Shown: one piece after another, positions 1-64,000 of the stretch
How positions within the stretch are numbered: the first letter of the stretch is position 1
Layout: every line of letters starts with the position of its first letter
Origin: Umezawaea tangerina
GTDB lineage: Bacteria; Actinomycetota; Actinomycetes; Mycobacteriales; Pseudonocardiaceae
Assembly (NCBI RefSeq): GCF_003002815.1
Contig: NZ_PVTF01000019.1
Coordinates: 62,001 to 126,000, forward strand
Direction: 5' to 3'
Length of the DNA stretch: 64,000 bases
Notes under the pieces: generated by a model
What the model was told of the DNA's origin: nothing
What the model saw: only the letters and a program-made list of their open reading frames with translations
Databases searched by the model: none
Translations under genes and position numbers: made by a program

Positions 1-2
1 TC

Positions 3-440
3 AACCTCATCGAACTGGTCGGCGCCCACGTCGACGCCATGACCGAGAGCTCCGCTCCACTGTGGACCGAAGAGGCCTTGGCGGAAACCACCGAATGGCG
101 CGAACTACGCCAACTCGCCACCGACGTCCGCACCGAACTGGCCCGCTCCTGGCTGGAGGTCGGCAGCACCACCGTCCTCGTCGACGGCACCACCATCAGA
201 ACCGAAGCCGACCTCCACGACCTCCTGGCCCACCGCCTCAACTTCGGCCCCCACTACGCAGCAACCCTGGAAGCCCTCTGGCGCCGCCTCTCCTCCGACC
301 TGAGCCGCCCAGTAGAACTCGTCTGGCGCGCCTCCACCACCAGCAGACGCCTACTCGGCGCAGAAACCTTCGACCGCATCCGCTCAGTACTAACCTCAGT
401 AGCCGCCCGCGACGCCCGCTTCACCGTCCGCTTCGAATAA
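3..440 (+). CDS. Barstar-family protein, 5' end outside the window
   Basis: The C-terminal ~90 residues have the barstar (barnase inhibitor) layout: a beta strand VLVDGTTI, the helix with DLHDLLAHRLNFG.HY, then LEALWRRL and a final strand FTVRF. Barstars bind and block small secreted RNases, and many actinobacterial copies are lone immunity proteins or parts of toxin systems. An ATG lies at 39, but nothing like a ribosome binding site precedes it. The frame stays open back to base 3, so the gene probably starts left of the window. No RNase gene is visible here, so its partner is unknown. Confidence 0.75.
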   Translation, partial: NLIELVGAHVDAMTESSAPLWTEEALAETTEWRELRQLATDVRTELARSWLEVGSTTVLVDGTTIRTEADLHDLLAHRLNFGPHYAATLEALWRRLSSDLSRPVELVWRASTTSRRLLGAETFDRIRSVLTSVAARDARFTVRFE

Positions 441-480
441 CAACAACAAAACCAACAAAAACCCACCCACCGCCTCCACG

Positions 481-766
481 TTGGGCGAAGCCCGCCAGCG
501 CGCATCCGGCGCGGAGCGCCTGGGGCCTTGTCGGCGCCAGCCGATGTCTGGTCCGACGCGCAGCGCGGATGCCTGGTCCGATGGCGAAGCCGAGGATGCA
601 GTGTCGAGCGGAGCTCGATGCTGGCGAAGCCAGACTTCCCCTCTGCCCCCGATCCACAGCGCCCTCCTGCCCGATCTTCGTTGTCAAGACAGCTTCATCG
701 TCTTGACAACGAAGATCGGGCATTGAGACAATCGCGCGCCGGGGGCTGGGCTTCCCTCTTTCTCGC
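481..766. repeat. Dispersed ~290-bp structured repeat, copy A
   Basis: This is the reverse complement of the copies at 24140 and 54900. Shared parts are a block reading GCGCGATTGTCTCAATG, a hairpin with loop GRTGAAGCT, a GGAGGGCGCTG block, several short GC-rich dyads, and a closing block GACAAGGCCCCAGGCGCTCC. It fills the gap between the convergent barstar and LacI genes. No gene is seen in it. Confidence 0.85.
668..722. terminator. Perfect 23-bp hairpin in repeat copy A
   Basis: Bases 668-690 are exactly complementary to 700-722, with a 9-base loop. It sits between two convergent genes, so it could end transcripts from both sides. The inner ten pairs (TTGTCAAGAC) are shared with the other two repeat copies, while the outer arms differ. 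Confidence 0.75.
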
Positions 767-771
767 CCACC

Positions 772-1722
772 TCACCCCCGAACAGGCCCCGTACTCCCCC
801 GAATGATGATCTGCGTAGGCAGCACCACCCGAGGCGCCTCCCCTCCCACGAACCCCCCACCCCCCAACTCCATCCTCTCCACCAGCATCCCCGCAGCCGT
901 CCGCCCAGCAGCCGCCAACGGCATCCCCACCGTCGTCAACGCCGGCGTGGCCAACGACGCGTAAGCCAGATCGTCGAACCCCGTCACGCTCACCTCGTCC
1001 GGCACCCCCACCCCCCGATCCCGCAACCGGGCCATCACCCCCAACGCCATCACGTCGTTGTACGCCACGATCGCCGTAACCCCAGCCGCCAACGCCAGAT
1101 CCGCCGCGTGCAGCCCACCTTCGTACCGCGGAGCGAACGGCCCCAGGTTCACCACGTCCAGCGCGGCGCACCGATCGGTCCCGTTCAGCACCGCCACCCT
1201 CCGGTGCCCCAACGCCACCAGGTGCGCGAACACCTGCTCCACCCCGCCCCGCCGGTCCATCACCGTGCTGGGCACTCCGGCGAGCTCGTGGTTCAGCAGC
1301 ACCAGCGAGGTGCTCCCGGCCGTCTCGGCCAGGTGCTCGTCCGTGAGTCCCGGTGAGCACAGCACCAGCCCGTCGACCTGCTTCGCCATCGCTTGGACGA
1401 GCTTCGCCTCCGCGGTCGGGTCGTCGTCGCTGTCCGCGACGAACACGGCGTAGTCGGCTTGGGCGGCTCGTGCCCGCACGGCTTTGAGGACGCCGGTGAA
1501 GAAGGGGTTGTCGAGGTCGGGGACGACGATGCCGATGTTGCCGGTCTTGCCGGTGATGAGGCCGCGAGCCGCGCGGTTGGGGTGGTAGCCGAGCTCGGTG
1601 GCGGCGGTCAGCACGCGTGATCGGGTGTCGGGCCGCACGAGGTCGGGGGAGGACAGCGCGCGCGACACCGTCGCTACCGACACGTGGGCCTTGCGTGCCA
1701 CATCGCGGATGGTGATCGTCAC
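772..1722 (-). CDS. LacI-family transcriptional regulator
   Basis: The N-terminal LacI helix-turn-helix is intact (IRDVARKAHVSVATVSRAL), followed by the hinge and a periplasmic-binding-type sensor domain (NIGIVVPDLDNPFF, AYNDVMALG, VTGFDDLAYA). It is a sugar-type repressor by family; the ligand cannot be read. At 316 residues it is about 20 shorter than usual. The segment that normally follows VAVLNG (the S..R..GF..A stretch) is missing, and the chain passes straight into a G-F-rich linker. The GTG start at 1722 is chosen because the HTH begins directly after it. It is divergent from the gene group at 1.86-2.6 kb. Confidence 0.85.
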   Translation of the reverse strand: MTITIRDVARKAHVSVATVSRALSSPDLVRPDTRSRVLTAATELGYHPNRAARGLITGKTGNIGIVVPDLDNPFFTGVLKAVRARAAQADYAVFVADSDDDPTAEAKLVQAMAKQVDGLVLCSPGLTDEHLAETAGSTSLVLLNHELAGVPSTVMDRRGGVEQVFAHLVALGHRRVAVLNGTDRCAALDVVNLGPFAPRYEGGLHAADLALAAGVTAIVAYNDVMALGVMARLRDRGVGVPDEVSVTGFDDLAYASLATPALTTVGMPLAAAGRTAAGMLVERMELGGGGFVGGEAPRVVLPTQIIIRGSTGPVRG

Positions 1723-1857
1723 GGGGGTTGATCCAACCGTAATTGTGACGATTGCTCGTGATTGGGGTGCCGTTGAACCGATTCCGGGGGCGGCTCGTTT
1801 CCCAGTTGCAGGTCACGCGGAACCGCGGGACGTCCCAAACGTCTAGGAGAGCCACTC

Positions 1858-2040
1858 ATGCGCACCAGCCGCGTCCTGACCGCCTCCGCGCCCGGCGCCC
1901 GCGCCGCCTCGGAATGGGCCGCCGCCGCGCTGAACGCCCCGCGCCCCACGACGGGACGCGCGGAGCCGGCGGGTGGCACCGCTTCCGCGGCGGAGCGCGG
2001 CGAGGCCTCGACATCCGCCGTCACGGGCCATGTCCGCTGA
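1858..2040 (+). CDS. Small hypothetical ORF (60 aa)
   Basis: The ORF has a good ribosome binding site (AGGAGA, 1843-1850 region) ahead of ATG 1858. The product is Ala/Arg-rich with no recognisable domain. It overlaps the following anti-sigma-like frame out of register. It may be the 5' remnant of a gene whose reading frame was lost, or simply noise in high-GC DNA. Confidence 0.25.
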   Translation: MRTSRVLTASAPGARAASEWAAAALNAPRPTTGRAEPAGGTASAAERGEASTSAVTGHVR

Positions 2041-2617
2041 CGTGCGCTTGCCGCCGTGGTCCCCACAGGAGTCCGAGCTGAACGAGACGACGATGCACCT
2101 GGACACACCGTTCGACCTGCCGCCCGAGGCCGCTCTCGACGGTCCTCCCGACGGCGGGGACCTGATGCTCCAGCGCACCCTCGGCCGGGTCCGGCAGGAG
2201 AAGGCGCGGGAGGGCAGGCGGCGGCAGGGACTGGCCGTCGCGGTGTCGACGGGCCTGCTGGCGGTGGCGTTGGCGGGTGGCGTGGTGATCGGGCGCGAGC
2301 TGACCGCCGACCCCGGTGGGCTGGTGGTGAGCGGGGTCGCGAACGGGACCGGCCTCACCGCCGTGATCACCCCCGCGGAGGGCTGGTCGCGGCTGCGGGT
2401 CGACGTCGGCGGCGTCGCGCCGGGCAGCCGGTGCAGGCTCGTCGTGACCGCCGCCGACGGGACGAGGTTCGTGGCGGGGAGCTGGGTCGCCGCCGACCGC
2501 GAGGACGGCCGGGGCGTCGAGCTCGACGGGGCCGCCCTCGTGGCGGCGGACGACGTGCGGTCGGTGAGCGTCGAGACGGTCGACGGCCAGGTCCTGGTCA
2601 CCGCCCTGGCGCGGTGA
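2030..2617 (+). CDS. Anti-sigma-factor-like membrane protein without zinc finger
   Basis: This is a paralogue of the anti-sigma factor at 4725-5429. Both share PPEA.LDGPP.GGDL.LQRTL, then a basic stretch, one transmembrane helix (here LAVAVSTGLLAVALAGGVVI) and an extracytoplasmic anti-sigma K type C-terminal domain ending in D.VRSV.VE..DG. The N-terminal HxxxCxxC sigma-binding domain of the paralogue is absent. That leaves only membrane anchor and sensor-like domain, so direct sigma binding is unlikely. ATG 2030 and ATG 2094 are both possible starts; neither has a strong ribosome binding site. It may be a decoy, a partner of the second protein, or a decaying duplicate. Confidence 0.6.
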   Translation: MSADVRLPPWSPQESELNETTMHLDTPFDLPPEAALDGPPDGGDLMLQRTLGRVRQEKAREGRRRQGLAVAVSTGLLAVALAGGVVIGRELTADPGGLVVSGVANGTGLTAVITPAEGWSRLRVDVGGVAPGSRCRLVVTAADGTRFVAGSWVAADREDGRGVELDGAALVAADDVRSVSVETVDGQVLVTALAR

Positions 2618-2651
2618 CCGCGGTCGCGCCCGGACGGTGGAACTCGCTGCG

Positions 2652-3101
2652 CTAGCCGGTCGCGAACACCTGCGCGTCGTCGGCGAACGCCTTGACCTCG
2701 ATGGCGTTGCCCGACGGGTCGCGGAAGAACATCGTCCACTGCTCGCCGGGCTGCCCCGCGAAGCGCAGGTAGGGCTCGATGGCGAACTCGGTGTCCGCCG
2801 CGAGCAGCCGGTCCTTCAGCTCGTGGAACGCCTCCACGGTCAGCAGGACGCCGAAGTGCGGGACCGGGACGTCGTGGCCGTCCACGGGGTTGTGGGCCTC
2901 ACCGGCGGTGGGGCGGTCGACCAGGTGGGTGACGAACTGGTGGCCGTAGAGGTTCCAGTCGATCCAGCGGTCGCTCGACCGGCCCTCGGGGCAGCCGATG
3001 ACGGTGCCGTAGAAGGTCCTGGCCGCGGCCAGGTCGGTGACGGGGACCGCGAGGTGGAACCTGGGGATGTCGGGAACGCCTGCCGCTGGGGTGGAGGTCA
3101 T
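2652..3101 (-). CDS. VOC-family (glyoxalase/dioxygenase fold) protein
   Basis: This is a single-chain vicinal-oxygen-chelate protein of 149 residues. It has the usual motifs: [46 protein letters not shown] and a C-terminal [15 protein letters not shown]. Candidate metal ligands are the His of FHLA, the His of VPHFG and the Glu of AIEVK. The family includes glyoxalases, fosfomycin-type resistance proteins and extradiol dioxygenases; the substrate is not predictable. The ATG at 3101 shares the palindrome CATG with the start of the oppositely oriented DUF1996 gene. The two genes therefore have no intergenic space, and one may start further in. Confidence 0.8.
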
Positions 3102-4098
3102 GGGGAGAGCTTCGCCGAAGTTCGGTGGAGGGGGTAGTCGACGCGTCAACGTGGTGGGCTGGTTGGCTGTCTCCGTGTTCCGGACGGTGGTGTTGGCGGT
3201 CGTGGCGCTGCTGGCGGCGTGCACGACGGCGGACGAGGGGCAGTTCGTCGGGATCGAGCAGGTCGTGGTCTCCTCCGGTGCGGTGGCACCGGGTCCGGAC
3301 GCCTCGACCGGGTCGTTCAGGATCGACTGCGGGCGCAACGGGGAGCGGCACCTCAACGCGGACAACGCGGTGATCTCGCCGGGGGTGCGGTTCGGGGCGC
3401 ACCACACGCACGAGTACGTGGGCAACCTGTCGACGGACGCGTTCTCGACACCGGAGAGCCTGGCCGCGGCGGCGAGCACGTGCGCCGACGGCGACCTGTC
3501 CGCCTACTTCTGGCCGGTGCTGCGGCTGACCGACGTGACCGGGCACGACGAGCACGCGGAAGGCGGGGGCGTGCACGGCAACACCGGTGAGGTGCTGCCG
3601 CCCGCGTCGGTGGGCGTGGTGTTCGACGGCAACCCGAACAGCCGGGTGGTGCCGTTGCCGCGGTTCGTGCGGATGATCACCGGCAACCCGTCCGCGGCGA
3701 CCGGCGGCGGCCTGAACGCGAACGCCAAGTGGGGTTGCTCCGGGTTCGAGGGGCGGACCACGATGAAGTACCCCCGCTGCCCGGCGGGGAGCAAGGTGGT
3801 CCGGACGTTCGACTTCCCGAGCTGCTGGGACGGTCGCAACGTCGACAGCGCGTCGCACCGCGACCACGTCGCCTTCGCCACCGCCGACGGCGTGTGCCCG
3901 GCGCGGACGTTCCCCGTCCCCGAGCTGCACCTGGTGGTGACCTACGACGTCCCGGCGGGCAGGCCGTTCGCCGTCGACAGCTTCCCCGACGAGCACCGCG
4001 ACCCGATGACGGACCACGCGATGTTCGTCAACGCGTTCCCGGTGGCCCTGATGGCCCAGGTCACGGCATGTCTCAACGAGGGCCGCGCCTGCGGCTGA
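3100..4098 (+). CDS. DUF1996 secreted lipoprotein
   Basis: The N-terminus has a hydrophobic stretch ending in a lipobox (LLAAC, about residue 40), so the protein is probably exported and lipid-anchored. The body matches DUF1996: [10 protein letters not shown], the [12 protein letters not shown] histidine motif, YFWPVLRL, a pair of PSCWDG / WGCSG elements and [15 protein letters not shown]. The function of DUF1996 is not established, though the family is common in secreted proteins of actinomycetes and fungi. ATG 3100 is chosen for the GGTGGAGGT ribosome binding site just upstream; GTG 3151 is the fallback. A double hairpin follows at 4109-4140. Confidence 0.8.
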
Positions 4099-4104
4099 AA
4101 ATTC

Positions 4105-4145
4105 TCGGCCGGTTCGTGAACCGGATCGGCCCTGGGGCCGTTTGT
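4105..4145 (+). terminator. Two adjacent hairpins after the DUF1996 gene
   Basis: CCGGTTC (4109-4115) pairs with GAACCGG (4118-4124). CGGCC (4127-4131) pairs with GGCCG (4136-4140) and runs into TTTG. They lie directly after the DUF1996 stop. The same bases carry the predicted ECF promoter below, so one role may mask the other. Confidence 0.5.
4117..4142 (+). promoter_or_regulatory. Predicted SigL-type ECF autoregulatory promoter
   Basis: TGAACC (4117-4122) and CGTT (4139-4142) are separated by 16 bases, 35 bases ahead of the sigma gene. This fits the TGAACC-N16-CGT pattern described for mycobacterial SigL promoters. It suggests that the sigma factor downstream drives its own gene. The -35 element lies in one arm of the hairpin at 4109-4124. 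Confidence 0.55.
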
Positions 4146-4176
4146 GCGGTAATCGGTTGATGAGAGGAGTGGGTGG

Positions 4177-4728
4177 ATGGCGGCACTGTGGTCCCGCAAA
4201 CGGGAGGCCGCGGCCGACGAGGCGCTGATCCGATCGCTCTACGAGGAGCACGGTCGGGCTCTGCTTGCCTACGCGACGCGGTTGACCGGCGACCGGGCGG
4301 CTGCCGAGGACGTGGTCCAGGAGACCCTCCTCCGAGCTTGGCGCCACCCCGACGCGCTCGTCAACGGCAAGGGTTCGGTGCGCGGCTGGCTGCTCACCGT
4401 GACGCGCAACATCGTGACCGACCGGATCAGGGCGAAGGCGGCGCGACCGCAGGAAGTGGCGGAGTCGCCCGCGACGCCCCCGATCGAACGCGACCACGCG
4501 GACTCGGTGGTGAACTCGGTCGTCGTGCTCGAAGCCCTCGACCAGCTCTCCTCCGACCACCGCGACGTCCTGCGCGAGATCTACTTCAACGGGCGCAGCG
4601 TGACGGAGGCGGCCGAGGCCCTCGGCGTGCCACCCGGCACGGTGAAGTCCCGATCGCACTACGCGTTGCGCGCGCTGCGCGAGACGTTCGCCGGGCAACA
4701 GGTGGCCTTGAAGGGGGTGGCCGGATGA
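4177..4728 (+). CDS. ECF sigma factor, SigL-like
   Basis: Residues ~15-85 form sigma region 2 (IRSLYEEHGRALLAYATRLTG, AAEDVVQETLLRAW, VRGWLLTVTRNIVTDRIR). Residues ~115-170 form region 4 (LDQLSSDHRDVLREIYFNGRSVTEAAEALGVPPGTVKSR). At 183 residues it is a standard ECF length. The stop overlaps the start of an anti-sigma factor with a zinc-finger (HxxxCxxC) domain, the same arrangement as sigL-rslA of mycobacteria. That implies redox- or envelope-responsive release. The start is supported by GAGAGGAGTGGGTGG before ATG 4177. A matching ECF promoter lies just upstream. Confidence 0.9.
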   Translation: MAALWSRKREAAADEALIRSLYEEHGRALLAYATRLTGDRAAAEDVVQETLLRAWRHPDALVNGKGSVRGWLLTVTRNIVTDRIRAKAARPQEVAESPATPPIERDHADSVVNSVVVLEALDQLSSDHRDVLREIYFNGRSVTEAAEALGVPPGTVKSRSHYALRALRETFAGQQVALKGVAG

Positions 4729-5429
4729 CCACGCAGCACGATCCACAACTGCTTGGCGCCTACGTGCTGGGAGCCCTCGACGAGCAGGAGGTGCGGGCCG
4801 TGGAGGACCACCTCTCCACCTGCCCCGAGTGCCGGGCCGAGCTGGAGGACCTGCGCGCCATGGAGGCGTCGCTCGGCGACGTGCCACCGGAGGCGCTGCT
4901 CGACGGTCCGCCCGAAGGCGGTGACCTCCTGCTGCAGCGCACGCTCCGGCAGATGCGCACCGAACGCAGCGGTGCCGTCCGCCGCAGGCAGTTCGCGCTC
5001 GGCGCGGCCGCGGCCGTCGTCATCGCGGTCGTCCTCGGCAGCGGTGTCGTCGTCGGCCGCAGCACCGCTCCGCAGGAGGAGGCGCTGCCCGCCCCGGTCA
5101 CGTCGGCGGCGAAACCGCCCGCGGGCACGAAGGTCTCGTCGTTCACCGACCCCGGCACCGGGGCCGTGATGACCGTCCAGGTCAAACCGGCCGCGGGGTG
5201 GGTGCGCGTGAACGCGGCCATCGGCGGGATTCCGCAGAATGAGAAGTGCCGGTTGTTCGTGGTGGCGAAGGACGGCCACCGCGAGGAGATTGGGAGTTGG
5301 CTGGTGTCCAAGACCGGGGAGAGCGAGGGCACGAACCTCGACGGTTCGGCTCTGATAGCCCCGGACGACGTGGCATCGGTCGAGGTCGTGAACTTCGACG
5401 GCAAGAAGTTCGTCGCGGTACCGGTCTAG
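4725..5429 (+). CDS. Zinc-finger anti-sigma factor (RslA-like)
   Basis: The N-terminal cytoplasmic domain carries the zinc anti-sigma motif HLSTCPECRAEL (about residues 30-41), which binds and holds the cognate ECF sigma factor. One transmembrane helix follows (FALGAAAAVVIAVVLGSGVV, ~100-120). The extracytoplasmic domain is anti-sigma K-like (GAVMTVQVKPAAGWVRVN, GSWLVSK, ASVEVVNFDGK). It overlaps the sigma gene by 4 bases (ATGA), so the pair is co-translated. The zinc-finger-less paralogue 2.7 kb upstream shares the region from residue ~65 to the end. Confidence 0.9.
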   Translation: MTTQHDPQLLGAYVLGALDEQEVRAVEDHLSTCPECRAELEDLRAMEASLGDVPPEALLDGPPEGGDLLLQRTLRQMRTERSGAVRRRQFALGAAAAVVIAVVLGSGVVVGRSTAPQEEALPAPVTSAAKPPAGTKVSSFTDPGTGAVMTVQVKPAAGWVRVNAAIGGIPQNEKCRLFVVAKDGHREEIGSWLVSKTGESEGTNLDGSALIAPDDVASVEVVNFDGKKFVAVPV

Positions 5430-5531
5430 GCCGGCCGTCGCGCCGGGTGGCGACACCCGGCTCGGACCACGTGCGCACCGCTTCTGCAGGGGATGCGGTT
5501 CGCACGCCATCCGCGCCTCGAGCGCGGACCG

Positions 5532-5580
5532 CCCGGTGTCGCGCGCCGCCTCCGCAGGGGAGACGGCGCGCGACACCGGG
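5532..5580. terminator. Bidirectional terminator, perfect 17-bp stem
   Basis: Bases 5532-5548 (CCCGGTGTCGCGCGCCG) are exactly complementary to 5564-5580 with a 15-base loop. It lies between the convergent anti-sigma and oxidoreductase genes, so it can end both transcripts. Confidence 0.8.
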
Positions 5581-5582
5581 TC

Positions 5583-6542
5583 TCACGGCTTCAGCACGAC
5601 CTTGCCCACGGTCTCCCGGTTCTCCAGCGCCCGGTGCGCCCGCGCGGCCTCGGCCAGCGGGAACGTCGAGCTGACCACCGGGGTGAGCCTGCCGGAAGCG
5701 GCCGCCGCCAACGACTTCTCCTCGAACTCGCGCAGCCGCCGGAACACGTGCGGCCCCAGGACGACGGACGCCGTCAGGCTGCGGGCGAACAGGTCGTCGC
5801 CGGTGAACTTCGTCGGCTCGGTCCCCAGCGCCCAGCCGAACAGGACCACCCGGCCTCCGGGCACGAGCAGGTCGAACGCGGTCCGGCCGAGCGTGCCGCC
5901 GACGGCGTCCAGCACCACCGTGACACCCCCGATCCCCTTGTCCCATCCGGGTTCCGAGTAGTCGACGGCGACGTCCGCGCCCAGGCTCCGGACCAGGTCG
6001 ACCTTCGCCGCTCCGCCCGCCGCGCCCACCACCCGCGCCCCGACGGCGTGCGCCTCCTGCACGGCCAGCGCGCCGATGCCGCCCGCCGCGGCCAGCACCA
6101 GGACCGTGTCGTCGGGCCGGATCGCGGCACCCTCGAACACGCCCATCGCGGTCCGGCCGGTCCCGATCATCGCGACCGCCACGTCGTCGGAGACGTGGTC
6201 GGGCAGGGCGTGCAGCGCGGAGGCGTTCGCCACGGCGGTCTCTGCGTAACCACCACTGGCCTGGCCGAGGTGGGCCACGACGCGGCGGCCGAGCCAGCCG
6301 GGGTCCACGTCGTCGCCGAGCGAGGTGACCACCCCGGCCACCTCGCGTCCCGGCGTCATGGGGAGTGCGGGTAGCGGGAAGGGGCCCCGGCCGAGGCCGG
6401 ACCGGATCGTCGTGTCGACGACGTGCACGCCCGCGGCGGACACGGCGATCCGCACCTGCCCCGTGCCGGGGACCGGGTCGTCGACCTCCTCGAGGACCAG
6501 GTTCTCGGCGGGCCCGAAGGCGTGCTGGCGGATGGCGCGCAA
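5583..6542 (-). CDS. Zinc-type/quinone oxidoreductase (MDR family)
   Basis: The protein has an N-terminal GroES-like domain (VRIAVSAAGVHVVDTTIRSG, PGREVAGVV) and an NADPH-binding Rossmann domain with the MDR motif AAAGGIGALAVQEA (~residues 148-161). The zinc ligands of alcohol dehydrogenases are not seen, so it is best read as a quinone reductase (QOR-type) enzyme of 319 residues. The start is TTG at 6542, chosen for GAGGAGA directly upstream and because the family consensus (MRAI..H.FG) begins there. A MerR-type promoter upstream suggests induction by a redox or thiol signal. Confidence 0.85.
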   Translation of the reverse strand: MRAIRQHAFGPAENLVLEEVDDPVPGTGQVRIAVSAAGVHVVDTTIRSGLGRGPFPLPALPMTPGREVAGVVTSLGDDVDPGWLGRRVVAHLGQASGGYAETAVANASALHALPDHVSDDVAVAMIGTGRTAMGVFEGAAIRPDDTVLVLAAAGGIGALAVQEAHAVGARVVGAAGGAAKVDLVRSLGADVAVDYSEPGWDKGIGGVTVVLDAVGGTLGRTAFDLLVPGGRVVLFGWALGTEPTKFTGDDLFARSLTASVVLGPHVFRRLREFEEKSLAAAASGRLTPVVSSTFPLAEAARAHRALENRETVGKVVLKP

Positions 6543-6572
6543 GGTCGTCTCCTCGGTTCGGTGGTCAGCCGA

Positions 6573-6603
6573 ACGTAGGAGCTGCAGTTAACTGGAGGTC
6601 AAG
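6573..6603 (-). promoter_or_regulatory. MerR/SoxR-type promoter with 19-bp spacer
   Basis: On the minus strand TTGACC (-35, 6603-6598) and TACGTT (-10, 6578-6573) are 19 bases apart. The spacer holds the perfect palindrome CAGTTAACTG. An overlong 19-bp spacer with a central dyad is the hallmark of promoters activated by MerR-family proteins. It drives the oxidoreductase starting at 6542. No MerR gene is adjacent, so the regulator is elsewhere. Confidence 0.7.
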
Positions 6604-7609
6604 GACCGGCCAGGATCTCGACGAGCCTGGCGCGGACCTCGGGGTGCCGCAGCAGGCCGAGGTGGCTGACCCCGCCCAGCACGTGCCGGTCGGCCCGTTG
6701 CGCCGGGTCGGTCGCGCTGGCCGTGGACACCAGCAGGTCGCCGACCAGCCTGCCGGGGAGGCCCGCGGGGTTCGCGGCGACGGTCGCGGCCAGGAAGTGC
6801 TGCCGCACCTGGGGTGCGGCCTGGTACGGGGTGCCGTGCGCCAGGTCCTTGATGCCCGCGCTGCGGCGGTCGACCAGCGCGCCCAGCGGCGCGGACTCCG
6901 GGAAACCGTTGAGCAGCAACGCCATCACGGCCGCGCCGCGTTCGACCGGCGAGCCGAGGTGCGGGCTGCCCAGGCAGACGACGTCGCCGAGCGGCGGGAG
7001 CCAGGTCCCGCCCTCCGCCACCGCCCGGTGCACCGCCGCGCGGGCGACCAGGCCGCCCATCGAGTGGCCGACGAGCGACAGCCGGGTGACGGGGTGGTCG
7101 GTGACCAGGACTTCCAGCAGTGCGGCCAGATCGGCGGCGTTCGCGGTGATGTCGCGGCCGGAGTTGTAGCGCACGTGCACCGCGGAGGCGCCGACCTCGG
7201 CCGCGAGGTCGCCGTGCCCCCAGTGCAGCTCGGTGTGCACCAAGCCGTGCAGGAACACGACGACGTGGCCGCCGACCGGGCCGTCGCCGGTGGCGTGCAG
7301 GCGGGTGGCCAGCGCCGGGTAGTCGCGGGCGAGGCGGTCGCCGACGGCGCCGTTCAACGCGCCGGTGAGCTTGACCGGCAACGCGCCCGCGGCGTCGGGC
7401 AGCACGGCGTGCGCCGCCGCCCCGCCCACGGCCAGGCCCGCGCGGATCGCGGCGTAGACCGGTGCGGCCAAAGCGCTCTGCAACTCGCCTACCGGTCCCA
7501 GGCCGCGCTTGGCGATGGCGCGGTGCATGTCCTGCACGACGCGGACCACGCCGCCCAGCGCGTCGAACGCCAGGCGGACGCCGGTCCGCACCTCGCCGGG
7601 CACGGTCAC
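6599..7609 (-). CDS. Alpha/beta-hydrolase (esterase/lipase, PGAP1-like)
   Basis: This is a 336-residue hydrolase with the oxyanion region VVVFLHGLVHTE and the nucleophile elbow GHSMGG (Ser about residue 180), followed by VARAAVHRA. CLGSPHLGSP and a C-terminal VSHLGLL (probable catalytic His) complete the fold. The GTG start at 7609 overlaps the stop of the transglutaminase gene upstream (GTGA), so translation is coupled. The substrate is unknown. The N-terminal ~100 residues are Ala-rich and may contact membrane. Confidence 0.8.
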   Translation of the reverse strand: MTVPGEVRTGVRLAFDALGGVVRVVQDMHRAIAKRGLGPVGELQSALAAPVYAAIRAGLAVGGAAAHAVLPDAAGALPVKLTGALNGAVGDRLARDYPALATRLHATGDGPVGGHVVVFLHGLVHTELHWGHGDLAAEVGASAVHVRYNSGRDITANAADLAALLEVLVTDHPVTRLSLVGHSMGGLVARAAVHRAVAEGGTWLPPLGDVVCLGSPHLGSPVERGAAVMALLLNGFPESAPLGALVDRRSAGIKDLAHGTPYQAAPQVRQHFLAATVAANPAGLPGRLVGDLLVSTASATDPAQRADRHVLGGVSHLGLLRHPEVRARLVEILAGP

Positions 7610-8487
7610 GCGGCGCTCAGCACGCCGACGCGGCGGCTGGTCGTCAACGTGCTGTTGGGGGTCCCGCTGTAGCTGCCCGAGGTGGGCGCCACGTCGGAGT
7701 AGTCGCGCCCGGTCGCCACCGTGATGTAGTCCGCGCCCGCCCGGCGGCCGTTGCACGGGTCGAAGGGCACGGCTACGGCCGCGTCGCCGTCGGCCACGAC
7801 GACCTCCATCCAGCCGTGCGTGCCGCCCTCACCGAGCAGGTGGCCGGACACGTACCGGGCGGGCACGCCCACCAAGCGGCACAGGGTGATCATCACGTGG
7901 GCCGAGTCCTGGCAGACCCCGCGGCCGCCGGACAGCGCCTCGGCCGCGGTGGTCTCGACCGAGGTCACGCCGTACTCGTAGTGGATGGCGTCGTGCACGA
8001 GCGCGCAGATCCGCTCGGCCCGCTCCAGCGGCGTGCCCCCGCCGACGCCCGCGGCCAGGTCGCGCAACCGGTCGTCCGGTGTGGTGAGCCTGGTCGGGCG
8101 CAGCAGCCTGGGGTCGTGCAGCGCGGCGGCGGACAGGTGTGTCGGGCCGTCGGCGCGGACGCGTTCGAGCAGGGCGACGACGGTGAAGCTCACGCCCTCC
8201 TCGACGCGGTCGGCCCGCACCCGCACGACGGTGTTGCCGTGCCCGTCGAGCCGGGAGCGGCGGCGCACCGACGCGCCCGCCACGTCCACCCGGTGCGCGC
8301 GGCGGTGCTGGTTGCCGTGCCGGGCCAGCGGGACGACGACCAGCCGGTGGTCGAGCAGCTCGATCGGCTGGTCGTAGCCGTAGTGCAGGCTCTGCTCCAG
8401 CACGTAGGTGACCCGGTCGGCGGCCTCCAGGTCCAGCCCGGTGTGGTCGAGCAGCGGGCGGGACAGCAGCTCAGGACTGAGCGTCAT
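7606..8487 (-). CDS. Transglutaminase-like protein with full catalytic triad
   Basis: The N-terminal ~160 residues match the beta-rich region seen in bacterial transglutaminase-like proteins (VTYVLEQSLHYGYDQPIELL). The C-terminal half carries the papain-like core: Cys in GGRGVCQDSAHV, His in GGTHGWMEV and Asp in VPFDPCNGRR. It is probably a peptidase or amidase rather than a crosslinker. It overlaps the neighbouring transglutaminase-like gene by 4 bases (ATGA) and the esterase by the GTGA junction. The three genes look like one transcription unit. Confidence 0.85.
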   Translation of the reverse strand: MTLSPELLSRPLLDHTGLDLEAADRVTYVLEQSLHYGYDQPIELLDHRLVVVPLARHGNQHRRAHRVDVAGASVRRRSRLDGHGNTVVRVRADRVEEGVSFTVVALLERVRADGPTHLSAAALHDPRLLRPTRLTTPDDRLRDLAAGVGGGTPLERAERICALVHDAIHYEYGVTSVETTAAEALSGGRGVCQDSAHVMITLCRLVGVPARYVSGHLLGEGGTHGWMEVVVADGDAAVAVPFDPCNGRRAGADYITVATGRDYSDVAPTSGSYSGTPNSTLTTSRRVGVLSAA

Positions 8488-9299
8488 GGCAGGACCTCCT
8501 CGGCGTGGACCACCATCGAGTGCAGCACGGGACCGCCGAACGTCGTCGCCATCGCGACGTCGGAGGCGTCGCGGCCGCGGCCGACCACGACCCGCCCCTT
8601 GAGGCGGCGGTTGTTGCGGGGGTCGAAGGTCCACCACCGGTCGCCCAGCCAGACCTCCATCCACGCCGCGAAGTCCATCACGTCCGGGGACGGCTTGATG
8701 TCGATGTCGGGCAGGTAGCCGAAGACGTAGCGCGCGGGGATGTTCAGCGCGCGGCAGAACGAGATCGCCAGGTGGGTGAAGTCGCGGCACACGCCGTACC
8801 CGGAGTTGAAGACGTCCACCGCCGTGGACGTGGGGCCGCTGCTGCCGTAGCTGAACGTCAGGTGGTTGTGCACGTGGTCGGTGATGGCCCGCACCCGCCG
8901 GTAGCCGGTCGGCATCGCGCCGAACTGCGCCCACGACTCGTCGGCCAGCATGTCGGGCAGCACGTAGCGGCTGGGCAGGGTGTAGATCAGGACGTCGTCG
9001 GGCAGCTGCTCCGGCATGACCTCCGGCGCGTCCTCGTCGAACTCCTCGACCGCGTCCGGGACGACCGCCAGCGCGTCGTAGGTCAGCGTCGACATGCCCT
9101 GCGGCAGCACCACCCGCAGGCAGGGGTTGCCGTAGAGGTCGACGTAGCCGTGCGACCCGACCGCGGGCTCGATGGACCACTCCTCGGACAGGACCTTGAC
9201 CCGCGGTTCGTCGTTCGCCTGCACCTGGAACACCGTGGGCGTCCTGATGGCGGCCTCGTACGTGAACTCGCACCCGATGCGCAGCCGTCGTTCTCCCAT
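8484..9299 (-). CDS. Transglutaminase-like protein with replaced catalytic His
   Basis: This 271-residue protein has the N-terminal beta domain (RIGCEFTYEA) and the core motif SGYGVCRDFTHLAISFCRAL with the Cys. It also has the final Asp block WWTFDPRNNRR. At the place of the usual H-A-W it reads DFAAWMEVW, so the canonical His is Ala. Paired with the intact copy downstream, it may be non-catalytic, or a nearby residue may serve. Such pairs are common in actinobacteria. It is the first gene of the TG-TG-esterase overlap group, 73 bases after the ThDP gene. Confidence 0.85.
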   Translation of the reverse strand: MGERRLRIGCEFTYEAAIRTPTVFQVQANDEPRVKVLSEEWSIEPAVGSHGYVDLYGNPCLRVVLPQGMSTLTYDALAVVPDAVEEFDEDAPEVMPEQLPDDVLIYTLPSRYVLPDMLADESWAQFGAMPTGYRRVRAITDHVHNHLTFSYGSSGPTSTAVDVFNSGYGVCRDFTHLAISFCRALNIPARYVFGYLPDIDIKPSPDVMDFAAWMEVWLGDRWWTFDPRNNRRLKGRVVVGRGRDASDVAMATTFGGPVLHSMVVHAEEVLP

Positions 9300-9372
9300 T
9301 GGGTGATGGTGCCCCGTCTTGGTTACTTCCGCGTAACGGCGGGATCATCGGGTGTCTTGCGACGGGCCCCGA

Positions 9373-10698
9373 TCACGTCGGTCGCAGCACCACGACGTGC
9401 GGTCCGGCCTGCGCGAACGCGTCGCCCAGGTCCTCGCCCACGGTAGCCGCCGTGCTCGCCGCGGTGGGGACGCCGAACGCGTCGGCGAGCGCCACCACGT
9501 CCGACCCGCCGTCGACGACCAGCCAGGTCACCCGCAGGCCGTGCCGCCTGGCCGCGCTCAGCTCCGCCAGCCCCAGCGCGGCGCCCTCGCCTCCGGACAC
9601 CGCCAGCACGGGCACGTGGTCGCCGAGCGCCGCGGCGGCGCCGAGCGCGGCGGGCAGGGCGTAGCCGAGGCCGTCCGGGGAGCCGTTCACGGCTTCGGAG
9701 TCGCGCGGGTCCCAGGTCGACCAGACCAGCTCGCCGAGGGGTGTGCGGTCCCAGTAGGTCGGCGAGTGGTCCGGCAGGGACGCGCGGATCGCGGTCAGCA
9801 GCGCCGGTTCCGGCTCGCCGACCAGGTCGAGCAGCGCCCGCACCTCGCCCTCCGCCACGCCGTCCGCCGGGCGGGCCGCCACCGCGTCGGCCAGGTCCGC
9901 CAACGCGAACCGGGCCTCGCCGTGCACCCCGAGCGCCCGCTGGTCCAGCCTGGCCGGGTCGGCGTCGATCCGGATCCGGTGCGGCACGTCCTGCCCGGAG
10001 CCGACCACCAGCACCACGTCGGCGTCGGCGAGGAACCGGGTGGTGCGCGGGTCGCCGAGCCACGACCCGGCGGACAGCGGGTGCTCGACGGGGAAGGCGC
10101 CCCTGCCGCCGAACGTGGTCAGCACCGGCGCGCGCAGCTTCTCCGCCAGCGCCAGCAGTTCCGCGCGCGCGTCCCCGCGCACGACACCGCCGCCTGCGAG
10201 GACCACCGGCCGCAGGGCGTCGTCCAGCAGCTTGGCCGCCAAGGCGATCAGGTCGGCGTCGGGCACGACCGACCGGGGGCACGGCACGATCGCGGGCACC
10301 GGCGGGACGGCGGTCCGGCCCAGCAGCACGTGCTCCGGGATCTCCACCCGCACCGGGCCGAACGGCGCCGTCGCCGCGTCGTCCCAGGCCCGCGTCAGCA
10401 CCGCCGGGATCTCGGCGGCCGACCCCACGACCTCGCCGCCCGCCCGGCAGCCGATGGCCACCACCGGGGTCGACTCCACGAGGTCGCCCGCGTCACCGGG
10501 CACCAGCAGCGCGGTCACCTCGCCGCCGCTCCTGGCGTGGCCGTCCGCCATGGCCGCGGTGTTCAGGCCGCTGACGTGCCTGAGCCCGGACCGCCGGACC
10601 GCGTCGAACGGGCCGAGGGCCAGTGGACCGAACACGGTCCGCGCGCCCAGTGCCGCCAGCGTCTCGGCGACCACGTCGCCACCGGTGCGTTCGCTCAC
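9373..10698 (-). CDS. Divergent ThDP-binding-fold protein
   Basis: The layout is that of acetolactate synthase/decarboxylase proteins: an N-terminal PYR-like domain, a central domain ([26 protein letters not shown]) and a C-terminal PP domain with [10 protein letters not shown]. It is only 441 residues against the usual ~550. The catalytic Glu of the PYR domain (normally RVE.NA.. or RHE...) is gone; the chain reads [16 protein letters not shown]. The PP-domain GDG-N-N motif reads GGEG...VVDGG. Activity as a ThDP enzyme is therefore doubtful. GTG 10698 overlaps the ureohydrolase stop. Next to a ureohydrolase, an intact version would suggest 2-ketoarginine decarboxylation (AruI-type), but this is only inference. 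Confidence 0.75.
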
Positions 10699-11669
10699 CG
10701 GGACCTCCCCATCCTGTTGAGGGCCAACAAGGACACCAGGTCGTACGCGACGTGCGCGGCGGCGACCGACGTGATGTCGGCGTGGTCGTAGGCCGGGGCG
10801 ACCTCGACCACGTCCGCGCCGACCAGGTTCGCCCCGGCCAGGCCGCGCAGGATCTCCAGCAGCTCCCGGCTGGTCAGCCCGCCCGCCTCGGGTGTGCCGG
10901 TGCCGGGCGCGTGCGCGGGGTCGAGCACGTCGATGTCGACCGACACGTACAGCGGCCGGTCGCCGACCCGCTCGCGCAGCGCGTGCGCTACCTCGTCCAC
11001 ACCGCGCCGCAGGACGTCCGCCGCCGTGACGACGCCGAAGCCGAGCCGCCGGTCCTCGGCGAGGTCGCCGCTGCCGTAGAGCGGGCCGCGGGTGCCGACG
11101 TGCGAGAGGGCCTCGGTGTCCAGCAGGCCCTCCTCCACCGCGCGGCGGAACGGCGTGCCGTGCGTGTACGGCTCGCCGAAGTAGGTGTCCCAGGTGTCCA
11201 GGTGCGCGTCGAAGTGCAGCAGCGCCACCGGTCCGTGCCTGCGCGCGACCGCCCGCAGCAGGGGCAGCGCGACGGTGTGGTCGCCGCCGATCGCGACGAG
11301 CCGCGCGCCGGTGTCGACCAGACCCGAGGCCTGGAGCTCGATCTCGGCGATGGCCGCGCCGATGTCGTAGGGAGTGCAGGCGATGTCGCCCGCGTCCACC
11401 ACCTGGCAGGCCTTGAACGGCGACACGTCCAGGCCGGGGTGGTAGGGCCGGAGCAGGCGGCTGGCCTCGCGCACGGCCGTGGGCGCGAACCGGGCGCCGG
11501 GGCGGTAGGAGACCCCGGTGTCGAACGGCACGCCCACGACCGCGATGTCCGCGCCCGGCACCTGGTCCAGCCGCGGCAGCCGGGCGAACGTCGCCGGTCC
11601 GGCGAACCTGGGTGTCCTGGCGGAGTCGGTCGGGCCGACCGGGCCCGCGCCCCCGTGCTCCGCTACCAC
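10695..11669 (-). CDS. Ureohydrolase (agmatinase/guanidinobutyrase type)
   Basis: All manganese-binding motifs of the arginase/agmatinase family are present: [13 protein letters not shown] and [19 protein letters not shown]. The start region [27 protein letters not shown] matches SpeB/GbuA proteins. It should release urea from a guanidino compound such as agmatine or 4-guanidinobutyrate. GTG 11669 is chosen for GGGGGAGG eight bases upstream. The divergent PucR-type regulator at 11785 is the likely controller, and the ThDP-fold gene downstream overlaps by 4 bases. Confidence 0.9.
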
Positions 11670-11784
11670 GTCGCAGGCCTCCCCCCGAACCTTGTGCTGC
11701 CCACGGTAGGAAGCGCACGCTTGCGCCGGTAAGTGGACGATCCGCACAACGCGCGGGTCGGCGTTGTGCACTTCGGAGGCGTTC

Positions 11785-13215
11785 ATGGTGCTGCGCACCG
11801 TTCCGCTGGCCGCGTTGGTCGGGCGGGACGACCTCGGGCTGACCGTGCTGGTCGGCGAGGACGACCTCGACCGGCCGGTGTGCTGGGCGCACGTGAGCGA
11901 GCTGGTCGACCCCGTGCCGTACCTGCTCGGGCAGGAGCTGCTGCTCACCGCCGGGGTGACCTACCCGGAGGACGTGGACGCCTACGTGGCGGGCCTGGTC
12001 GGGCGCGGGGTGTCCGCGCTCGGGTTCGGGGTCACGCCGGTGCACAACGCCGTGCCGCGGGAGCTGGTCGACGCCTGCCGCGCGCACGGGCTGCCGCTGG
12101 TCGCCGTGCCGCCGGGGACGCCGTTCATGGCGGTCAGCCAGGCCGTGGGCGCGGCGCTGGCCGAAGCGCAGAACGCGGAGCTGCGGCTGCTCGCCGACAG
12201 CCAGCGCGCGATGACCAGGGCCGCCGTCCGGCCCGCGCCGGTCGAGGGGACGCTGGCCGCGCTGGTCGACGCGCTGGGCTGCTGGGCACTGCTGCTCGAC
12301 GCCGACAACGGCGTGCTCGCCCGCGCCGGGGAGGCGCCGGGGCCCACCACCGACCTGGTGCGCCTGGCCGACCGCGTCCGGGAGGGCAGCGGTCCGCGCA
12401 GCGCGGGCACCACGCTGGACGGCGACCAGCTCGTGCTCAACCCCGTCGAACGGGTCGGGCGGCGGCCGTCGGTGCTCGTGCTCGGCAGGCCGCGCTCGTT
12501 CTCGGTGGCCGACCGGGCCGTGGTCGCCGTCGCGCTGGCGCTGCTCGCCCTGCTCCGCCCCGACCCGGACCCGACCGCGCGGCTGGCCGCCCGGCTGGTG
12601 TTCGGCGGCGACCCGGCCCCGTTGCTCGAAGGGCTGCTGGGCGGGACGTCGTTCCAGGTCGTCGCCGGTGCGGACGGCGAGGGGTACGAGCGGCTGGCGG
12701 ACGTGCTCGGCACGCCGCTGGTGGACGTGGCCGACGACGGGTTCCGCGCGGTCGTCGTCTCCGGGACCGCGATCGACCCCGACCTGGTCGTCGGCGTCAG
12801 CGCGCCCGCCCCGCCCGCCGAACTGCCCGCCGCGCACCGGGAAGCCGCCGCCCTGCTGCGCCGGGCCCGCGCCACCGGCCGCACGGCGCTGGCCGTGGAG
12901 GGCTCCGGTGTCACCGGCCTGGTCGACCCGGCGCAGGCCCGCCGGTTCGCCTGCGGCCTGCTCGCCCCGCTGGCCGACCACCGCTCGCCTTCGGCGGTCG
13001 AGCTCGTCGAGACCGCGCGGGCGTGGCTCGCGCAGCACGGCAACTGGGACCGCAGCGCCGCGGCGCTCGGCGTGCACCGCAACAGCGTCCGGCACCGGAT
13101 GGGGCACGTCGAACGCGCGCTCGGCCTCGACCTCACCTCGGCCCAGGACCGCACCGACCTGTGGTGCGCGATCAGCTGGCTGCCACCCGAATGGCCCGCG
13201 ACCACCGCCGGATAA
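11785..13215 (+). CDS. PucR-family transcriptional regulator
   Basis: An N-terminal PucR ligand-sensing domain ([37 protein letters not shown] in part) is followed by a GGDEF-like middle region. The C-terminal PucR HTH_30 domain reads [20 protein letters not shown] then [17 protein letters not shown]. PucR proteins control purine, allantoin and amine catabolism. ATG 11785 has CGGAGG upstream and is preferred over TTG 11764. It is divergent from the ureohydrolase with a ~115-base gap that must contain both promoters. Confidence 0.88.
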
Positions 13216-13281
13216 ATGCTTTGCCGGTCGGCGCGGAATCGTTCATAGTTGTGCCGACACCGCGAACGGAAGGGGGAGGCC

Positions 13282-13362
13282 ATGATCGAGCGCGAATCGG
13301 AGTGGACCGGCGCGGCGACGCGATTCCCCCATCTCCGACGTGGTCGGGGCTCCCGGTTGTGA
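13282..13362 (+). CDS. Possible 26-aa peptide with strong ribosome binding site
   Basis: ATG 13282 follows AGGGGGAGG at ideal spacing and opens a 27-codon frame (MIERESEWTGAATRFPHLRR...). A strong terminator follows at 13386. No family is recognised. It could be a genuine small protein, a leader peptide, or chance. Confidence 0.3.
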   Translation: MIERESEWTGAATRFPHLRRGRGSRL

Positions 13363-13385
13363 CCTGCGGTCGAGGTCGCGACGGG

Positions 13386-13421
13386 GAGCCGTCGACCGGG
13401 AGACCGGTCGGCGGCTCTTTT
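13386..13421 (+). terminator. Intrinsic terminator before the tRNA cluster
   Basis: A 14-bp stem (GAGCCGTCGACCGG with its complement, one G-T pair) with a GAGA loop runs into TTTT. It ends the pucR / small-ORF transcript just ahead of the tRNAs. Confidence 0.85.
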
Positions 13422-13441
13422 CATTGTTTTCGGTGTGCGAT

Positions 13442-13515
13442 ATCCCAATAGCTCAGCTGGACAGAGCACGGCGCTACGAACGCCGGGGTCCCCGGTTCGA
13501 ATCCGGGTTGGGGTG
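13442..13515 (+). tRNA. tRNA-Arg(ACG)
   Basis: The acceptor ATCCCAA pairs with TTGGGGT. The D-arm is GCTCAGCTGGACAGAGC. The anticodon stem CGGCG/CGCCG has loop CTACGAA (anticodon ACG), and the T-arm is CCCGG TTCGAAT CCGGG. CCA is not encoded. The body is unlike the standard actinobacterial tRNA-Arg(ACG). Confidence 0.8.
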
Positions 13516-13582
13516 CTGCCGGCGGTTCGGGGAAGGGGTGCGGGCAATGCAAGCCGCCCTTTCTTCGCGAGTTCGGCGACCA

Positions 13583-13654
13583 GGCGGGTTCGTCCAGTGG
13601 TCAGGACGCCGGACTCTCACTCCGGAAACACGGGTTCGACCCCCGTACGCGCCA
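13583..13654 (+). tRNA. tRNA-Glu(CTC)
   Basis: The D-arm is GTCCAGTGGTCAGGAC. The anticodon stem CCGGA/TCCGG has loop CTCTCAC (anticodon CTC), and the T-arm is ACGGG TTCGACC CCCGT. The acceptor GGCGGGT/ACGCGCC has one mismatch. No CCA is encoded. Confidence 0.8.
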
Positions 13655-13735
13655 CAGCCCGACCTTCTATGGGGTGGGTCGGGAACACCTCGGCACGGCG
13701 AGGTCCGTTGTGAGGAACTCCTGTCCGGTACCGGT

Positions 13736-13764
13736 GGGGAGCGGGTCCGCTGCGCCCGCTCCCC
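13736..13764. other. 10-bp perfect hairpin between tRNA genes
   Basis: GGGGAGCGGG (13736-13745) pairs fully with CCCGCTCCCC (13755-13764) over a 9-base loop, seven bases before the third tRNA. It may be a processing or termination signal inside the cluster; there is no T tract. Confidence 0.5.
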
Positions 13765-13770
13765 ATCCGA

Positions 13771-13844
13771 GCCTTCGTAGCCCAACTGGAAGAGGCACCG
13801 GGTTCAGAACCCGGCCAGTGCGCGTTCGACTCGCGCCGGAGGTA
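13771..13844 (+). tRNA. tRNA with anticodon CAG (nominally Leu), short variable arm
   Basis: A D-arm, an anticodon stem CCGGG/CCCGG with loop TTCAGAA (anticodon CAG) and a T-arm GCGCG TTCGACT CGCGC are clear. The acceptor GCCTTCG/CGGAGGT contains two G-T pairs. The variable region is about five bases, whereas true tRNA-Leu is class II with a long arm. It could be charged unusually or be a decayed or phage-type tRNA. Confidence 0.6.
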
Positions 13845-13846
13845 CT

Positions 13847-13920
13847 GAGATCGATCCCGAAGTGGACGAGGGGCCGGGTCGTGATCCCGGTGCAAGTGGG
13901 TTCGAGTCCCACCGATCTCC
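13847..13920 (+). tRNA. tRNA-His(GTG)
   Basis: The acceptor GAGATCG pairs perfectly with CGATCTC. The anticodon stem CCGGG/CCCGG has loop TCGTGAT (anticodon GTG), and the T-arm is GTGGG TTCGAGT CCCAC. It starts only two bases after the preceding tRNA, so the two must be processed from one transcript. Confidence 0.8.
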
Positions 13921-14037
13921 CCACTCCCGTCGTGGGGCGGCGACGGCTGCCCGGTTCGTCGCCCTCCGACGACCGCTGGTCAACCCAACGTGAGCATCCA
14001 TCGGTTTGAACCGACGTGATGTGGGTAACCACGCGTT

Positions 14038-14724
14038 ATGAAGAACTCGACTGCTGGGCGTGTCAAGGTCGCCGGCCTGCAACCGGCACAGGTGCTGGTG
14101 GCCCTCATGTCCGTGCTGTTCATCGCAGCGGGCGTGGCGGGTTTCCTGCGCACGGGGTTCGGCGACTTCGCCGGTGAGCAGCACTCGATGCTGCTCGGCT
14201 TCGCGGTGAACCCGTTGCACAACGTCATCCACCTCGCCTTCGGTGTGCTCGGGCTCCTGCTGGCGGGCAGCTCCGCCATGGCCCGCGTCTACGGCTGGAT
14301 CCTGTTCCTGGCCTACGGCGCGGTCTTCGTGTGGGGCCTGATGCTCGCGGGCGTCATCTCCAGCAACCCGGTGTCCGCACTGGGCAACCCGCTGGCGCTC
14401 AACTCGAACGACAACTGGCTGCACCTCGGCTTCGCCGCGGTCGGCCTGCTGATCGCCGTGCTCCCCGCCCGTCGGAAGATCGTCGTCGACGAGCCGGTCG
14501 TCGAGGAGCACGTCGTGACCGAGCCCGAGCCGGTGCACCACGACCGGATCGTGCCCGAGCAGAACCGCGACCACGACCTGCGTGACCGCGACCTGCGCAC
14601 CGACGAGGTCCGCGCCGACGAGGTGCGTGCCCACGAGGTCCGCGCCAACGAGGTGACCGAGCCGCGCACGGATCCCGTTCCCGTGCAGACCGACGACCCC
14701 AAGCGGCACCGGGTCGGCCATTGA
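14038..14724 (+). CDS. DUF4383 membrane protein with charged repeat tail
   Basis: Residues ~1-145 contain four transmembrane helices typical of DUF4383, including VLVALMSVLFIAAGVAGFL, VYGWILFLAYGAVFVWGLML and HLGFAAVGLLIAVLPA. The C-terminal ~85 residues are a hydrophilic cytoplasmic tail. It is rich in Asp, Glu, Arg and His, with a five-residue repeat (TDEVR, ADEVR, AHEVR, ANEV). The function is unknown. The stop overlaps the TTG start of the TPR gene, indicating coupling. Confidence 0.75.
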   Translation: MKNSTAGRVKVAGLQPAQVLVALMSVLFIAAGVAGFLRTGFGDFAGEQHSMLLGFAVNPLHNVIHLAFGVLGLLLAGSSAMARVYGWILFLAYGAVFVWGLMLAGVISSNPVSALGNPLALNSNDNWLHLGFAAVGLLIAVLPARRKIVVDEPVVEEHVVTEPEPVHHDRIVPEQNRDHDLRDRDLRTDEVRADEVRAHEVRANEVTEPRTDPVPVQTDDPKRHRVGH

Positions 14725-15632
14725 CCCACATCGGTGCGGCGGACGTGGCGGGCCTCGAAGCCGCGACGCACACCTTGAGGGCACTGGACTACGAGCACGG
14801 CGGCGGCGCTTGCGCCGACGCCGTGCTCGCCCAGCTGTCCACCGGACGCCGCCTGCTGGGCGGCATCGCGTCGACCGAGATCCGCACCCGCCTGCACGTG
14901 GCGCTCGCCGACCTGCACAACCTGGCGGGCTGGATCCTGTTCGACCTCGGCCGCGCGGAGGCAGCGCGGTCGCACTTCGACTCGGCGCTGGAACTGGCTC
15001 TCGCCGCGGGGAACGACTCGCTGGCGGCCAACGTCCACTACCGGCTCGGCCGGGTCTTCCTGCACCACAACGCCTTCGGCGCGGCGCTGCGCGAGTTCGA
15101 GGCCAGCGGGCAGGCGGCCGCGGGATCGGGCCTGGAGCTCGCCATCGTGGACGCGAACCTCGCCTGGACCCACGCCAAGATGGGGTCCTCCACCGACGCG
15201 ACCCGGCTGCTGGCCCGCGCCCAGGAGGGCTTCGCGGAGGCGGACATCGCCGCCGCGCCGGACTGGGCGCGGTTCTTCACCGCGAACGACCTGGTGGCGA
15301 TGGCGGGAACCGTGCACGCGGACCTGGCCGAGGCCGGGGAGCTGTCCCACGTGGAGGAGGCGGTACCGGCGCTGTCGGAGGCCGTTGAGGGGTATCCGGA
15401 GGACATGGCGCGGAGCCGGGTGTTCTGCCTGATCTCCCTGTCCACGGCCAGTTTCCTGGCTGGAGAGGTGGAGGAAGGGGTGGAGGTCGGGCACACGGCG
15501 GTCCGGGAGGCGATCCCGATCCGGTCGGTTCGGACGGCGGACCGGATGAGGCCGTTGTTGAGGGTGGCGCGGGGGTGCGGGGAGGCTCGGGGGCTGGTGG
15601 AGTTGATCGAGGAGTTCGGGGCCAGCGCGTAG
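14721..15632 (+). CDS. TPR-like alpha-solenoid protein
   Basis: This 303-residue all-helical protein has repeated motifs of the TPR type: LADLHNLAGWILFDLGRAEAARSHFDSALELA, VHYRLGRVFLHHNAFGAALREFEASGQAA and later units. It resembles the C-terminal halves of actinobacterial XRE-TPR regulators but has no HTH. The TTG start at 14721 overlaps the preceding stop (TTGA); no better start is seen. Its role is unknown, probably a protein-interaction partner or orphan sensor domain. Confidence 0.65.
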   Translation: MTHIGAADVAGLEAATHTLRALDYEHGGGACADAVLAQLSTGRRLLGGIASTEIRTRLHVALADLHNLAGWILFDLGRAEAARSHFDSALELALAAGNDSLAANVHYRLGRVFLHHNAFGAALREFEASGQAAAGSGLELAIVDANLAWTHAKMGSSTDATRLLARAQEGFAEADIAAAPDWARFFTANDLVAMAGTVHADLAEAGELSHVEEAVPALSEAVEGYPEDMARSRVFCLISLSTASFLAGEVEEGVEVGHTAVREAIPIRSVRTADRMRPLLRVARGCGEARGLVELIEEFGASA

Positions 15633-15770
15633 GGGTTGGCTGGGTGTGGGGGCGTGTTTGTTGCGTGTGGTTTCGATGCGTAGCGAGTGCGGTTGGTGCG
15701 GCTGCTGGGTGGGGTTGTGCGGGGTTCCGAGGCGTAGCGAGTCCCGTACCTGGGTGGCTCGGTGGGTTAT

Positions 15771-15984
15771 GCGTGGTTGTCGAGGCGTAGCGAGTTCGCC
15801 GGGGTGCGTGGCTGGGTGGGGGTTACGACCCGCGGTGGTGTGCTCGATTTGACTTGGGGCCCCTCTTTTTGGGCCTCGTCGGGCGAAAAAGGGCAGGTGG
15901 TAGAGCCTGCCCGCCGACCAATTTTAGGCCCAAAAACCCCAAGTAAAATCGACCACGGTTGCGTGCTTTCGTTGCGTACCAGCG
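15771..15984 (+). repeat. Dispersed palindromic-end repeat, copy 1
   Basis: The core (15844-15952) starts TCGATTTGACTTGGGG and ends CCCCAAGTAAAATCGA, imperfect terminal inverted repeats. It contains a GGGCAGG...CCTGCCC hairpin. The similarity with the copy at 62189 (inverted) extends left through GTTGTCGAGGCGTAGCGAGT and right to GCGTACCAGCG. The same GCGTAGCGAGT word also occurs at about 15677 and 15733. The whole gap 15633-16158 contains no gene. Confidence 0.85.
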
Positions 15985-16158
15985 GGTTGTCTTGGTCGGG
16001 CGTTGGTTGATGGGCGCTTCGGTGTGTGGCCGTTGGTTGGTGGGCGCTTCGCCGTTCGGCTGCGTTGGCTTTGTTGTCGTTGATCGTTCGCGGCTGTCCG
16101 TCGCCGTGGTCTGCGACCCTCTGGCTGTCCTGTGGTCGTGCACAAGCACACTGGTGTG

Positions 16159-16854
16159 ATGGACGCGATGGCGACGATCGAGCAGTTCTGGGACCGGCCT
16201 GATGCTGTGGTGGTCCTGGGGTCGGCTGTGGTGGCGTTGTTCCTGGTGGTCAGCCGTCCGGTGTGGCGGGTGAGTCGGAACGTGGTGACGATCGCGCACG
16301 AAGGTGGGCATGCGCTGTTCGCGTTGTTGAGCGGTCGGCGGCTGTCGGGGATCACGTTGCACTCCGACACGTCGGGGGTGACGGTGTCGCGGGGGCGGAC
16401 CACGGGGTTCGGGATGGTGCTGACGGGGTTTGCGGGGTATGTGGCGCCGTCCCTGTTGGGGTTGGGTGGGGCGGTGTTGGTGGCGGCGGAGCAGATCCGG
16501 CCGTTGCTGTGGGTCAGCACGGCGTTGCTGGTGGCGATGCTGGTGATGATCCGCAACGTGTTCGGCGTCATCTCCGTGGTGGTGACCGGGGGGATCGTGT
16601 TCGCGGTGTCGTGGTTCGCGACGCAGCCGGTGCAGGACGCGTTCGGGTACCTCGTGTGCTGGTTCCTGCTGCTGGGTGGTGTGCGGCCGGTGTGGGAGCT
16701 GCAGCGCAAGCGGGTGCGGGGGCGGGCGCCCAGTTCGGACGCGGACCAGTTGGCGCGGCTGACCGGGGTGCCGGGGACGGTCTGGGTGCTGGTGTTCGGT
16801 GCGGTGGCGCTCGCATGCCTGTACTTCGGCGGATTGCTGCTCGTCGACATGTGA
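16159..16854 (+). CDS. M50-family membrane metalloprotease-like protein
   Basis: The zinc motif HEGGH (IAHEGGHALFALLSG, about residue 45) sits in a protein of 231 residues with about six transmembrane stretches (VLGSAVVALFLVV, LLWVSTALLVAMLVMI and others). This matches the actinobacterial M50B-like family. Such proteins are candidate intramembrane proteases, but no PDZ or NPDG-type third ligand is obvious. ATG 16159 is preferred; an upstream GTG at 16132 would add nine residues. No strong ribosome binding site is seen. Confidence 0.75.
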   Translation: MDAMATIEQFWDRPDAVVVLGSAVVALFLVVSRPVWRVSRNVVTIAHEGGHALFALLSGRRLSGITLHSDTSGVTVSRGRTTGFGMVLTGFAGYVAPSLLGLGGAVLVAAEQIRPLLWVSTALLVAMLVMIRNVFGVISVVVTGGIVFAVSWFATQPVQDAFGYLVCWFLLLGGVRPVWELQRKRVRGRAPSSDADQLARLTGVPGTVWVLVFGAVALACLYFGGLLLVDM

Positions 16855-16905
16855 CGTCGGCTCCTGGGCGGGTACCCGTGGCTGTTGCCCAGCCGAGGAG
16901 GACCC

Positions 16906-18687
16906 ATGTCCGAGACCGTTGCCGACTACCTGCTGGAACGCCTGCGCGACTGGGGTGTGGAGCAGGTCTTCGCCTATCCGGGGGACGGCATCAACGGGAT
17001 CGTCGCCGCGTTCGGGAAGGCGGGCAACCGGCCGGTGTTCATCCAGGCGCGGCACGAGGAGATGGCCGCGTTCGAGGCGGTCGGGTACGCGAAGTTCAGC
17101 GGTCAGGTCGGGGTCTGCGTGGCCACGTCGGGGCCGGGGGCGATCCACCTGCTCAACGGACTGTACGACGCGAAGCTCGACCACGTGCCGGTGGTGGCGG
17201 TCGTCGGGCAGACGGCCCGCACCGCGCGCGGCGGCAGCTACCAGCAGGAGGTCGACCTCCAGGCGCTGTTCAAGGACGTCGCGAGCGAGTACCTGGTCCA
17301 GGTCGACGTGCCCGAGCAGCTGCCGAACGCGCTGGACCGGGCGATCCGCACGGCGGTCGCGCGGCAGGCGCCGACGGTCGTGATCATCCCCGCCGACGTG
17401 CAGGAGCTGCCCTACTCGCCGCCGAAGCACGAGTTCAAGCACGTGCCGTCCAGCCCGCCCAGCGACCCGGTCAGCATCGCGGTTCCGGCCGAGGCCGAGC
17501 TCGTCCGCGCGGCGGAGCTGGTCAACGCGGGGGAGCGGGTGGCGATCCTCGTCGGCCAGGGCGCTCGCGGCGCGAGCGACGAGGTGCGGGCGTTGGCGGA
17601 CCTGACCGGTGGTGGTGTGGCGAAGGCGTTGCTGGGCAAGGACGTGCTGTCCGACGAGCTGCCCTACGTGACCGGGTCGATCGGGCTGCTGGGCACGCGG
17701 CCGAGCTACGAGATGATGCGCGACTGCGACACCCTGGTCATCGTCGGCTCGAACTTCCCGTACTCGCAGTTCCTGCCCGAGTACGGCAAGGCGCGGGCCG
17801 TGCAGATCGACGTGGACGGCCGCAACATGGGCCTGCGCTACCCGGTCGAGTCCACGCTCCTCGGGGACTCCGGCGGCACCCTCCGGGCCCTGCTGCCCCT
17901 GGTGCGGCGCAAGGAGGACCGCTCCTGGCGCGCCAAGGTCGAGCGCGACGTCGAGCAGTGGTGGGACGTCATGGCCAAGCAGGCCGCGGTGGCGGCGGAC
18001 CCGGTGAACCCCATGCGGATCGTGTCGGAGCTGTCCGCCCGCGTGCCGGAGGACGCGATCGTCACGGCCGACTCGGGGTCGGCGGTGAACTGGTACGCGC
18101 GCCAGCTCCGGATGCGCGGAACTATGCGGGGCTCGTTGTCCGGGACGCTGGCGACGATGGGCGCGGCCGTGCCCTACGCGATCGGCGCCAAGTTCGCGCA
18201 CCCCGACCGGCCCGTGGTGGCGCTGGTGGGCGACGGGGCGATGCAGATGAACGGACTGGCCGAGCTGCTCACGCTGGCCCGCTACCGGCACCTGTGGGCC
18301 GACCAGCGGTGCGTCGTGTGCGTGTTCCACAACAACGACCTCAACCAGGTCACCTGGGAGCTGCGCGGGATGGGCGGGGCGCCGAAGTTCGAGGAGTCCC
18401 AGTCGCTGCCGGAGTTCGACTACGCCGGGTTCGCCCGCGGCATCGGCCTGGAGGGCATCGCCGTCGACGACCCGGACGACCTGGGGCCCGCGTGGGACCG
18501 GGCGCTGACCGCCGACCTGCCGGTCGTGCTGGACGTGCGCTGCGACCCGGACATCCCGCCGATCCCGCCGCACGCCACCTTCGACCAGCTCAAGTCGGTC
18601 ACCGAGGCCGTGCTGCGCGGCGACCCCGACGCCTGGGACGTCGTGGTGAAGGGGCTGTGGACCAAGTCGCGGGAGTTCCTCGGCTGA
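16906..18687 (+). CDS. ThDP-dependent enzyme, pyruvate oxidase/dehydrogenase type
   Basis: This 593-residue protein has all three ThDP-family domains. The PYR domain holds the catalytic Glu in ARHEEMAAFEAVGYAKF. The middle domain is ERVAILVGQGARGASDEV. The PP domain has the diphosphate motif GDGAMQMNGLAELLT...HNND. Strongest resemblance is to PoxB-like pyruvate oxidases/quinone-dependent pyruvate dehydrogenases rather than acetolactate synthase. The start ATG 16906 follows GAGGAGGACCC. It stands alone 50 bases after the M50 gene, possibly in the same transcript. Confidence 0.88.
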   Translation: MSETVADYLLERLRDWGVEQVFAYPGDGINGIVAAFGKAGNRPVFIQARHEEMAAFEAVGYAKFSGQVGVCVATSGPGAIHLLNGLYDAKLDHVPVVAVVGQTARTARGGSYQQEVDLQALFKDVASEYLVQVDVPEQLPNALDRAIRTAVARQAPTVVIIPADVQELPYSPPKHEFKHVPSSPPSDPVSIAVPAEAELVRAAELVNAGERVAILVGQGARGASDEVRALADLTGGGVAKALLGKDVLSDELPYVTGSIGLLGTRPSYEMMRDCDTLVIVGSNFPYSQFLPEYGKARAVQIDVDGRNMGLRYPVESTLLGDSGGTLRALLPLVRRKEDRSWRAKVERDVEQWWDVMAKQAAVAADPVNPMRIVSELSARVPEDAIVTADSGSAVNWYARQLRMRGTMRGSLSGTLATMGAAVPYAIGAKFAHPDRPVVALVGDGAMQMNGLAELLTLARYRHLWADQRCVVCVFHNNDLNQVTWELRGMGGAPKFEESQSLPEFDYAGFARGIGLEGIAVDDPDDLGPAWDRALTADLPVVLDVRCDPDIPPIPPHATFDQLKSVTEAVLRGDPDAWDVVVKGLWTKSREFLG

Positions 18688-18747
18688 GCGCTGCGGGCTC
18701 CCCGCGCGCGGCATACGGTGGGTAGCGACGATCTGCGGAGGAGCGAG

Positions 18748-18960
18748 ATGACCGACCCGAACGAGAACCCGTTGGACACCGCCGAGGAGACGGACGAGGA
18801 CGAACTGGGGGTCGACCCGCTCGACGAGGGCGTGGAGGCGCCGTACAGGTGGTCCGGTGCCAACAGCTTCGGCACCACGTCGGCCGAGCAGCGCGCCGGT
18901 GAGCCGCTGGACGCCAGGCTGGCGCAGGAGGAACCGGACGTGCAGCCCGACGAGGTCTGA
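18748..18960 (+). CDS. Small DUF5709-type acidic protein
   Basis: This is a 70-residue acidic protein (MTDPNENPLDTAEETDEDEL...) with the LDEG, EQRAGE.LD.RLAQEEPDV pattern of the DUF5709 family, which is confined to actinobacteria and of unknown function. A strong GGAGGAGCG site precedes ATG 18748. Confidence 0.7.
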   Translation: MTDPNENPLDTAEETDEDELGVDPLDEGVEAPYRWSGANSFGTTSAEQRAGEPLDARLAQEEPDVQPDEV

Positions 18961-19119
18961 ACCCCCGAAAACGCCCGCCGCCGCTGGTCACCACCCGATC
19001 CGGTGTGCCCGTGATCACCGAACCGGGCCTCCGCGCGCCCGTCACCAGGCATTCCGGCGGATCTTCGCCCCGGCCGGTGACACGATCCGGTGCAGGCCGC
19101 AAAAAGCGCTTCCCGACAG

Positions 19120-19146
19120 GTTTGCGCCCGTCTCGTGCACGGGTAG
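19120..19146 (+). promoter_or_regulatory. SigF-type promoter of the whiB gene
   Basis: GTTT (19120-19123) and GGGTAG (19141-19146) are separated by 17 bases, matching the GTTT-N15-17-GGGTA pattern of actinobacterial SigF/SigB promoters. It lies 38 bases ahead of the WhiB start. The sigF gene is the convergent neighbour, so local stress control is plausible. Confidence 0.7.
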
Positions 19147-19183
19147 TTCTGTCTCGCCGAACAGTTACCGCGAGGAGAACGCC

Positions 19184-19480
19184 ATGACGTGCACGACCCG
19201 CCTGCCCAAGCCGGTTGCCGATGTGTGGGACTGGCAGATCGAGGGCTCCTGCCGAGGGGCCAACAGCGCGATCTTCTTCCACCCGGACAACGAGCGGGGC
19301 TCGGCGCGGTCGGCGCGGGAGAACCACGCCAAGCAGATCTGCGCGGCCTGCCCGGTGCTGGAGCAGTGCCGCCAGCACGCCCTTGAGGCGCAGGAGCCGT
19401 ACGGCGTGTGGGGCGGGATGGGCGAGGACGAGCGACGCAAGATCATCGCGTCGGCCCGTCGTCGCCTCCGTGTCGCCTAG
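19184..19480 (+). CDS. whiB3: WhiB-family iron-sulfur regulator, WhiB3/WhiD type
   Basis: The 98-residue protein has four cluster-binding cysteines (SCRGA, CAACPVLEQC) and the turn GVWGGMGEDERR, then a basic tail (SARRRLRVA) for DNA contact. The context VWDWQIEGSCRGANSAIFFH and HALEAQEPYGVWGG is closest to mycobacterial WhiB3 and Streptomyces WhiD, as recalled by eye. These proteins bind a [4Fe-4S] cluster and work with the primary sigma factor. The start ATG 19184 follows CGAGGAGAACGCC. A SigF-type promoter lies upstream. Confidence 0.9.
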   Translation: MTCTTRLPKPVADVWDWQIEGSCRGANSAIFFHPDNERGSARSARENHAKQICAACPVLEQCRQHALEAQEPYGVWGGMGEDERRKIIASARRRLRVA

Positions 19481-19489
19481 GGCCCGGAA

Positions 19490-20311
19490 CTACTCCTCCA
19501 GGCCGTCGCGCAGCTGGCGCAGCGTCTTCGCCAGCAAGCGCGACACGTGCATCTGCGAGATGCCGATCTTCTCCGCGATCTGGGTCTGGGTCATGTTGCC
19601 GAAGAACCGCATGACCACGATCTTCCGTTCCCGTTCCGGTAGCTGTTCGAGCAGCGGGTTCAGCGCCTCCCGCTGCTCGATCACCTCCATCTCCGGGTCG
19701 TTGGCACCCAGCGTGTTGCCCAGCGAGATGGAGCTGTCGTCCGCCAGCAGCATGTCGTCCAGCGACGCGCTGTGGTAGGCGTTGCCCGCCGCCAGCCCCT
19801 CGTGGACCTCCTCGCGGGACAGCCCGAGGTGCGCGGCGAGCTCACTGGGCGTCGGCGCCCGGCCCAACGTCTGCGACAGCCGCGACGACCCCGCGTTGAT
19901 CGCCAGGTGCAGCTCCTTGAGCCGCCTGGGCATCCGCACCGACCAGCTGGAGTCCCGGAAGTACTTCCGGACCTCGCCCATGATCGTCGGCACGGCGAAC
20001 GACAGGAAGTCGCTGCCGCGCTCGGGGTCGAACCGGTCCACCGCGTTGATCAGGCCGACCGTGGCGACCTGCACGAGGTCGTCGTGCGGCTCACCGCGGT
20101 TGCCGAACCTGCGCGCGATGTGCTTGGCGACCGGCAGGTGCTCGGTCACCAGCTCGTCGCGCAACCGCTCCCGTCGCGGGTCGTCGGCCGGGGTGGCCGC
20201 CAACGTCACGAAAAGCGGGGCGAGGTGGTCGTAATCGCCCCGTGTGCCCGACGACGACGCCGCCGGGCCGGGGGCCGGGGTCGTCGTGGTCTCCGCGCCG
20301 GTCTCGGTCAC
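19490..20311 (-). CDS. sigF: Stress sigma factor SigF/SigB family
   Basis: The protein contains regions 2 (HIARRFGNRGEPHDDLVQVATVGLINAVDRFD), 3 (APTPSELAAHLGLSREEVHEGL) and 4 (LPERERKIVVMRFFGNMTQTQIAEKIGISQMHVSRLL). The length of 273 and the RGSDFLSFAVPTIMGEVRKYFRD signature put it in the SigB/SigF/SigH group controlled by partner switching. GTG 20311 overlaps the stop of the anti-sigma gene (GTGA), the classic rsbW-sigF operon order. It is convergent with the whiB gene only ten bases away. Confidence 0.92.
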   Translation of the reverse strand: MTETGAETTTTPAPGPAASSSGTRGDYDHLAPLFVTLAATPADDPRRERLRDELVTEHLPVAKHIARRFGNRGEPHDDLVQVATVGLINAVDRFDPERGSDFLSFAVPTIMGEVRKYFRDSSWSVRMPRRLKELHLAINAGSSRLSQTLGRAPTPSELAAHLGLSREEVHEGLAAGNAYHSASLDDMLLADDSSISLGNTLGANDPEMEVIEQREALNPLLEQLPERERKIVVMRFFGNMTQTQIAEKIGISQMHVSRLLAKTLRQLRDGLEE

Positions 20312-20745
20312 GCATCCACCAGCCCGCGCTTGACCAAGTCGATGTGGACCACGTACTCGTCATCACCGGCCTGCGGTGCGACCCACGTGGTCACCGAGTC
20401 CACCAGCGCGCTCAGCACCCGCCAGCCGAAGCTGTCCCGGTCCGGCGGCGACGAGCGCTTCGACCCGACCTGGGTGGCGACCTGCACGACCCCGTCCGTC
20501 ACCACGAACCGCGCGCTCAGCACAGCGTCCGGCGCGGCCAGGGCGATCAGCGTGGAACACGCCTCGTCCACGGCGAGCTTGAGGTCCTCGATGGAGTCGA
20601 GGTCGAAGTCCTGCCGCATGGCGATGTCCGCCGCCACCGCGCGCACGATCGACAACTGCGTGGGGTTGGCCGCCATGCGCAGCTCGACCCCCTGGAGGGG
20701 GCTCTCCGACTCACCGCGCTCCGGCTCCGATTGCGACACGCTCAC
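20308..20745 (-). CDS. rsbW: Anti-sigma factor RsbW/UsfX (GHKL ATPase)
   Basis: This 145-residue HATPase_c protein has the N-box region LKLAVDEACSTLIALA and the core ELRMAANPTQLSIVRAVAADI. It should sequester the overlapping SigF and phosphorylate an STAS-domain antagonist. The G-boxes are weak (DSFGWRVLSALVD), as in mycobacterial UsfX. The start is GTG 20745, with GTG 20739 as alternative. Expression is probably driven by the SigF-like promoter at 20784-20809. Confidence 0.88.
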   Translation of the reverse strand: MSVSQSEPERGESESPLQGVELRMAANPTQLSIVRAVAADIAMRQDFDLDSIEDLKLAVDEACSTLIALAAPDAVLSARFVVTDGVVQVATQVGSKRSSPPDRDSFGWRVLSALVDSVTTWVAPQAGDDEYVVHIDLVKRGLVDA

Positions 20746-20783
20746 CTCATAGTCCGTCCTGTTGCGATGGCCATGGCCCTATC

Positions 20784-20815
20784 TACCCGAACTGGTCGCG
20801 TTTCACACGTGTGAG
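20784..20815 (-). promoter_or_regulatory. SigF-like promoter and 12-bp palindrome, rsbW-sigF operon
   Basis: On the minus strand GTGT (20809-20806) and GGGTAG (20789-20784) are 16 bases apart, near the SigF consensus, ahead of rsbW. A perfect palindrome TCACACGTGTGA (20804-20815) overlaps the -35 element. It sits between rsbW and the divergent kinase-STAS gene, a good place for a shared operator. Confidence 0.55.
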
Positions 20816-20843
20816 CGCGGCCCGTTGTGGGAAGTCCCGTTTG

Positions 20844-21641
20844 ATGCGCGTGCAACCGCCTGCCGAAGGCCCAGGGCACCGCGCCGACGGGGAGGCCCCC
20901 GTCGAGCGCTTCGTGCTTGACTTCCGAACGCGCTCGAACCACCTCGCCGAGCTGCGCGCCCGGTTCGGCGACTGGACGGAGTCGATCGGCACCGACGACG
21001 ACACCGCGTACGACCTGCTGGTCGCCGTCAACGAGGCCGTGTCCAACTCCGCTGAGCACGCCTACCAGCCCGGCGTCGACGGGACGGTGCGCGTCTGCGC
21101 GGACCTGGAGTCCGACGGCACGGTGGTGGTGGTCGTGGCCGACGACGGCCGCTGGCGGGTGCCGCCCACCGCGCTGTCCGATCGCGGCCGGGGGCTGCTG
21201 CTGATGCGCGAGAACGTGGACCAGGTCGTCGTGGAGCGCACGGCGGCGGGCACGACGGTGCGGCTGTGCCGGTCGCTGCGGCCGCGACCGGCCGACGAGG
21301 GCGTCCCGGCCCGGCGGCACGGCCACGAGGTGCTGGTGGAGGAACGGGAGGCCAGCGTGCACGTGGTGGTGCGCGGCGACGTGCCCGAGGACGCCGGGTC
21401 CGCCCTGCGCCGCTCGCTGCTCACAGCGGCACGCGGCGGCGCGGTGCCGGTCGTCGTCGACCTCGCGGAGCTGGGAGCGCGGTGCGCGGGCGCGGTGCAC
21501 GCCGTGTTCGCGGTCGCCGACGCGGCCTCGGCCGCGGGCAACCGGGTCGTCGTGCTCGCCGGACCCGGCACTCCCGTGTGGACGGCCCTCGAGGCGTCCG
21601 GGGTGCGGCACTTGGCGGATGTGGTGGCGCCCATCGGGTGA
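20844..21641 (+). CDS. RsbW-type kinase domain fused to STAS-like domain
   Basis: Residues ~15-140 form a GHKL ATPase of the anti-sigma type: N-box LLVAVNEAVSNSAEHAY, G1 VVADDGRWRVPP and G2 RGRGLLLMRENVDQVVVE. Residues ~150-265 resemble a degenerate STAS fold (HVVVRGDVPEDAGSALRRSL, PVVVDLAELGARCAGAVHAVF) with no clear phosphorylatable Ser. It probably links two switch partners in one chain. ATG 20844 has a GGGAAG ribosome binding site; GTG 20811 lies inside the palindrome and is less likely. It is part of the SigF-RsbW-STAS cluster. Confidence 0.8.
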   Translation: MRVQPPAEGPGHRADGEAPVERFVLDFRTRSNHLAELRARFGDWTESIGTDDDTAYDLLVAVNEAVSNSAEHAYQPGVDGTVRVCADLESDGTVVVVVADDGRWRVPPTALSDRGRGLLLMRENVDQVVVERTAAGTTVRLCRSLRPRPADEGVPARRHGHEVLVEEREASVHVVVRGDVPEDAGSALRRSLLTAARGGAVPVVVDLAELGARCAGAVHAVFAVADAASAAGNRVVVLAGPGTPVWTALEASGVRHLADVVAPIG

Positions 21642-21647
21642 GACGAC

Positions 21648-22025
21648 TCAGCCGATCGCCTCGTCGAGCGTCGGGTGCACGTCGAACACCTCACCGAGAC
21701 CGGTGGCCGCGATGGGCCTGGTCACGGCGCGGTCGGCGGCCACGACGCTGAACGCGATCGCTCTGCTCCTGCTCTGCTGCGCGGCTTCCACCAGCACGGC
21801 GAGGCCGGCGGAGCCGAGGAACGACACGCCGGTCAGGTCCAGCACGAGCTTGCCGCCGTCGACCAGGTTCGCCGTCACCCCCGCGCGCAACGCCGGAGCG
21901 GACACCATGTCGACCTCGCCGGAGACGGACACGACGGTGACGTCCTGCGCCGGGTTGCTCACCGCGAGGCCGATGGCCTGTTCGTCGCGGTTCGCTTCCG
22001 CGACGTTCGGATCCTGGACCGTCAC
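21648..22025 (-). CDS. STAS-domain anti-anti-sigma factor
   Basis: This 125-residue STAS protein has VVSVSGEVDMVSAPALRAGV and the phosphorylation loop LDLTGVSFLGSAGLAVLVEA, with Ser at the site phosphorylated by RsbW-type kinases. Unphosphorylated, it should bind the kinase and free SigF. GTG 22025 is preceded by GGGAG. It lies convergent to the kinase-STAS fusion with a six-base gap. This completes a three-way partner switch within 3 kb. Confidence 0.9.
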   Translation of the reverse strand: MTVQDPNVAEANRDEQAIGLAVSNPAQDVTVVSVSGEVDMVSAPALRAGVTANLVDGGKLVLDLTGVSFLGSAGLAVLVEAAQQSRSRAIAFSVVAADRAVTRPIAATGLGEVFDVHPTLDEAIG

Positions 22026-22202
22026 GTGGGATCTCCCTCTTGGTGTGTAGCCCTGTGTGTGGAGCGGGGAGTCCTGGTGGGCACAGGCGGCGTGACGCTA
22101 CGCGTGTGCAGCGAACGGTGGCCGTGCGGGCCCGCCGGAACTCCCCGGCGCGGCTGTTGGCTCAACCGCTGCGTGCACCACCGTACGTAACGTGATGAAC
22201 CA

Positions 22203-22493
22203 TCACAAGGACCGGGGCGCCCGCGAGTCCTGTGTGGTCAGAGCCCGGTCGGGATCACGGGGCCTGAGCTGGAAGAAGTTGGTCGGCCGTTCGGTCTCGC
22301 TGACCTGGTAGACGAACTCCATGCCGCGCGCGTCGAACTCCTCGAACCACCGGTCCCACGGCATCGGGTCCAGGTCGTCGTCGTACTCGGGGAAGTCGAA
22401 CCCCAGCTGCGCCACGGGCGCGGCTTCCCTGCTCTCCGCCCAGCGGCGGATCTCCATGTGGTCCGTCGTGCTCAACCGTCTGAACCCGGTCAC
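22203..22493 (-). CDS. Small conserved protein of the TTDHxEIRRWAE family
   Basis: This is a 96-residue acidic protein with STTDHMEIRRWAESREAAP, a PMPWDRWFEEFDARGMEFVYQ core and NFFQLRPR. It matches a small soluble family widespread in bacteria that databases often mislabel as 1,4-alpha-glucan branching enzyme; the real function is unknown. The GTG start at 22493 has GAAGAGGGTG upstream. A small dyad GTGATG...CATCAC ends at 22205. Confidence 0.65.
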   Translation of the reverse strand: MTGFRRLSTTDHMEIRRWAESREAAPVAQLGFDFPEYDDDLDPMPWDRWFEEFDARGMEFVYQVSETERPTNFFQLRPRDPDRALTTQDSRAPRSL

Positions 22494-22573
22494 GTGGCAC
22501 CCTCTTCACCCCGACCGGTACCCGCACGGGGGACGGCCCCGTGTCACGCGGTCGAACCCCACGTTAGCCCAGG

Positions 22574-23182
22574 CTAAGGCGCCGGGTCGCGATCCAGCAC
22601 GTGCGACCGCGCCGCCGCGTCGTGACGTCCGTCCCGTTCCGCGAGCCGCCGGGCGACCCGCGCGCGGACCTCGGGCGACTTGTTCCCGCCGTACTTGAAC
22701 TTCGCCCTGACCTCCCTGATGGTCAGCTCCAGCCCCCGGATCCCCGGCAGCAGCCTCCGGTCGGCCTCGTCGTCCGCCGACACGTCCGACCGACCGCCGG
22801 GCGGCTCGAAGTGCGCCAGCTGCCGGGTCAGCAGCTCGGCCTTCGCCGCCGGGTCGTCGAGGACCAGGGCGGTGCAGGCGAGCTGGACGGTGGCGTAGTA
22901 GGAGGTGGGGACGTCGGTGCCGCCCCAGGCCGCCGGGACGTAGGTGTAGTCGTCCAGGACGGTGAGCAGGACGTTCGGGTTCTCCTCCAGTGCCTGCCAG
23001 ATGGGGTTGGGGCGGGCCAGGTGGAGTCGGACGGTGTTGTCGCCGTTGAAGGAGAAGTGGGTGGGGACGACCACGGGCAGGTCGCGGTCGCGGCCGCAGG
23101 CGATGAGCTGGCCGAAGTCGTGGGCGGCTAGCCACGGGCGCCACTCGTCGTCCGGGGGCGAGTCCCAGGGGTGGATCAGCAT
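22574..23182 (-). CDS. PaiB-like FMN-binding split-barrel protein
   Basis: The protein has the PaiB pattern MLIHPWD.PPDDEWRPWLAAHDFGQLIA, PVVVPTHFSFNGDNTVRLHLARPNPIWQAL and DYTYVPAAWG. A C-terminal ELTIREVRAKFKYGGNKSPEVR (with the K-F-K-.-G-.-N-K-S motif) follows. PaiB relatives bind FMN or heme and include negative regulators of degradative enzymes; enzymatic roles are also possible. ATG 23182 is preferred because family similarity begins there, although the frame is open further upstream. Confidence 0.8.
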   Translation of the reverse strand: MLIHPWDSPPDDEWRPWLAAHDFGQLIACGRDRDLPVVVPTHFSFNGDNTVRLHLARPNPIWQALEENPNVLLTVLDDYTYVPAAWGGTDVPTSYYATVQLACTALVLDDPAAKAELLTRQLAHFEPPGGRSDVSADDEADRRLLPGIRGLELTIREVRAKFKYGGNKSPEVRARVARRLAERDGRHDAAARSHVLDRDPAP

Positions 23183-23711
23183 GGCCTGAGTGTGGTCGTG
23201 AAGTGGACTGGTCAACAGGGCCAGTGCGGGGTTGGTTTCGCAGGCCACTTCTGGGTGGTGGGGCCGGGAGTGCCTCTTCGGTGACCACTCGTCCGGTGGA
23301 AGTTGTCGTTCGTCGCGGGTGCGTCCTGTTGGCCCAGCTCGCGGGCTTTTCCGGTGCCCGTCCGGGCGGGGACGGGTGGTTCCGCGGTGGTTCCGGTGAT
23401 CGTCGCGGGCGGTGCCGGGTGATCGAGTTTAGTTGCATGGTCGGGTCTTGAGCTGCGGTTTTGTGCTAGTTGATCAGTGGGGCTGTAGTTCATCGGGCGA
23501 CGTGCGGCCGTCGGCGAGCGGTGAACGGTTGTCGGCCCGATCGGTCTGTCGACAGTCCGGCGTAATTCGGGAACAGCTCGGCGCGAGGAGGTGCTCGGTG
23601 GGCGAGCGGGGGCCGGGAACGGACGGTGTCCCGCGCCACAGTCCCGCAGAATCGACGGCACGTGGACAACCCCGAACGCCACGTCGAACCAGTCCCAGCG
23701 GAGGGATGCAC
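23183..23711. other. Intergenic stretch, no gene seen
   Basis: About 530 bases separate the PaiB-like gene from the small gene at 23712. I see no coding pattern, tRNA or strong terminator. The promoters of both neighbours should lie here. A G-rich AGCGGAGGG ribosome binding site ends the stretch. Confidence 0.5.
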
Positions 23712-23939
23712 ATGAGCACCACCACCGAAACCCGCCCCGAGGCCGTCATGCCCTCCGCCGCGCCGAGGGTGCTGCCCACGGCACCGTGCAGCGTGGTGTG
23801 GAGCAAGGGGCACGCGTACGTGCTGGAGGGGTTCCGGGCGCGGTGGGTGGGGGTGGACGACCGGGGGCGGCCGCAGGCGTTCACGGGGGCGGATCTTCAG
23901 CGGCGTGGGTGGGGGTACACGCGGGGGAGTCAGAACTGA
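23712..23939 (+). CDS. Small hypothetical protein (75 aa)
   Basis: ATG 23712 follows GCGGAGGGATGCAC. The product has a Thr/Pro-rich N-terminus and a compact C-terminal half (CSVVWSKGHAYVLEGFRARWVG, GADLQRRGWGYTRGSQN) that looks like a small beta-sheet fold. I do not recognise a family. It is followed by a tandem repeat array. Confidence 0.5.
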   Translation: MSTTTETRPEAVMPSAAPRVLPTAPCSVVWSKGHAYVLEGFRARWVGVDDRGRPQAFTGADLQRRGWGYTRGSQN

Positions 23940-23970
23940 TCCGGGTCGTGGGTGTGGGTCTGGGCCTGGT

Positions 23971-24100
23971 TCGTGTTGGGTCCGGACTGTGATCCCAGTT
24001 TGCGTTGGGGTCGGGCTGTGATCCGGGTTTGCGTTGGGGTCGGGCTGTGATCCGGGTTTGCGTTGGGGTCGGGCTGTGATCCGGGTTTGCGTTGGGCTCG
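23971..24100 (+). repeat. 29-bp tandem repeat, three full and two partial copies
   Basis: Three identical 29-base units (24001, 24030, 24059), each containing GGGCTGTGATCCGGGTT, are flanked by a diverged copy at 23971 and a partial one at 24088. There are no spacers, so it is not a CRISPR array. It is noncoding. Confidence 0.9.
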
Positions 24101-24139
24101 CGGGTTCAAGGCGGCTCCACCCCGCTCGCCGAGTGTTCT

Positions 24140-24440
24140 AGACTTGACGAACCTTGTCAAGACGGTGAAGCTGTCTTGACAAGCTCCGTCAAGCCCAGAG
24201 ATGGCTTCGGATCGGGGCGGGAGTAGGTCTGGCTGGCGCCAGCATCAGGCTTCGCCTGACACTGCATCCTCGGCTTCGCCGTCGGACAGGGCATCCTCGC
24301 TGCGCGTCGGACAGGGCATCGGCTGGCGCCGACAAGGCCCCAGGCGCTCCGCGCCGGATGCGCGCTGGCGGGCTGCGCCCGACGACGGATCCTCGGCTGC
24401 GCCGTCGGGTAGGGAAGGCATCCGAGCTTCGCCGGACAAG
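24140..24440 (+). repeat. Dispersed ~290-bp structured repeat, copy B
   Basis: Same orientation as copy C and opposite to copy A. The shared closing block GACAAGGCCCCAGGCGCTCC runs through CGCCGGATGCGCGCTGGCGG. The hairpin (24143-24193) has inner stem CTTGTCAAGAC/GTCTTGACAAG and an outer stem CTTGACG/CGTCAAG separated by a three-base internal bulge. Confidence 0.85.
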
Positions 24441-24780
24441 GCGTCCTCGCTGCGCGTTGGACTGGGTGGTGTGCTGCTGTGGCAGGGGCACCTGGGGGTG
24501 CTGGCCTGGTGTGGGGGCTGTGGTCTAGATCCACTCGCATGAGTGAACTGCGTCCGTAGTCATGAGGCTTCGGAGTTGTCGTCCACTCCATTGTTTTGAT
24601 CATTGTTTTGGCCTCGGTCTTGCCGTCGGCTCGGTCACTCGCCTGTGTGTCATCACCCTGTTGTGGGCTGCCCGTCGTGCGCCCGCTCACCCACCGTCTC
24701 GTCCCTCGTCGCCTGCTCCGGACATCCCGGTGAGCCTGGTCGGGGTGGGGTTCGACCTGCGGGATTAGCATTCCGGGGGT
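24441..24780. other. Intergenic stretch, no gene seen
   Basis: There is a mixed-composition stretch after repeat copy B, with a relatively AT-rich patch at 24580-24620 (TTGTTTTGATCATTGTTTTGG). I see no convincing reading frame. The promoter of the CDP-alcohol phosphotransferase gene is expected here. Confidence 0.45.
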
Positions 24781-24823
24781 GGCCGGTCGTGATGGGCGGC
24801 GCGTGACGGGGGAGTGTGAGGTC

Positions 24824-25420
24824 GTGGTCCAGGCTGGTCAGGGCGCTGGGGATCGGTGGGTGACTGTTCCGAACGCGTTGAGCGTGCTGCGGTTGCTCGG
24901 CGTGCCGCTGTTCCTCTACCTGCTGCTCGGCCCCCACGCCGACGGGTGGGCGGTCGTGGTGTTGGCGGCGGCCGGTGCGTCGGACTGGTTGGACGGCAAG
25001 TTGGCGCGGTGGTTGGACCAGACGAGCAGGCTGGGGACGTTGCTGGATCCGGCGGCGGACCGGTTGTACATCTTCGCGACGTTGTTGGCGTTCGTGGTGC
25101 GGGAGATCGTGCCGTGGTGGATCGCGGCGGTCCTGGTGGGTCGAGAAGCGCTGGTGGGGGTGTGCCTGCTGGTCCTGCGGCGCTACGGCTACGGGCCGTT
25201 CGAGGTGAGCTACCTGGGCAAGGCGGCGACCTTCAACCTGCTCTACGCGTTCCCGGTGCTGCTGCTGGCGCAGGGCGGTTCGACGGCCGCGCAGATCGCT
25301 CGCCCGATCGCGTACGCGTTCATGCTGTGGGGTGGCGCGCTGTACCTGTGGTCCGCCGGGCTGTACGTCTACCAACTCGTGCTCGCCGTGCGTCGCTCTC
25401 CAGGGGTGCTGGCTGCCTGA
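24824..25420 (+). CDS. CDP-alcohol phosphatidyltransferase
   Basis: The CDP-alcohol phosphotransferase motif is complete: SDWLDGKLARWLDQTSRLGTLLDPAADRL contains DG..AR, G...D and the final D. About five transmembrane helices surround it (LRLLGVPLFLYLLLG, FATLLAFVVREIVPWWIAAVL and others). It should transfer a phosphatidyl group from CDP-diacylglycerol to an alcohol such as glycerol phosphate or inositol in the membrane. GTG 24824 is chosen for GGGGGAG nine bases upstream; GTG 24803 and 24779 are alternatives. gcvH follows 90 bases later. Confidence 0.85.
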   Translation: MVQAGQGAGDRWVTVPNALSVLRLLGVPLFLYLLLGPHADGWAVVVLAAAGASDWLDGKLARWLDQTSRLGTLLDPAADRLYIFATLLAFVVREIVPWWIAAVLVGREALVGVCLLVLRRYGYGPFEVSYLGKAATFNLLYAFPVLLLAQGGSTAAQIARPIAYAFMLWGGALYLWSAGLYVYQLVLAVRRSPGVLAA

Positions 25421-25510
25421 ACGGGTGAGACGCGTGGGAGGATTCCGCGTGCGAAGATCACCCTTCGACACTGACGGACTCGTCCATCCGGGCGAGCGGG
25501 GAAGACCACC

Positions 25511-25912
25511 ATGAAGGAGCGCACCGCGGTGATTCCCGAGGAGCTCAAGTACACCGAGGAGCACGAGTGGGTGCAGCGCACAGGTGACGCCACCGTGCGC
25601 ATCGGCATCACCGACTACGCCCAGGAGCAGCTGGGGGACGTCGTGTTCGTCCAGCTGCCCGAGCTCGGCGAGACGGTCGACGTCGGGCAGACGCTCGGTG
25701 AGGTGGAGTCCACCAAGAGCGTCTCGGACATCTACGCGCCGCTCGCCGGCGAGGTGGTCGCCCGCAACGACTCGCTCGACCAGCAGCCCGACCTGGTCAA
25801 CTCCGATCCGTACGGCGAGGGCTGGATGATCGAACTGCGGCTGGGCGACCCCGGCGCGGTCGACGACCTGCTCGACGCGACCGCGTACCAAGAGCTGGCG
25901 GCGGGGGAGTGA
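25511..25912 (+). CDS. gcvH: Glycine cleavage system H protein
   Basis: The H protein carries the lipoyl-lysine in ESTKSVSDIYAPL (Lys about residue 77) and the flanking YTEEHEWV, ITDYAQEQLGDVVFVQLPELG and NSDPYGEGWMI motifs. It shuttles the aminomethyl group between the P, T and L proteins. Length 133 is normal. ATG 25511 follows GCGGGGAAG; GTG 25529 is an alternative. gcvP is 17 kb away behind a glycine riboswitch, while gcvH itself has no riboswitch. Confidence 0.95.
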   Translation: MKERTAVIPEELKYTEEHEWVQRTGDATVRIGITDYAQEQLGDVVFVQLPELGETVDVGQTLGEVESTKSVSDIYAPLAGEVVARNDSLDQQPDLVNSDPYGEGWMIELRLGDPGAVDDLLDATAYQELAAGE

Positions 25913-26025
25913 CGACGATCTTCCGACGTCTTCTCGGCCTCTTCGGGAGCCGCTCCTCGGGTGAGGGATCGGGCACGATAGGTTCTAGTGGTCTCGACGG
26001 TTCCAGCAGCAGGAGGAGAGCTCAG

Positions 26026-26490
26026 GTGAGCATGAACGACGGGCCAGGCGTTCCGCCAGAGCAGTCCCCGGAGCGGACCTCCGTTTTCCGGGCGGATTTC
26101 CTCGCCGACGTGGAGGGCGCGGAAGCGCCCGCGAAGGAGCCCGCGGTCGCGGGGGTCGACGCACTCCCCGCCGGGTCAGCCCTGCTGGTGGTGAAGCGCG
26201 GCCCGAACGCGGGGTCCAGGTTCCTGCTCGACCGCGACACCACCAGCGCGGGTAGGCACCCGGACAGCGACATCTTCCTCGACGACGTGACGGTCTCCCG
26301 GCGCCATGCCGAGTTCCGCCGCGAAGGCGGGGAGTTCGTGGTCATCGACGTGGGCAGCCTCAACGGCACCTACGTCAACCGCGAGCCGGTGGACCAGGCA
26401 GTGCTGGCGAACGGCGACGAGGTCCAGATCGGCAAGTTCCGCCTCGTGTTCCTGACCGGTCCGGGAGCCGGGGGCCAGGGGGCGCAGTGA
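26026..26490 (+). CDS. garA: FHA-domain regulator GarA/OdhI
   Basis: The C-terminal FHA domain is almost textbook (SAGRHPDSDIFLDDVTVSRRHAEF, GSLNGTYVNREPV, GDEVQIGKFRLVFLTGP). The N-terminal tail holds the kinase motif ERTSVFRADF. GarA binds and inhibits 2-oxoglutarate dehydrogenase and activates glutamate synthesis until phosphorylated on the tail. Mycobacterial and corynebacterial homologues have two threonines (ETTSVFRADF); here the first is Arg, leaving only Thr18. The GTG start 26026 has GGAGGAGAG upstream, and an ATG lies two codons further. It sits between gcvH and ftsR. Confidence 0.93.
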   Translation: MSMNDGPGVPPEQSPERTSVFRADFLADVEGAEAPAKEPAVAGVDALPAGSALLVVKRGPNAGSRFLLDRDTTSAGRHPDSDIFLDDVTVSRRHAEFRREGGEFVVIDVGSLNGTYVNREPVDQAVLANGDEVQIGKFRLVFLTGPGAGGQGAQ

Positions 26491-27191
26491 CGGCTGCCGG
26501 GCGGCCGCAGCGCGGTGGGTTGAGCATCGGGGCGGTGCTGTCGCAGCTTCGCCCCGAGTTCCCCGACGTGACCATCTCGAAGATCCGCTTCCTGGAGTCC
26601 GAGGGGCTGGTCCGCCCGGCACGCACCGCCTCGGGGTACCGGCAGTTCACCTCGGCCGACGTCGAGCGGCTGCGCTTCGTCCTGGCCGCCCAACGGGACC
26701 ACTACCTCCCGTTGAAGGTCATCAAGCAGCAGCTCGACACCGCCGAGGAGCCGCCGAGGCGCGCGCTCGCGGCCGTCGAGGGCGTGCCGACCGTCGAGCA
26801 CTTCGAGCAGCCGTCCAGCACGTCGAGGCTGACCCGCGAGGAGTTCCTCGCGCAGGCGGGCATCAGCAAGACCATGCTGGCGGACCTGGAGCAGTACGGG
26901 ATCATCCGCGCGGGCGCGGCCGGGTTCTACGACCCGGACTCGGTGGTCGTCGCGACGACCGTGCGCGCGATGACCGAATACGGCATCGAACCGCGGCACC
27001 TCCGCGCATTCCGGGCGTCCGCCGACCGCGAAGTCGGATTGCTGGAGCAGATCGTCACGCCGATGTACCGGCAGCGCGATCCCGAAGCGCGCGGCCGAGC
27101 CGACGAAGTGCTCCGGGAATTGGCAGTGCTGTCCGTCACGTTGCACACACTGCTGGTGAAGGCCGGTCTGCGGGGTGTCGCAGGTGGATAG
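26487..27191 (+). CDS. ftsR: MerR-family regulator FtsR
   Basis: The N-terminal MerR HTH (LSIGAVLSQLRPEFPDVTISKIRFLESEGLV in part, ASGYRQFTSADVERLRFVLAAQRDHYLPLKVI) is followed by a longer effector region with LTREEFLAQAGISKTMLADLEQYGII and a C-terminal dimer helix. The position between garA and the DUF151 gene matches mycobacterial Rv1828 and corynebacterial FtsR, which activate ftsZ. The GTG start overlaps the garA stop (GTGA). Confidence 0.9.
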   Translation: MTAAGRPQRGGLSIGAVLSQLRPEFPDVTISKIRFLESEGLVRPARTASGYRQFTSADVERLRFVLAAQRDHYLPLKVIKQQLDTAEEPPRRALAAVEGVPTVEHFEQPSSTSRLTREEFLAQAGISKTMLADLEQYGIIRAGAAGFYDPDSVVVATTVRAMTEYGIEPRHLRAFRASADREVGLLEQIVTPMYRQRDPEARGRADEVLRELAVLSVTLHTLLVKAGLRGVAGG

Positions 27192-27363
27192 CGATATCGC
27201 CGGTACCGGACCGGTCTGACCCCGTTGTCCGCATCGTGATGTCGAAGTGGGCTCCAATGGGGCAACCTGCCCGCTTGGCGGGTAGCGTCGAAGATGTACG
27301 TGGAGGATCCTCGTGGTCGTACGGGGACGCCGTGGTTCAGCGCGCTGAGGGAGGCGATACCCG

Positions 27364-27837
27364 ATGAGCGAAATGCGCGTCGTGGGTGTGCGGGTGGAGC
27401 TGCCCGCCAACCAGCCGATCCTGTTGCTGCGCGAAACCGAGGGCGAGCGGTACCTGCCGATCTGGATCGGATCGGTCGAGGCGACCGCCATCGCCCTGGA
27501 ACAGCAGGGTGTGCGGCCCGTGCGGCCCCTCACCCACGACCTCCTCAAGGACGTCATCGGCGCCCTGGGGCGTCAGCTGGAACAGGTCCGGATCACAGAT
27601 CTGCAAGAGGGCACCTACTACGCCGAGCTGGTCTTCGACGGCGACGTGCGGGTGTCGGCCCGGCCCAGCGACTCCGTGGCGCTCGCGCTGCGGGTCGGGG
27701 TGCCGATCCACGCCGACGAGTCCGTGCTCGCCGAGGCGGGGCTGATCATCCCGGACGAGCAGGAGGACGAGGTCGAGAAGTTCCGCGAGTTCCTCGACTC
27801 CATCTCGCCGGAGGACTTCCGCGGCGCCGACACCTGA
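27364..27837 (+). CDS. DUF151 / bifunctional nuclease-domain protein
   Basis: This is a 157-residue protein of the BFN family: MRVVGVRVELPANQPILLLRE, YLPIWIGSVEATAIALEQQG, RPLTHDLLKDV and an acidic tail (DEQEDEVEKFREFLDSISPEDF). It is the Rv1829-type member of the core block. Some plant and Thermotoga relatives show nuclease activity, but the bacterial role is unsettled. ATG 27364 follows GAGGGAGGCG. A perfect terminator follows. Confidence 0.9.
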   Translation: MSEMRVVGVRVELPANQPILLLRETEGERYLPIWIGSVEATAIALEQQGVRPVRPLTHDLLKDVIGALGRQLEQVRITDLQEGTYYAELVFDGDVRVSARPSDSVALALRVGVPIHADESVLAEAGLIIPDEQEDEVEKFREFLDSISPEDFRGADT

Positions 27838-27852
27838 GATCGAACCTGAACG

Positions 27853-27897
27853 CGCCGAGAAGGCCACCCACGGGTCTCGTGGGTGGCCTTCTCGGCG
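27853..27897 (+). terminator. Terminator with perfect 20-bp stem
   Basis: Bases 27853-27872 pair perfectly with 27878-27897 around a GGTCT loop, 16 bases after the DUF151 stop. It closes the gcvH-garA-ftsR-DUF151 block. Confidence 0.9.
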
Positions 27898-28050
27898 TCT
27901 GGGCCTCGTTACGCTGGCGACGCAGCGTGACGACCGCTCGGGCGAGGCCCGCTTACGGCGGTCACACGGTCGCGCTACCCAACGTCATTGGCGTTCGGCT
28001 AAACGATCACTAAACGTCACTCGAACGGTGAGGCGGGCGCATTCTCTCAC

Positions 28051-28069
28051 CCTCAACCTGAGGTTGAGG
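28051..28069 (+). promoter_or_regulatory. Perfect palindrome CCTCAACCT-G-AGGTTGAGG, MerR-type operator
   Basis: Nine-base arms around a single G lie 24 bases ahead of the -35 element of the downstream merR gene. MerR-family proteins of this core block bind similar CTCAAC/GTTGAG dyads, so autoregulation by the gene at 28245 (or by FtsR) is the simplest reading. Confidence 0.65.
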
Positions 28070-28092
28070 AAAGACCCGTCCCGCGCGTCGCG

Positions 28093-28121
28093 TTGACCTG
28101 CCCCCAACCCGGTCCTACCGT
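28093..28121 (+). promoter_or_regulatory. SigA-type promoter of the second merR gene
   Basis: TTGACC (28093-28098) and TACCGT (28116-28121) have a 17-base spacer, a good match to the primary actinobacterial promoter. The CDS start (28245) lies about 120 bases downstream, so the leader is long. Confidence 0.6.
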
Positions 28122-28244
28122 CGAACTCGAGTGAATTGCGACGATGTGATTCCACAGCGCAGCAGCTTCACGGCCGGTGTTCTCCGTCCGCGGGAACAAC
28201 CGGTGACGGTCGCCGGTCGTCAGGCCGGCCGAGGGGAGGCAGGC

Positions 28245-28811
28245 GTGGCAGAGGAAGCGCCCATCCGGGCCGGATCCGGGGAACAAGGTGAGCTGTTCCC
28301 GGACTCCTCGCTGCCAGACGAGTACGTCGGCTACCGCGGGCCCGCCGCGTGCCAGATCTCCGGGATCACCTACCGCCAGCTCGACTACTGGGCGCGCACC
28401 GGACTGGTCAACCCGACCATAAGGAGTGCGCAGGGCTCCGGCAGCCAGCGGCTGTACTCGTTCAAGGACATCCTGGTCCTCAAGGTCGTGAAGCGCCTGC
28501 TGGACACCGGCGTCTCGTTGCAGAACATCAGGGTCGCCGTCGACCACCTGCGCCAGCGCGGCGTGCAGGACCTGGCCCGGATCACGCTGTTCAGCGACGG
28601 CACCACCGTCTACGAGTGCACCTCCGCCGAAGAGGTCGTCGACCTCCTGCAAGGGGGCCAAGGGGTGTTCGGCATCGCGGTCAGCGGTGCGATGCGGGAG
28701 ATCAGCGGGACGATCCACGAGTTCCCGGCCGAGCGGGTGGACGGCGCGGAGATCGACCCGGTGAGCGAGGACGAGCTTTCCCGGCGGCGGCGGAACCGGG
28801 CGATCGGCTGA
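28245..28811 (+). CDS. MerR-family regulator of the conserved core block
   Basis: The HTH begins at GPAACQISGITYRQLDYWARTGLV, with the wing GSQRLYSFKDILVLKVVKRLLDTGVSLQNIRVAVDHL. The C-terminal region (LARITLFSDGTTVYECTSAEEVVDLLQ) resembles mycobacterial Rv1830. GTG 28245 has the site GAGGGGAGGCAGGC; an upstream in-frame ATG-like start at 28131 is less likely. Homologues affect cell division and antibiotic tolerance in mycobacteria. It is the last core gene before the accessory region. Confidence 0.88.
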   Translation: MAEEAPIRAGSGEQGELFPDSSLPDEYVGYRGPAACQISGITYRQLDYWARTGLVNPTIRSAQGSGSQRLYSFKDILVLKVVKRLLDTGVSLQNIRVAVDHLRQRGVQDLARITLFSDGTTVYECTSAEEVVDLLQGGQGVFGIAVSGAMREISGTIHEFPAERVDGAEIDPVSEDELSRRRRNRAIG

Positions 28812-28873
28812 TTGGTCGGTTCGTGTTGGTTGTGGGTGTTGATGCTTGCTGCTGTTGGCTCGTGGTTGGGCAT

Positions 28874-29038
28874 GGGGTACGGGCTGCGGTGGTGTGATCG
28901 ATTTGACTTGGGGCCCCTCTTTTTGGGCTTCGTCGGGCGAAAAAGGGCAGGTGGTAGAGCCTGCCCGCCGACTAATTTTAAGCCCAAAAACCCCAAGTAA
29001 AATCGATCACGGTTGGGTGCTTCCGGTGCGTTCCGGCG
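28874..29038 (+). repeat. Dispersed palindromic-end repeat, copy 2
   Basis: Nearly identical core to copies 1 and 3 (GATTTGACTTGGGG...CCCCAAGTAAAATC, 28899-29006). It stands exactly at the border between the conserved core block and the accessory region. Confidence 0.85.
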
Positions 29039-29096
29039 GGGTGGGTTGGAACTTCCGGCGGGGAGGGTTGGACGTTCCGGCGGGGCGGGTTGGACT
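29031..29096 (+). repeat. 22-bp tandem repeat, three copies
   Basis: Three consecutive units each start TTCCGGCGGGG and end GGGTTGGA.. (29031, 29053, 29075). Noncoding. Confidence 0.85.
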
Positions 29097-29220
29097 CAGC
29101 GTCGTGGTGGTGGGGTTGGGTTTCGTCACTGGTGATCTTGTGTGGGGTGTTCTTTCCCTTCGTTGTTGGTCCGCTGCCCGTTCTGTGAGCGGGGCAGGGA
29201 TGCGGGAGCCAGCGCCGTGA

Positions 29221-29532
29221 TCATGGATTCGTTCGACGTTTGCCGATGACGGCTGCGGCGATGATGCACGCGGTGATTCCACCCAGCAGGACTGCGGCCA
29301 CCACGGAGGGCGGTACGAGTGGCTTGAGGATGAACTGCGCCGCTAGTGACCAGCCCGCGAGCGCCACGACATAGGTGGAGACGGCAAGTCGCTTGCCTCG
29401 CGATTTCCACCGCACCACACCCGCGACGACGACCAGCAGCAACCCGCCCACGCCGATCAAGTACCCCACCCGAGCCCCCCTGTTCGTCCGCTGTCGACGC
29501 ACTTGGGATACCCGGTATCGCATGACTTCCAT
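29221..29532 (-). CDS. Small three-helix membrane protein
   Basis: The 103-residue product has three hydrophobic segments (VGYLIGVGGLLLVVVAGVV, LAVSTYVVALAGWSLAAQFIL, VVAAVLLGGITACIIAAAVI) and basic ends (RWKSRGKR, GKRRTNP). No family is recognised. A second, frameshifted copy lies at 30286-30594. Being tied to the repeated site, it could be a holin-like or immunity/membrane component of a mobile module. Starts at ATG 29532 or ATG 29520 are both possible. Confidence 0.55.
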   Translation of the reverse strand: MEVMRYRVSQVRRQRTNRGARVGYLIGVGGLLLVVVAGVVRWKSRGKRLAVSTYVVALAGWSLAAQFILKPLVPPSVVAAVLLGGITACIIAAAVIGKRRTNP

Positions 29533-29627
29533 TGCGGCGAATGGCCGCCTTCACCGAGGTGGCAACCTTCGCAAGACCGGGCCGATCGAGGTACCCACTC
29601 TGATCAGAGAGCACGGCAGCGGCGTCG

Positions 29628-30083
29628 ATGCTTACGTCTTCGCAACACACGCCCTTCGAGAACTGGACGAAGAGTCAATCCGAGTTGCTCGGGACAGTGG
29701 AGTTGGATGTGGATTGGACCGTGCCGGTCGAGGACATGCGGCAGGAACTGCGGCGTGCGCTGGAGGGCGTGGACCTGTGGGACGGGCGGGTGTGCGTGTT
29801 GCAGGTGACGGACGCGGTGAACTCGTTCGTGCGGGTACGGGCGTTGGTCAGCGCGCCGGACGCCCCGCGGTTGTGGGATCTGCGGTGCCTGGTGCGGGAG
29901 CACCTGGTCGACTGGCTGCGGCGCCGGGAACCCGGAGCACTTCCGCAGGTGCGGGTCAACGCGTTGGCGGCCGCCGTGCCGTCGGGTGATGTGCGCGGCC
30001 GAGGGGACCACGACCCGGACGCGCGGGTGTTCGGGGAGAGCGTGGACGGCGAGGAGCGGGTCAAGGCGTTCGGTGGCAACTAG
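29628..30083 (+). pseudogene. C-terminal fragment of an MscS-type mechanosensitive channel
   Basis: The frame reads TPFENWTKSQSELLGTVELD, then VDWTVPVEDMRQELRRAL, LWDGRVCVLQVTDAVNSF and LWDLRCLVREHLVDWLRR. This is the cytoplasmic vestibule of the actinobacterial MscS family. The transmembrane N-terminal part is missing; the similarity begins exactly inside the 25-bp site at 29632-29656. An ATG at 29628 exists but a bare vestibule cannot be a channel. It shares a CTAG stop overlap with the fragment on the other strand. Confidence 0.75.
29632..29656 (+). repeat. 25-bp att-like site 1
   Basis: This is a member of the six-copy family with consensus TTRCGYCTTCGCAACACA followed by YRCCSTT. It is followed by CGAGAACTGGA and then the MscS vestibule reading frame. 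The first 14 bases can form a TTRCG-TCTT-CGCAA mini-hairpin. Confidence 0.9.
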
Positions 30084-30255
30084 TTCTCCAGTTCCTGCGC
30101 GATGCGCTTCGCGACCTCGTAGGTGTCACCGATCGGCTTGGTCGGGAACTCGGTGGTCTGCGAGGTCCGCAAGCTCAAACGCCCGATCAACGACCGGCTG
30201 GTGGAGAACTCGGCGAACGGGACTCCGCCCGGCAGCAGGCCTTTCGAGTACGTGC
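30080..30255 (-). pseudogene. Unassigned C-terminal gene fragment
   Basis: A minus-strand frame of ~58 codons ends ...EFPTKPIGDTYEVAKRIAQE-LEN-stop and has no start codon. Codon use looks coding, but the family is not recognised. It is cut off by the repeat at 30283. Confidence 0.3.
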
Positions 30256-30285
30256 GTGGCTACAACGCTGATGGCACGCTGCGAT

Positions 30286-30594
30286 CACGGATTCGTTCGA
30301 CGTTTACCGATGACGGCCGCAGCGAGAATGCCCGCGGTGATGCCACCCAGCAGGACCGCGGCCACCACGGAGTGCGGTACGAGTGGCTTGAGGAGGAACT
30401 GCGCCACCAGTGACCCGCCCGCGAGCGCCACGACGTAGGCGAAGAGCGCAAGCCGCTTGCCTCGCGATTTCCGCCGCACCACACCGCGACGACGACCAGG
30501 AGCAACCCGCCCACACCGATCAAGTACCCCACCCGAGCCCCCGTGTTCCTCCGCTGTCGACGCACTGGGATACCCCGTATTCGCATGACTCCAC
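30286..30594 (-). pseudogene. Frameshifted copy of the three-helix membrane protein
   Basis: The C-terminal two helices are intact (FAYVVALAGGSLVAQFLLKP, SVVAAVLLGGITAGILAAAV). A single C is missing around 30482 relative to the left copy (ACACCGCGACG against ACACCCGCGACG), which throws the N-terminal helix (VGYLIGVGGLLLVVVA) out of frame. Confidence 0.7.
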
Positions 30595-30692
30595 TGCGGC
30601 GGATGGCCGCCTTCACCGAGGTGGCGATCTTTGCAAGACCGGGTCGATCGGGATACCCGCTCCGATCAGTACATGAACTCGCGGCTCCTTGG

Positions 30693-30717
30693 TTGCGCCT
30701 TCGCAACACACGCCGTT
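30693..30717 (+). repeat. 25-bp att-like site 2
   Basis: It carries TTGCGCCTTCGCAACACA and the CGCCGTT end, followed by CGAGAACTGGA as in site 1. It borders the NACHT interval on the left. Confidence 0.9.
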
Positions 30718-30753
30718 CGAGAACTGGATCAATTCCTGACGGGATGAAGATCA

Positions 30754-32982
30754 TTATCGAGTGGATGGAGCGGGCTGCGGTGGGGAATGAGCAAGATAGT
30801 GCTGCAATTCTCGGTGGCGGAACTGGTAGCCGATACCGGCTTGGCGGATCAGACCCGCTTGGTAGCACCAGTTGAGGAATTGACCGAGCCGCCACGGCAA
30901 TGGTCGAGTCGTGAACGGTCGCCTAATGCAGAACAGAAGAGCAACATAACGGGTTCCGGCGAGCCCAAACCTGAGGCCGAACGTAAGTCCAAACGCGACC
31001 ACAACCACGACCGCGAACACGAGTCCAGGCACGAATACGAGCCGGGCCGCGAACACGAGCCCGATCACAAGCCCGAACACGAGGCCGATCACGAGGCCAC
31101 CCGCTAGATCGAACTTGACGATTTCGCGCGGATCCCACGACGCAGCTGTCCTGTCGTCCGCGAGCCCCTCTACAAACCCGAACACGAACCCGGCCGTGAG
31201 CCCGATCACAAGCCCGGCCGTGAGCCCGAGCATAAACCCGTTTGCGAGCCCGAACACGAGCCCGCTCACGAGCCCAATCACAGGCCCGAGCCCGAGCCCG
31301 ATCACGAGTCCGAACCCGAGCCCTCCCGCAAGATGACCGGCAAACTGACGGCGGCCTCGTCGGGTTCGGAGCTTGCTGATGTTGATGAGAGCTGGCGCAG
31401 GCCAGAGCTCTGACCATGATGCGTAGGCCATGTAGACGACCCCGATCATCGGACTACCCGCGCCGACCACCTGACGAACGCTGAAGCCAATGCCAACCTG
31501 TACCAGCAGGATCGGGGTAGCGATGAGCCAGATCAGGGCGAACGCTGCCAGTACTGTAATGCGAACACGGTTGACCCCAGCAAGTGGCCATAACTGGTGC
31601 AAAACGAGATCAGTGCCGGATAGCGGCACGCCGCCCAGGGTGCGACCGATCCTGGCGTTATGCTCAAGGTAGCTGGCAAGCACACGGAGCCACTGGTGAA
31701 CTAGGTGGTCGGGGTAGCACTGTTCTGAAAGTTCGGCAGCAACCATATGGGCGGCGACGGCGGCGGGGATGAAGTGTTCCAGTAGGTGATCTCGTACCAA
31801 CTCGGGGCTGTTCGCGCTGAGCCTGGTCAATGCCACGGGATCACGTAGATAGCTTCCGGTTTCCGGTTCCCGCTGCTCGTAGACAGTGGTGGCCAGGGTC
31901 AGTCGCCACGGCGTAGACAGGCCGACAGCCAGGACAGCGCCGGGGTGGTCGGTGATGGTGTCCAAGACCGGTCGCCAGCGGGTCACGTCGGTCACGCGGG
32001 ATCGGATGAACTGTGCAGCCTTTGCTGAGTCGACCGCGCGGATTTCGACGCGTGCCGCGTCGTGTGCCCAGACCCGGACCTCCCTCAAAGCCTGATACTG
32101 GCCGCTGCGGCAGGTAAGCACCAGTGGCGCCACGTCGCGCCCATGCTGGTAGGCATTGAGTGCTTGGACAGCGCGAGCCGCTCGCGAGGCGTAGCCAGGA
32201 GTCTGGTCGGCGTCCATCTCGTCCAGGCCGTCGACGACCGGTAGAATCAAACCCCCGTCAAGGAGTGCTTCGGCCGACGAGCGCGTCAGAAGGTAAGCCT
32301 CGACAAGGTGCTCGATCAACCATCCGCGAAGAGGGCGTTCGGTGTCCCAGGCCGCCGCCGACACCCGAACCGGCACTGCGTCGCCGGGCTCTCTATCTGT
32401 AAGTAGTCCGAGTGCCAGTTCCAGCGCCAGCACCGTCTTCCCGGCACCGGGAGCACCGGTGATGACCAACCGCTGCGGGTGCAGAGCCCGGTAGTAGGCC
32501 ACCACGTCGTTGAGACGGCCCACAGGCTCGGCGTGGCGGGCGTCGTGGGCAAGCGCCGAGCGGAAGTCGAAATCCACATCGATCGTGCGCCCCTGCCCGC
32601 CCAACAACTGCGTCCGGGCCTGTCCCTCCCTGCGCTGTACCTCGGTGGCTAATCGCGCCGCCACCTCCATCGCGACTGGATGCGCGGATCGCAGCGCACG
32701 CGCCGACTGCCGAGCCGACAGGAACGCCACCGCCAGCGCAGCCAGCGCCACCACGGCGGACACCGGGTCGACATCACCGACCTTCGCCTGCGGTATCAGC
32801 CTCACCCCCATCCCGACTGCCACAGCCACACACAAGGCCGCACCAACCCCGTACACCAGCCCAGAACGGTTACCACTGCCAGTCATCACCTTGATCCCGA
32901 CCCACCCATCCCACATGTCGATAGCCGGAGACACTGCCGACGTTGTCCAGCCGAACACGACCGCGCCGAACAAGTTGCCCAC
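30754..32982 (-). CDS. NACHT NTPase with multi-pass glycine-rich membrane tail
   Basis: The N-terminus has two hydrophobic helices (~40-65, ~70-90). The NACHT domain follows with Walker A GAPGAGKT (~176) and Walker B LILPVVDGLDEMD, then TCRSGQY and helical segments. From ~residue 480 the chain is membrane-like. A long run of GLVIGL..G / GLVFGL..G units is followed by a soluble end (YQFRHRELQHYLA) typical of bacterial NACHT proteins. Bacterial NACHTs (STAND NTPases) are established phage-defence ATPases. The tail suggests a membrane-disrupting effector, which is inference. The GTG start 32982 is tentative; ATG 32886 is an alternative. It fills the interval between sites 2 and 3. Confidence 0.85.
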   Translation of the reverse strand: MGNLFGAVVFGWTTSAVSPAIDMWDGWVGIKVMTGSGNRSGLVYGVGAALCVAVAVGMGVRLIPQAKVGDVDPVSAVVALAALAVAFLSARQSARALRSAHPVAMEVAARLATEVQRREGQARTQLLGGQGRTIDVDFDFRSALAHDARHAEPVGRLNDVVAYYRALHPQRLVITGAPGAGKTVLALELALGLLTDREPGDAVPVRVSAAAWDTERPLRGWLIEHLVEAYLLTRSSAEALLDGGLILPVVDGLDEMDADQTPGYASRAARAVQALNAYQHGRDVAPLVLTCRSGQYQALREVRVWAHDAARVEIRAVDSAKAAQFIRSRVTDVTRWRPVLDTITDHPGAVLAVGLSTPWRLTLATTVYEQREPETGSYLRDPVALTRLSANSPELVRDHLLEHFIPAAVAAHMVAAELSEQCYPDHLVHQWLRVLASYLEHNARIGRTLGGVPLSGTDLVLHQLWPLAGVNRVRITVLAAFALIWLIATPILLVQVGIGFSVRQVVGAGSPMIGVVYMAYASWSELWPAPALINISKLRTRRGRRQFAGHLAGGLGFGLVIGLGLGPVIGLVSGLVFGLANGFMLGLTAGLVIGLTAGFVFGFVEGLADDRTAASWDPREIVKFDLAGGLVIGLVFGLVIGLVFAARLVFVPGLVFAVVVVVAFGLTFGLRFGLAGTRYVALLFCIRRPFTTRPLPWRLGQFLNWCYQAGLIRQAGIGYQFRHRELQHYLAHSPPQPAPSTR

Positions 32983-33290
32983 CCAAACGACCTAGGTTGA
33001 CTGCTCGTGCGTTAGTTCGTCACACCCCTGCATCGCCCATCCACGCCGCATCGTTATGGCCCGAACGAATGGCCCTCCACGGCTCACGCGTTTTCGGCGC
33101 TCCGCCTGCTCCGCTCCAGCCTCAGCACATCGCTGACATCCAGACCGATCATCGTCGGCATCCCCTCGGCTGGCTAAGCCGCGCAAGCAACGCGATCCGC
33201 AAGGTATGTCTGGACACCGCAGAGTCCAGCCGGAGGGAGCGTCAGTGACTCGCAGCCGTGCTGACGCATACGGCGGACGACTGGCATTGG

Positions 33291-33315
33291 TTGCGTCTTC
33301 GCAACACATACCCTT
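33291..33315 (+). repeat. 25-bp att-like site 3
   Basis: TTGCGTCTTCGCAACACA with a TACCCTT end. It lies about 300 bases beyond the NACHT start. Confidence 0.9.
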
Positions 33316-34003
33316 CGGCAAGACCAGCAGGAGCGGCCAGCGGAATGCGGCATGATCACGCCTCCGGCCACGCGGTGCTATCGGCTGTGGTGGTCGAGCC
33401 TTAACAACGTTCACATGTGCGTTCCCACCACGGCCATTCCTCTGGCGCGAGAGGGTTGGGCAATGTTCGCTGACGAAACTCATCGTCCATCAGGGCAATC
33501 AAGCGGGTGAGGGCTCGCCCTGACGACGTGGACATCATCGCGAGCACTTCGTCCAGAAGCGCTCAACTCCCGCGACCACAGCACGCACATGGGTGAGATT
33601 CCACAGCCCGTGGGGTCAACGCGGTCCGCGACCACCCCGCGAGTGCTTCTGACACCGCACCAGGCCAAAGTCCGAACTGTGCCCAGTTGGCCGCGGTTTT
33701 GATCTCGATCTGAGCGTTTTCCCTTGCACCGCTGCGGGAAGACCCCGAATGTGTGGCGTGTGCCGCCACATCGCACGATGGCGAGTCATCCGCCTGAACT
33801 TGTGGGGCCGCTTGCGCGGCATGCGAACTCTCTTCAGATACGCAAACCACCGACACGGTCAGGCTATCAGCCACGGCTGCCACTCGACCTGAAGTCACGA
33901 CCACCGGACTCCCCGGACATGCGGTCGTCACTCGTCGAGTAGCGACCACTTGCCCAATCCACGATCGTGAAGCGCCCTGGCGACGTCGGACGCTACTCAG
34001 CGG
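33316..34003. other. Site 3 to site 4 interval without a recognisable gene
   Basis: About 690 bases lie between two att-like sites. Overlapping frames of up to ~128 codons exist on the minus strand, but none has a ribosome binding site, domain or coding-like third-position bias that I can see. It may be a decayed cargo module or carry an RNA. Confidence 0.5.
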
Positions 34004-34028
34004 TTACGTCTTCGCAACACACGCCCTT
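34004..34028 (+). repeat. 25-bp att-like site 4
   Basis: TTACGTCTTCGCAACACA with a CGCCCTT end. The following ~140 bases (to about 34145) are clearly related to those after site 5. Shared words are TAGTTA.CGGTTC, CGCATT.TTGCGGTTTC, GATCTCTTG and GACCAGTTCG. Confidence 0.9.
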
Positions 34029-34229
34029 TATCGAGACTAATAGTTAGCGGTTCATTCAGTTCGGAGCCAAGCAGAAAATTCGCATTCTTGCGGTTTCTTC
34101 TTAGGGTGGATCTCTTGCGACCAGTTCGAGTTAGCTCGTTGGCACTTCTTCCGAGCGCAAGAGGAAAAAATATCCGACCGACATGGAATCCATAAACTAG
34201 CAATGCAAAACGTACGTCAGATATTATAA

Positions 34230-36152
34230 TTACTCGTCATGAAGGTCATCAATAGTGACCACTTCGGATTCGCCTGGGTGCTCGATGGTGGCAACAGTCG
34301 GGTGGAGATAGTTAAAGTCTACCTGTGCGTAGTGCCCACGGTAGCTGTCTGGAAGCTCATTGTCAGCGATGATGAACTGGACACGGCCAGGATTGGCGTC
34401 AGCCTGAGTGACAAGCCTCCGGTAGAGCGCTGCCGTAAGCTTCTCTGCTGTGTTTAGCGCTAGCCGAGGGCTATCAAGGAGCAGAAATGCTGGATAGTTT
34501 GTGTCGTGGTTGCGTAGGGCTATAGCCAGCAGAGAGGACCAGTAGGCCACCTGCGTGGCGGTAGCCATGCCACCGCCCACTTGAACCACTTGGGAGAAAA
34601 TCTTACCGTTAAGGAACGGCAGGTACTTGTCTTTGTCAACGGATGCAGTCTGCACACCGGGGATACCAACTGCCGCGACAGTGCTGGCGAACTCTTCGCT
34701 AATCTCATCGACGATGCGGGTACGGCGTTCTTCCAGTTGTGCGGTAGCCCGTTTCAACTGCCCTTTTAGCTGTTCACGCTCACCTCGGAGAGTATCTGCG
34801 GCATTTTCCAAGTCTGCTACCCGATCCCACTGACGCAACGTGGCTTCGAGGAGTTCTTGCTGCGTCCGCGCTGTGGCGAGACGCTGTGAGGCGTCACTGA
34901 ACGCTTGCAGCCGCGGAGTCACCCGCTCGGCCGTGCGAGTTTCGAGCGTGCTAGAGAGGTGTTCGATGAGTCGCTCGCGATCGCCAATAGCGCGTATGAG
35001 TACTGCTTGCTGGGTGTCCAGAGCGCGGAGCTGGTCTTCCATCTCGGTCAGCTGAGACGCAAGTTGCCGAACCTCGTACTGATCAATTTGCCCGGTGTCG
35101 ACGACAGTGTCAGCTTGCAGACACAACCGGCAGGCGCCTGCGGGTATGTGTCGTTCAAGGGACTGCATGCAGCGAGGACATACTGTGAATTCGATGTCAG
35201 CCAGACGTTCGCCGGCCGTGCGCATCCTGTCTAGCCGATCGAGGTCGCCTTGGACCCGGCGACGTTCAGCCATGTATTCGGCTTGTCGCCTGTTCAGGTC
35301 AACATTAGCGGTACGGACATCAGCGAGGGCCCGTTCGGCTTCCGCCAAAAGATCCCGCACTACTTGCGTTTCCCGGTCAGCGATCGGCTCAATTTCTTCC
35401 CGAAGGGCGCCCAGTTCCCGCTCGGCGGCTTCCTGGTTGGCCCGTGCTTGCTCGCCGGTCTCGACGGCTTCGCTGCGGGCGGTAGTGCCGCTGGCACGCA
35501 GAAATTCCACCACCGTGGAGTGCTCTTTTTCTGCACTGTCAATCTTAGCTTTGAGTTTGTTGATGCGCGAGCGCATTGCCAGGATGTTTGCGTCAGTCAA
35601 GCCAAAAAGAAGCTCGAACACTGCCCGGCGCTTGGGTTCAAGGTAGCTGTCTTGACTACGTGCGATGTCGCGGTTGATCTCGTATTGAGGGATGTAGAGG
35701 TAGGTCAGAATGTCATTGAAGGTGATACGGTTGCCTTCACGAACACTGTTGCCACCTGCGGCAGCGCGCATATCATCGGGTAGGCCGAGGCAGCGCAAGA
35801 GGAGCGTATTGAGACTTGGTTGCTCATTGCCGACGTTATGGTCAGGTTGCCGTTCTAGTGTGACCAGGTCGGTGACACGCGCAGTCTTACGTTTAGCCTG
35901 ATCCAGGCTGCGCGTAAGTCGCAGCTTTTCATCGCCGAGCGTGACGTCGAGCGACACAGCCTCTACGTGCTCAACTGCGACTGGGGCAAGGCGAGCGTCA
36001 CCTCCGAAGCCGAACTTGATCAGCTCCAACAGCGTGGTCTTACCTACCCCCGTCGGACCTGCTAGAACGGTAAGGTCGGAGGTGAACTGATAACCAACCT
36101 CGCCTTCAGTTGTGTCAAGGGTCAAGGCGTCGATGCGGAACTGAACGGTCAC
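34230..36152 (-). CDS. ABC-three-component (ABC-3C) system ATPase
   Basis: This is a Rad50/RecF-like ATPase of 640 residues. Walker A GPTGVGKTT is at ~32-40. Long coiled-coil arms lie at ~185-290 and ~360-470, with a zinc-hook-like pair FTVCPRC...GACRLC near their tip. The signature-region QVGGGMATATQVAYWSSLL and Walker B AFLLLDSPRLAL (~560) follow. The D-S-P form of Walker B is usual for SMC-like conflict-system ATPases. The start overlaps the middle-component stop (ATGA), making a three-gene operon. ABC-3C systems were defined computationally as probable phage or plasmid defence systems. It occupies the interval between sites 4 and 5. Confidence 0.85.
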   Translation of the reverse strand: MTVQFRIDALTLDTTEGEVGYQFTSDLTVLAGPTGVGKTTLLELIKFGFGGDARLAPVAVEHVEAVSLDVTLGDEKLRLTRSLDQAKRKTARVTDLVTLERQPDHNVGNEQPSLNTLLLRCLGLPDDMRAAAGGNSVREGNRITFNDILTYLYIPQYEINRDIARSQDSYLEPKRRAVFELLFGLTDANILAMRSRINKLKAKIDSAEKEHSTVVEFLRASGTTARSEAVETGEQARANQEAAERELGALREEIEPIADRETQVVRDLLAEAERALADVRTANVDLNRRQAEYMAERRRVQGDLDRLDRMRTAGERLADIEFTVCPRCMQSLERHIPAGACRLCLQADTVVDTGQIDQYEVRQLASQLTEMEDQLRALDTQQAVLIRAIGDRERLIEHLSSTLETRTAERVTPRLQAFSDASQRLATARTQQELLEATLRQWDRVADLENAADTLRGEREQLKGQLKRATAQLEERRTRIVDEISEEFASTVAAVGIPGVQTASVDKDKYLPFLNGKIFSQVVQVGGGMATATQVAYWSSLLAIALRNHDTNYPAFLLLDSPRLALNTAEKLTAALYRRLVTQADANPGRVQFIIADNELPDSYRGHYAQVDFNYLHPTVATIEHPGESEVVTIDDLHDE

Positions 36153-36721
36153 CGGATCACCTGCCGGTGCGGACGGTCCATGAGGTAGGCAAGCCGTTCA
36201 TAGATGCGGTCTTTCAACGCATTTCCTGTCATGTTCGCCGACGCCTCAGCAATCGCGCGGCTGCGATCGTTGATGTCGATCCACTGTTGACTATTCCCCA
36301 GGTCATCAGCGAGGCGTCGGCCAGCAGGAGTGGGGGTCACGGCAACGCTGCCCTTGCGGGCACCTGTGTAGCGTAGTAGTCCTCGGCCGATCAATGCGCC
36401 GATGATGGCGTAGTACCGATCATCCCAAGGCCCATATTTGTACCGCGTCATTGGCGCTTCGACGTGTGTAGGTGCGGATAATTCATGCACACCGAGGTGC
36501 AACCGCGGGTCAGTCCGATCGAGTCGGTCGAGAACCTGCGGAGCCAAGGCCGGGTAGCGGAGGAGAAAGTCCAATTTTGCCAACTTGGTCAGCCCGTCGA
36601 GCTTATTTGCATGCCCCTTAGTAGCGGCCACCGCGGTGACCAACAGCAGCACCCGCGCCTGATGATAGGCAAGGTCTTCACGCAACAGTGTACGTTCGAG
36701 TACGTCTTCGGGTTGGGTCAT
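36149..36721 (-). CDS. ABC-3C middle component
   Basis: This 190-residue, mostly helical protein has a winged-helix-like part. It carries KLDGLTKLAKLDFLLRYPAL, a tight MTRYKYGPWDDRYYAIIGAL motif, then GLLRYTGARKGSVAVTPTPAGRRLADDL. This pattern is typical of the middle component that bridges ATPase and effector in ABC-3C systems. It overlaps both neighbours by 4 bases, so the three proteins are made together. Confidence 0.75.
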   Translation of the reverse strand: MTQPEDVLERTLLREDLAYHQARVLLLVTAVAATKGHANKLDGLTKLAKLDFLLRYPALAPQVLDRLDRTDPRLHLGVHELSAPTHVEAPMTRYKYGPWDDRYYAIIGALIGRGLLRYTGARKGSVAVTPTPAGRRLADDLGNSQQWIDINDRSRAIAEASANMTGNALKDRIYERLAYLMDRPHRQVIR

Positions 36722-38118
36722 GATGCCGCTTCCCGCTCAGCGCGCAGCCGCGCAATCACTGCGTCGACGTCAAAACGCTGCCCGAACCACACCTTGCATC
36801 GATTAGCCCACTCGCATAGCCCACCTAGGGCGAGATCGGCGTCCATGCCAGCGGGCAACGAGTCGCTAGGAAGCTCGTCCATCCGCTGTTGCAGCCGCCG
36901 CCACAACACTCCGCCAGCGACAGAAACGGAGTCGTTGGCCTCGTCATTGATGCGGAGTAGCCGACGCTCGAAGCCTCTTTGCTCCACGCGAGCCAGGGCG
37001 TCGCCGCTGATGCGGTCACGCCAGTAATCCTGGTACTCCATGCGCAAGTGCTCGGCACGCTCGACGGCATTGTCGGAGCATCCGCCGGTGTTCATCTTCA
37101 CGGCCAGTCGAGTGGTCAGCGGCACCCGCTGCACCGGCTCGTATCCAGCTGGCATGGCGAGAGCCGTCCTGATGGCTATGTCAATGTCGCTCATTGTGAC
37201 GATCCGCGCGGCTAGGTCGCGCTCGACGTCGTTGGCGGTTGGCACGGAGGCCCCCACTCTGTAGGCCATCACGGCGGGCAAAGCCGCGCTTGGTATGGGC
37301 CCTTTGGCGCGCATACGGGCTCGAAACAGCCGCACTACGGCTTCCCACACGACGGCGACTCTTCCGCTCATAGCTAGTCTGTCAAGCACGGGTTGAGCAA
37401 ACATCGACGGTGCTGCATACTCAATGTGAGCGCGCTGCGGTTTGCCGTGATCCAAGCGCAACATAGACAGGAACCGAGCCACTTCAGTGCACTGCTTGTC
37501 CTTTGATACTGGCGCTGAACCGCCTGTTCCCTTCCATCGGGATTTGACGGCAGAGTGATAGCGAGCGATCGACTCTCGCAGCTTATCCACAACATTACGG
37601 TGGTCATCGGTCACTGTAATGGCAACGCCAGACAGTCTCATCTGACGGAAGTAGTCACACGCCGCCAGAACATCTTGGGGGTCTCCAGCAGCGATTCCTC
37701 CGGTAGTGACCAATCGACACAGCGGGGTCTCATCCAAAACAGACCAGCGCTCAAACAAATGCGCAAGCCCGCCCTCATCAGCGAGCTTATTTACAGTAGT
37801 AAAGGCGCTAACTGAAGGATCGCGATGTTTGCCCGATACGAGCTCAGCGTCGTCTCCCTCAAGCAAAACCCAGTCTTCCTGCCATTCGCACAGAACACGA
37901 CCGTCGCAATCATGCGGCAACCTCCCTTGGTCGTCGAGCGACCGTAGGTAGAGTGCCAGGCTGTCTGCAGCAGCCATGGCTGCCTGCCACTCATAGCGAT
38001 CGGCAGTGTCTGACCCGGAGTCTTCTGCTGGAACCACTGATAGCACCATTTCGGCTGCAGTCACCGGGGTACCACTGCCAGCGACTCCAAGCGAAGGAAC
38101 AAGTGGCCCTAAGGACAT
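36718..38118 (-). CDS. ABC-3C effector, DUF4297/Cap4-like nuclease candidate
   Basis: The N-terminal domain reads DRYEWQAAMAAADSLALYL, then VLCEWQEDWVLLEGDDAELV and SGKHRDPSVSAFTT. This arrangement (Y-E-[WY]-Q, E-D, E..x-G-K-H) fits the restriction-endonuclease-like DUF4297 domain found in Cap4 and many ABC-3C effectors. The K-H is the likely catalytic end of a PD-(D/E)xK core. The C-terminal ~350 residues are helical and unassigned. ATG 38118 is tentative; an in-frame TTG at 38145 would add nine residues. First gene of the operon. Confidence 0.7.
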   Translation of the reverse strand: MSLGPLVPSLGVAGSGTPVTAAEMVLSVVPAEDSGSDTADRYEWQAAMAAADSLALYLRSLDDQGRLPHDCDGRVLCEWQEDWVLLEGDDAELVSGKHRDPSVSAFTTVNKLADEGGLAHLFERWSVLDETPLCRLVTTGGIAAGDPQDVLAACDYFRQMRLSGVAITVTDDHRNVVDKLRESIARYHSAVKSRWKGTGGSAPVSKDKQCTEVARFLSMLRLDHGKPQRAHIEYAAPSMFAQPVLDRLAMSGRVAVVWEAVVRLFRARMRAKGPIPSAALPAVMAYRVGASVPTANDVERDLAARIVTMSDIDIAIRTALAMPAGYEPVQRVPLTTRLAVKMNTGGCSDNAVERAEHLRMEYQDYWRDRISGDALARVEQRGFERRLLRINDEANDSVSVAGGVLWRRLQQRMDELPSDSLPAGMDADLALGGLCEWANRCKVWFGQRFDVDAVIARLRAEREAAS

Positions 38119-38233
38119 CGGCACACTATAGAGCCCAGCGATCAAAACCTGGCTGACGACACTGCGCGATCACTCTAACGGCGGCAGCAGTCGACATGGC
38201 TACGCCGTTAGCCCTACGTAAGGCGAAACAGAG

Positions 38234-38270
38234 GCCCTGTGGAGGTGTAGAACTTCCGCCCTCACAGGGC
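38234..38270. terminator. Hairpin upstream of the ABC-3C operon
   Basis: GCCCTGTG (38234-38241) pairs with CACAGGGC (38263-38270), with further partial pairing inside. It stands between the mini-HTH ORF and the ABC-3C operon on the same strand and may separate them. Confidence 0.4.
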
Positions 38271-38295
38271 TTCCTCATAAAGCCCACCATCCGCA

Positions 38296-38409
38296 CTACC
38301 GCTTGCGGACGCTGTGTGCTTGAAGTAGCCGCTTGATCGCGCGTACCTCGATGCCGTACCGATCCACCACTACGCGCACCGGAGCCCTGGACCTGTGCAG
38401 GTCGATCAT
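38296..38409 (-). CDS. 37-aa helix-turn-helix mini-protein
   Basis: ATG 38409 follows an excellent site (GAGGAGCAGGAGCC). The product MIDLHRSRAPVRVVVDRYGI + EVRAIKRLLQAHSVRKR reads as a single HTH. It is like the C-terminal DNA-binding tail of serine recombinases (..V.DRYG...R.IKRLL..H.VR). It may be a stand-alone regulator of the ABC-3C operon or the relic of a recombinase. It is too short for automatic gene calling. Confidence 0.45.
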   Translation of the reverse strand: MIDLHRSRAPVRVVVDRYGIEVRAIKRLLQAHSVRKR

Positions 38410-38595
38410 GGCTCCTGCTCCTCGCTGCTGAAGCGGTGGCGGAGTCACCGCGGCCGCCTGTCCCGTGCAAGGTGACGTTCACATGGACACCGAACGTGGA
38501 CTTCGGGACGGGCGGGACGGGTTCACGACGACCCGTCCCATCGCTCCACCGGATACGTCAACGCTGCTCAGAGGCAACACATGCCCGTCCTGCCC

Positions 38596-38628
38596 TACCT
38601 GTCCCATGTATAACGGGCGGGACAGGTA
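38596..38628. other. 10-bp hairpin before site 5
   Basis: TACCTGTCCC (38596-38605) pairs with GGGACAGGTA (38619-38628). The words GGGACGGGT and ACCTGTCC recur in the surrounding 150 bases, so the stretch may hold several protein-binding half-sites. No other gene is seen between 38410 and 38687. Confidence 0.5.
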
Positions 38629-38687
38629 CGGCTGATCCAGAGGGACGGGTACCTGTCCTGGCCTGTGCGTGAGCCTCAAGTTTTTAG

Positions 38688-38712
38688 TTACGTCTTCGCA
38701 ACACACACCCTT
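38688..38712 (+). repeat. 25-bp att-like site 5
   Basis: TTACGTCTTCGCAACACA with a CACCCTT end. The right flank to about 38830 is homologous to the right flank of site 4. Confidence 0.9.
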
Positions 38713-38970
38713 CGTTGAGACCAGTAGTTAAAGGTTCGCTTGGTCTTGAACTAAGTAGCAAGGTCGCATTTTTGCGGTTTCGTCTCTTGGGGTGAATCTC
38801 TTGTGACCAGTTCGGGCCAGCATTGAGTAGCGTGCGGTTATGCCCCGGCGGTGAACGTGCGCGGGCGGATGTCGTGAACGGGGCGTGTTTCCGTAACGGG
38901 GAGCAGGTGAGGTGCGATCATCGACTACCGTCCGCGGGCGCACTGGGGGCTTGGGGTGAGGGGATCGGTC

Positions 38971-39627
38971 ATGGTCGGTCGGAGTCGCGCGTGGTGGGTG
39001 GCCGGTGGCGCCCTTGCTGGTGGTGGTCTGGTGTGGGCGGTGCTGCGGTTCGGCGTGCCGGTCTTCCTGACCGACGAGAACCACCCGGCTCGCCCTACCT
39101 TGGAGGCGTTGAGCTGGATCGCCGGCATCGGCGGCCTGGCGGTGGCTGTCGTGGCGCTGGTGGTAGCGATGCGGCAAAAACCCGACAGCACCGCGATGCA
39201 CCGAATGGACACTCCTGCCGAATCGCACACGCCCTCCGGTGACGGAGCGATTGAGCGAGGCGCAACCTTCGTCGAAGCTGAGAAGAACAGCGGCCTAGCG
39301 GCCTCGGAGAGTGTGACTGTCGTCAGCGGCACCGCAAACGCTTCGGCAGCGGCAGTATCGCGATCGGCGCGGTCGGGCGTGACGCGAACCTGGGGCAGGC
39401 ACCGGACCCTCACCGGCCGGACCGGGCTTAGAGCACCCCGCCCCCGGAACCACACCCGCTCACCCCACGCCCCCGGCCACCTCACAGACCGGCTACGCAC
39501 ACACCGGCCCTGGCGGTGCCGCCGCCAGGACCGTCGGACGAGACTTCAACGTCGTCTATTAGGCTGCTGCCGCGACCGGTGCAGCCGCAGTTGTCATCAG
39601 GCTGAGCGGTGCGCCAGGTCGGGGTGA
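38971..39627 (+). CDS. Membrane-anchor half of a split NB-ARC protein
   Basis: ATG 38971 has GAGGGG upstream and opens a frame with two transmembrane helices (WWVAGGALAGGGLVWAVL, ALSWIAGIGGLAVAVVALVV) and a linker. This is the usual N-terminus of actinobacterial NB-ARC-TPR proteins. Coding sense moves to another frame near 39345 (GSGSIAIGAVGRDANLG is read in frame 3), so the end of this ORF to 39627 is not native protein. Confidence 0.55.
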   Translation: MVGRSRAWWVAGGALAGGGLVWAVLRFGVPVFLTDENHPARPTLEALSWIAGIGGLAVAVVALVVAMRQKPDSTAMHRMDTPAESHTPSGDGAIERGATFVEAEKNSGLAASESVTVVSGTANASAAAVSRSARSGVTRTWGRHRTLTGRTGLRAPRPRNHTRSPHAPGHLTDRLRTHRPWRCRRQDRRTRLQRRLLGCCRDRCSRSCHQAERCARSG

Positions 39628-39652
39628 GCTGTTCGTCGGCCGTGCCGAGCAG

Positions 39653-41593
39653 GTGGAACAACTGTTGGATCTGCTCGCCCCCGCAGCTACTGAGTCGGGT
39701 TCGGGGACGGTGGTGGTGTCAGCGGTGGCGGGCATGGGCGGGATCGGCAAAACTGCACTCGCCCGCCACACCGCGACCCAGGCCGCCGAGCAAGGCTGGT
39801 TCAGCGGTGGCGTGCTGTTCGTCGACCTGCGCGGCTACGACCTCGACGACAACCCTGTCCAACCGGAACAGGTGTACGCACCGGTGCTGCGCGTCCTCGG
39901 CCTAGCCAGCGAGCAAATTCCGGCCACAGTCGACGAGCAAGCCACGGTGTACCACCAGGTTCTCGACCAGCTCGCCGACCAAGACCATCGAGTGCTTCTC
40001 GTCCTCGACAACGCCTCCACCGGCAGACAGGTGTCCGACCTGCTGCCACGACATCCGGCACACCGAGCGCTGGTCACCACCCGCGACACCCTCGCCGGTG
40101 CTCGCCAACTCGACTTGGACGTCCTCGCTACCGATGAGGCCGTGCACCTGCTCACCCGCATCCTTGCCCGACGCCACCCCGATGACACCCGAGTCACCCA
40201 GGAACCGGATGCGGCAGTTCAGCTGGTGAACACCTGCGGGGCGCTGCCGCTGGCTGTGGAAATCACCGCCTCGATCCTGGCCGACGAACCCACCATGACC
40301 ATCACTACCCTGCTCGCCGAACTCACCGACGGGCTGGGAGTGCATCGCGTCCGGCACGGCGAACAATCCCTGACCACCGTCTTCGACCTGTCCTGGCGAA
40401 GGCTCCGCGCCCGCGAGCCCGAAGCAGCCGACCTACTGCCACTGCTCACCCTCAACCCCGGATCCGACTTCCACACCGACGCTGCAGCAGCTCTCGCCGG
40501 ACACCCACCCGCACACGTAGCACCCTGGCTGCGGGCACTGCGGCAGGCGAGCCTGCTCCGCCACACCAACGGCAGATGGTCCATGCACGACGTAATCCGC
40601 CTGCACGCCCGTGACCACCTCGACCCCCAACAACGAAACCCCGCCACACACCGACTACTAGAGCAATACCAGCACACCGCAAGAGCAGCAGATGCTCACC
40701 TGCGGGCACTACCAGGTAACCCAGTGCCCGACCGGTTTACCGGCCGCCAAGACGCGCTAGCCTGGTTCGACATCGAACACACCAACCTCACCACCGCAGT
40801 CACACTCGCGTTGGACACCGGCCACTACGAGCTCACCACCCAACTCGCCACCAACCTGACCCAATACCTGGAGTGGCGTCGCCATTTCACCGACTGGGTC
40901 AGCGTCAGTGAACACGCACTCACCGCCGCCAAACACCTCAACACCCCCAGTACACTTGCCGACGCCTGGAGCTTTCTTGGGCTCGCACTACGGGAGATAC
41001 GGCGGTTCGACGAAGCAATCACCGCCCACTATCAAGACCTCGCCATCTGTCTGGAAACTGGCGACCGCCATGGCGAAGGCGCGGCACTGAACAACCTCGG
41101 AAACGCACTGCAGGACGTGCGGCGGTTCGACGAGGCGATCACCGCCCACCAAAACGCCGCCACCATCTACCAGGAAACCAGCGACCGCCACAGCGAAGGC
41201 ACAGCGCTGAACAACCTCGGGATCGCACTGCGGCGGGTGCGGCGGTTCGATGAAGCGATCACCGCTCACCAGATCGCTTCGACCATCTGCCGAGAGACCG
41301 GCGACCGCCACGGCGAAGGCAAGGCGCTGAACAACCTCGGAAACGCACTACAGGAGCTGCAGAAGTTCGAGGACGCGATCACTGCCTACCAGAATGCAGC
41401 CATCATCTACCGAGAGACCAATGATCGCCACCGCGAAGGGCGAACGCTATGCAACCTTGGGCTCGCACTGCAGAATTTAGGACGGCTGGATGAGGCCAAG
41501 AGTGCCTGGAGGAAAGCAGTAACCGCATTCCAGGAGACCGGCGACACGCACTGGGAAGCAATCGTGACCAGTAGGCTGGGCGAGTCTTCGTAG
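39653..41593 (+). CDS. NB-ARC-TPR (STAND) ATPase, 5' part damaged
   Basis: NB-ARC motifs are all present: P-loop VAGMGGIGKTALARH, Walker B HRVLLVLDNAS, ALVTTRD, GALPLAVE and the MHD-type WSMHDVIRLHARDHL. After residue ~350 come about five 40-residue TPRs (RRFDEAITAHQNAATIYQET and similar), nearly repeated at DNA level. Similarity extends upstream in this frame to 39563 (SGAPGRGELFVGRAEQVEQL), but no start codon lies there. TAG at 39560-39562 cuts it off from the anchor half. Translation could begin at GTG 39653. Related STAND proteins sense phage proteins. It fills the interval between sites 5 and 6. Confidence 0.8.
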   Translation: MEQLLDLLAPAATESGSGTVVVSAVAGMGGIGKTALARHTATQAAEQGWFSGGVLFVDLRGYDLDDNPVQPEQVYAPVLRVLGLASEQIPATVDEQATVYHQVLDQLADQDHRVLLVLDNASTGRQVSDLLPRHPAHRALVTTRDTLAGARQLDLDVLATDEAVHLLTRILARRHPDDTRVTQEPDAAVQLVNTCGALPLAVEITASILADEPTMTITTLLAELTDGLGVHRVRHGEQSLTTVFDLSWRRLRAREPEAADLLPLLTLNPGSDFHTDAAAALAGHPPAHVAPWLRALRQASLLRHTNGRWSMHDVIRLHARDHLDPQQRNPATHRLLEQYQHTARAADAHLRALPGNPVPDRFTGRQDALAWFDIEHTNLTTAVTLALDTGHYELTTQLATNLTQYLEWRRHFTDWVSVSEHALTAAKHLNTPSTLADAWSFLGLALREIRRFDEAITAHYQDLAICLETGDRHGEGAALNNLGNALQDVRRFDEAITAHQNAATIYQETSDRHSEGTALNNLGIALRRVRRFDEAITAHQIASTICRETGDRHGEGKALNNLGNALQELQKFEDAITAYQNAAIIYRETNDRHREGRTLCNLGLALQNLGRLDEAKSAWRKAVTAFQETGDTHWEAIVTSRLGESS

Positions 41594-41688
41594 CGGAGTA
41601 CACGCCTCATGTCCTTCATATGACTGGCAAGGGCGGTTCGGCTAGTCGGGTACGAGCCCTGGCCAGGGCTCGATGCAACGGTTCTTAG

Positions 41689-41713
41689 TTGCGTCTTCGC
41701 AACACATACCCTT
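41689..41713 (+). repeat. 25-bp att-like site 6
   Basis: TTGCGTCTTCGCAACACA with a TACCCTT end, about 100 bases after the NB-ARC-TPR stop. It shares TTAGTT with site 5 on its left. It is the right border of the accessory region. Confidence 0.9.
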
Positions 41714-41790
41714 TGAGGGTTTCTTCAAGGCTTCTTGGGGGTTTGGTATCCCTGAGTTATGGGTGGTGGGGGTGACTAGGGTTCTTCGGC

Positions 41791-42435
41791 ATGGTCGAGC
41801 CTGCTTACCTTGCTGCTACGCGGATCTCCTACGACACGGTTGCCGAGGACTACGCGGAGGTGGTGAAGGGGCTTTTTGCGAACTTTCCGCTTGGGCGTCA
41901 CCTTCTTGCGGCGTTCGCCGAGTTGGTCCGGGGTGACGGGGGTGGGCCGATCGCGGATGTGGGGTGTGGTCCGGGGCAGGTGACCGCGCTTCTTAGCTCT
42001 CTTGGCGTGCAGGCGTTCGGTGTGGACCTGTCGCCGAACATGGTCGGCATCGCTCGGCGCACCTATCCCGATCTGCGGTTCGAGGTCGGGTCGATGACCG
42101 CGCTCGACGTTCCGGACGGGGAGCTGGGTGGTGTGGTGGCCTGGTGGTCGATCTTCCACGTGCCCCGTGAGGAGCTTCCGGGCGTGCTCGATGGCTTCCA
42201 CCGGGTTCTGGCGCCGGGTGGTCGGTTGCTGGTCGGGTTTCACGTGGGTGATGAGCGGTTGAGTCCGCGGAGCGCCTACGGCGGGCATCCGGTGTCCTAC
42301 ACCGTTGATCTGCACCGGCCGGAAGCCATGGCGGATCTGCTGGGGGAGAGCGGGTTCGAGGTGACCATGCGGCTCGTCACCGAGGGCGCCAAGCGCCAAG
42401 GCGCATGCCTGCTCGCCCGCAAGGCCGTCGGCTGA
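41791..42435 (+). CDS. Class I SAM-dependent methyltransferase
   Basis: Motif I IADVGCGPGQVTALL (~residue 55), motif II GVDLSPNMVGIARR, and the post-I and motif III region (ALDVPDGELGGVVAWWSIFH, FHRVLAPGGRLLVGFH) define a type 11-like methyltransferase of 214 residues. The substrate is unknown. It starts at ATG 41791 right after the accessory region and is transcribed toward the gcvP riboswitch. Confidence 0.85.
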   Translation: MVEPAYLAATRISYDTVAEDYAEVVKGLFANFPLGRHLLAAFAELVRGDGGGPIADVGCGPGQVTALLSSLGVQAFGVDLSPNMVGIARRTYPDLRFEVGSMTALDVPDGELGGVVAWWSIFHVPREELPGVLDGFHRVLAPGGRLLVGFHVGDERLSPRSAYGGHPVSYTVDLHRPEAMADLLGESGFEVTMRLVTEGAKRQGACLLARKAVG

Positions 42436-42614
42436 CCAACGGAAAATGTCGGTGCCCGTCCGTACGGTGTTGACCGGGGGCCCACCCGTCGAGGGGACCC
42501 CGGTCTCGTGGTGTCGTTTTCGCTGATCGGCCGGGTGATCCGCCCTAGTGATCCGCATCGCGCCCGTGGTACCGCGTCCATGCCGGCCGGGTACGATTAC
42601 CGGGTAGTCGCTGA

Positions 42615-42815
42615 ACCCGTGCGGGAGAGTCCGAGTTCCCGTCCGCTCGGCGCCGAAGGAGCAAATCCTCCCCGGAACCTCTCAGGCGCAAGGACCGCAC
42701 GGGCTAGACGCCTCTGGAAAGTGGGCCGGGAAACCGACCCCGCCGACGGTGAAAACCCGGTCTCGTGCCGGGTGAAGCTCTCAGGCGCCCGCTGAGCGGG
42801 TTGGAGACAGAGGGG
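42615..42815 (+). ncRNA. Tandem glycine riboswitch
   Basis: Two aptamers stand in a row. The first runs from GTGCGGGAGAGTCC through CGCCGAAGGAGCAAATCCTC to CTCTCAGGCGCAAGGACCGC. The second runs from CCTCTGGAAAG through CGCCGACGGTGAAAAC to CTCTCAGGCGCC. These are the conserved cores of RF00504. The switch lies in the leader of gcvP and should turn on P-protein synthesis when glycine is abundant. No T-rich terminator is obvious in the 50 bases before the ATG, so translational control is likely. Confidence 0.95.
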
Positions 42816-42868
42816 GAGGGCAACGGCAGAAGTGTGTCCGTAGCCCAACCCCCGCCGGAGGCGCCTCC

Positions 42869-45754
<2,886 letters not shown>

Positions 45755-45765
45755 CTCCCACCACC

Positions 45766-45799
45766 GCGGAAGGGCCGTCCTGCGGGGCGGCCCTTCCGC
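45766..45799 (+). terminator. Terminator of gcvP
   Basis: A 15-bp stem (GCGGAAGGGCCGTCC with its complement, one G-T pair) and a TGCG loop lie twelve bases after the gcvP stop and run into GTTTCC. Confidence 0.85.
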
Positions 45800-45922
45800 G
45801 TTTCCGGGGTCCAGTACTTGATCTTGCCGCCACGTTGAACAGCGAAAACTGTCGTACCCCGTCGGTAGAATCAAAACCGGGGGACCCCTGAGGGGGGACG
45901 TCTGTTTCGCGCTGGCCGGGGG

Positions 45923-45992
45923 CTGTGCCGGCCGAACTGTGCCGGCCGAACTGTGCCGGCCGTGCTGTGCCAGTTGAGCTGTGCTGGCGAGG
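45923..45992 (+). repeat. 14-bp tandem repeat, five copies
   Basis: Five consecutive units start with CTGTGC; the first two are identical (CTGTGCCGGCCGAA) and the last three are progressively diverged. It lies between gcvP and the marR gene and is noncoding. Confidence 0.9.
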
Positions 45993-46043
45993 TGAACAGC
46001 ATCCGTTGACGATCCGACAGCGGATTTCCATGGCCAAACTATG

Positions 46044-46067
46044 AAGGCAACCTTTGTAGTTTGCCTT
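46044..46067 (+). promoter_or_regulatory. MarR-type operator
   Basis: Inverted arms AAGGCAA (46044-46050) and TTGCCTT (46061-46067) lie 21 bases ahead of the marR start. The size and spacing suit a MarR dimer, so the gene probably represses itself and the genes behind it. Confidence 0.65.
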
Positions 46068-46088
46068 CCTAACGGCTACGCTGGAGGC

Positions 46089-46523
46089 GTGGACGAGACC
46101 GTGGACGTGGCGGCGTTGGCAGCGGAGCTGCGGGCGCTGGTCGCCAAGCTGAGGCGGCGGATGCGGGAGCATTCGAGCTCGACCGACTTCACGCCGTCGC
46201 AGATCGCCGTGCTGGTCCGCCTGGAGAACGGTGGTCCGGCGACGGTGACCGACCTGGCCCGTGCGGAGGGCGTGCGGCCGCAGTCGATGGGGGCGAACGT
46301 GGCCGTGCTGGAGGCGGCCGGGTTCGTCGAGGGTGTGCCCGACCCGGCTGACGGGCGGCGCACGATCCTGTCGCTGACCGCCGAGGCGCGGGAGAAGGTC
46401 GCGGCGGGGCGGGCCGCGCGGGAGGGCTGGTTGTTCCAGGCCGTCCGCGCGACGCTCACGCCCGCGGAACAGCGGGAGCTGGCGTCGGCCGTCGAGCTGC
46501 TCAAGCGCGTCGCGGACTCGTAG
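46089..46523 (+). CDS. MarR-family transcriptional regulator
   Basis: The winged HTH is clear (FTPSQIAVLVRLENGGPATVTDLARAEGVRPQSMGANVAVLEAAGFVEG in overlapping parts, then VPDPADGRRTILSLT as the wing). GTG 46089 is used because the upstream ATG 46041 overlaps the operator. The following hydrolase and MFS transporter lie on the same strand with short spacing. It probably controls this export/detoxification cluster. Confidence 0.88.
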   Translation: MDETVDVAALAAELRALVAKLRRRMREHSSSTDFTPSQIAVLVRLENGGPATVTDLARAEGVRPQSMGANVAVLEAAGFVEGVPDPADGRRTILSLTAEAREKVAAGRAAREGWLFQAVRATLTPAEQRELASAVELLKRVADS

Positions 46524-46573
46524 GAACACCACGCCGGAGGGCTTCTTCGGCGTGCCCGCAACCAAGGGGAACC

Positions 46574-47140
46574 ATGCCAGTCACCACGATCGACCCGAAC
46601 ACCGCGCTCGTCGTCGTCGACCTGCAGAAGGGCGTCGTCGCCATCCCGGCGGCGCACCCCGTAGACCAGGTCGTGAAGAACTCCGCCGCGCTGGCCGACG
46701 CGTTCCGCGCGCACGGCCTGCCGGTCGTCCTCGTCACGGTCACCGGCGGCGCGCCGGGCCGGACGGAGGGGGCGCGGTTGGGGGACATCCCCGCGGAGTG
46801 GTGCGAGCTGGTGCCGGAGCTGAACCGGCAGCCGGGCGACCACGACGTCGTCAAGCGGACGTGGGGCGCGTTCACCGGCACCGACCTCGACGAGTACCTG
46901 AAGGGGCGGGGCGTCACGCAGGTCGTGGTCGTCGGCGTCGCCACCTCGGCGGGCGTCGAGTCGACCGCGCGGCACGCGCACGAGCTCGGCTACCACGTCA
47001 CCCTGGCAGTCGACGCGATGACCGACCGGAGCGCGGAGGCGCACGACAACAGCGTCACGCGGATCTTCCCGAGGCTGGGCGAGACCGGCACGACCGAGGA
47101 GATCACCGCCCTCCTCGACGGTGGTGATGGCGACGCCTGA
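46574..47140 (+). CDS. Isochorismatase-fold hydrolase lacking the Cys nucleophile
   Basis: The fold motifs are VVVDLQKGVV (catalytic Asp) and HDVVKRTWGAF (Lys). In place of the usual Cys block it has VGVATSAGVESTARHAHELG. Cysteine hydrolases have ..C-V-E-S-T..; here the position is Gly, as in true isochorismatases of the PhzD/EntB kind. It may hydrolyse a vinyl ether or be a different branch of the family. The MFS gene starts inside its last codons, indicating one transcript with marR. Confidence 0.85.
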   Translation: MPVTTIDPNTALVVVDLQKGVVAIPAAHPVDQVVKNSAALADAFRAHGLPVVLVTVTGGAPGRTEGARLGDIPAEWCELVPELNRQPGDHDVVKRTWGAFTGTDLDEYLKGRGVTQVVVVGVATSAGVESTARHAHELGYHVTLAVDAMTDRSAEAHDNSVTRIFPRLGETGTTEEITALLDGGDGDA

Positions 47141-48365
47141 GGTCCTGGCGACGGGGACGTTCCGGTCGCTGGGCGTCTTCAACTACCGCGTGTGGGCGAG
47201 CGGCGCGATCGTCTCGAACATCGGGACGTGGATGCAGCGCACGGCCCAGGACTGGGTGGTGCTGACCCAGCTCACGCACAACAACGCGACCGTCGTCGGC
47301 GTCGTCATGGCGCTCCAGTTCGGCCCGCAGGTGCTGCTGCTGCCGTTCACCGGCCTCGCCGCCGACCGGCTCGACCGCCGCAAGCTGCTGATGGCGACCC
47401 AGGCGTCCATGGGGTTCCTGGCGCTCGGCCTCGGCCTGCTGACCGTCACCGGGGCCGTGCGGCTGTGGCAGGTGTACCTGTTCGCGCTGCTGCTCGGCTG
47501 CGTGACCGCGTTCGACGCGCCCGCGCGGCAGACGTTCGTGTCGGAGCTGGTGGTCGGGCCCAACCTGTCGAACGCGGTGGCGCTCAACTCGACCTCGTTC
47601 AACGCCGCCAGGATGATCGGGCCCGCGGTGGCGGGGGTGCTGATCTCGGTCGTCGGCTCCGGGTGGGTGTTCCTGGTCAACGCGGCCACGTTCGGCGCCG
47701 TGCTGCTGTCGCTGCGCTTCCTGCGCCTGCGCGAGCTGCACCCCGCGGTTCGGGCGGCCCGTGGTCGCGGCGGCTTCGCCGAGGGCCTGCGCTACGTGTG
47801 GGCGCGGCCGGACATCAGGACGATCCTGCTGATGCTGTTCCTGGTCGGCACGTTCGGGATGAACTTCCCGATCTTCATCTCCAGCATGTCGGTCAGCGTG
47901 TTCCACCTCGGCTCGCGGGAGTTCGGGCTGCTCACGTCCGCGCTCGCCGTCGGCTCCGTCGTGGGCGCGCTGCTGTCCGCCCGCCGCGCCAGCCCGCGGG
48001 TCTCCCTGCTCGCCGTCGGCGCCGCCGTGTTCGGCGTCGGGTGCGCGCTGGCCGCGGTGATGCCGACGTTCTGGCTGTTCGGGATGGCGCTGGTCGTGGT
48101 CGGCGTGGCCTCCCAGACCCTCACGACCACCGCGAACAGCTCCATCCAGCTGGCCACCGACCCCGTGATGCGCGGCCGCGTGATCTCCATCCTGCTGGCC
48201 ATCGTCGTCGGCGGCACTCCCATCGGCGCCCCGATCGTCGGCTGGGTCGCCGACGCGTTCGGCCCCCGCTGGTCACTCGGCCTCGGCGCCACGGCGGGCT
48301 TCGCCGCGGCCGTCGTCGGCGTGTACCACCTGCTCAAGTACGCCCGCAAGCAGCCGGTCGGCTGA
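47127..48365 (+). CDS. MFS transporter (MFS_3/EntS-like)
   Basis: About twelve transmembrane helices over 412 residues contain the MFS motif A in LAADRLDRRKLLM and the conserved AFDAPARQTFVSELV and N.TSFNAARMIGPAVAG segments. These are typical of the EntS-like MFS_3 exporters. ATG 47127 overlaps the hydrolase gene by 14 bases. With the MarR regulator upstream, export of a toxic or secondary compound is the likely job. Confidence 0.88.
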   Translation: MATPEVLATGTFRSLGVFNYRVWASGAIVSNIGTWMQRTAQDWVVLTQLTHNNATVVGVVMALQFGPQVLLLPFTGLAADRLDRRKLLMATQASMGFLALGLGLLTVTGAVRLWQVYLFALLLGCVTAFDAPARQTFVSELVVGPNLSNAVALNSTSFNAARMIGPAVAGVLISVVGSGWVFLVNAATFGAVLLSLRFLRLRELHPAVRAARGRGGFAEGLRYVWARPDIRTILLMLFLVGTFGMNFPIFISSMSVSVFHLGSREFGLLTSALAVGSVVGALLSARRASPRVSLLAVGAAVFGVGCALAAVMPTFWLFGMALVVVGVASQTLTTTANSSIQLATDPVMRGRVISILLAIVVGGTPIGAPIVGWVADAFGPRWSLGLGATAGFAAAVVGVYHLLKYARKQPVG

Positions 48366-48442
48366 CCCGGAAATGCCGCGCCCCCGCCGGGAGTTGCACC
48401 AGGGGAGGACCCGCTGACCCCACCGAAAGGCAGCACCCGCTC

Positions 48443-48808
48443 ATGGCACGCGAAGTCAAGATCCCCGGCCCGGACCACCCCATCACCGTCACGCCCACGG
48501 CGGACCGCGTCGTCGTGCGCGCCGGTGACCGCGTCATCGCCGACACCACCAAGGCGCTCACGCTCCAGGAGTCCACCTACCCGGCCGTGCAGTACATCCC
48601 GGTCGGCGACATCGACCAGTCCGTGCTCCGACGCACCGACACCAGCACGTACTGCCCGTTCAAGGGCGACGCCTCGTACTACACGATCACCGGCGGCGAA
48701 GACCTGACCGACGTCGTCTGGTTCTACGAGGAGCCCTACCCGGCCGTCGCGGAGATCGCGGGCCACGTGGCGTTCTACCCGAACAAGGTCGACATCACCG
48801 TCGGCTGA
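48443..48808 (+). CDS. DUF427 family protein
   Basis: A single DUF427 domain of 121 residues: VVVRAGDRVIADTTKALTLQE, YPAVQYIP, ...DTSTYCPFKGDASYYTI and VWFYEEPYPAVAEIAGHVAFY. The family is common in actinobacteria and has no fixed function. ATG 48443 follows CGAAAGGCAGC. A terminator follows within 20 bases. Confidence 0.88.
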   Translation: MAREVKIPGPDHPITVTPTADRVVVRAGDRVIADTTKALTLQESTYPAVQYIPVGDIDQSVLRRTDTSTYCPFKGDASYYTITGGEDLTDVVWFYEEPYPAVAEIAGHVAFYPNKVDITVG

Positions 48809-48824
48809 CCTGACCCCACCGCAG

Positions 48825-48853
48825 GCGGCTCCGTCCTACCAGGACGGGGCCGC
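48825..48853 (+). terminator. Terminator after the DUF427 gene
   Basis: GCGGCTCCGTCC pairs with GGACGGGGCCGC (one G-T pair) around a short loop, followed by TTTCGCTTTC. Confidence 0.85.
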
Positions 48854-49060
48854 TTTCGCTTTCGACGGCGATCACGCCTCGATCAGCAAATCGGTAACGG
48901 TTGGATTCGCCCGTGCCAATCCGGTACCGAAAGCCATCTCGGACTTTCACTTTTCCGAATTCGCCCGGACTACCCGAACGTACCAGCAGGTTTTCGAGTT
49001 GCACCATTTACCCTGGCGTTCACGGGATGTTTCGGTGCGGTGACGGACCGAGGAGGCGGT

Positions 49061-49727
49061 ATGCTCAAGAGCTTCGTGGCCTGGTTGGACGACTACCTCC
49101 TCCGTGAGGAACCGTCATCGGTCATCCGGGCGATTGTCGGCCTCATGGGATTCGCGGGTCTGCTCGGCGTGGTGTTCGGCAACTCGCAGTCCATCAAATT
49201 GGGCGCATTGGTGTCGGTCGTTCTCTTCGTGCTGTCGGTCATTCTGCTGCTGCTCGCGGACCGGCGGAAGCTGAAGAAGAAGTACGACTCGCACAAGTTC
49301 CTCCTGGGGCGGTACTGCGACTTCGTGATCGACAACCACCCCAAGCCGTTGATCCTGGTCGAGGAGTGGAAGCAGACCGTGTACGTTCCGAAGAACGGGG
49401 ACGTCCGCGAGGTCCTGACCCTCATGGCAGATCAGGCTCGAAGTCGAGAGGGTGTGGCCGGGGAAGTGCATTCCCCTGATGCGCGACCGAATCGCCGACG
49501 ACTTCACGTTCCGGTTCAGCAACCTGATGCCGGTGCAGGCGGTCGAGTACTCCGTCGTGCTGCCCGCGAAAGTCGATGCTTACCACGCCGCCATCGGTTT
49601 CCGGGAGCCGGTCGAGAACCTGTCGATCACTGTCGGCGAGGACCCGGAGGAACGGAAGGTGTTCACCTTTCGCGGGTGCGGTTTCCCGTCGAAGACCACG
49701 GTCGGGATGCGGCTGGAGATTAAATGA
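49061..49727 (+). pseudogene. Two-helix membrane protein with frameshift
   Basis: ATG 49061 (site GAGGAGGCGG) opens a protein with two transmembrane helices (VIRAIVGLMGFAGLLGVVF, LGALVSVVLFVLSVILLLLA) and a soluble part ending ...DVREVLTLMA. Near 49428 coding sense shifts by one base into a second frame (IRLEVERVWPGKCIPLMRDR, FTFRFSNLMPVQAVEYSVVL) that runs to 49727. The two frames clearly belong to one protein. It is a natural frameshift, a sequencing error, or a pseudogene. The family is not recognised. Confidence 0.65.
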
Positions 49728-49752
49728 CCCGCACACCACGGGGCGTGCGGGT
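49725..49752 (+). terminator. Hairpin at the stop of the frameshifted gene
   Basis: GACCCGCAC (49725-49733) pairs with GTGCGGGTC (49744-49752), overlapping the stop codon of the preceding gene. Confidence 0.6.
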
Positions 49753-49958
49753 CGGTCCTGCCGTGACGACCCTAGTCGTCACCCTCCTCGCCGCCCATGG
49801 GAGTCCCTTGATCGGGTTGCCACCTGTGGCAACTTCGCGGTGTGTTCGGTGCACGGGCGACGTTAGCCCACGCGATGGCGGGCAGTGTAATGCGACCCGA
49901 CCTCTTTTGGGTGGCGATTTCGCATCGTTGACCCCGTGTCATCGAATGCGGGCACGAC

Positions 49959-50372
49959 TCACGCGGGCAGGTCGTACTCCAGGGTGTAGGTGCCGCTTTG
50001 GCCCTCGGCCCACACGACCTCCCCGTGCCCGCTCAACCCCTCCAGCTCCCCCGTCCCCGACCCCGCGACCACGGTGAACCCGCCCGTCACGGTCCCGTCG
50101 TGGAACCCGCTGACGTGCTGGAGCACGAACGTGCCGGTGCGGTCGCCGAGCGTCCCGGTGACGAGCTCGTGGCCGGTGGACTCGCAGTTGGCGTCGTCGG
50201 CGTAGGTCATGACGAACCGGGTTTCGCCGGAGGCGTCCAGGTCGCCGTGGTAGGCGCCGACCATCGTGCCCTGGGTGAGCTTGTGGCCGGAGACCTCGTT
50301 GTGGGGCTTGCCGTCCCAGGTCTTCTCGTCCCAGCTCTTCATCTCGATGGTGCCGCTCGCTGTGGTGCTCAT
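49959..50372 (-). CDS. DUF3224 family protein
   Basis: The 137-residue protein matches DUF3224: ASGTIEMKSWDEKTWDGKPH, LTQGTMVGAYHGDLDASGE, FVLQHVSGFHDGTVTGGFTVV and SGHGEVVWAEGQSGTYTLEY. This is a small beta-barrel resembling allene-oxide-cyclase-type lipocalin-like folds; its role is unknown. ATG 50372 is preferred to a GTG at 50402 that would lie in the operator. Divergent from the WYL regulator, so it is the probable target of that regulator. Confidence 0.85.
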   Translation of the reverse strand: MSTTASGTIEMKSWDEKTWDGKPHNEVSGHKLTQGTMVGAYHGDLDASGETRFVMTYADDANCESTGHELVTGTLGDRTGTFVLQHVSGFHDGTVTGGFTVVAGSGTGELEGLSGHGEVVWAEGQSGTYTLEYDLPA

Positions 50373-50389
50373 GCCGGGAAGTGAACCCG

Positions 50390-50418
50390 CCTTACCTGAC
50401 ACCGAACGTCAGGTAAGG
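50390..50418. promoter_or_regulatory. Operator between DUF3224 and WYL genes
   Basis: CCTTACCTGAC (50390-50400) and GTCAGGTAAGG (50408-50418) are perfect 11-base inverted arms around seven bases. It is the only strong dyad in the divergent intergenic space and probably binds the WYL regulator encoded next to it. Confidence 0.8.
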
Positions 50419-50434
50419 GGGGAAACTTGGGGGT

Positions 50435-51418
50435 ATGCGCGCGAGTCGACTGCTGTCCCTGCTGCTCCTGCTCCAGTCGCGCGGGCGGTTGACGGCGCAG
50501 GAGCTGGCCGACGAGCTGGAGGTGTCGGTGCGGACGGTGTACCGGGACGTCGAGGCGCTCGGGGCGGCGGGGGTGCCGGTGTACGCGGAGCGGGGGCCCG
50601 CGGGCGGGTACCGGTTGCTCGACGGGTACCGCACCCGGTTGACCGGGCTGACCAGCGAGGAGGCCGAGTCGTTGTTCCTGGCGGGGATGCCGGGGCCCGC
50701 GGCGGAGCTGGGGTTGGGGACGGTGGTGGCGGCGGCGCAGCTGAAGCTGCAGGCCGCGTTGCCGCAGGAGCTGCGGTCGCGGGCCGGGCGCATCCGCGAG
50801 CGGTTCCACCTGGACACGCCGGGCTGGTTCCGGCACGCCGACGAGACGCCGCTCCTGTCGACGATCGCGGACGCGGTGTGGAACCAGCGGCGGCTGGACA
50901 TCCGGTACCGGCGGTGGGGTGGGCGGGCGATCGAGGTGCGCCGCACGGTCGACCCGCTCGGCCTCGTGCTGAAGGCGGGCGTCTGGTACCTCGTGGCGCG
51001 CGCCGACGACGACCTGCGCACCTACCGCGTGGCCCGCGTGCTGGAGCTGACGGCGGTCGACGAGGGGTTCGACCGGCCGGACGACTTCGACCTCACGGAC
51101 TTCTGGGCGGACTGGTCGGAGCACTTCGAGCAGCGGATGTACGGCATGCGCGTCACGGTCCGGATGTCGCCCACCGGGCTCGGCCGCGCGCAGTTCCTGC
51201 TGAGCCTGGTCGCCGCGCGGGCGCTGCGGGACTCCACCGCCGAGCCGGACGCCGACGGCTGGACGACCGTGGAGGTCCCCGTCGAGTCGCTCGACCACGC
51301 CGAGGTCGACCTCATGCGGCTCGGTCCGGACGCGGAGGTCGTCGGTCCGCCGGAGCTCCGCGACCGCATGATCGCGAGGGTGGCCGCGATGGCCGCCGTC
51401 TACGAAACGCGGTCGTGA
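50435..51418 (+). CDS. WYL-domain HTH regulator (YafY type)
   Basis: The N-terminal HTH_11 is LLLLQSRGRLTAQELADELE and VSVRTVYRDVEALGAAGVPV. The WYL domain is at ~140-225 (RRLDIRYRRWGGRAIEVRRT, DPLGLVLKAGVWYLVAR) and the C-terminal WCX extension follows (MRVTVRMSPTGLGRAQFLL). WYL proteins sense nucleotides or nucleic acid in some systems. ATG 50435 has a purine-rich GGGGGGAAA upstream. It probably controls the divergent DUF3224 gene through the dyad at 50390. Confidence 0.9.
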   Translation: MRASRLLSLLLLLQSRGRLTAQELADELEVSVRTVYRDVEALGAAGVPVYAERGPAGGYRLLDGYRTRLTGLTSEEAESLFLAGMPGPAAELGLGTVVAAAQLKLQAALPQELRSRAGRIRERFHLDTPGWFRHADETPLLSTIADAVWNQRRLDIRYRRWGGRAIEVRRTVDPLGLVLKAGVWYLVARADDDLRTYRVARVLELTAVDEGFDRPDDFDLTDFWADWSEHFEQRMYGMRVTVRMSPTGLGRAQFLLSLVAARALRDSTAEPDADGWTTVEVPVESLDHAEVDLMRLGPDAEVVGPPELRDRMIARVAAMAAVYETRS

Positions 51419-51531
51419 TCCGAGCTGCCCGGACCGGCACGGGCACAAGAGGGCAAGTTGTGGTGTTTTTGGGGTCCGTTCGCCTTTTCTAGGGGTATCG
51501 GGTGCCTGGTCGCGTACTTATCGTCGATGCT

Positions 51532-51945
51532 ATGGACAACAAGTTCGTGATCACCGTCTCGACGACGTTCGAGCTGCTCGGGCCGGGTGGCGCGCCCGCG
51601 CCGATCGCGGCCGAGCTGCGCTACGACCCCGACGACCCGTACGCCGTCGCGGTCCGCTTCCACACCGGCCACGGCGAGGTCGAGTGGATGTTCGGCCGCG
51701 AGTTACTGGCCGACGGACTGCTCTCGCCGACGGGTGAGGGCGACATCGCGGTCCAGCCGTCGCCGGAGGACCCCGAGCACGTCCTGGTCGAGCTGAACGC
51801 GCCCGCCGGGTTCGCCGTGCTGGCCGTGCCGTCCGACGACATCTCCGAGTTCCTCGACCTCTCCTACGACCTCGTGTCGCCCGGCGAGGAAGAGCTGTGG
51901 ATCGACTTCGAGGCCGAGCTCGCGAAGCTCGCCATCCCGCGCTAG
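51532..51945 (+). CDS. SsgA-family sporulation/cell-division regulator
   Basis: This 137-residue protein has the SsgA-like fold: ELRYDPDDPYAVAVRFHTGHGEVEW, FGRELLADGLLSPTGEGDI, VQPSPEDP and FLDLSYDLVSPGEEE. SsgA-like proteins of morphologically complex actinomycetes position FtsZ and peptidoglycan remodelling at septa. Its presence argues for a filamentous, differentiating host. The stop shares the palindrome CTAG with the convergent VWA gene. Confidence 0.9.
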   Translation: MDNKFVITVSTTFELLGPGGAPAPIAAELRYDPDDPYAVAVRFHTGHGEVEWMFGRELLADGLLSPTGEGDIAVQPSPEDPEHVLVELNAPAGFAVLAVPSDDISEFLDLSYDLVSPGEEELWIDFEAELAKLAIPR

Positions 51946-53723
51946 GGCGCCGACAGGACCTGCGCCAGCGCGGAGTCGATCGCCCTGCCGTCCTCCACGA
52001 CGGAGAACGTGCCGCCGGTCGACTGGGTGATCTGGGTCAACGGGTCGCGTTCCGGCGCGGAGCCGATCGCGATGATGCTGACCGGGATCGGGCGGGCCTC
52101 GTCCTTGAGCTTGTCCAGCTGGGAGCGCAGCCCGTCGAAGTCGAGCCCGCCGTCGTTGGGCCCGTCGGTGAACACGACGATCCGGTTGCGCTTGCCGTCC
52201 TGGTAGTCGTTCAGCGCGTCCTTGTACAGCGCCACCAGGCTCGTGTAGAGCTGCGTCGCGCTCAGCGGTTTCAGCCCGGCGATGCCGTCCAGCAGTTCCT
52301 GCCGCTGCTCCACGACCGGGCCCGTGGGCACCAGCTCGCGGTACGGCAGGTCGCCGTCGACCTGGCGCGAGAACTCCCACAGCCCGACCGACCCGGACAG
52401 CGAACGGTTGACCTGGCCCGACAGCGCGGCCTTCAGCCACTCCATCCGGCTCTTCCCGTCACCGCCCGACTCCTCCATGGACTTCGACGAGTCGACCAGC
52501 ACCCGCACGACCTGGCCGTTGTCGGCCGTCGCCCACGCCGCCGAGATCTGCTGCGTGGTGTTCGAGTCCGCCGGTGCCAGGCCCTCGGTCATCGTCGCCC
52601 AGCGCACCCCCGGTGAGGGCTTCGGCCGTTCGGTCGAGGACGGCACGCGCAGCCCCGCCTCGGCGAGGATCTTCTGCTGGCCGGTGCCCGTCAGGAACTC
52701 GCGGAACGCCTGCGCCGCCCGCACCTGGGCCTCGCCGACCCAGTCGCCCGCCAGCGCCACGAACGGGAAGTCCGCGACCGGCGTCGGACCGCCCGGCGCC
52801 ACGCCGTAGAGCGGCTTGAGCGGGGGAGTGCCGCTGTCCTTGCCGGTGTTGTGCCGGTAGAGGTCGACCTCGAACACGGGCACCGCGCTGAAACCCGACC
52901 CGTTCACCGCGGAGCTGTCGGCCAGCAGGTTCATGGCCTCCCACGTGCTGCCGGGCGTCTCCACGGGCTTGGCCGCGACCAGGCTCGCCATCGTGTTCTT
53001 CACCGGGTCGAGGCCCAGCATCTCCGTGGTGACCGGGCCCTTGCCCTCGGGGCTCGCGCCCGCCAGCGCCGACTGGATCGCCATCGCGGTCGCCGCGTTC
53101 GTCGTCGGGTCGGGCATCGCCACCTTGAACTGGCCCCACTCGCCCTTGCCGAACCGGTCCCAGCCGCCGGGCGCGGACGTCACGCCGGGCAGGTCGGTCC
53201 ACCGGAAGCCCGCCGAGGACTGCACGGCCGTCGCGCCCGCCTCGGGGAGGGCGAGCAGCACGGGGCTCTGCGCGATCGACTGCGGGGCGGCACCGAGCAG
53301 CGCGTGGTTCTGCGCGCCCAACCGGTTCGCCCACAGCATCGAGTCGGTGATCCACGCGTGCGGCTTCGCGCCCAGCTTCCCCTCGTCCCACCCCTGGGTG
53401 AGGCTGTCCAGCACGACCTCGGAGTCGATCGACTGCACCTCGATGCGGATGCAGTGGTCGTAGACCACCGGGCGTTGCGCGCTCCACGCCTTCGCCACGT
53501 CGCGCACCGCGTCGGCCGCGCTCGGCGTCGACGCGATCCGCAGCAGCGCCTCGCCCTCGGCGCAGTCACCGGCCTCGGCCGCGGCCCGGCGTTCGAGCAC
53601 ACCGCCCAGCCAGCTCCAGCCGAAGACCCCGAGGACGAGCAGCGCGACCACTCCGATGACCGCGACCGGCCACCCGGCTATGCCGCGCTTGACCCGTGTG
53701 CGCAGCGTGCGATGTCGGGACAT
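51942..53723 (-). CDS. Solute-binding/VWA-domain membrane-anchored protein
   Basis: An N-terminal membrane anchor (WPVAVIGVVALLVLGVFGW) is followed by a periplasmic solute-binding-like domain (~50-360: EALLRIASTPSAADAVRDVA, HAWITDSMLWANRLG, WGQFKVAMPDPTTNAATAMA). A C-terminal von Willebrand A domain has the MIDAS sequence VLVDSSKSMEES and VFTDGPNDGG. It is exported and probably recognises a surface or secreted ligand. Length 593 suits the actinobacterial family. It is convergent with the ssgA-like gene. Confidence 0.85.
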   Translation of the reverse strand: MSRHRTLRTRVKRGIAGWPVAVIGVVALLVLGVFGWSWLGGVLERRAAAEAGDCAEGEALLRIASTPSAADAVRDVAKAWSAQRPVVYDHCIRIEVQSIDSEVVLDSLTQGWDEGKLGAKPHAWITDSMLWANRLGAQNHALLGAAPQSIAQSPVLLALPEAGATAVQSSAGFRWTDLPGVTSAPGGWDRFGKGEWGQFKVAMPDPTTNAATAMAIQSALAGASPEGKGPVTTEMLGLDPVKNTMASLVAAKPVETPGSTWEAMNLLADSSAVNGSGFSAVPVFEVDLYRHNTGKDSGTPPLKPLYGVAPGGPTPVADFPFVALAGDWVGEAQVRAAQAFREFLTGTGQQKILAEAGLRVPSSTERPKPSPGVRWATMTEGLAPADSNTTQQISAAWATADNGQVVRVLVDSSKSMEESGGDGKSRMEWLKAALSGQVNRSLSGSVGLWEFSRQVDGDLPYRELVPTGPVVEQRQELLDGIAGLKPLSATQLYTSLVALYKDALNDYQDGKRNRIVVFTDGPNDGGLDFDGLRSQLDKLKDEARPIPVSIIAIGSAPERDPLTQITQSTGGTFSVVEDGRAIDSALAQVLSAP

Positions 53724-53894
53724 CGACTACCCCTTCAGAGTCTGACCACGGCACGTGGGACGACCACCGCGTCCGGTGACCGATCAACCGTCCCCGACGA
53801 CACCTGTACCGGTCGGCCGTCACGCTAACAGGTGAGGACTGAGGGGAACGTTAAGAATGTGTAGATCGAATGCCGTCATTCTTCCCCGGACGGC

Positions 53895-54776
53895 TCAGTC
53901 CACGGGTGCGGAAGAGCGAAGCAACGTCACGCTCAGTTCCAACAACGCCGCTCGCAGTGGTACCGCCCGCTCGGCGAACTCCGCCTGCCGCCGCACGTAC
54001 TCCGCACGCCCCTCCGGCGTCTCGATCGCCACCGGCTCGTAGCCCAGCGGCGCCAGGTCGTACGGGCTCGCCCTCATGTCCAGCTCCCGCACGTCCGCCG
54101 CGAGCTCGAAGCAGTCCGCCACCAGCTCCGACGGCGTCGCCGGATCCAGCTTGTAGGCCCACTTGAACAGGTCCATGTTCGCGTGCAGGCAGCCCGGCTG
54201 CTCGAACTCGACCTGCGTCTCCCGCGTCGGCTGCAACGTGTTGTGCGGCCGCGCGTCCGGCGTGAAGAACCGGAACGCGTCGAAGTGCCCGCACTGCACC
54301 CGGCTCCCGTCCACCACCGCGTCCGTCCCCGCCGACCCGAGCCGCAACGGCCACGCGTTGTGCCGCACCTGCTCGGCCCGCTGCCGGTACACCATCGCCC
54401 ACTCGTGCAACCCGAAACAGCCCAGCCGCGGCGCCCTCGACGCGGTCGCGCTCAACAACCGGTGCGCGAACCCCACCGTCGACCACCGCGCCTCGGCGAA
54501 CCGCGCCACGTCGAGCGTGACGCCTTCGGCGGTTTCGGTGTAGGCGGGCCAGCGCAGGAACTCGCGGGCGGCGGGGCCGGTGAGGACGACGCCAGGGCCG
54601 GGGTGCCAGCGTTCGAGCTTGGAGGGGCGGTGGGAGTAGTAGGAGAAGAGGAAGTCGAGAACGGGGTGCTTCTCGCCGGTGGCCTTGCGGGCGTGGTGGG
54701 GGGTTGTCCAGTGCTGGACGCGGGTGCGGTGGTGGGCTTGGCGTGAGGTCCAGTCGGGTTGGGTGAGCACCTCCAT
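53895..54776 (-). CDS. Conserved protein annotated as 3-methyladenine DNA glycosylase in relatives
   Basis: The 293-residue protein matches a well-conserved actinobacterial family: HHARKATGEKHPVLDFLFSY, LGCFGLHEWAMVYR and GCLHANMDLFKWAYKL. A YDLAPLGYEP ending completes it. Relatives are often called 3-methyladenine DNA glycosylases, but no HhH-GPD motif is visible, so the label is doubtful. The ATG at 54776 has no ribosome binding site, and a TACCGT -10-like element lies close, so a leaderless mRNA is possible. Confidence 0.7.
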   Translation of the reverse strand: MEVLTQPDWTSRQAHHRTRVQHWTTPHHARKATGEKHPVLDFLFSYYSHRPSKLERWHPGPGVVLTGPAAREFLRWPAYTETAEGVTLDVARFAEARWSTVGFAHRLLSATASRAPRLGCFGLHEWAMVYRQRAEQVRHNAWPLRLGSAGTDAVVDGSRVQCGHFDAFRFFTPDARPHNTLQPTRETQVEFEQPGCLHANMDLFKWAYKLDPATPSELVADCFELAADVRELDMRASPYDLAPLGYEPVAIETPEGRAEYVRRQAEFAERAVPLRAALLELSVTLLRSSAPVD

Positions 54777-54899
54777 GGGGGGAACGGTACGGGGGTGGGG
54801 GTGAGGGGAGGCCGGGCCCCGGTGCGTTGTGTCCACGTGGGTGGAGCCTGGCTTGTGGGCCTCCTATCGTGTGAAGTCCGGCTTCCGGCCCTCCCACCC

Positions 54900-55172
54900 C
54901 TGGCGAAGCCCGGCCCCCGGCGCGCGATTGTCTCAATGCCTCACCCCTGTTTGTCAAGACGGTGAAGCTATCTTGACAAACGGGGGTGGGGCAGGAGGGC
55001 GCTGTTTATCGGGGGCGGGAGGGGATCTGGCTTCGCCAGCAAGGCATCGGGCTGCGCCCGACGAGGCATCCTCGCTGCGCGTCGGACAGAGCATCCTTGC
55101 TGCGCTGCGGACAAGGCCCCAGGCGCTCCGCGCCGGATGCGCGCTGGCGGGCTGCGCCCATCGTGGAGGGGG
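54900..55172 (+). repeat. Dispersed ~290-bp structured repeat, copy C
   Basis: Same orientation as copy B. It begins with the GGCGCGCGATTGTCTCAATG block, then the hairpin (54942-54988, 18-bp arms with one G-T pair) and GGAGGGCGCTG, and ends with GACAAGGCCCCAGGCGCTCC. It lies in the gap between the divergent glycosylase-like and MFS genes. Confidence 0.85.
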
Positions 55173-55272
55173 TGGGGTGGGTTTTGCTCGCTGGTTTTGG
55201 TTTTGGTCGATGGTCTTTCGCTGCTCGCTAAAACGCTCGCTTGTCTCCGGCTCTGGCCTACAAGGTGTGGGG

Positions 55273-56475
55273 ATGGGGTCTGGGTGGCGGCGGTTGCAGG
55301 TGGTGGCGGTCAGCGGGTCGGCTGGGGAGGGGTTGTTGTTGACGGCGTTGCCGTTGATGGCGGTGACGATCACGACTGATCCGCGGCAGGTCGCGTTGGT
55401 GAACGTGGTGGGGCAGCTTCCGTGGTTGTTGTTCTCGTTGGTGGCCGGGGTGTTGATCGATCGGTTTCCGCGGACGGCTGTGCTGGGGGCGGCGTTCGTG
55501 GTGCAGGCGGTGGCGGCGGCGACATTGGGGGTGGCGGCGGCGGTGGGGTGGTTGAGCCTGCCGCTGCTGCTCGTGGTGTCGTTCGTCGTCGTCACCTCGC
55601 AGGTGCTCGGTGACGGGGCCAGTGGGGCGTTGGTGCCGGATGTGGTGGGGCCGGAGGGGCTGGCGGCGGCGAACGCGCGGATGATCGTGATCGAGCGCGG
55701 GGTGGTGCAGTTCCTGGTGCCGCCGTTGAGCGGGTTCCTGCTGGCGGTGGCGTTGGGGTTGTCGGCGTGGATCGCGTGCGGGACGGCGGTGGTGGCGCTG
55801 TGGTTGGCGCGGGGAATCTCGGCGCGGCACGAGCCGAGTCCGCCGGGGAACCCGTTGCGGGACGTGAAGGTGGGGTTGGCGTTCCTGGTGGGGAGCCCGT
55901 TGCTGCGCAACATCACGTTGGCCGTGGCGCTGGGGTCGTTCGCGTCGAGCGCGGGTGTGTCGATGTTCGTGCTGTACGCGACGCAGGAGCTGCACGTCGG
56001 CTCGTTCGGCTACGGGGTGCTGCTGGCGTGCCTGGCGGTGGGGTGGATCGGTGGGTCGTTCGTGGTGCACAAGGTGGTCGACTGGCTGGGGTACGCGTGG
56101 TCGATGAGGTTCGCGGCGATCGCCGGGGTCGTGTCGCAGCTGCTGATCGCGGTGCTGCCGCCGGTGTTCGCGCTGGTCGCGGTGTCGTTGGGGCTGCTGT
56201 CGTCCACGACGCTGCTGTGGAACGTGTGCTCGCAGTCGAGCAGGCAGCGGTTCACGCCGAAACCGCTGCTGGGCCGGGTGTTGACGAGCCACCGGGCGCT
56301 GGCGTGGGGGTTGACGCCGCTGGGGGCGCTCACGGGTGGGTTCGTGGCGGCGCAGTGGGGGCTGCGCTGGGTGTGGGTGATGGCGGCGGCGGTGCAGCTG
56401 CTGTCCGTGGTGCTGATGTGGCGGACGGTCTCGCCGAAGGGGTTCGCGGTGGAGGAGGCCCGAGTCGCCGCGTGA
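55273..56475 (+). CDS. MFS transporter
   Basis: This 400-residue protein has ~12 helices. The loop 2-3 motif is LIDRFPRTAVLG, with GASGALVPDVVGPEGLAAAN and QSSRQRFTPKPLLGRV typical of macrolide-efflux-like (MFS_3) exporters. ATG 55273 is chosen; the open frame runs back through repeat copy C, which is not part of the protein. The substrate is unknown. Confidence 0.85.
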   Translation: MGSGWRRLQVVAVSGSAGEGLLLTALPLMAVTITTDPRQVALVNVVGQLPWLLFSLVAGVLIDRFPRTAVLGAAFVVQAVAAATLGVAAAVGWLSLPLLLVVSFVVVTSQVLGDGASGALVPDVVGPEGLAAANARMIVIERGVVQFLVPPLSGFLLAVALGLSAWIACGTAVVALWLARGISARHEPSPPGNPLRDVKVGLAFLVGSPLLRNITLAVALGSFASSAGVSMFVLYATQELHVGSFGYGVLLACLAVGWIGGSFVVHKVVDWLGYAWSMRFAAIAGVVSQLLIAVLPPVFALVAVSLGLLSSTTLLWNVCSQSSRQRFTPKPLLGRVLTSHRALAWGLTPLGALTGGFVAAQWGLRWVWVMAAAVQLLSVVLMWRTVSPKGFAVEEARVAA

Positions 56476-56489
56476 CGGCTCGGGCCTCC
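56454..56489 (+). terminator. Terminator overlapping the MFS stop codon
   Basis: GGAGGCCCGAG (56454-56464) pairs perfectly with CTCGGGCCTCC (56479-56489) across the stop codon. It separates the MFS gene from the convergent CNNM gene. Confidence 0.75.
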
Positions 56490-56499
56490 CCTCCGGGAG

Positions 56500-57537
56500 C
56501 TACAGCTCGCGGCTGACGTGGGTGCCGTCGCGGACGGTGCCCACGTACTCCTCGACCAGGTCCTCCATGGCGACGACGCCGCACAGCCCGCCGTCGGCGT
56601 CGACGGCCCGCGCCAGGTGCGACTGCGCCCGGCGCAGGGCGGCCAGCGCCTCGTCCAGGTGGGCGTCGACCGGCAGGTCCGGCAGGCCGCGGATGCGGGT
56701 GCGCGGGACCGGGGTGCCGGGGTCGGCGCCCGCGAGGTCGAGCACGTCCTTGACGTGCAGGTAGCCGAGCAGGCGGCCGTTGTCGCCGCGGACGGGGAAC
56801 CGGGAGAAACCGGTCCGCGCCACGGACGACTCGACCTCGCCCACGGTCGGGTTGGCCGACAACGTCGTCAACCTGTCCAGCGGCACGAGCACGTCGGCCA
56901 CCGTGCGCTCGGCCGACGACAGCGTCTGCGCGAGCCTGCGGTGCTCGGAGTCCTCGAGCAGCCCCTCCTGGCGGGACTGGGCGATGAGCATGGCCAGCTC
57001 GTCGGTCGTGTACGCCGACTCCAGCTCGTCCTTCGGCGTGACCTTCATCAGCCTCAGCACGGCCGTCGACACGACGGTGAACATCCGCAGCACCGGGCCG
57101 ACCAGCTTGCAGAACCCGTAGTGCACCGGCACGAGCCAGATCGCCAGCTGCTCGGGGTTCGCGATGGCCAGGTTCTTCGGGACCATCTCGCCGAGGATCG
57201 TGTGCAGCGCGACCACGATGATCAGGGCGATGGCGAAGGAGATGCCGTGCCGCAGCGCGGTGGGGATGCCGACCGCGTGGAACGGCGACTCGAGGATCGA
57301 CGCGACGGCCGGCTCGCCGATCGCGCCCAGCCCCAGCGAGCACAGCGTGATGCCGAGCTGCGCGCCCGCGATGATCAGCGGCAGCTGCCTGCCCGCCTTG
57401 ATCGCGGTGCGGGCCCGGCTGCTGCCGCGGTCGGCCAGCGCCTCCAGCCGGTCGCGGCGGGCGGTGATGATGGCGAACTCGGCGCCGACGAAGAACGCGT
57501 TGCCCGCCAGGAACAGCAGGAGCACGAGGAGGCTCAT
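56500..57537 (-). CDS. CNNM/HlyC-type membrane protein with CBS pair (second gene)
   Basis: A DUF21 transmembrane domain (~1-190: LLVLLLFLAGNAFFVGAEFA, LGAIGEPAVASILESPFH, VVALHTILGEMVPKNLAI) is followed by a CBS domain pair (~200-340). The CorC_HlyC domain of the longer neighbour is absent. The family includes magnesium/cobalt efflux and membrane-associated transport proteins. ATG 57537 overlaps the stop of the 57534-58868 gene (ATGA), so the two probably form a complex. Confidence 0.88.
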   Translation of the reverse strand: MSLLVLLLFLAGNAFFVGAEFAIITARRDRLEALADRGSSRARTAIKAGRQLPLIIAGAQLGITLCSLGLGAIGEPAVASILESPFHAVGIPTALRHGISFAIALIIVVALHTILGEMVPKNLAIANPEQLAIWLVPVHYGFCKLVGPVLRMFTVVSTAVLRLMKVTPKDELESAYTTDELAMLIAQSRQEGLLEDSEHRRLAQTLSSAERTVADVLVPLDRLTTLSANPTVGEVESSVARTGFSRFPVRGDNGRLLGYLHVKDVLDLAGADPGTPVPRTRIRGLPDLPVDAHLDEALAALRRAQSHLARAVDADGGLCGVVAMEDLVEEYVGTVRDGTHVSREL

Positions 57538-58868
57538 TGCGCCGCCACCTGCTCGGCCTCGACGACCTTGGCCACCCGCAGCTCGGCCGTCCGGTGCCGG
57601 TCCATCCGCATCACGGTGATCCGCCAGCCGTCCACCCTGATCTCGTCCCCGACGTCGGGGATGCGGCCCAGCCTGGCCATGACCAGCCCCGCCAGCGTCT
57701 CGTAGTCGCCCTCGGGCATCCGGAACCTGGTCGCCTCGGCGACCTCGTCGTCGCGCAGCAGGCCGGACACCATCCAGCTCCCCTTGCCCAACGGCCGCAC
57801 CGGGGCCGCCTCGCCGCGGTCGTGCTCGTCGCGGACGTCGCCCACGATCTCCTCGACCACGTCCTCCAGCGTCACGAGCCCCGCCGTGCCGCCGTACTCG
57901 TCGACGACGAGCGCGGTCTGCAGCCCGGAGGCGCGCAACCGGTCCAGCAGCGCGTCGCCCTCCAGGGTCTCCGGCACGGTCTGCACCGGCCTGGTCAGCG
58001 CGGACACCGGGGTGCTCGCGCGCTGGTGCACCGGCACGCTGAACGCCTGCTTCACGTGCACCATGCCGCGCACCTCGTCGATGTCCCCGTTGTGCACGGG
58101 GAACCGGGAGAACCCGGTCGCGCGGGTCTTCTCGATCAGGTCGAGCACGGTCGCCTCGACCCGCAGCGACTCGACCTGCACGCGCGGGGTCATCAGCTCG
58201 CCGGCCGTGCGGTCGCCGAAGCGCAGCGAGCGGTCCAGCAGCGTCGCCGTGCCCTGGTCGAGCGTGCCGTGCTCGGCGCTGGAGCGCACCAGCGCGCCCA
58301 GCTCCTCCGGCGAGCGCGCGGACGCCAGCTCGTCGACCGGTTCCACGCCCAGCCTGCGGACCAGCCAGTTCGCCGTGAGGTTCATGCCGCTGATGAGCCA
58401 GCGGAACGCGCTGGAGAACGCCGACTGGAAGCCGACGACCGCGCGGGCGGTCTCCATGGGCTTGGCGATGGCGAGGTTCTTCGGCACCAGCTCGCCGAAC
58501 ACCATCGACACGGCCGTGGCCAGCGCCAACGCGATGGCCAGCGCCAACGGGTCGGCCACCGCCAGCGGCACGCCGAGCGCGGTCAGGCCGGGCTCGACCA
58601 GCTCCGCGATGGCGGGTTCGGCGATGTAACCGGTGATCAGGGTGGTGATGGTGATGGCCAGCTGGGCGCCGGAGAGCTGGAAGGACAGCGACTTGTGCGC
58701 CTTCTGGAGCTTCAGGGCCTTGGCGTCGCCCACGACGGCCGCGTGGTTGTCCACGGTGCTGCGTTCGAGGGCGGTCAACGAGAACTCGGCGGCGACCGCG
58801 GTGGCGGTCCCGACGGTGAGGGCTATCACGGCCAGCAGGCCGAGCACGCTCAGGAGGGTTCCGATCAC
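57534..58868 (-). CDS. CNNM/HlyC-type membrane protein with CorC domain (first gene)
   Basis: It has a DUF21 domain (~1-200, TAVAAEFSLTALERSTVDN, VSMVFGELVPKNLAIAKP), a CBS pair (~215-345, ELMTPRVQVESLRV, LVVDEYGGTAGLVTLEDVVE) and a C-terminal CorC_HlyC domain (~350-435). At 444 residues it is the full-length form. The pair is common across actinobacteria and is linked to divalent-cation handling. GTG 58868 is the start. Confidence 0.9.
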   Translation of the reverse strand: MIGTLLSVLGLLAVIALTVGTATAVAAEFSLTALERSTVDNHAAVVGDAKALKLQKAHKSLSFQLSGAQLAITITTLITGYIAEPAIAELVEPGLTALGVPLAVADPLALAIALALATAVSMVFGELVPKNLAIAKPMETARAVVGFQSAFSSAFRWLISGMNLTANWLVRRLGVEPVDELASARSPEELGALVRSSAEHGTLDQGTATLLDRSLRFGDRTAGELMTPRVQVESLRVEATVLDLIEKTRATGFSRFPVHNGDIDEVRGMVHVKQAFSVPVHQRASTPVSALTRPVQTVPETLEGDALLDRLRASGLQTALVVDEYGGTAGLVTLEDVVEEIVGDVRDEHDRGEAAPVRPLGKGSWMVSGLLRDDEVAEATRFRMPEGDYETLAGLVMARLGRIPDVGDEIRVDGWRITVMRMDRHRTAELRVAKVVEAEQVAAQ

Positions 58869-59032
58869 CTGCCGCCTCCGGCGAGGGACGGGATCGGGCT
58901 GGTATGGCAGCCGGGTGTTCGACCCGGCTCAGTACTGAAACCAGGTGACTGCGCGTCGCGCACGGAAGGAGTCACTCCTCGATGGATCTTGCAGGTGGGA
59001 CAGAGTTCGGTCCAGTTTAGAGCGTACGGCCC

Positions 59033-60073
59033 TCAGCGCAGTCCGGTTCCGGACGGTGCCCTGGTGCTCGCCCTGAGCACGACCTCACCCGCCACCTTCA
59101 CCGTCCGCGGCTCGACCGAGCCCTCGTCCAGCACGAGCCGCGCGGCCCGCTCGCCCAGCTCCTCCAGCGGCAGCCGCACGGTGCTCAGCCCCGGCACCAG
59201 GTCCTGCAGCGTGGGGATGTCGTCGAAACCGGCGACCGACACGTCCTCCGGCACCCTCAGCCCGCGGTCGCGCAGCGCCGCCATGGCGCCCAGCGCCATC
59301 ACGTCGTTGACGGCGAACACGCAGGTCGCGCCGGTCTTGGCGGCCAGCAGGTCGTTCGCGGCCGCGTAGCCGCCGTCCCTGGTGAACGCCCCGGTGATCA
59401 CCGCCGACGGGGGCAGGTCGACACCCGCGTCCGCGAGGCCCGCCTTGAACCCGGCCAGCCGGTCGCCCGCCACCACCAGCGAGGGCGGTCCGGCGAGCAC
59501 GGCGAACCTCTTGTGCCCGAGCGCGGCGAGCTCGCGCGCCAACGAGCGGGCGCCCGCCCGGTTCGACGGCACCACGGTGTCGGTGGGGATCCGCGCCTGC
59601 GAGACGCACGCCACCCGACCGCCCTGGGCGCCGAACGCCTCGATCTCGGCGGCGAGCCTGGCCGTGTTCGCGCGGCTGGTCGTGCGGCTGCCCGCGATGA
59701 CGACGGCCCGCGCCCGGTGCGCGCGCAGCGTGTAGAGCAGCTCCACCTCGCGGTCGGGGTCGCGGCCGGTCGTGCCCAGCACGACGACCAGGCCCGCCTC
59801 CTCGGCGACCCTCGTCACGCCCGCGGCGATGCTGGAGAAGTACGGGTCGGAGATGTCGTGCACCACCAGACCGACCAGGACGCTGCTGTTGCGCGCCAAC
59901 GACTGCGCGGCGGCGTTGGGGAGGTAGCCGAGCTCCTCCGCCGAGCCGACGACGCGGTCGCGCAGCTCGTCGCTCACCTGCCGCGTGCTGCCGTTGAGCA
60001 CGCGGGACGCGGTCGCCAGCGACACCCCCGCGTGGCTCGCGACCTCCGCCAGCGTGACCTGCCTGGGAGTCAA
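59033..60073 (-). CDS. LacI-family transcriptional regulator
   Basis: The HTH VTLAEVASHAGVSLATASRV is followed by LARNSSVLVGLVVHDISDPYF and a complete sensor domain with VFAVNDVMALGAMAALRDRG and VSVAGFDDIPTL. It has a normal 346 residues, unlike the shortened LacI at 772. The TTG start at 60073 has AGGAGG upstream. The target genes and inducer are unknown; no sugar operon is adjacent. Confidence 0.9.
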   Translation of the reverse strand: MTPRQVTLAEVASHAGVSLATASRVLNGSTRQVSDELRDRVVGSAEELGYLPNAAAQSLARNSSVLVGLVVHDISDPYFSSIAAGVTRVAEEAGLVVVLGTTGRDPDREVELLYTLRAHRARAVVIAGSRTTSRANTARLAAEIEAFGAQGGRVACVSQARIPTDTVVPSNRAGARSLARELAALGHKRFAVLAGPPSLVVAGDRLAGFKAGLADAGVDLPPSAVITGAFTRDGGYAAANDLLAAKTGATCVFAVNDVMALGAMAALRDRGLRVPEDVSVAGFDDIPTLQDLVPGLSTVRLPLEELGERAARLVLDEGSVEPRTVKVAGEVVLRASTRAPSGTGLR

Positions 60074-60165
60074 ACCCGTGCCTCCTCGTTCGCCTGCTCC
60101 GGAGCGTAGTCGTCGCAGGCGACGGGTGCGGCACGGCGCTCACCGCAAGCGTTTTCCGCGCCCGA

Positions 60166-60202
60166 CCGGGTCGGTCGTCGACGGCGGCGACGACCGACCC
60201 GG
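60166..60202 (-). terminator. Terminator after the beta-lactamase-like gene
   Basis: A perfect 15-bp stem (CCGGGTCGGTCGTCG, 60166-60180, with 60188-60202) and a 7-base loop lie 38 bases past the stop of the minus-strand serine hydrolase and before the lacI start region. Confidence 0.8.
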
Positions 60203-60239
60203 TCTCCTTCCCGGAGGGCGCTGGGCGCCGGGAAATACC

Positions 60240-61292
60240 TCAGGCGCCCTTCCACGGGCGGTAGCCCTGCGAACGCCAGGAGCGCGGCGTGCTCGACGTG
60301 ATCCGCAGGACCGAGTCGAACAGGGTCCGGCCGATCGCCGTGCGGGCCCGCAGCGCCGGGTGCGTCGCGCCGTAGTTCTCCAGGTTCTCCGCCGCGTCAC
60401 CGCGGAAGGCCCCCGACGCGAACAGCGCGTAGGTGATGATCGGCTTGCCGGTCTTGTCGAACACGACGCCCGCCTCGTTGCGGCCGTCGTCGAACCAGCC
60501 CGCCTTCGTCGCGACCTGCAGCCGCTCGTTCGACGACAGCTCCAGCCGGATGCCGTCGGTGAACGCGGTGAGCGACCGCAGGACGGTCAGCAGGTGGGCC
60601 GTGGACGCCTCCGACAGCAGCTCGCCCTTCACCAGCTTCTGCAGCAGCGTGAAGGTCTCGCGCGGCGTCGTCGTGCCCAGGTAGTACCGGTTCGGGTTGG
60701 CCACCGGCACGACCTGGGTGTGCACGAAGCCCTTGGACCGCAGGATCTCGTTGATCTCCGCCGCGGGCACCACCAGGCCGCACAGCCGCACCGCGGTGTT
60801 GTCCGAGACGGTCAGCAGCGCGGCGAGCGCGTGGCCGATCGTCACCGAGCTCGGGTACGCGCCGTCCAGGCCGAAGATGCCGTCGGTGTCCTGGATGACG
60901 ATGTCCGCCGTCACCTCGATCCGCTGGTCCAGCGTCAGCAGACCGCGGTCGACCTTGTCGAGCACGGTCACCGCGACCGCGATCTTGTTCACGCTGTACG
61001 CCTCGACCACGGCGTCGGCGTTCTCCTCCACCGCGGACCGCACGGTGCCGTTCGGGTCGGCGACCCCGATGTACGACGACCACGTGCCCCGCGCCTTGCG
61101 CGTCTCCAGCCGGTACTTCCGCGCGACCTTGCGCCGCGCCACCTCCGCCGTCCCCGGGATCACGCTCTCCAGCTCCGGCTCGGTGTCCACCTCGTCCGCC
61201 TGGGCCGAGGCGGTCGCCGCCGACGTCCCCAGAACGGCGGAAGCGGCGGCCACGGAACCGAGCCCCAGTGCGAATCTGCGTGTGATGTTCAT
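60240..61292 (-). CDS. Tat-exported class A beta-lactamase-like serine hydrolase
   Basis: A twin-arginine signal (MNITRRFALGLGSVAAA) leads to a 350-residue penicillin-interactive domain. The class A order is visible: S-V-N-K at ~100-103 (EAYSVNKIAVAV), S-D-N at ~163-165 (TVSDNTAVRLCGL) and K-A-G near ~275 (ATKAGWFDDGRNEAGVVF) in the place of KTG. That suggests a beta-lactamase or related D,D-type hydrolase; the K-A-G and long N-terminus make true lactamase activity uncertain. It is divergent from the SDR gene. Confidence 0.85.
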   Translation of the reverse strand: MNITRRFALGLGSVAAASAVLGTSAATASAQADEVDTEPELESVIPGTAEVARRKVARKYRLETRKARGTWSSYIGVADPNGTVRSAVEENADAVVEAYSVNKIAVAVTVLDKVDRGLLTLDQRIEVTADIVIQDTDGIFGLDGAYPSSVTIGHALAALLTVSDNTAVRLCGLVVPAAEINEILRSKGFVHTQVVPVANPNRYYLGTTTPRETFTLLQKLVKGELLSEASTAHLLTVLRSLTAFTDGIRLELSSNERLQVATKAGWFDDGRNEAGVVFDKTGKPIITYALFASGAFRGDAAENLENYGATHPALRARTAIGRTLFDSVLRITSSTPRSWRSQGYRPWKGA

Positions 61293-61379
61293 GGTGTCCC
61301 CCACCTGGTTCGGACCAACGCGTTGATCCAATCAGGTGTCGCTCTCATTTCGCTGACGACCTTGAGTAGCGTGCGCGTC

Positions 61380-62087
61380 ATGGGCGATCCGGTATTCATG
61401 ATCACGGGTGCTTCCCGCGGCATCGGCGCGGCCACCGCCGAACTCGCCGCCGCCGCGGGCTACCGGCTGGTGCTGACGTCCCGCCACCCCGAGGACCTAG
61501 TCAACCTCGGCACCAGACTCGGCGGCCCCGACCGCGTGTGGGCCGCGGGCTGCGACGTCACCGCCTGGCACGAGCTCGCTTTCCTCGCCTCGCGCGTCGA
61601 GGAGGAGTGGGGCTCCATCGACGTCGTCTTCGCCAACGCCGGCAGCAGCGTCGTCACGTCCTTCACCACCGACCAGGGCGCCCCACCCCCGGACTGGTCC
61701 GACATGGTCCTCACCAACATCTGCGGCCCCGCCTACACCGCCCGCGCCACCATGCCCGCCCTCATGCGCAGCACCGGCCACCTCGTCCTCACCGGCTCCG
61801 CCGCCGGCCGCGGCACCCGCCCCGGCAACCTCTACTCCGCCACCAAATGGGCCGTCACCGCCCTCGCCCAGAACATCCGCGCCGAATGCACCGAAACCGG
61901 CGTCCGCGTAACCCTCCTCCAACCAGGCCTCACCGACACCACCGCCATCCCGAAAACCCGCACCACCGAACCAAAACTCGCCCCCGCCGACGTAGGCCGC
62001 GCAGTCCTCTACGCCGTCTCGCAACCCACCACGGTCGACGTCAACGAAATCCTCATCCGCCCCACCGGCCAGGGCCCCTACCGCTGA
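61380..62087 (+). CDS. Short-chain dehydrogenase/reductase
   Basis: This is a classical SDR of 235 residues: cofactor motif TGASRGIG (~9-16), NAG in DVVFANAGSS, catalytic Ser in VLTGSAAGRG and Y-S-A-T-K in NLYSATKWAVTAL. The tail VDVNEILIRPTGQ is typical of NADP-dependent members. ATG 61380 has no clear ribosome binding site, so it may be leaderless. It is divergent from the beta-lactamase-like gene and followed by repeat copy 3. Confidence 0.9.
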   Translation: MGDPVFMITGASRGIGAATAELAAAAGYRLVLTSRHPEDLVNLGTRLGGPDRVWAAGCDVTAWHELAFLASRVEEEWGSIDVVFANAGSSVVTSFTTDQGAPPPDWSDMVLTNICGPAYTARATMPALMRSTGHLVLTGSAAGRGTRPGNLYSATKWAVTALAQNIRAECTETGVRVTLLQPGLTDTTAIPKTRTTEPKLAPADVGRAVLYAVSQPTTVDVNEILIRPTGQGPYR

Positions 62088-62188
62088 CCGACCAAGCAAG
62101 AGCAAGACCAAGAGCAACAACAAAGCAGGGGCGGGAGCAGGAGCAGCAACAAGGCAGCACCAACGAAGAACGTCCGACCCACGAAAGC

Positions 62189-62405
62189 CGCTGGTACGCA
62201 ACGAAAAGCACGCAACCGTGGTCGATTTGACTTGGGGTTTTTGGGCTTACAATTAGTCGGCGGGCACGCTCTACCACCTGCCCTTTTACGCCGACAAAGC
62301 CCAAAAAGAGGGGCCCCAAGTCAAATCGACCACACCACCGCAGGTCGTAACCCCCACCCAGCCACGGACCAGGCGCACTCGCTACCCCTCGACAACCCCG
62401 CACAA
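62189..62405 (-). repeat. Dispersed palindromic-end repeat, copy 3 (inverted)
   Basis: This is the reverse complement of copies 1 and 2. The core is ~62219-62327, and the similarity to copy 1 continues through the word ACTCGCTACCCCTCGACAAC into the 3' end of the cupin gene. It lies between the convergent SDR and cupin genes. Confidence 0.85.
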
Positions 62406-62852
62406 CCGCCGCACCTCCGCCCCGTACCCCGGATACGCCTCCCCCAACTCCCCCTCCCCGAACTCCACCCCCTCATCCGTATAAGGCGGCACCACCACAG
62501 TCGTCACCAAAGCCCACCCTCCCACCGGCTCGCTCGCCTGCCACACCCCCGCGGGCACCACCAGCTGCGGCCTCTCCCCGGCCCCGAGATCGGACCCCAG
62601 CACCGGACGCGTCACCGTCCCGTCCGGGTGCAGCAGCAGGAACCGCAACGGCGCCCCCGCGTGGTGCGCGTACACCTCCACCCCGCTCAACCGGTGCACC
62701 GCCGAGAACTCCCCGTCCCGCAGCAGGTAGTAGATGGTCGACAGGTCCTCCGACCGGTACCCCTGCGCGAAGTACCCGCCCTCCACGGGCAGCTCCACCA
62801 GTCCGAGCGCGGCGACGACCTCGTCGGCCGTCAGCGGGGCGGGGGCGTTCAC
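62382..62852 (-). CDS. DUF985 cupin protein
   Basis: This 156-residue cupin_5 protein reads LPVEGGYFAQGYRSED, IYYLLRDGEFSAVHRLSGVEVYAHHAGAPL in overlapping parts, VVPAGVWQAS and VTTVVVPPYTDEGVEFGEGELGEAYPG. The His and Glu pattern of the cupin barrel is kept. The function is unknown. GTG 62852 overlaps the stop of the GGDEF gene (GTGA). Its last codons lie inside repeat copy 3, suggesting that the repeat supplied the native stop. Confidence 0.88.
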   Translation of the reverse strand: MNAPAPLTADEVVAALGLVELPVEGGYFAQGYRSEDLSTIYYLLRDGEFSAVHRLSGVEVYAHHAGAPLRFLLLHPDGTVTRPVLGSDLGAGERPQLVVPAGVWQASEPVGGWALVTTVVVPPYTDEGVEFGEGELGEAYPGYGAEVRRLCGVVEG

Positions 62853-64000
62853 CGCAGCTCGGGAACCGACCCGTGCACGACCACCATGCCCTTGCCCAGC
62901 CGCTTCGCCGTGTACATCGCGGCGTCGGCCGTGCCCAGCATGTCGTCGGCGGTGACGTCCTCGTCGCAGTCGTGCCGGTGGGCGATGCCGATGCTGGCGC
63001 GGACCTCGTGCTCGCGCCCCTGCGTCTGGTGCGGGGTCTTGAGGGCGTCGAGGACGCGGTTGCCGATCTCCGACGGGTCCACCGCGCCGCTCTCCACGAG
63101 CAGGCCGAACTCGTCGCCGCCGAGCCGGGCCACGGTGTCCTGGTCGCGCACGCAGCGCTGGAGCCTGGTCGCCACGATCCGCAGCACCGCGTCGCCCTCG
63201 GCGTGGCCGTAGTTGTCGTTCACGGTCTTGAAGCCGTCCACGTCGATGAACGCGAGCACCACCGGTTCGCCGCGGCGCAGGGCGGCGGTCAGCCGTTCGC
63301 GGAACAGCTCGCGGTTGGCCACGCCGGTCAGCGGGTCGTGGAAGGCCTGGTGGCGCAGCTGCTCCTGGCTCTCGTGCAGCTTGGCCACGAGGGCGGCGTT
63401 GTCCATGAGGGTGATCAGCTGGCGCACGATGACCAGGAACATCACGCCGAGGCCGACGTAGATCTCCAGCGGGTTGAAGCGGACGCCCGTGGCGGTGCCG
63501 ATCGCGATGAACAGGCCGGTGACCAGCAGCGGGAGGTAGGGCACCAGCAGGTGCGGCAGTTCCTTGGACCCGGTGCGGCGGGCCGAGCGGGTCTTGGCCG
63601 GGGCGAGGGCGCTGAGCAGCAGCAGCACCGGGCAGGCCATGAAACCGGCGTCCGCGATCGGCGGGATGGTGGTCACGCCGTGGGTGACGAACCAGGCGAA
63701 CACCCAGCCGGAGCCCGACTGGGCCAGTGCCGCGAGCGCGAGCAGCAGCATCGGCAGCCTGCGCACGGGCTGGTGGGTCCACGACGTGACCAGGAGGGTC
63801 ACCACGAGCACGAGGTAGACGGTGGGGTGGGCGATGCTGATCGCGAAGCCGGGGCTCGACGTCACCGAGGCCTGCACCATCGACTCCAGCGCGGCCACCC
63901 AGGTGAGCACGAACAGCGAGCCCACGACTATCAGCCCGTCGAGCACGACGACGACCCGGCCGCGGGGGATGCGCACCGAGTCCGACGACCCGCGCGCCAG
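62849..64000 (-). CDS. GGDEF diguanylate cyclase, membrane-bound, 5' end outside the window
   Basis: Several transmembrane helices (e.g. VYLVLVVTLLVTSW, LLVPYLPLLVTGLFIAIGTA) precede a GGDEF domain. It starts LTGVANRELFRERL and contains FIDVDGFKTVNDNYGHAEGD, then RLGGDEFGLL. The active site is intact, and an inhibitory I-site R-D-Q-D stands five residues before it. The enzyme should therefore make c-di-GMP with product feedback. No EAL domain follows. The frame is open to base 64000, so more N-terminal helices lie outside. Confidence 0.9.
   Translation of the reverse strand: MARGSSDSVRIPRGRVVVVLDGLIVVGSLFVLTWVAALESMVQASVTSSPGFAISIAHPTVYLVLVVTLLVTSWTHQPVRRLPMLLLALAALAQSGSGWVFAWFVTHGVTTIPPIADAGFMACPVLLLLSALAPAKTRSARRTGSKELPHLLVPYLPLLVTGLFIAIGTATGVRFNPLEIYVGLGVMFLVIVRQLITLMDNAALVAKLHESQEQLRHQAFHDPLTGVANRELFRERLTAALRRGEPVVLAFIDVDGFKTVNDNYGHAEGDAVLRIVATRLQRCVRDQDTVARLGGDEFGLLVESGAVDPSEIGNRVLDALKTPHQTQGREHEVRASIGIAHRHDCDEDVTADDMLGTADAAMYTAKRLGKGMVVVHGSVPELR

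Follow-up and report, generated by a model that had tools for sequence, protein, structure and literature searches.

Why should a short sequence recur six times, always in one orientation, at the ends of successive groups of candidate defence genes in an actinomycete genome, and could the genes that it separates be moved as units? The copies lie in the window, by which we mean the whole 64-kb stretch of Umezawaea tangerina DNA analysed here (G+C content 69%). An earlier note on this DNA had proposed that they are recombination points which build a cassette-like defence array, perhaps with an integrase acting in trans. A large survey (PMC9024848) reports no complete integrons in Actinobacteria; titles and abstract openings of the papers listed in literature searches, including PMC2117344 and PMC6393395, mention no such site or array.

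Results and discussion

A site family of narrow distribution

The pattern TTRCGYCTTCGCAACACA matches the window six times, always on the forward strand and without mismatch where up to three were allowed, so the copy number, common orientation and positions given earlier are exact, as is the statement that no copy lies elsewhere in the window. By chance 0.16 matches would be expected on average, and six were reached in none of 100 shuffles. The whole 10.68-Mb genome (G000) contains six further matches of this type, each with two or three mismatches, and no exact site outside the window array; one of them, at position 38309 of contig C10 with three mismatches, is a decayed true site marking a second locus.

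A 22-mer scan of 390 genomes of the family, with up to two mismatches, gave matches confined to G000, the congener G002 and G149; the single G149 match, with two mismatches, was set aside, its flanking sequence being without CCSTT, and site carriers number two species among the 390 genomes. A CM built from nine sites scores these same sites at 41.7-57.9 bits, the next best match in the 390 genomes reaching 22.8; at E <= 0.5 matches occur in 71 of the 390, those of up to 22.8 bits being taken as noise and the search behind the higher scores having been filtered more strictly. Exact-pattern scans of GTDB species and of viral contigs, from both of which close relatives may have been left out, returned six stray matches (two of them in one Pirellulales MAG) and none, respectively. 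All six strays lack the STT end and resemble chance occurrences; nor did these scans yield a genome with an autonomous partner element. The 25-mer is not scattered: it lies in the window array, once and decayed at C10, and twice in a split mscS gene of one congener.

Organization and cargo of the array

Each unit consists of variable cargo followed by a single terminal site (Table 1). Cassette lengths range from 0.5 to 4.7 kb, and genes run in either direction.

Table 1. Features of the array and its flanks, in window coordinates
Feature	Position	Strand	Remark
Possible left target half CCCTT, gcv locus	29156-29160	+	Placed by motif only
Unit 0: small membrane-protein ORF and terminal site 1	29161-29656		Left edge by motif
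Intact membrane-protein ORF of unit 0, 103 aa	29221-29532	-
Site 1	29632-29656	+	mscS tail directly after
mscS 3' fragment	29657-30083	+	First codon is the split codon of the G002 gene
NAGLU (alpha-N-acetylglucosaminidase) gene, 3' tail	30084-30168	-	Convergent with mscS tail
Second membrane-gene unit copy, frameshifted, and site 2	30277-30717		Site 2, 30693-30717
NACHT ATPase unit	30718-33315		Gene 30754-32982 (-); closing site 3, 33291-33315; Pfam NACHT E 9.5e-07
713-bp unit without recognised gene	33316-34028		Closing site 4, 34004-34028
Lamassu unit	34029-38712		Closing site 5, 38688-38712
LmuB	34230-36152	-	PADLOC E 5.7e-73
LmuC	36149-36721	-	PADLOC E 2e-11
LmuA	36718-38145	-	PADLOC E 3e-12
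Small ORF of Lamassu unit	38126-38482	-
NB-ARC-TPR unit	38713-41713		Gene 39653-41593 (+); closing site 6, 41689-41713; Pfam NB-ARC E 1.2e-12, TPR_12 1.5e-42
Chromosomal right flank	41714-42868	+	Collinear with empty G002 locus
Glycine riboswitch	42612-42707		In right flank
gcvP start	42869

The cargo differs in part from its earlier description. What had been called a complete ABC-3C operon scores with PADLOC as Lamassu instead, having an SMC-like ATPase (LmuB), an effector (LmuA) and LmuC. The NACHT gene has a Pfam match, and the interval of about 690 bp said to hold no clear gene is the 713-bp unit, two ORFs of which were scanned without a Pfam or PHROG match. The NB-ARC-TPR gene does carry both domains, while its identity is ambiguous, given an additional likeness to AfsR-type regulators. 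In the first interval the MscS fragment and membrane-gene relic are both present, together with a NAGLU tail that had been missed; the membrane gene, moreover, exists in two copies, 87-89% identical, of which that before site 1 is intact and that before site 2 frameshifted. This interval is no plain cassette, for it encloses the mscS and NAGLU tails, and the opening of the mscS tail recurs as the 11 bases directly after site 2.

As a label, 'defence array' suits some units better than others. Lamassu is clear by profile, as is AbiE at C10, where an AbiEi regulator is followed by an AbiEii nucleotidyltransferase; the NACHT gene is assigned by Pfam only, the NB-ARC-TPR gene is ambiguous as described, and several units have no recognised gene. 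LmuB matches at E <= 1e-30 occur in 21 of the 390 family genomes, G000 among them. Among the 20 others, flanks were read for eight Lamassu relatives of other genera and contain no stretch within five substitutions of the site; in three of these eight, weak direct repeats of 16-38 bases, unlike the array sites in type, are shared between the two flanks.

Empty and filled loci

The array occupies the spacer between a MerR gene and gcvP, and the same spacer is without it in the congeners G001 and G002. Compared with G002, the right edge falls between about -10 and +30 bases around the end of site 6. On the left the alignment peaks near 29060, some 100 bases to the left of the CCCTT motif, and declines slowly up to the motif; because this wider peak does not coincide with the motif at 29160, the left edge is given as a range, and the inserted DNA would begin before site 1, somewhere about 29050-29160. 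This edge is loosely placed, and the target motif there is putative. In G001 the missing DNA extends past the last site, to 42548. Of the eight best plasmid-borne relatives listed for gcvP, seven belong to actinobacterial genera, with identities of up to 71%.

A sharper picture comes from mscS, which is whole in G001, G231 and G380. In G002 the gene is split within its TPFENWT codons by two cassettes, each closed by an array-type site, so that 3.7 kb and two sites lie between its halves. The 5' part ends ...ACGCCGTTCG/CTGAGAGG and the 3' part starts ...ACACACCCTTCG/AGAACTGG. Here a site coincides to the base with an edge of the insertion, CCSTT is found at both edges with no clear longer target duplication, and the mscS tail in the window starts at the very codon at which the G002 gene is split. 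On the test of gain and loss that the earlier note had suggested, the congeners differ by insertions bounded by sites.

Conservation of the units is one-sided. Among the eight left ends compared, likeness is restricted to the Lamassu and NB-ARC units (98 bp, 75.5%) and to a pair formed by G002 cassette A, which contains an IS3-type DDE transposase, and the cassette that follows the decayed site at C10, the two being homologous (79% over 464 bases). The homology of this pair begins at the fourth base after TT in A and at the second in C10, with differing neighbours to the left; the same cassette start is present at two loci in two species. The joints are suggestive of an exchange of strands within the TT of CCS/TT/Y.

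Fold of the site

The extended consensus of about 38 bp comprises a hairpin of 6 bp around a loop of 4 bases (GTTRCG-YCTT-CGCAAC), followed by ACAYRCC and S/TT/Y. Pairing in the hairpin is more complete on the bottom strand (52 of 54 cells) than on the top (46 of 54), and its covariation does not exceed that of shuffles, 62 of 500 of which reach the observed level. The 75 bases preceding the nine sites have longer inverted repeats (mean 7.1) than random stretches (5.5-5.7; resampling, 0.004), with repeats of at least 7 bp before six of the nine. An outer stem of the attC kind was considered and rejected, as the complementarity of 47.5 does not stand out from that of swapped upstreams (mean 44.5; 251 of 2000 reach 47.5) or random ones (mean 50.8; 781 of 1000). 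A search against Rfam returned nothing relevant. A dispersed palindrome is also present nearby in the window.

Search for the recombinase

Neither the array nor its surroundings yielded a recombinase, and the unit ORFs scanned, a part of the total, gave no match to tyrosine or serine recombinase profiles. The integron integrase model TIGR02249 has no match above its curated cut-off in the 390 family genomes (best 93.8 bits against 265); weaker matches occur in all 390, a pattern expected of general tyrosine recombinases. These enzymes are present in all three congeners. G000 has ten Phage_integrase matches, none on contigs C19 or C10, and G002 has 29, the nearest about 199 kb from the sites. 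Translated frames, some of them fragments, were compared for 52 of the 56 such matches listed (the four omitted, all from G002, being two with scores equal to others, one half of a split match and one at the opposite end of the chromosome), and among these a single pair above 60% identity is common to G000 and G002 and lacking in G001. This pair, 81% identical, fits the distribution of the sites; it was dropped because it adjoins tRNA-Gly/tRNA-Pro genes, as a standard tRNA integrase would.

Interpretation and alternatives

We read the locus as an array that was inserted and is built of mobile gene cassettes, for which a recombinase supplied in trans would join TT in a site to TT in a target, and assign this reading a probability of roughly 0.7. 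That cassettes move by site-specific joining is well supported, and the central proposal of the earlier note gains from the interrupted mscS gene, from loci that are empty in one genome and filled in another, and from the unscattered 25-mer. A cassette would be a variable stretch ending in one hairpin site of about 38 bp; the TT of this site, as the putative exchange point, would be joined to the TT of either a chromosomal target of the CCSTTYGAG type or an existing array site, so that cassettes would accumulate head to tail in one orientation. Intermediates may be circular or single-stranded, and by analogy with integrons the substrate may be the folded hairpin, probably of the bottom strand.

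The organization resembles that of an integron; the sites and the absent enzyme match no integron recognisable to us. As in integrons and CALINs (attC clusters lacking an integron integrase), each cassette has a single site, always on the same side, the units stand in tandem with their sites in the same direction, left ends vary, the bottom strand pairs better and no integrase lies beside the array; the attC joint is G/TT, which the S/TT joint resembles. Unlike attC sites, however, the array sites have some 25 bp of primary sequence in common and only a 6-bp hairpin, whose inner pairing favours the bottom strand while outer pairing of R''/L''/L'/R' boxes does not exceed chance. To judge by their sequence, they are not recognisable attC sites. 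The cassettes also differ in reaching 4.7 kb, in including a multi-gene operon and in carrying genes in either direction, and the family lacks an IntI above the cut-off.

An ordinary tyrosine or serine integrase might instead have stacked integrase-less satellite islands, with the site as attP core, in tandem next to an attB that lies in mscS or in the gcv spacer. Same-direction tandem units at a short core, a fixed target inside a gene and both intact and split forms of attB are typical of that class, tyrosine recombinases are available in the congeners, and a core of two bases, TT, would be in keeping with a serine integrase. Both arms of attP should then be conserved, whereas here one is, the left ends being unrelated save for the two pairs above; units go down to 0.5-0.7 kb with no integrase profile among the ORFs scanned, the Phage_integrase genes lie far from the sites or on other contigs, and the sole pair of suitable distribution sits at tRNA genes. 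We regard such accretion as unlikely. Rather less probable still are non-autonomous HUH single-strand transposons, IS200/IS605-like or Helitron/IS91-like, inserted 3' of CCSTT with the hairpin and CCSTT as their right or terminator end. The hairpin does lie about 10 bases before the element end, CCSTT recurs at the other edge of the insertion in mscS with no clear duplication beyond it, and read-through past the end could explain the mscS/NAGLU tail at the gcv locus. Against them, most units lack a conserved left end, and no HUH transposase of the Y1 type was matched in the three congeners (PF01797, positive in 5 of 14 control genomes); the Y2 profile PF04986 also gave no match there, a result without weight, its control being silent (0 of 14).

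That the sites are mere repeated hairpins, such as terminators or MITE-like repeats, between which homologous recombination or chance insertion in a defence island produced the array, we consider very improbable. The small hairpins, the nearby palindrome and the unfixed left edge at gcv would be in keeping with it; the site that marks the insertion edge in G002 mscS to the base already contradicts it, the gcv right edge lies at the last site or within about 30 bases of it, and the genome contains few copies, all of them short. Returning to mobile cassettes, a bolder version holds that an integron-independent recombination system has arisen in these bacteria, in which a putative recombinase recognises a single folded, one-armed site and stocks chromosomal spacers with entire defence operons, among them Lamassu and NLR-like genes several kilobases long; we advance it tentatively, as possible but somewhat short of an even chance.

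Conclusions

If true, an integron-like array loaded with anti-phage systems in this phylum would reveal a second route to the assembly of bacterial defence repertoires. A hunt for the enzyme can start from a defined joint sequence and from two loci where insertion has occurred naturally, and at this locus the question of how defence islands are assembled becomes testable at base resolution.

Site distribution and the gcv locus

The earlier note had placed six copies of a 25-bp site at 29632, 30693, 33291, 34004, 38688 and 41689; all are confirmed there, on the same strand, with a chance expectation of mean 0.16. In these copies a 6-bp hairpin precedes ACAYRCCSTT. The window covers positions 62001-126000 of host contig C19. 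No additional copy with fewer than two mismatches occurs in the host genome (10.68 Mb, 34 contigs). A covariance model searched against 390 family genomes found seven sites in the host and two in one congener (G002). Beyond these nine, of which the weakest scores 41.7 bits, nothing exceeds 22.8 bits; the model was built from the same nine sites, so that their scores give no independent evidence.

The array sits between a MerR gene and gcvP, and is absent from this locus in both congeners, G002 and G001, whose gcvP copies are 98% and 96% identical to that of the window. Collinearity with G002 breaks off at 29049 and picks up again at 41743; with G001 it breaks off at 28811 and returns only at 42548, so the G001 gap extends past the last site. 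When the window flanks were joined by script and both edges slid against G002, the right edge fell within about -10 to +30 bases of the point where site 6 ends (41713). On the left the placement is loose: the score is highest near 29060 and declines slowly as far as CCCTT|CG at 29160, in a region containing 22-bp tandem repeats.

Features of the array and related loci (window coordinates unless a locus is named)
Feature	Coordinates	Strand	Remarks
MerR gene	28131-28811		left neighbour of array
22-bp tandem repeats	29029-29094		three head-to-tail copies directly left of array; gapped vs G002, blur left edge
12-bp periodic repeats	30990-31335		C-terminal part of NACHT gene
Glycine riboswitch aptamer	42612-42707	+	70 bits (gathering 32); upstream of gcvP, just right of array
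gcvP	42869-45754		right neighbour of array
Palindromic repeat, window copies	15835-15996, about 28890-29010, 62177-62338		
Palindromic repeat, locus L040	15064-15226		reverse complement
Palindromic repeat, locus L022 (G002 mscS)	3138-3245		
G002 unit A			about 2.95 kb; periplasmic-binding-protein-like gene and IS3-type transposase
IS3-type transposase, L022	7631-8977		within unit A
G002 unit B			731 bp; without recognised gene
Host contig C10, locus L032	10176-12334		mscS and NAGLU tails adjoin AbiE pair and decayed site

A split mscS gene and a proposed exchange point

The mscS gene is intact in G001 (380 aa) and in two further family genomes, G231 (394 aa) and G380 (about 390 aa). The G002 copy is split: the 5' portion reaches about residue 239, ending ...CTGAAGACGCCGTTCG and followed by CTGAGAGG; the 3' portion begins with AGAACTGG, preceded by ...GTTACGTCTTCGCAACACACACCCTTCG. 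The 3.7 kb separating the halves consists of two units, A and B, each terminated by an exact site. The transposase in unit A probably entered the cassette later. After site 1 in the window comes an mscS tail beginning at the G002 split codon, and then the tail of an alpha-N-acetylglucosaminidase (NAGLU) gene; thus, one joint is common to G002 mscS and the array.

The left joint in G002 reads CCGTTCG and the right CCCTTCG, which places the exchange 3' of S. At the six window sites the base after TT is C or T and tracks the right-hand neighbour, with everything leftward nearly constant, which places it 5' of Y. Combining both constraints, we infer that exchange would occur at S|TT|Y. The sequence CCSTTYGAG would then be common to both chromosomal targets, the CCC half at gcv coming from the motif at 29156-29160.

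Between sites 1 and 2 lie 1.06 kb that carry the mscS/NAGLU tails and, after them, another copy of the membrane-gene unit; past site 2, 11 bases match the mscS tail until the NACHT unit begins. This interval is no plain cassette; tandem duplication, a captured chromosome piece or read-through could each be its origin. Three copies of a MITE- or terminator-like palindrome (CGATTTGACTTGGGGCCCC...CCCCAAGTAAAATCG, about 100-160 bp) are dispersed over the window, and the repeat also occurs in G002.

Unit anatomy and cargo

All units share their right end, and three (Lamassu, NB-ARC and G002 B) share a longer one of 67-72 bp including the site (76-78%). When eight left ends were compared, similarity was confined to Lamassu/NB-ARC (98 bp, 75.5%) and a homologous pair, G002 unit A and C10. 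The 6-bp hairpin holds in 52 of 54 pair cells on the bottom strand and 46 of 54 on the top, since the R of GTTRCG gives A.C on top and G.T below. In the C10 copy both partners of one hairpin pair are altered, and bottom-strand covariation, reached by 62 of 500 shuffles, is only suggestive. Perfect inverted repeats in the 75 bases before the hairpin are longer than in random stretches (mean 7.1 versus 5.5-5.7; resampling 0.004), reaching at least 7 bp at six of nine sites with sequences that differ between units; the mean fold-energy z is -1.26, versus -0.29 in random array stretches. An additional outer stem spanning the site found no support in a complementarity test.

The genes that had been called an ABC-3C operon score instead as Lamassu (LmuB E 5.7e-73), a clear identity, and AbiE at C10 is clear too. 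Lamassu relatives in other genera have no such sites in the flanks examined (8 of 20 other genomes). The 742-aa NACHT protein is assigned from Pfam alone, with no PADLOC match. The NCBIfam profiles AfsR and HaaT match the NB-ARC-TPR protein far under their cut-offs, so a defence role for it is a guess.

Mechanism and mobility

The layout matches an integron cassette array without its integrase: a single site at the fixed end of each unit, tandem growth, variable left ends, an S|TT joint and a hairpin better formed on the bottom strand, the strand preferred by attC sites according to PMC2117344 and PMC6393395. Yet the array does not pass as an integron. No integron integrase scored above the curated cut-off among 390 family genomes, a test for an attC-like outer stem across the sites found none, and units reach 4.7 kb, include a multi-gene operon and carry genes in both directions. 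Complete integrons were missing from Actinobacteria in one large survey (PMC9024848), and the host is probably a member of that phylum, judging by a G+C content of 69% and its gcvP relatives.

The edges would also suit an HUH single-strand transposon, and read-through would account for the carried mscS tail, but a Y1 enzyme was not found in the three congeners. The Y2 profile matched none of these three, nor any of 14 control genomes. An ordinary integrase working on satellites is possible. Phage_integrase matches number 10 in the host, 17 in G001 and 29 in G002, and one close pair among them has the same distribution as the sites. These tyrosine recombinases, 81% identical (L105 on host contig C12; L119 at G002:C1:7449105), lie beside adjacent tRNA-Gly and tRNA-Pro genes and are probably integrases of a tRNA-targeting integrative element.

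Host contig C10 holds a second, older-looking array in which mscS and NAGLU tails are followed by an AbiEi/AbiEii pair, a decayed site (C10:38309) and a stretch that matches the start of G002 unit A at 79% identity over 464 bases. Homology begins at the second base after TT in C10 and at the fourth in G002, and the left neighbours differ. One cassette start at two loci in two species is as expected if a defined unit is mobile.
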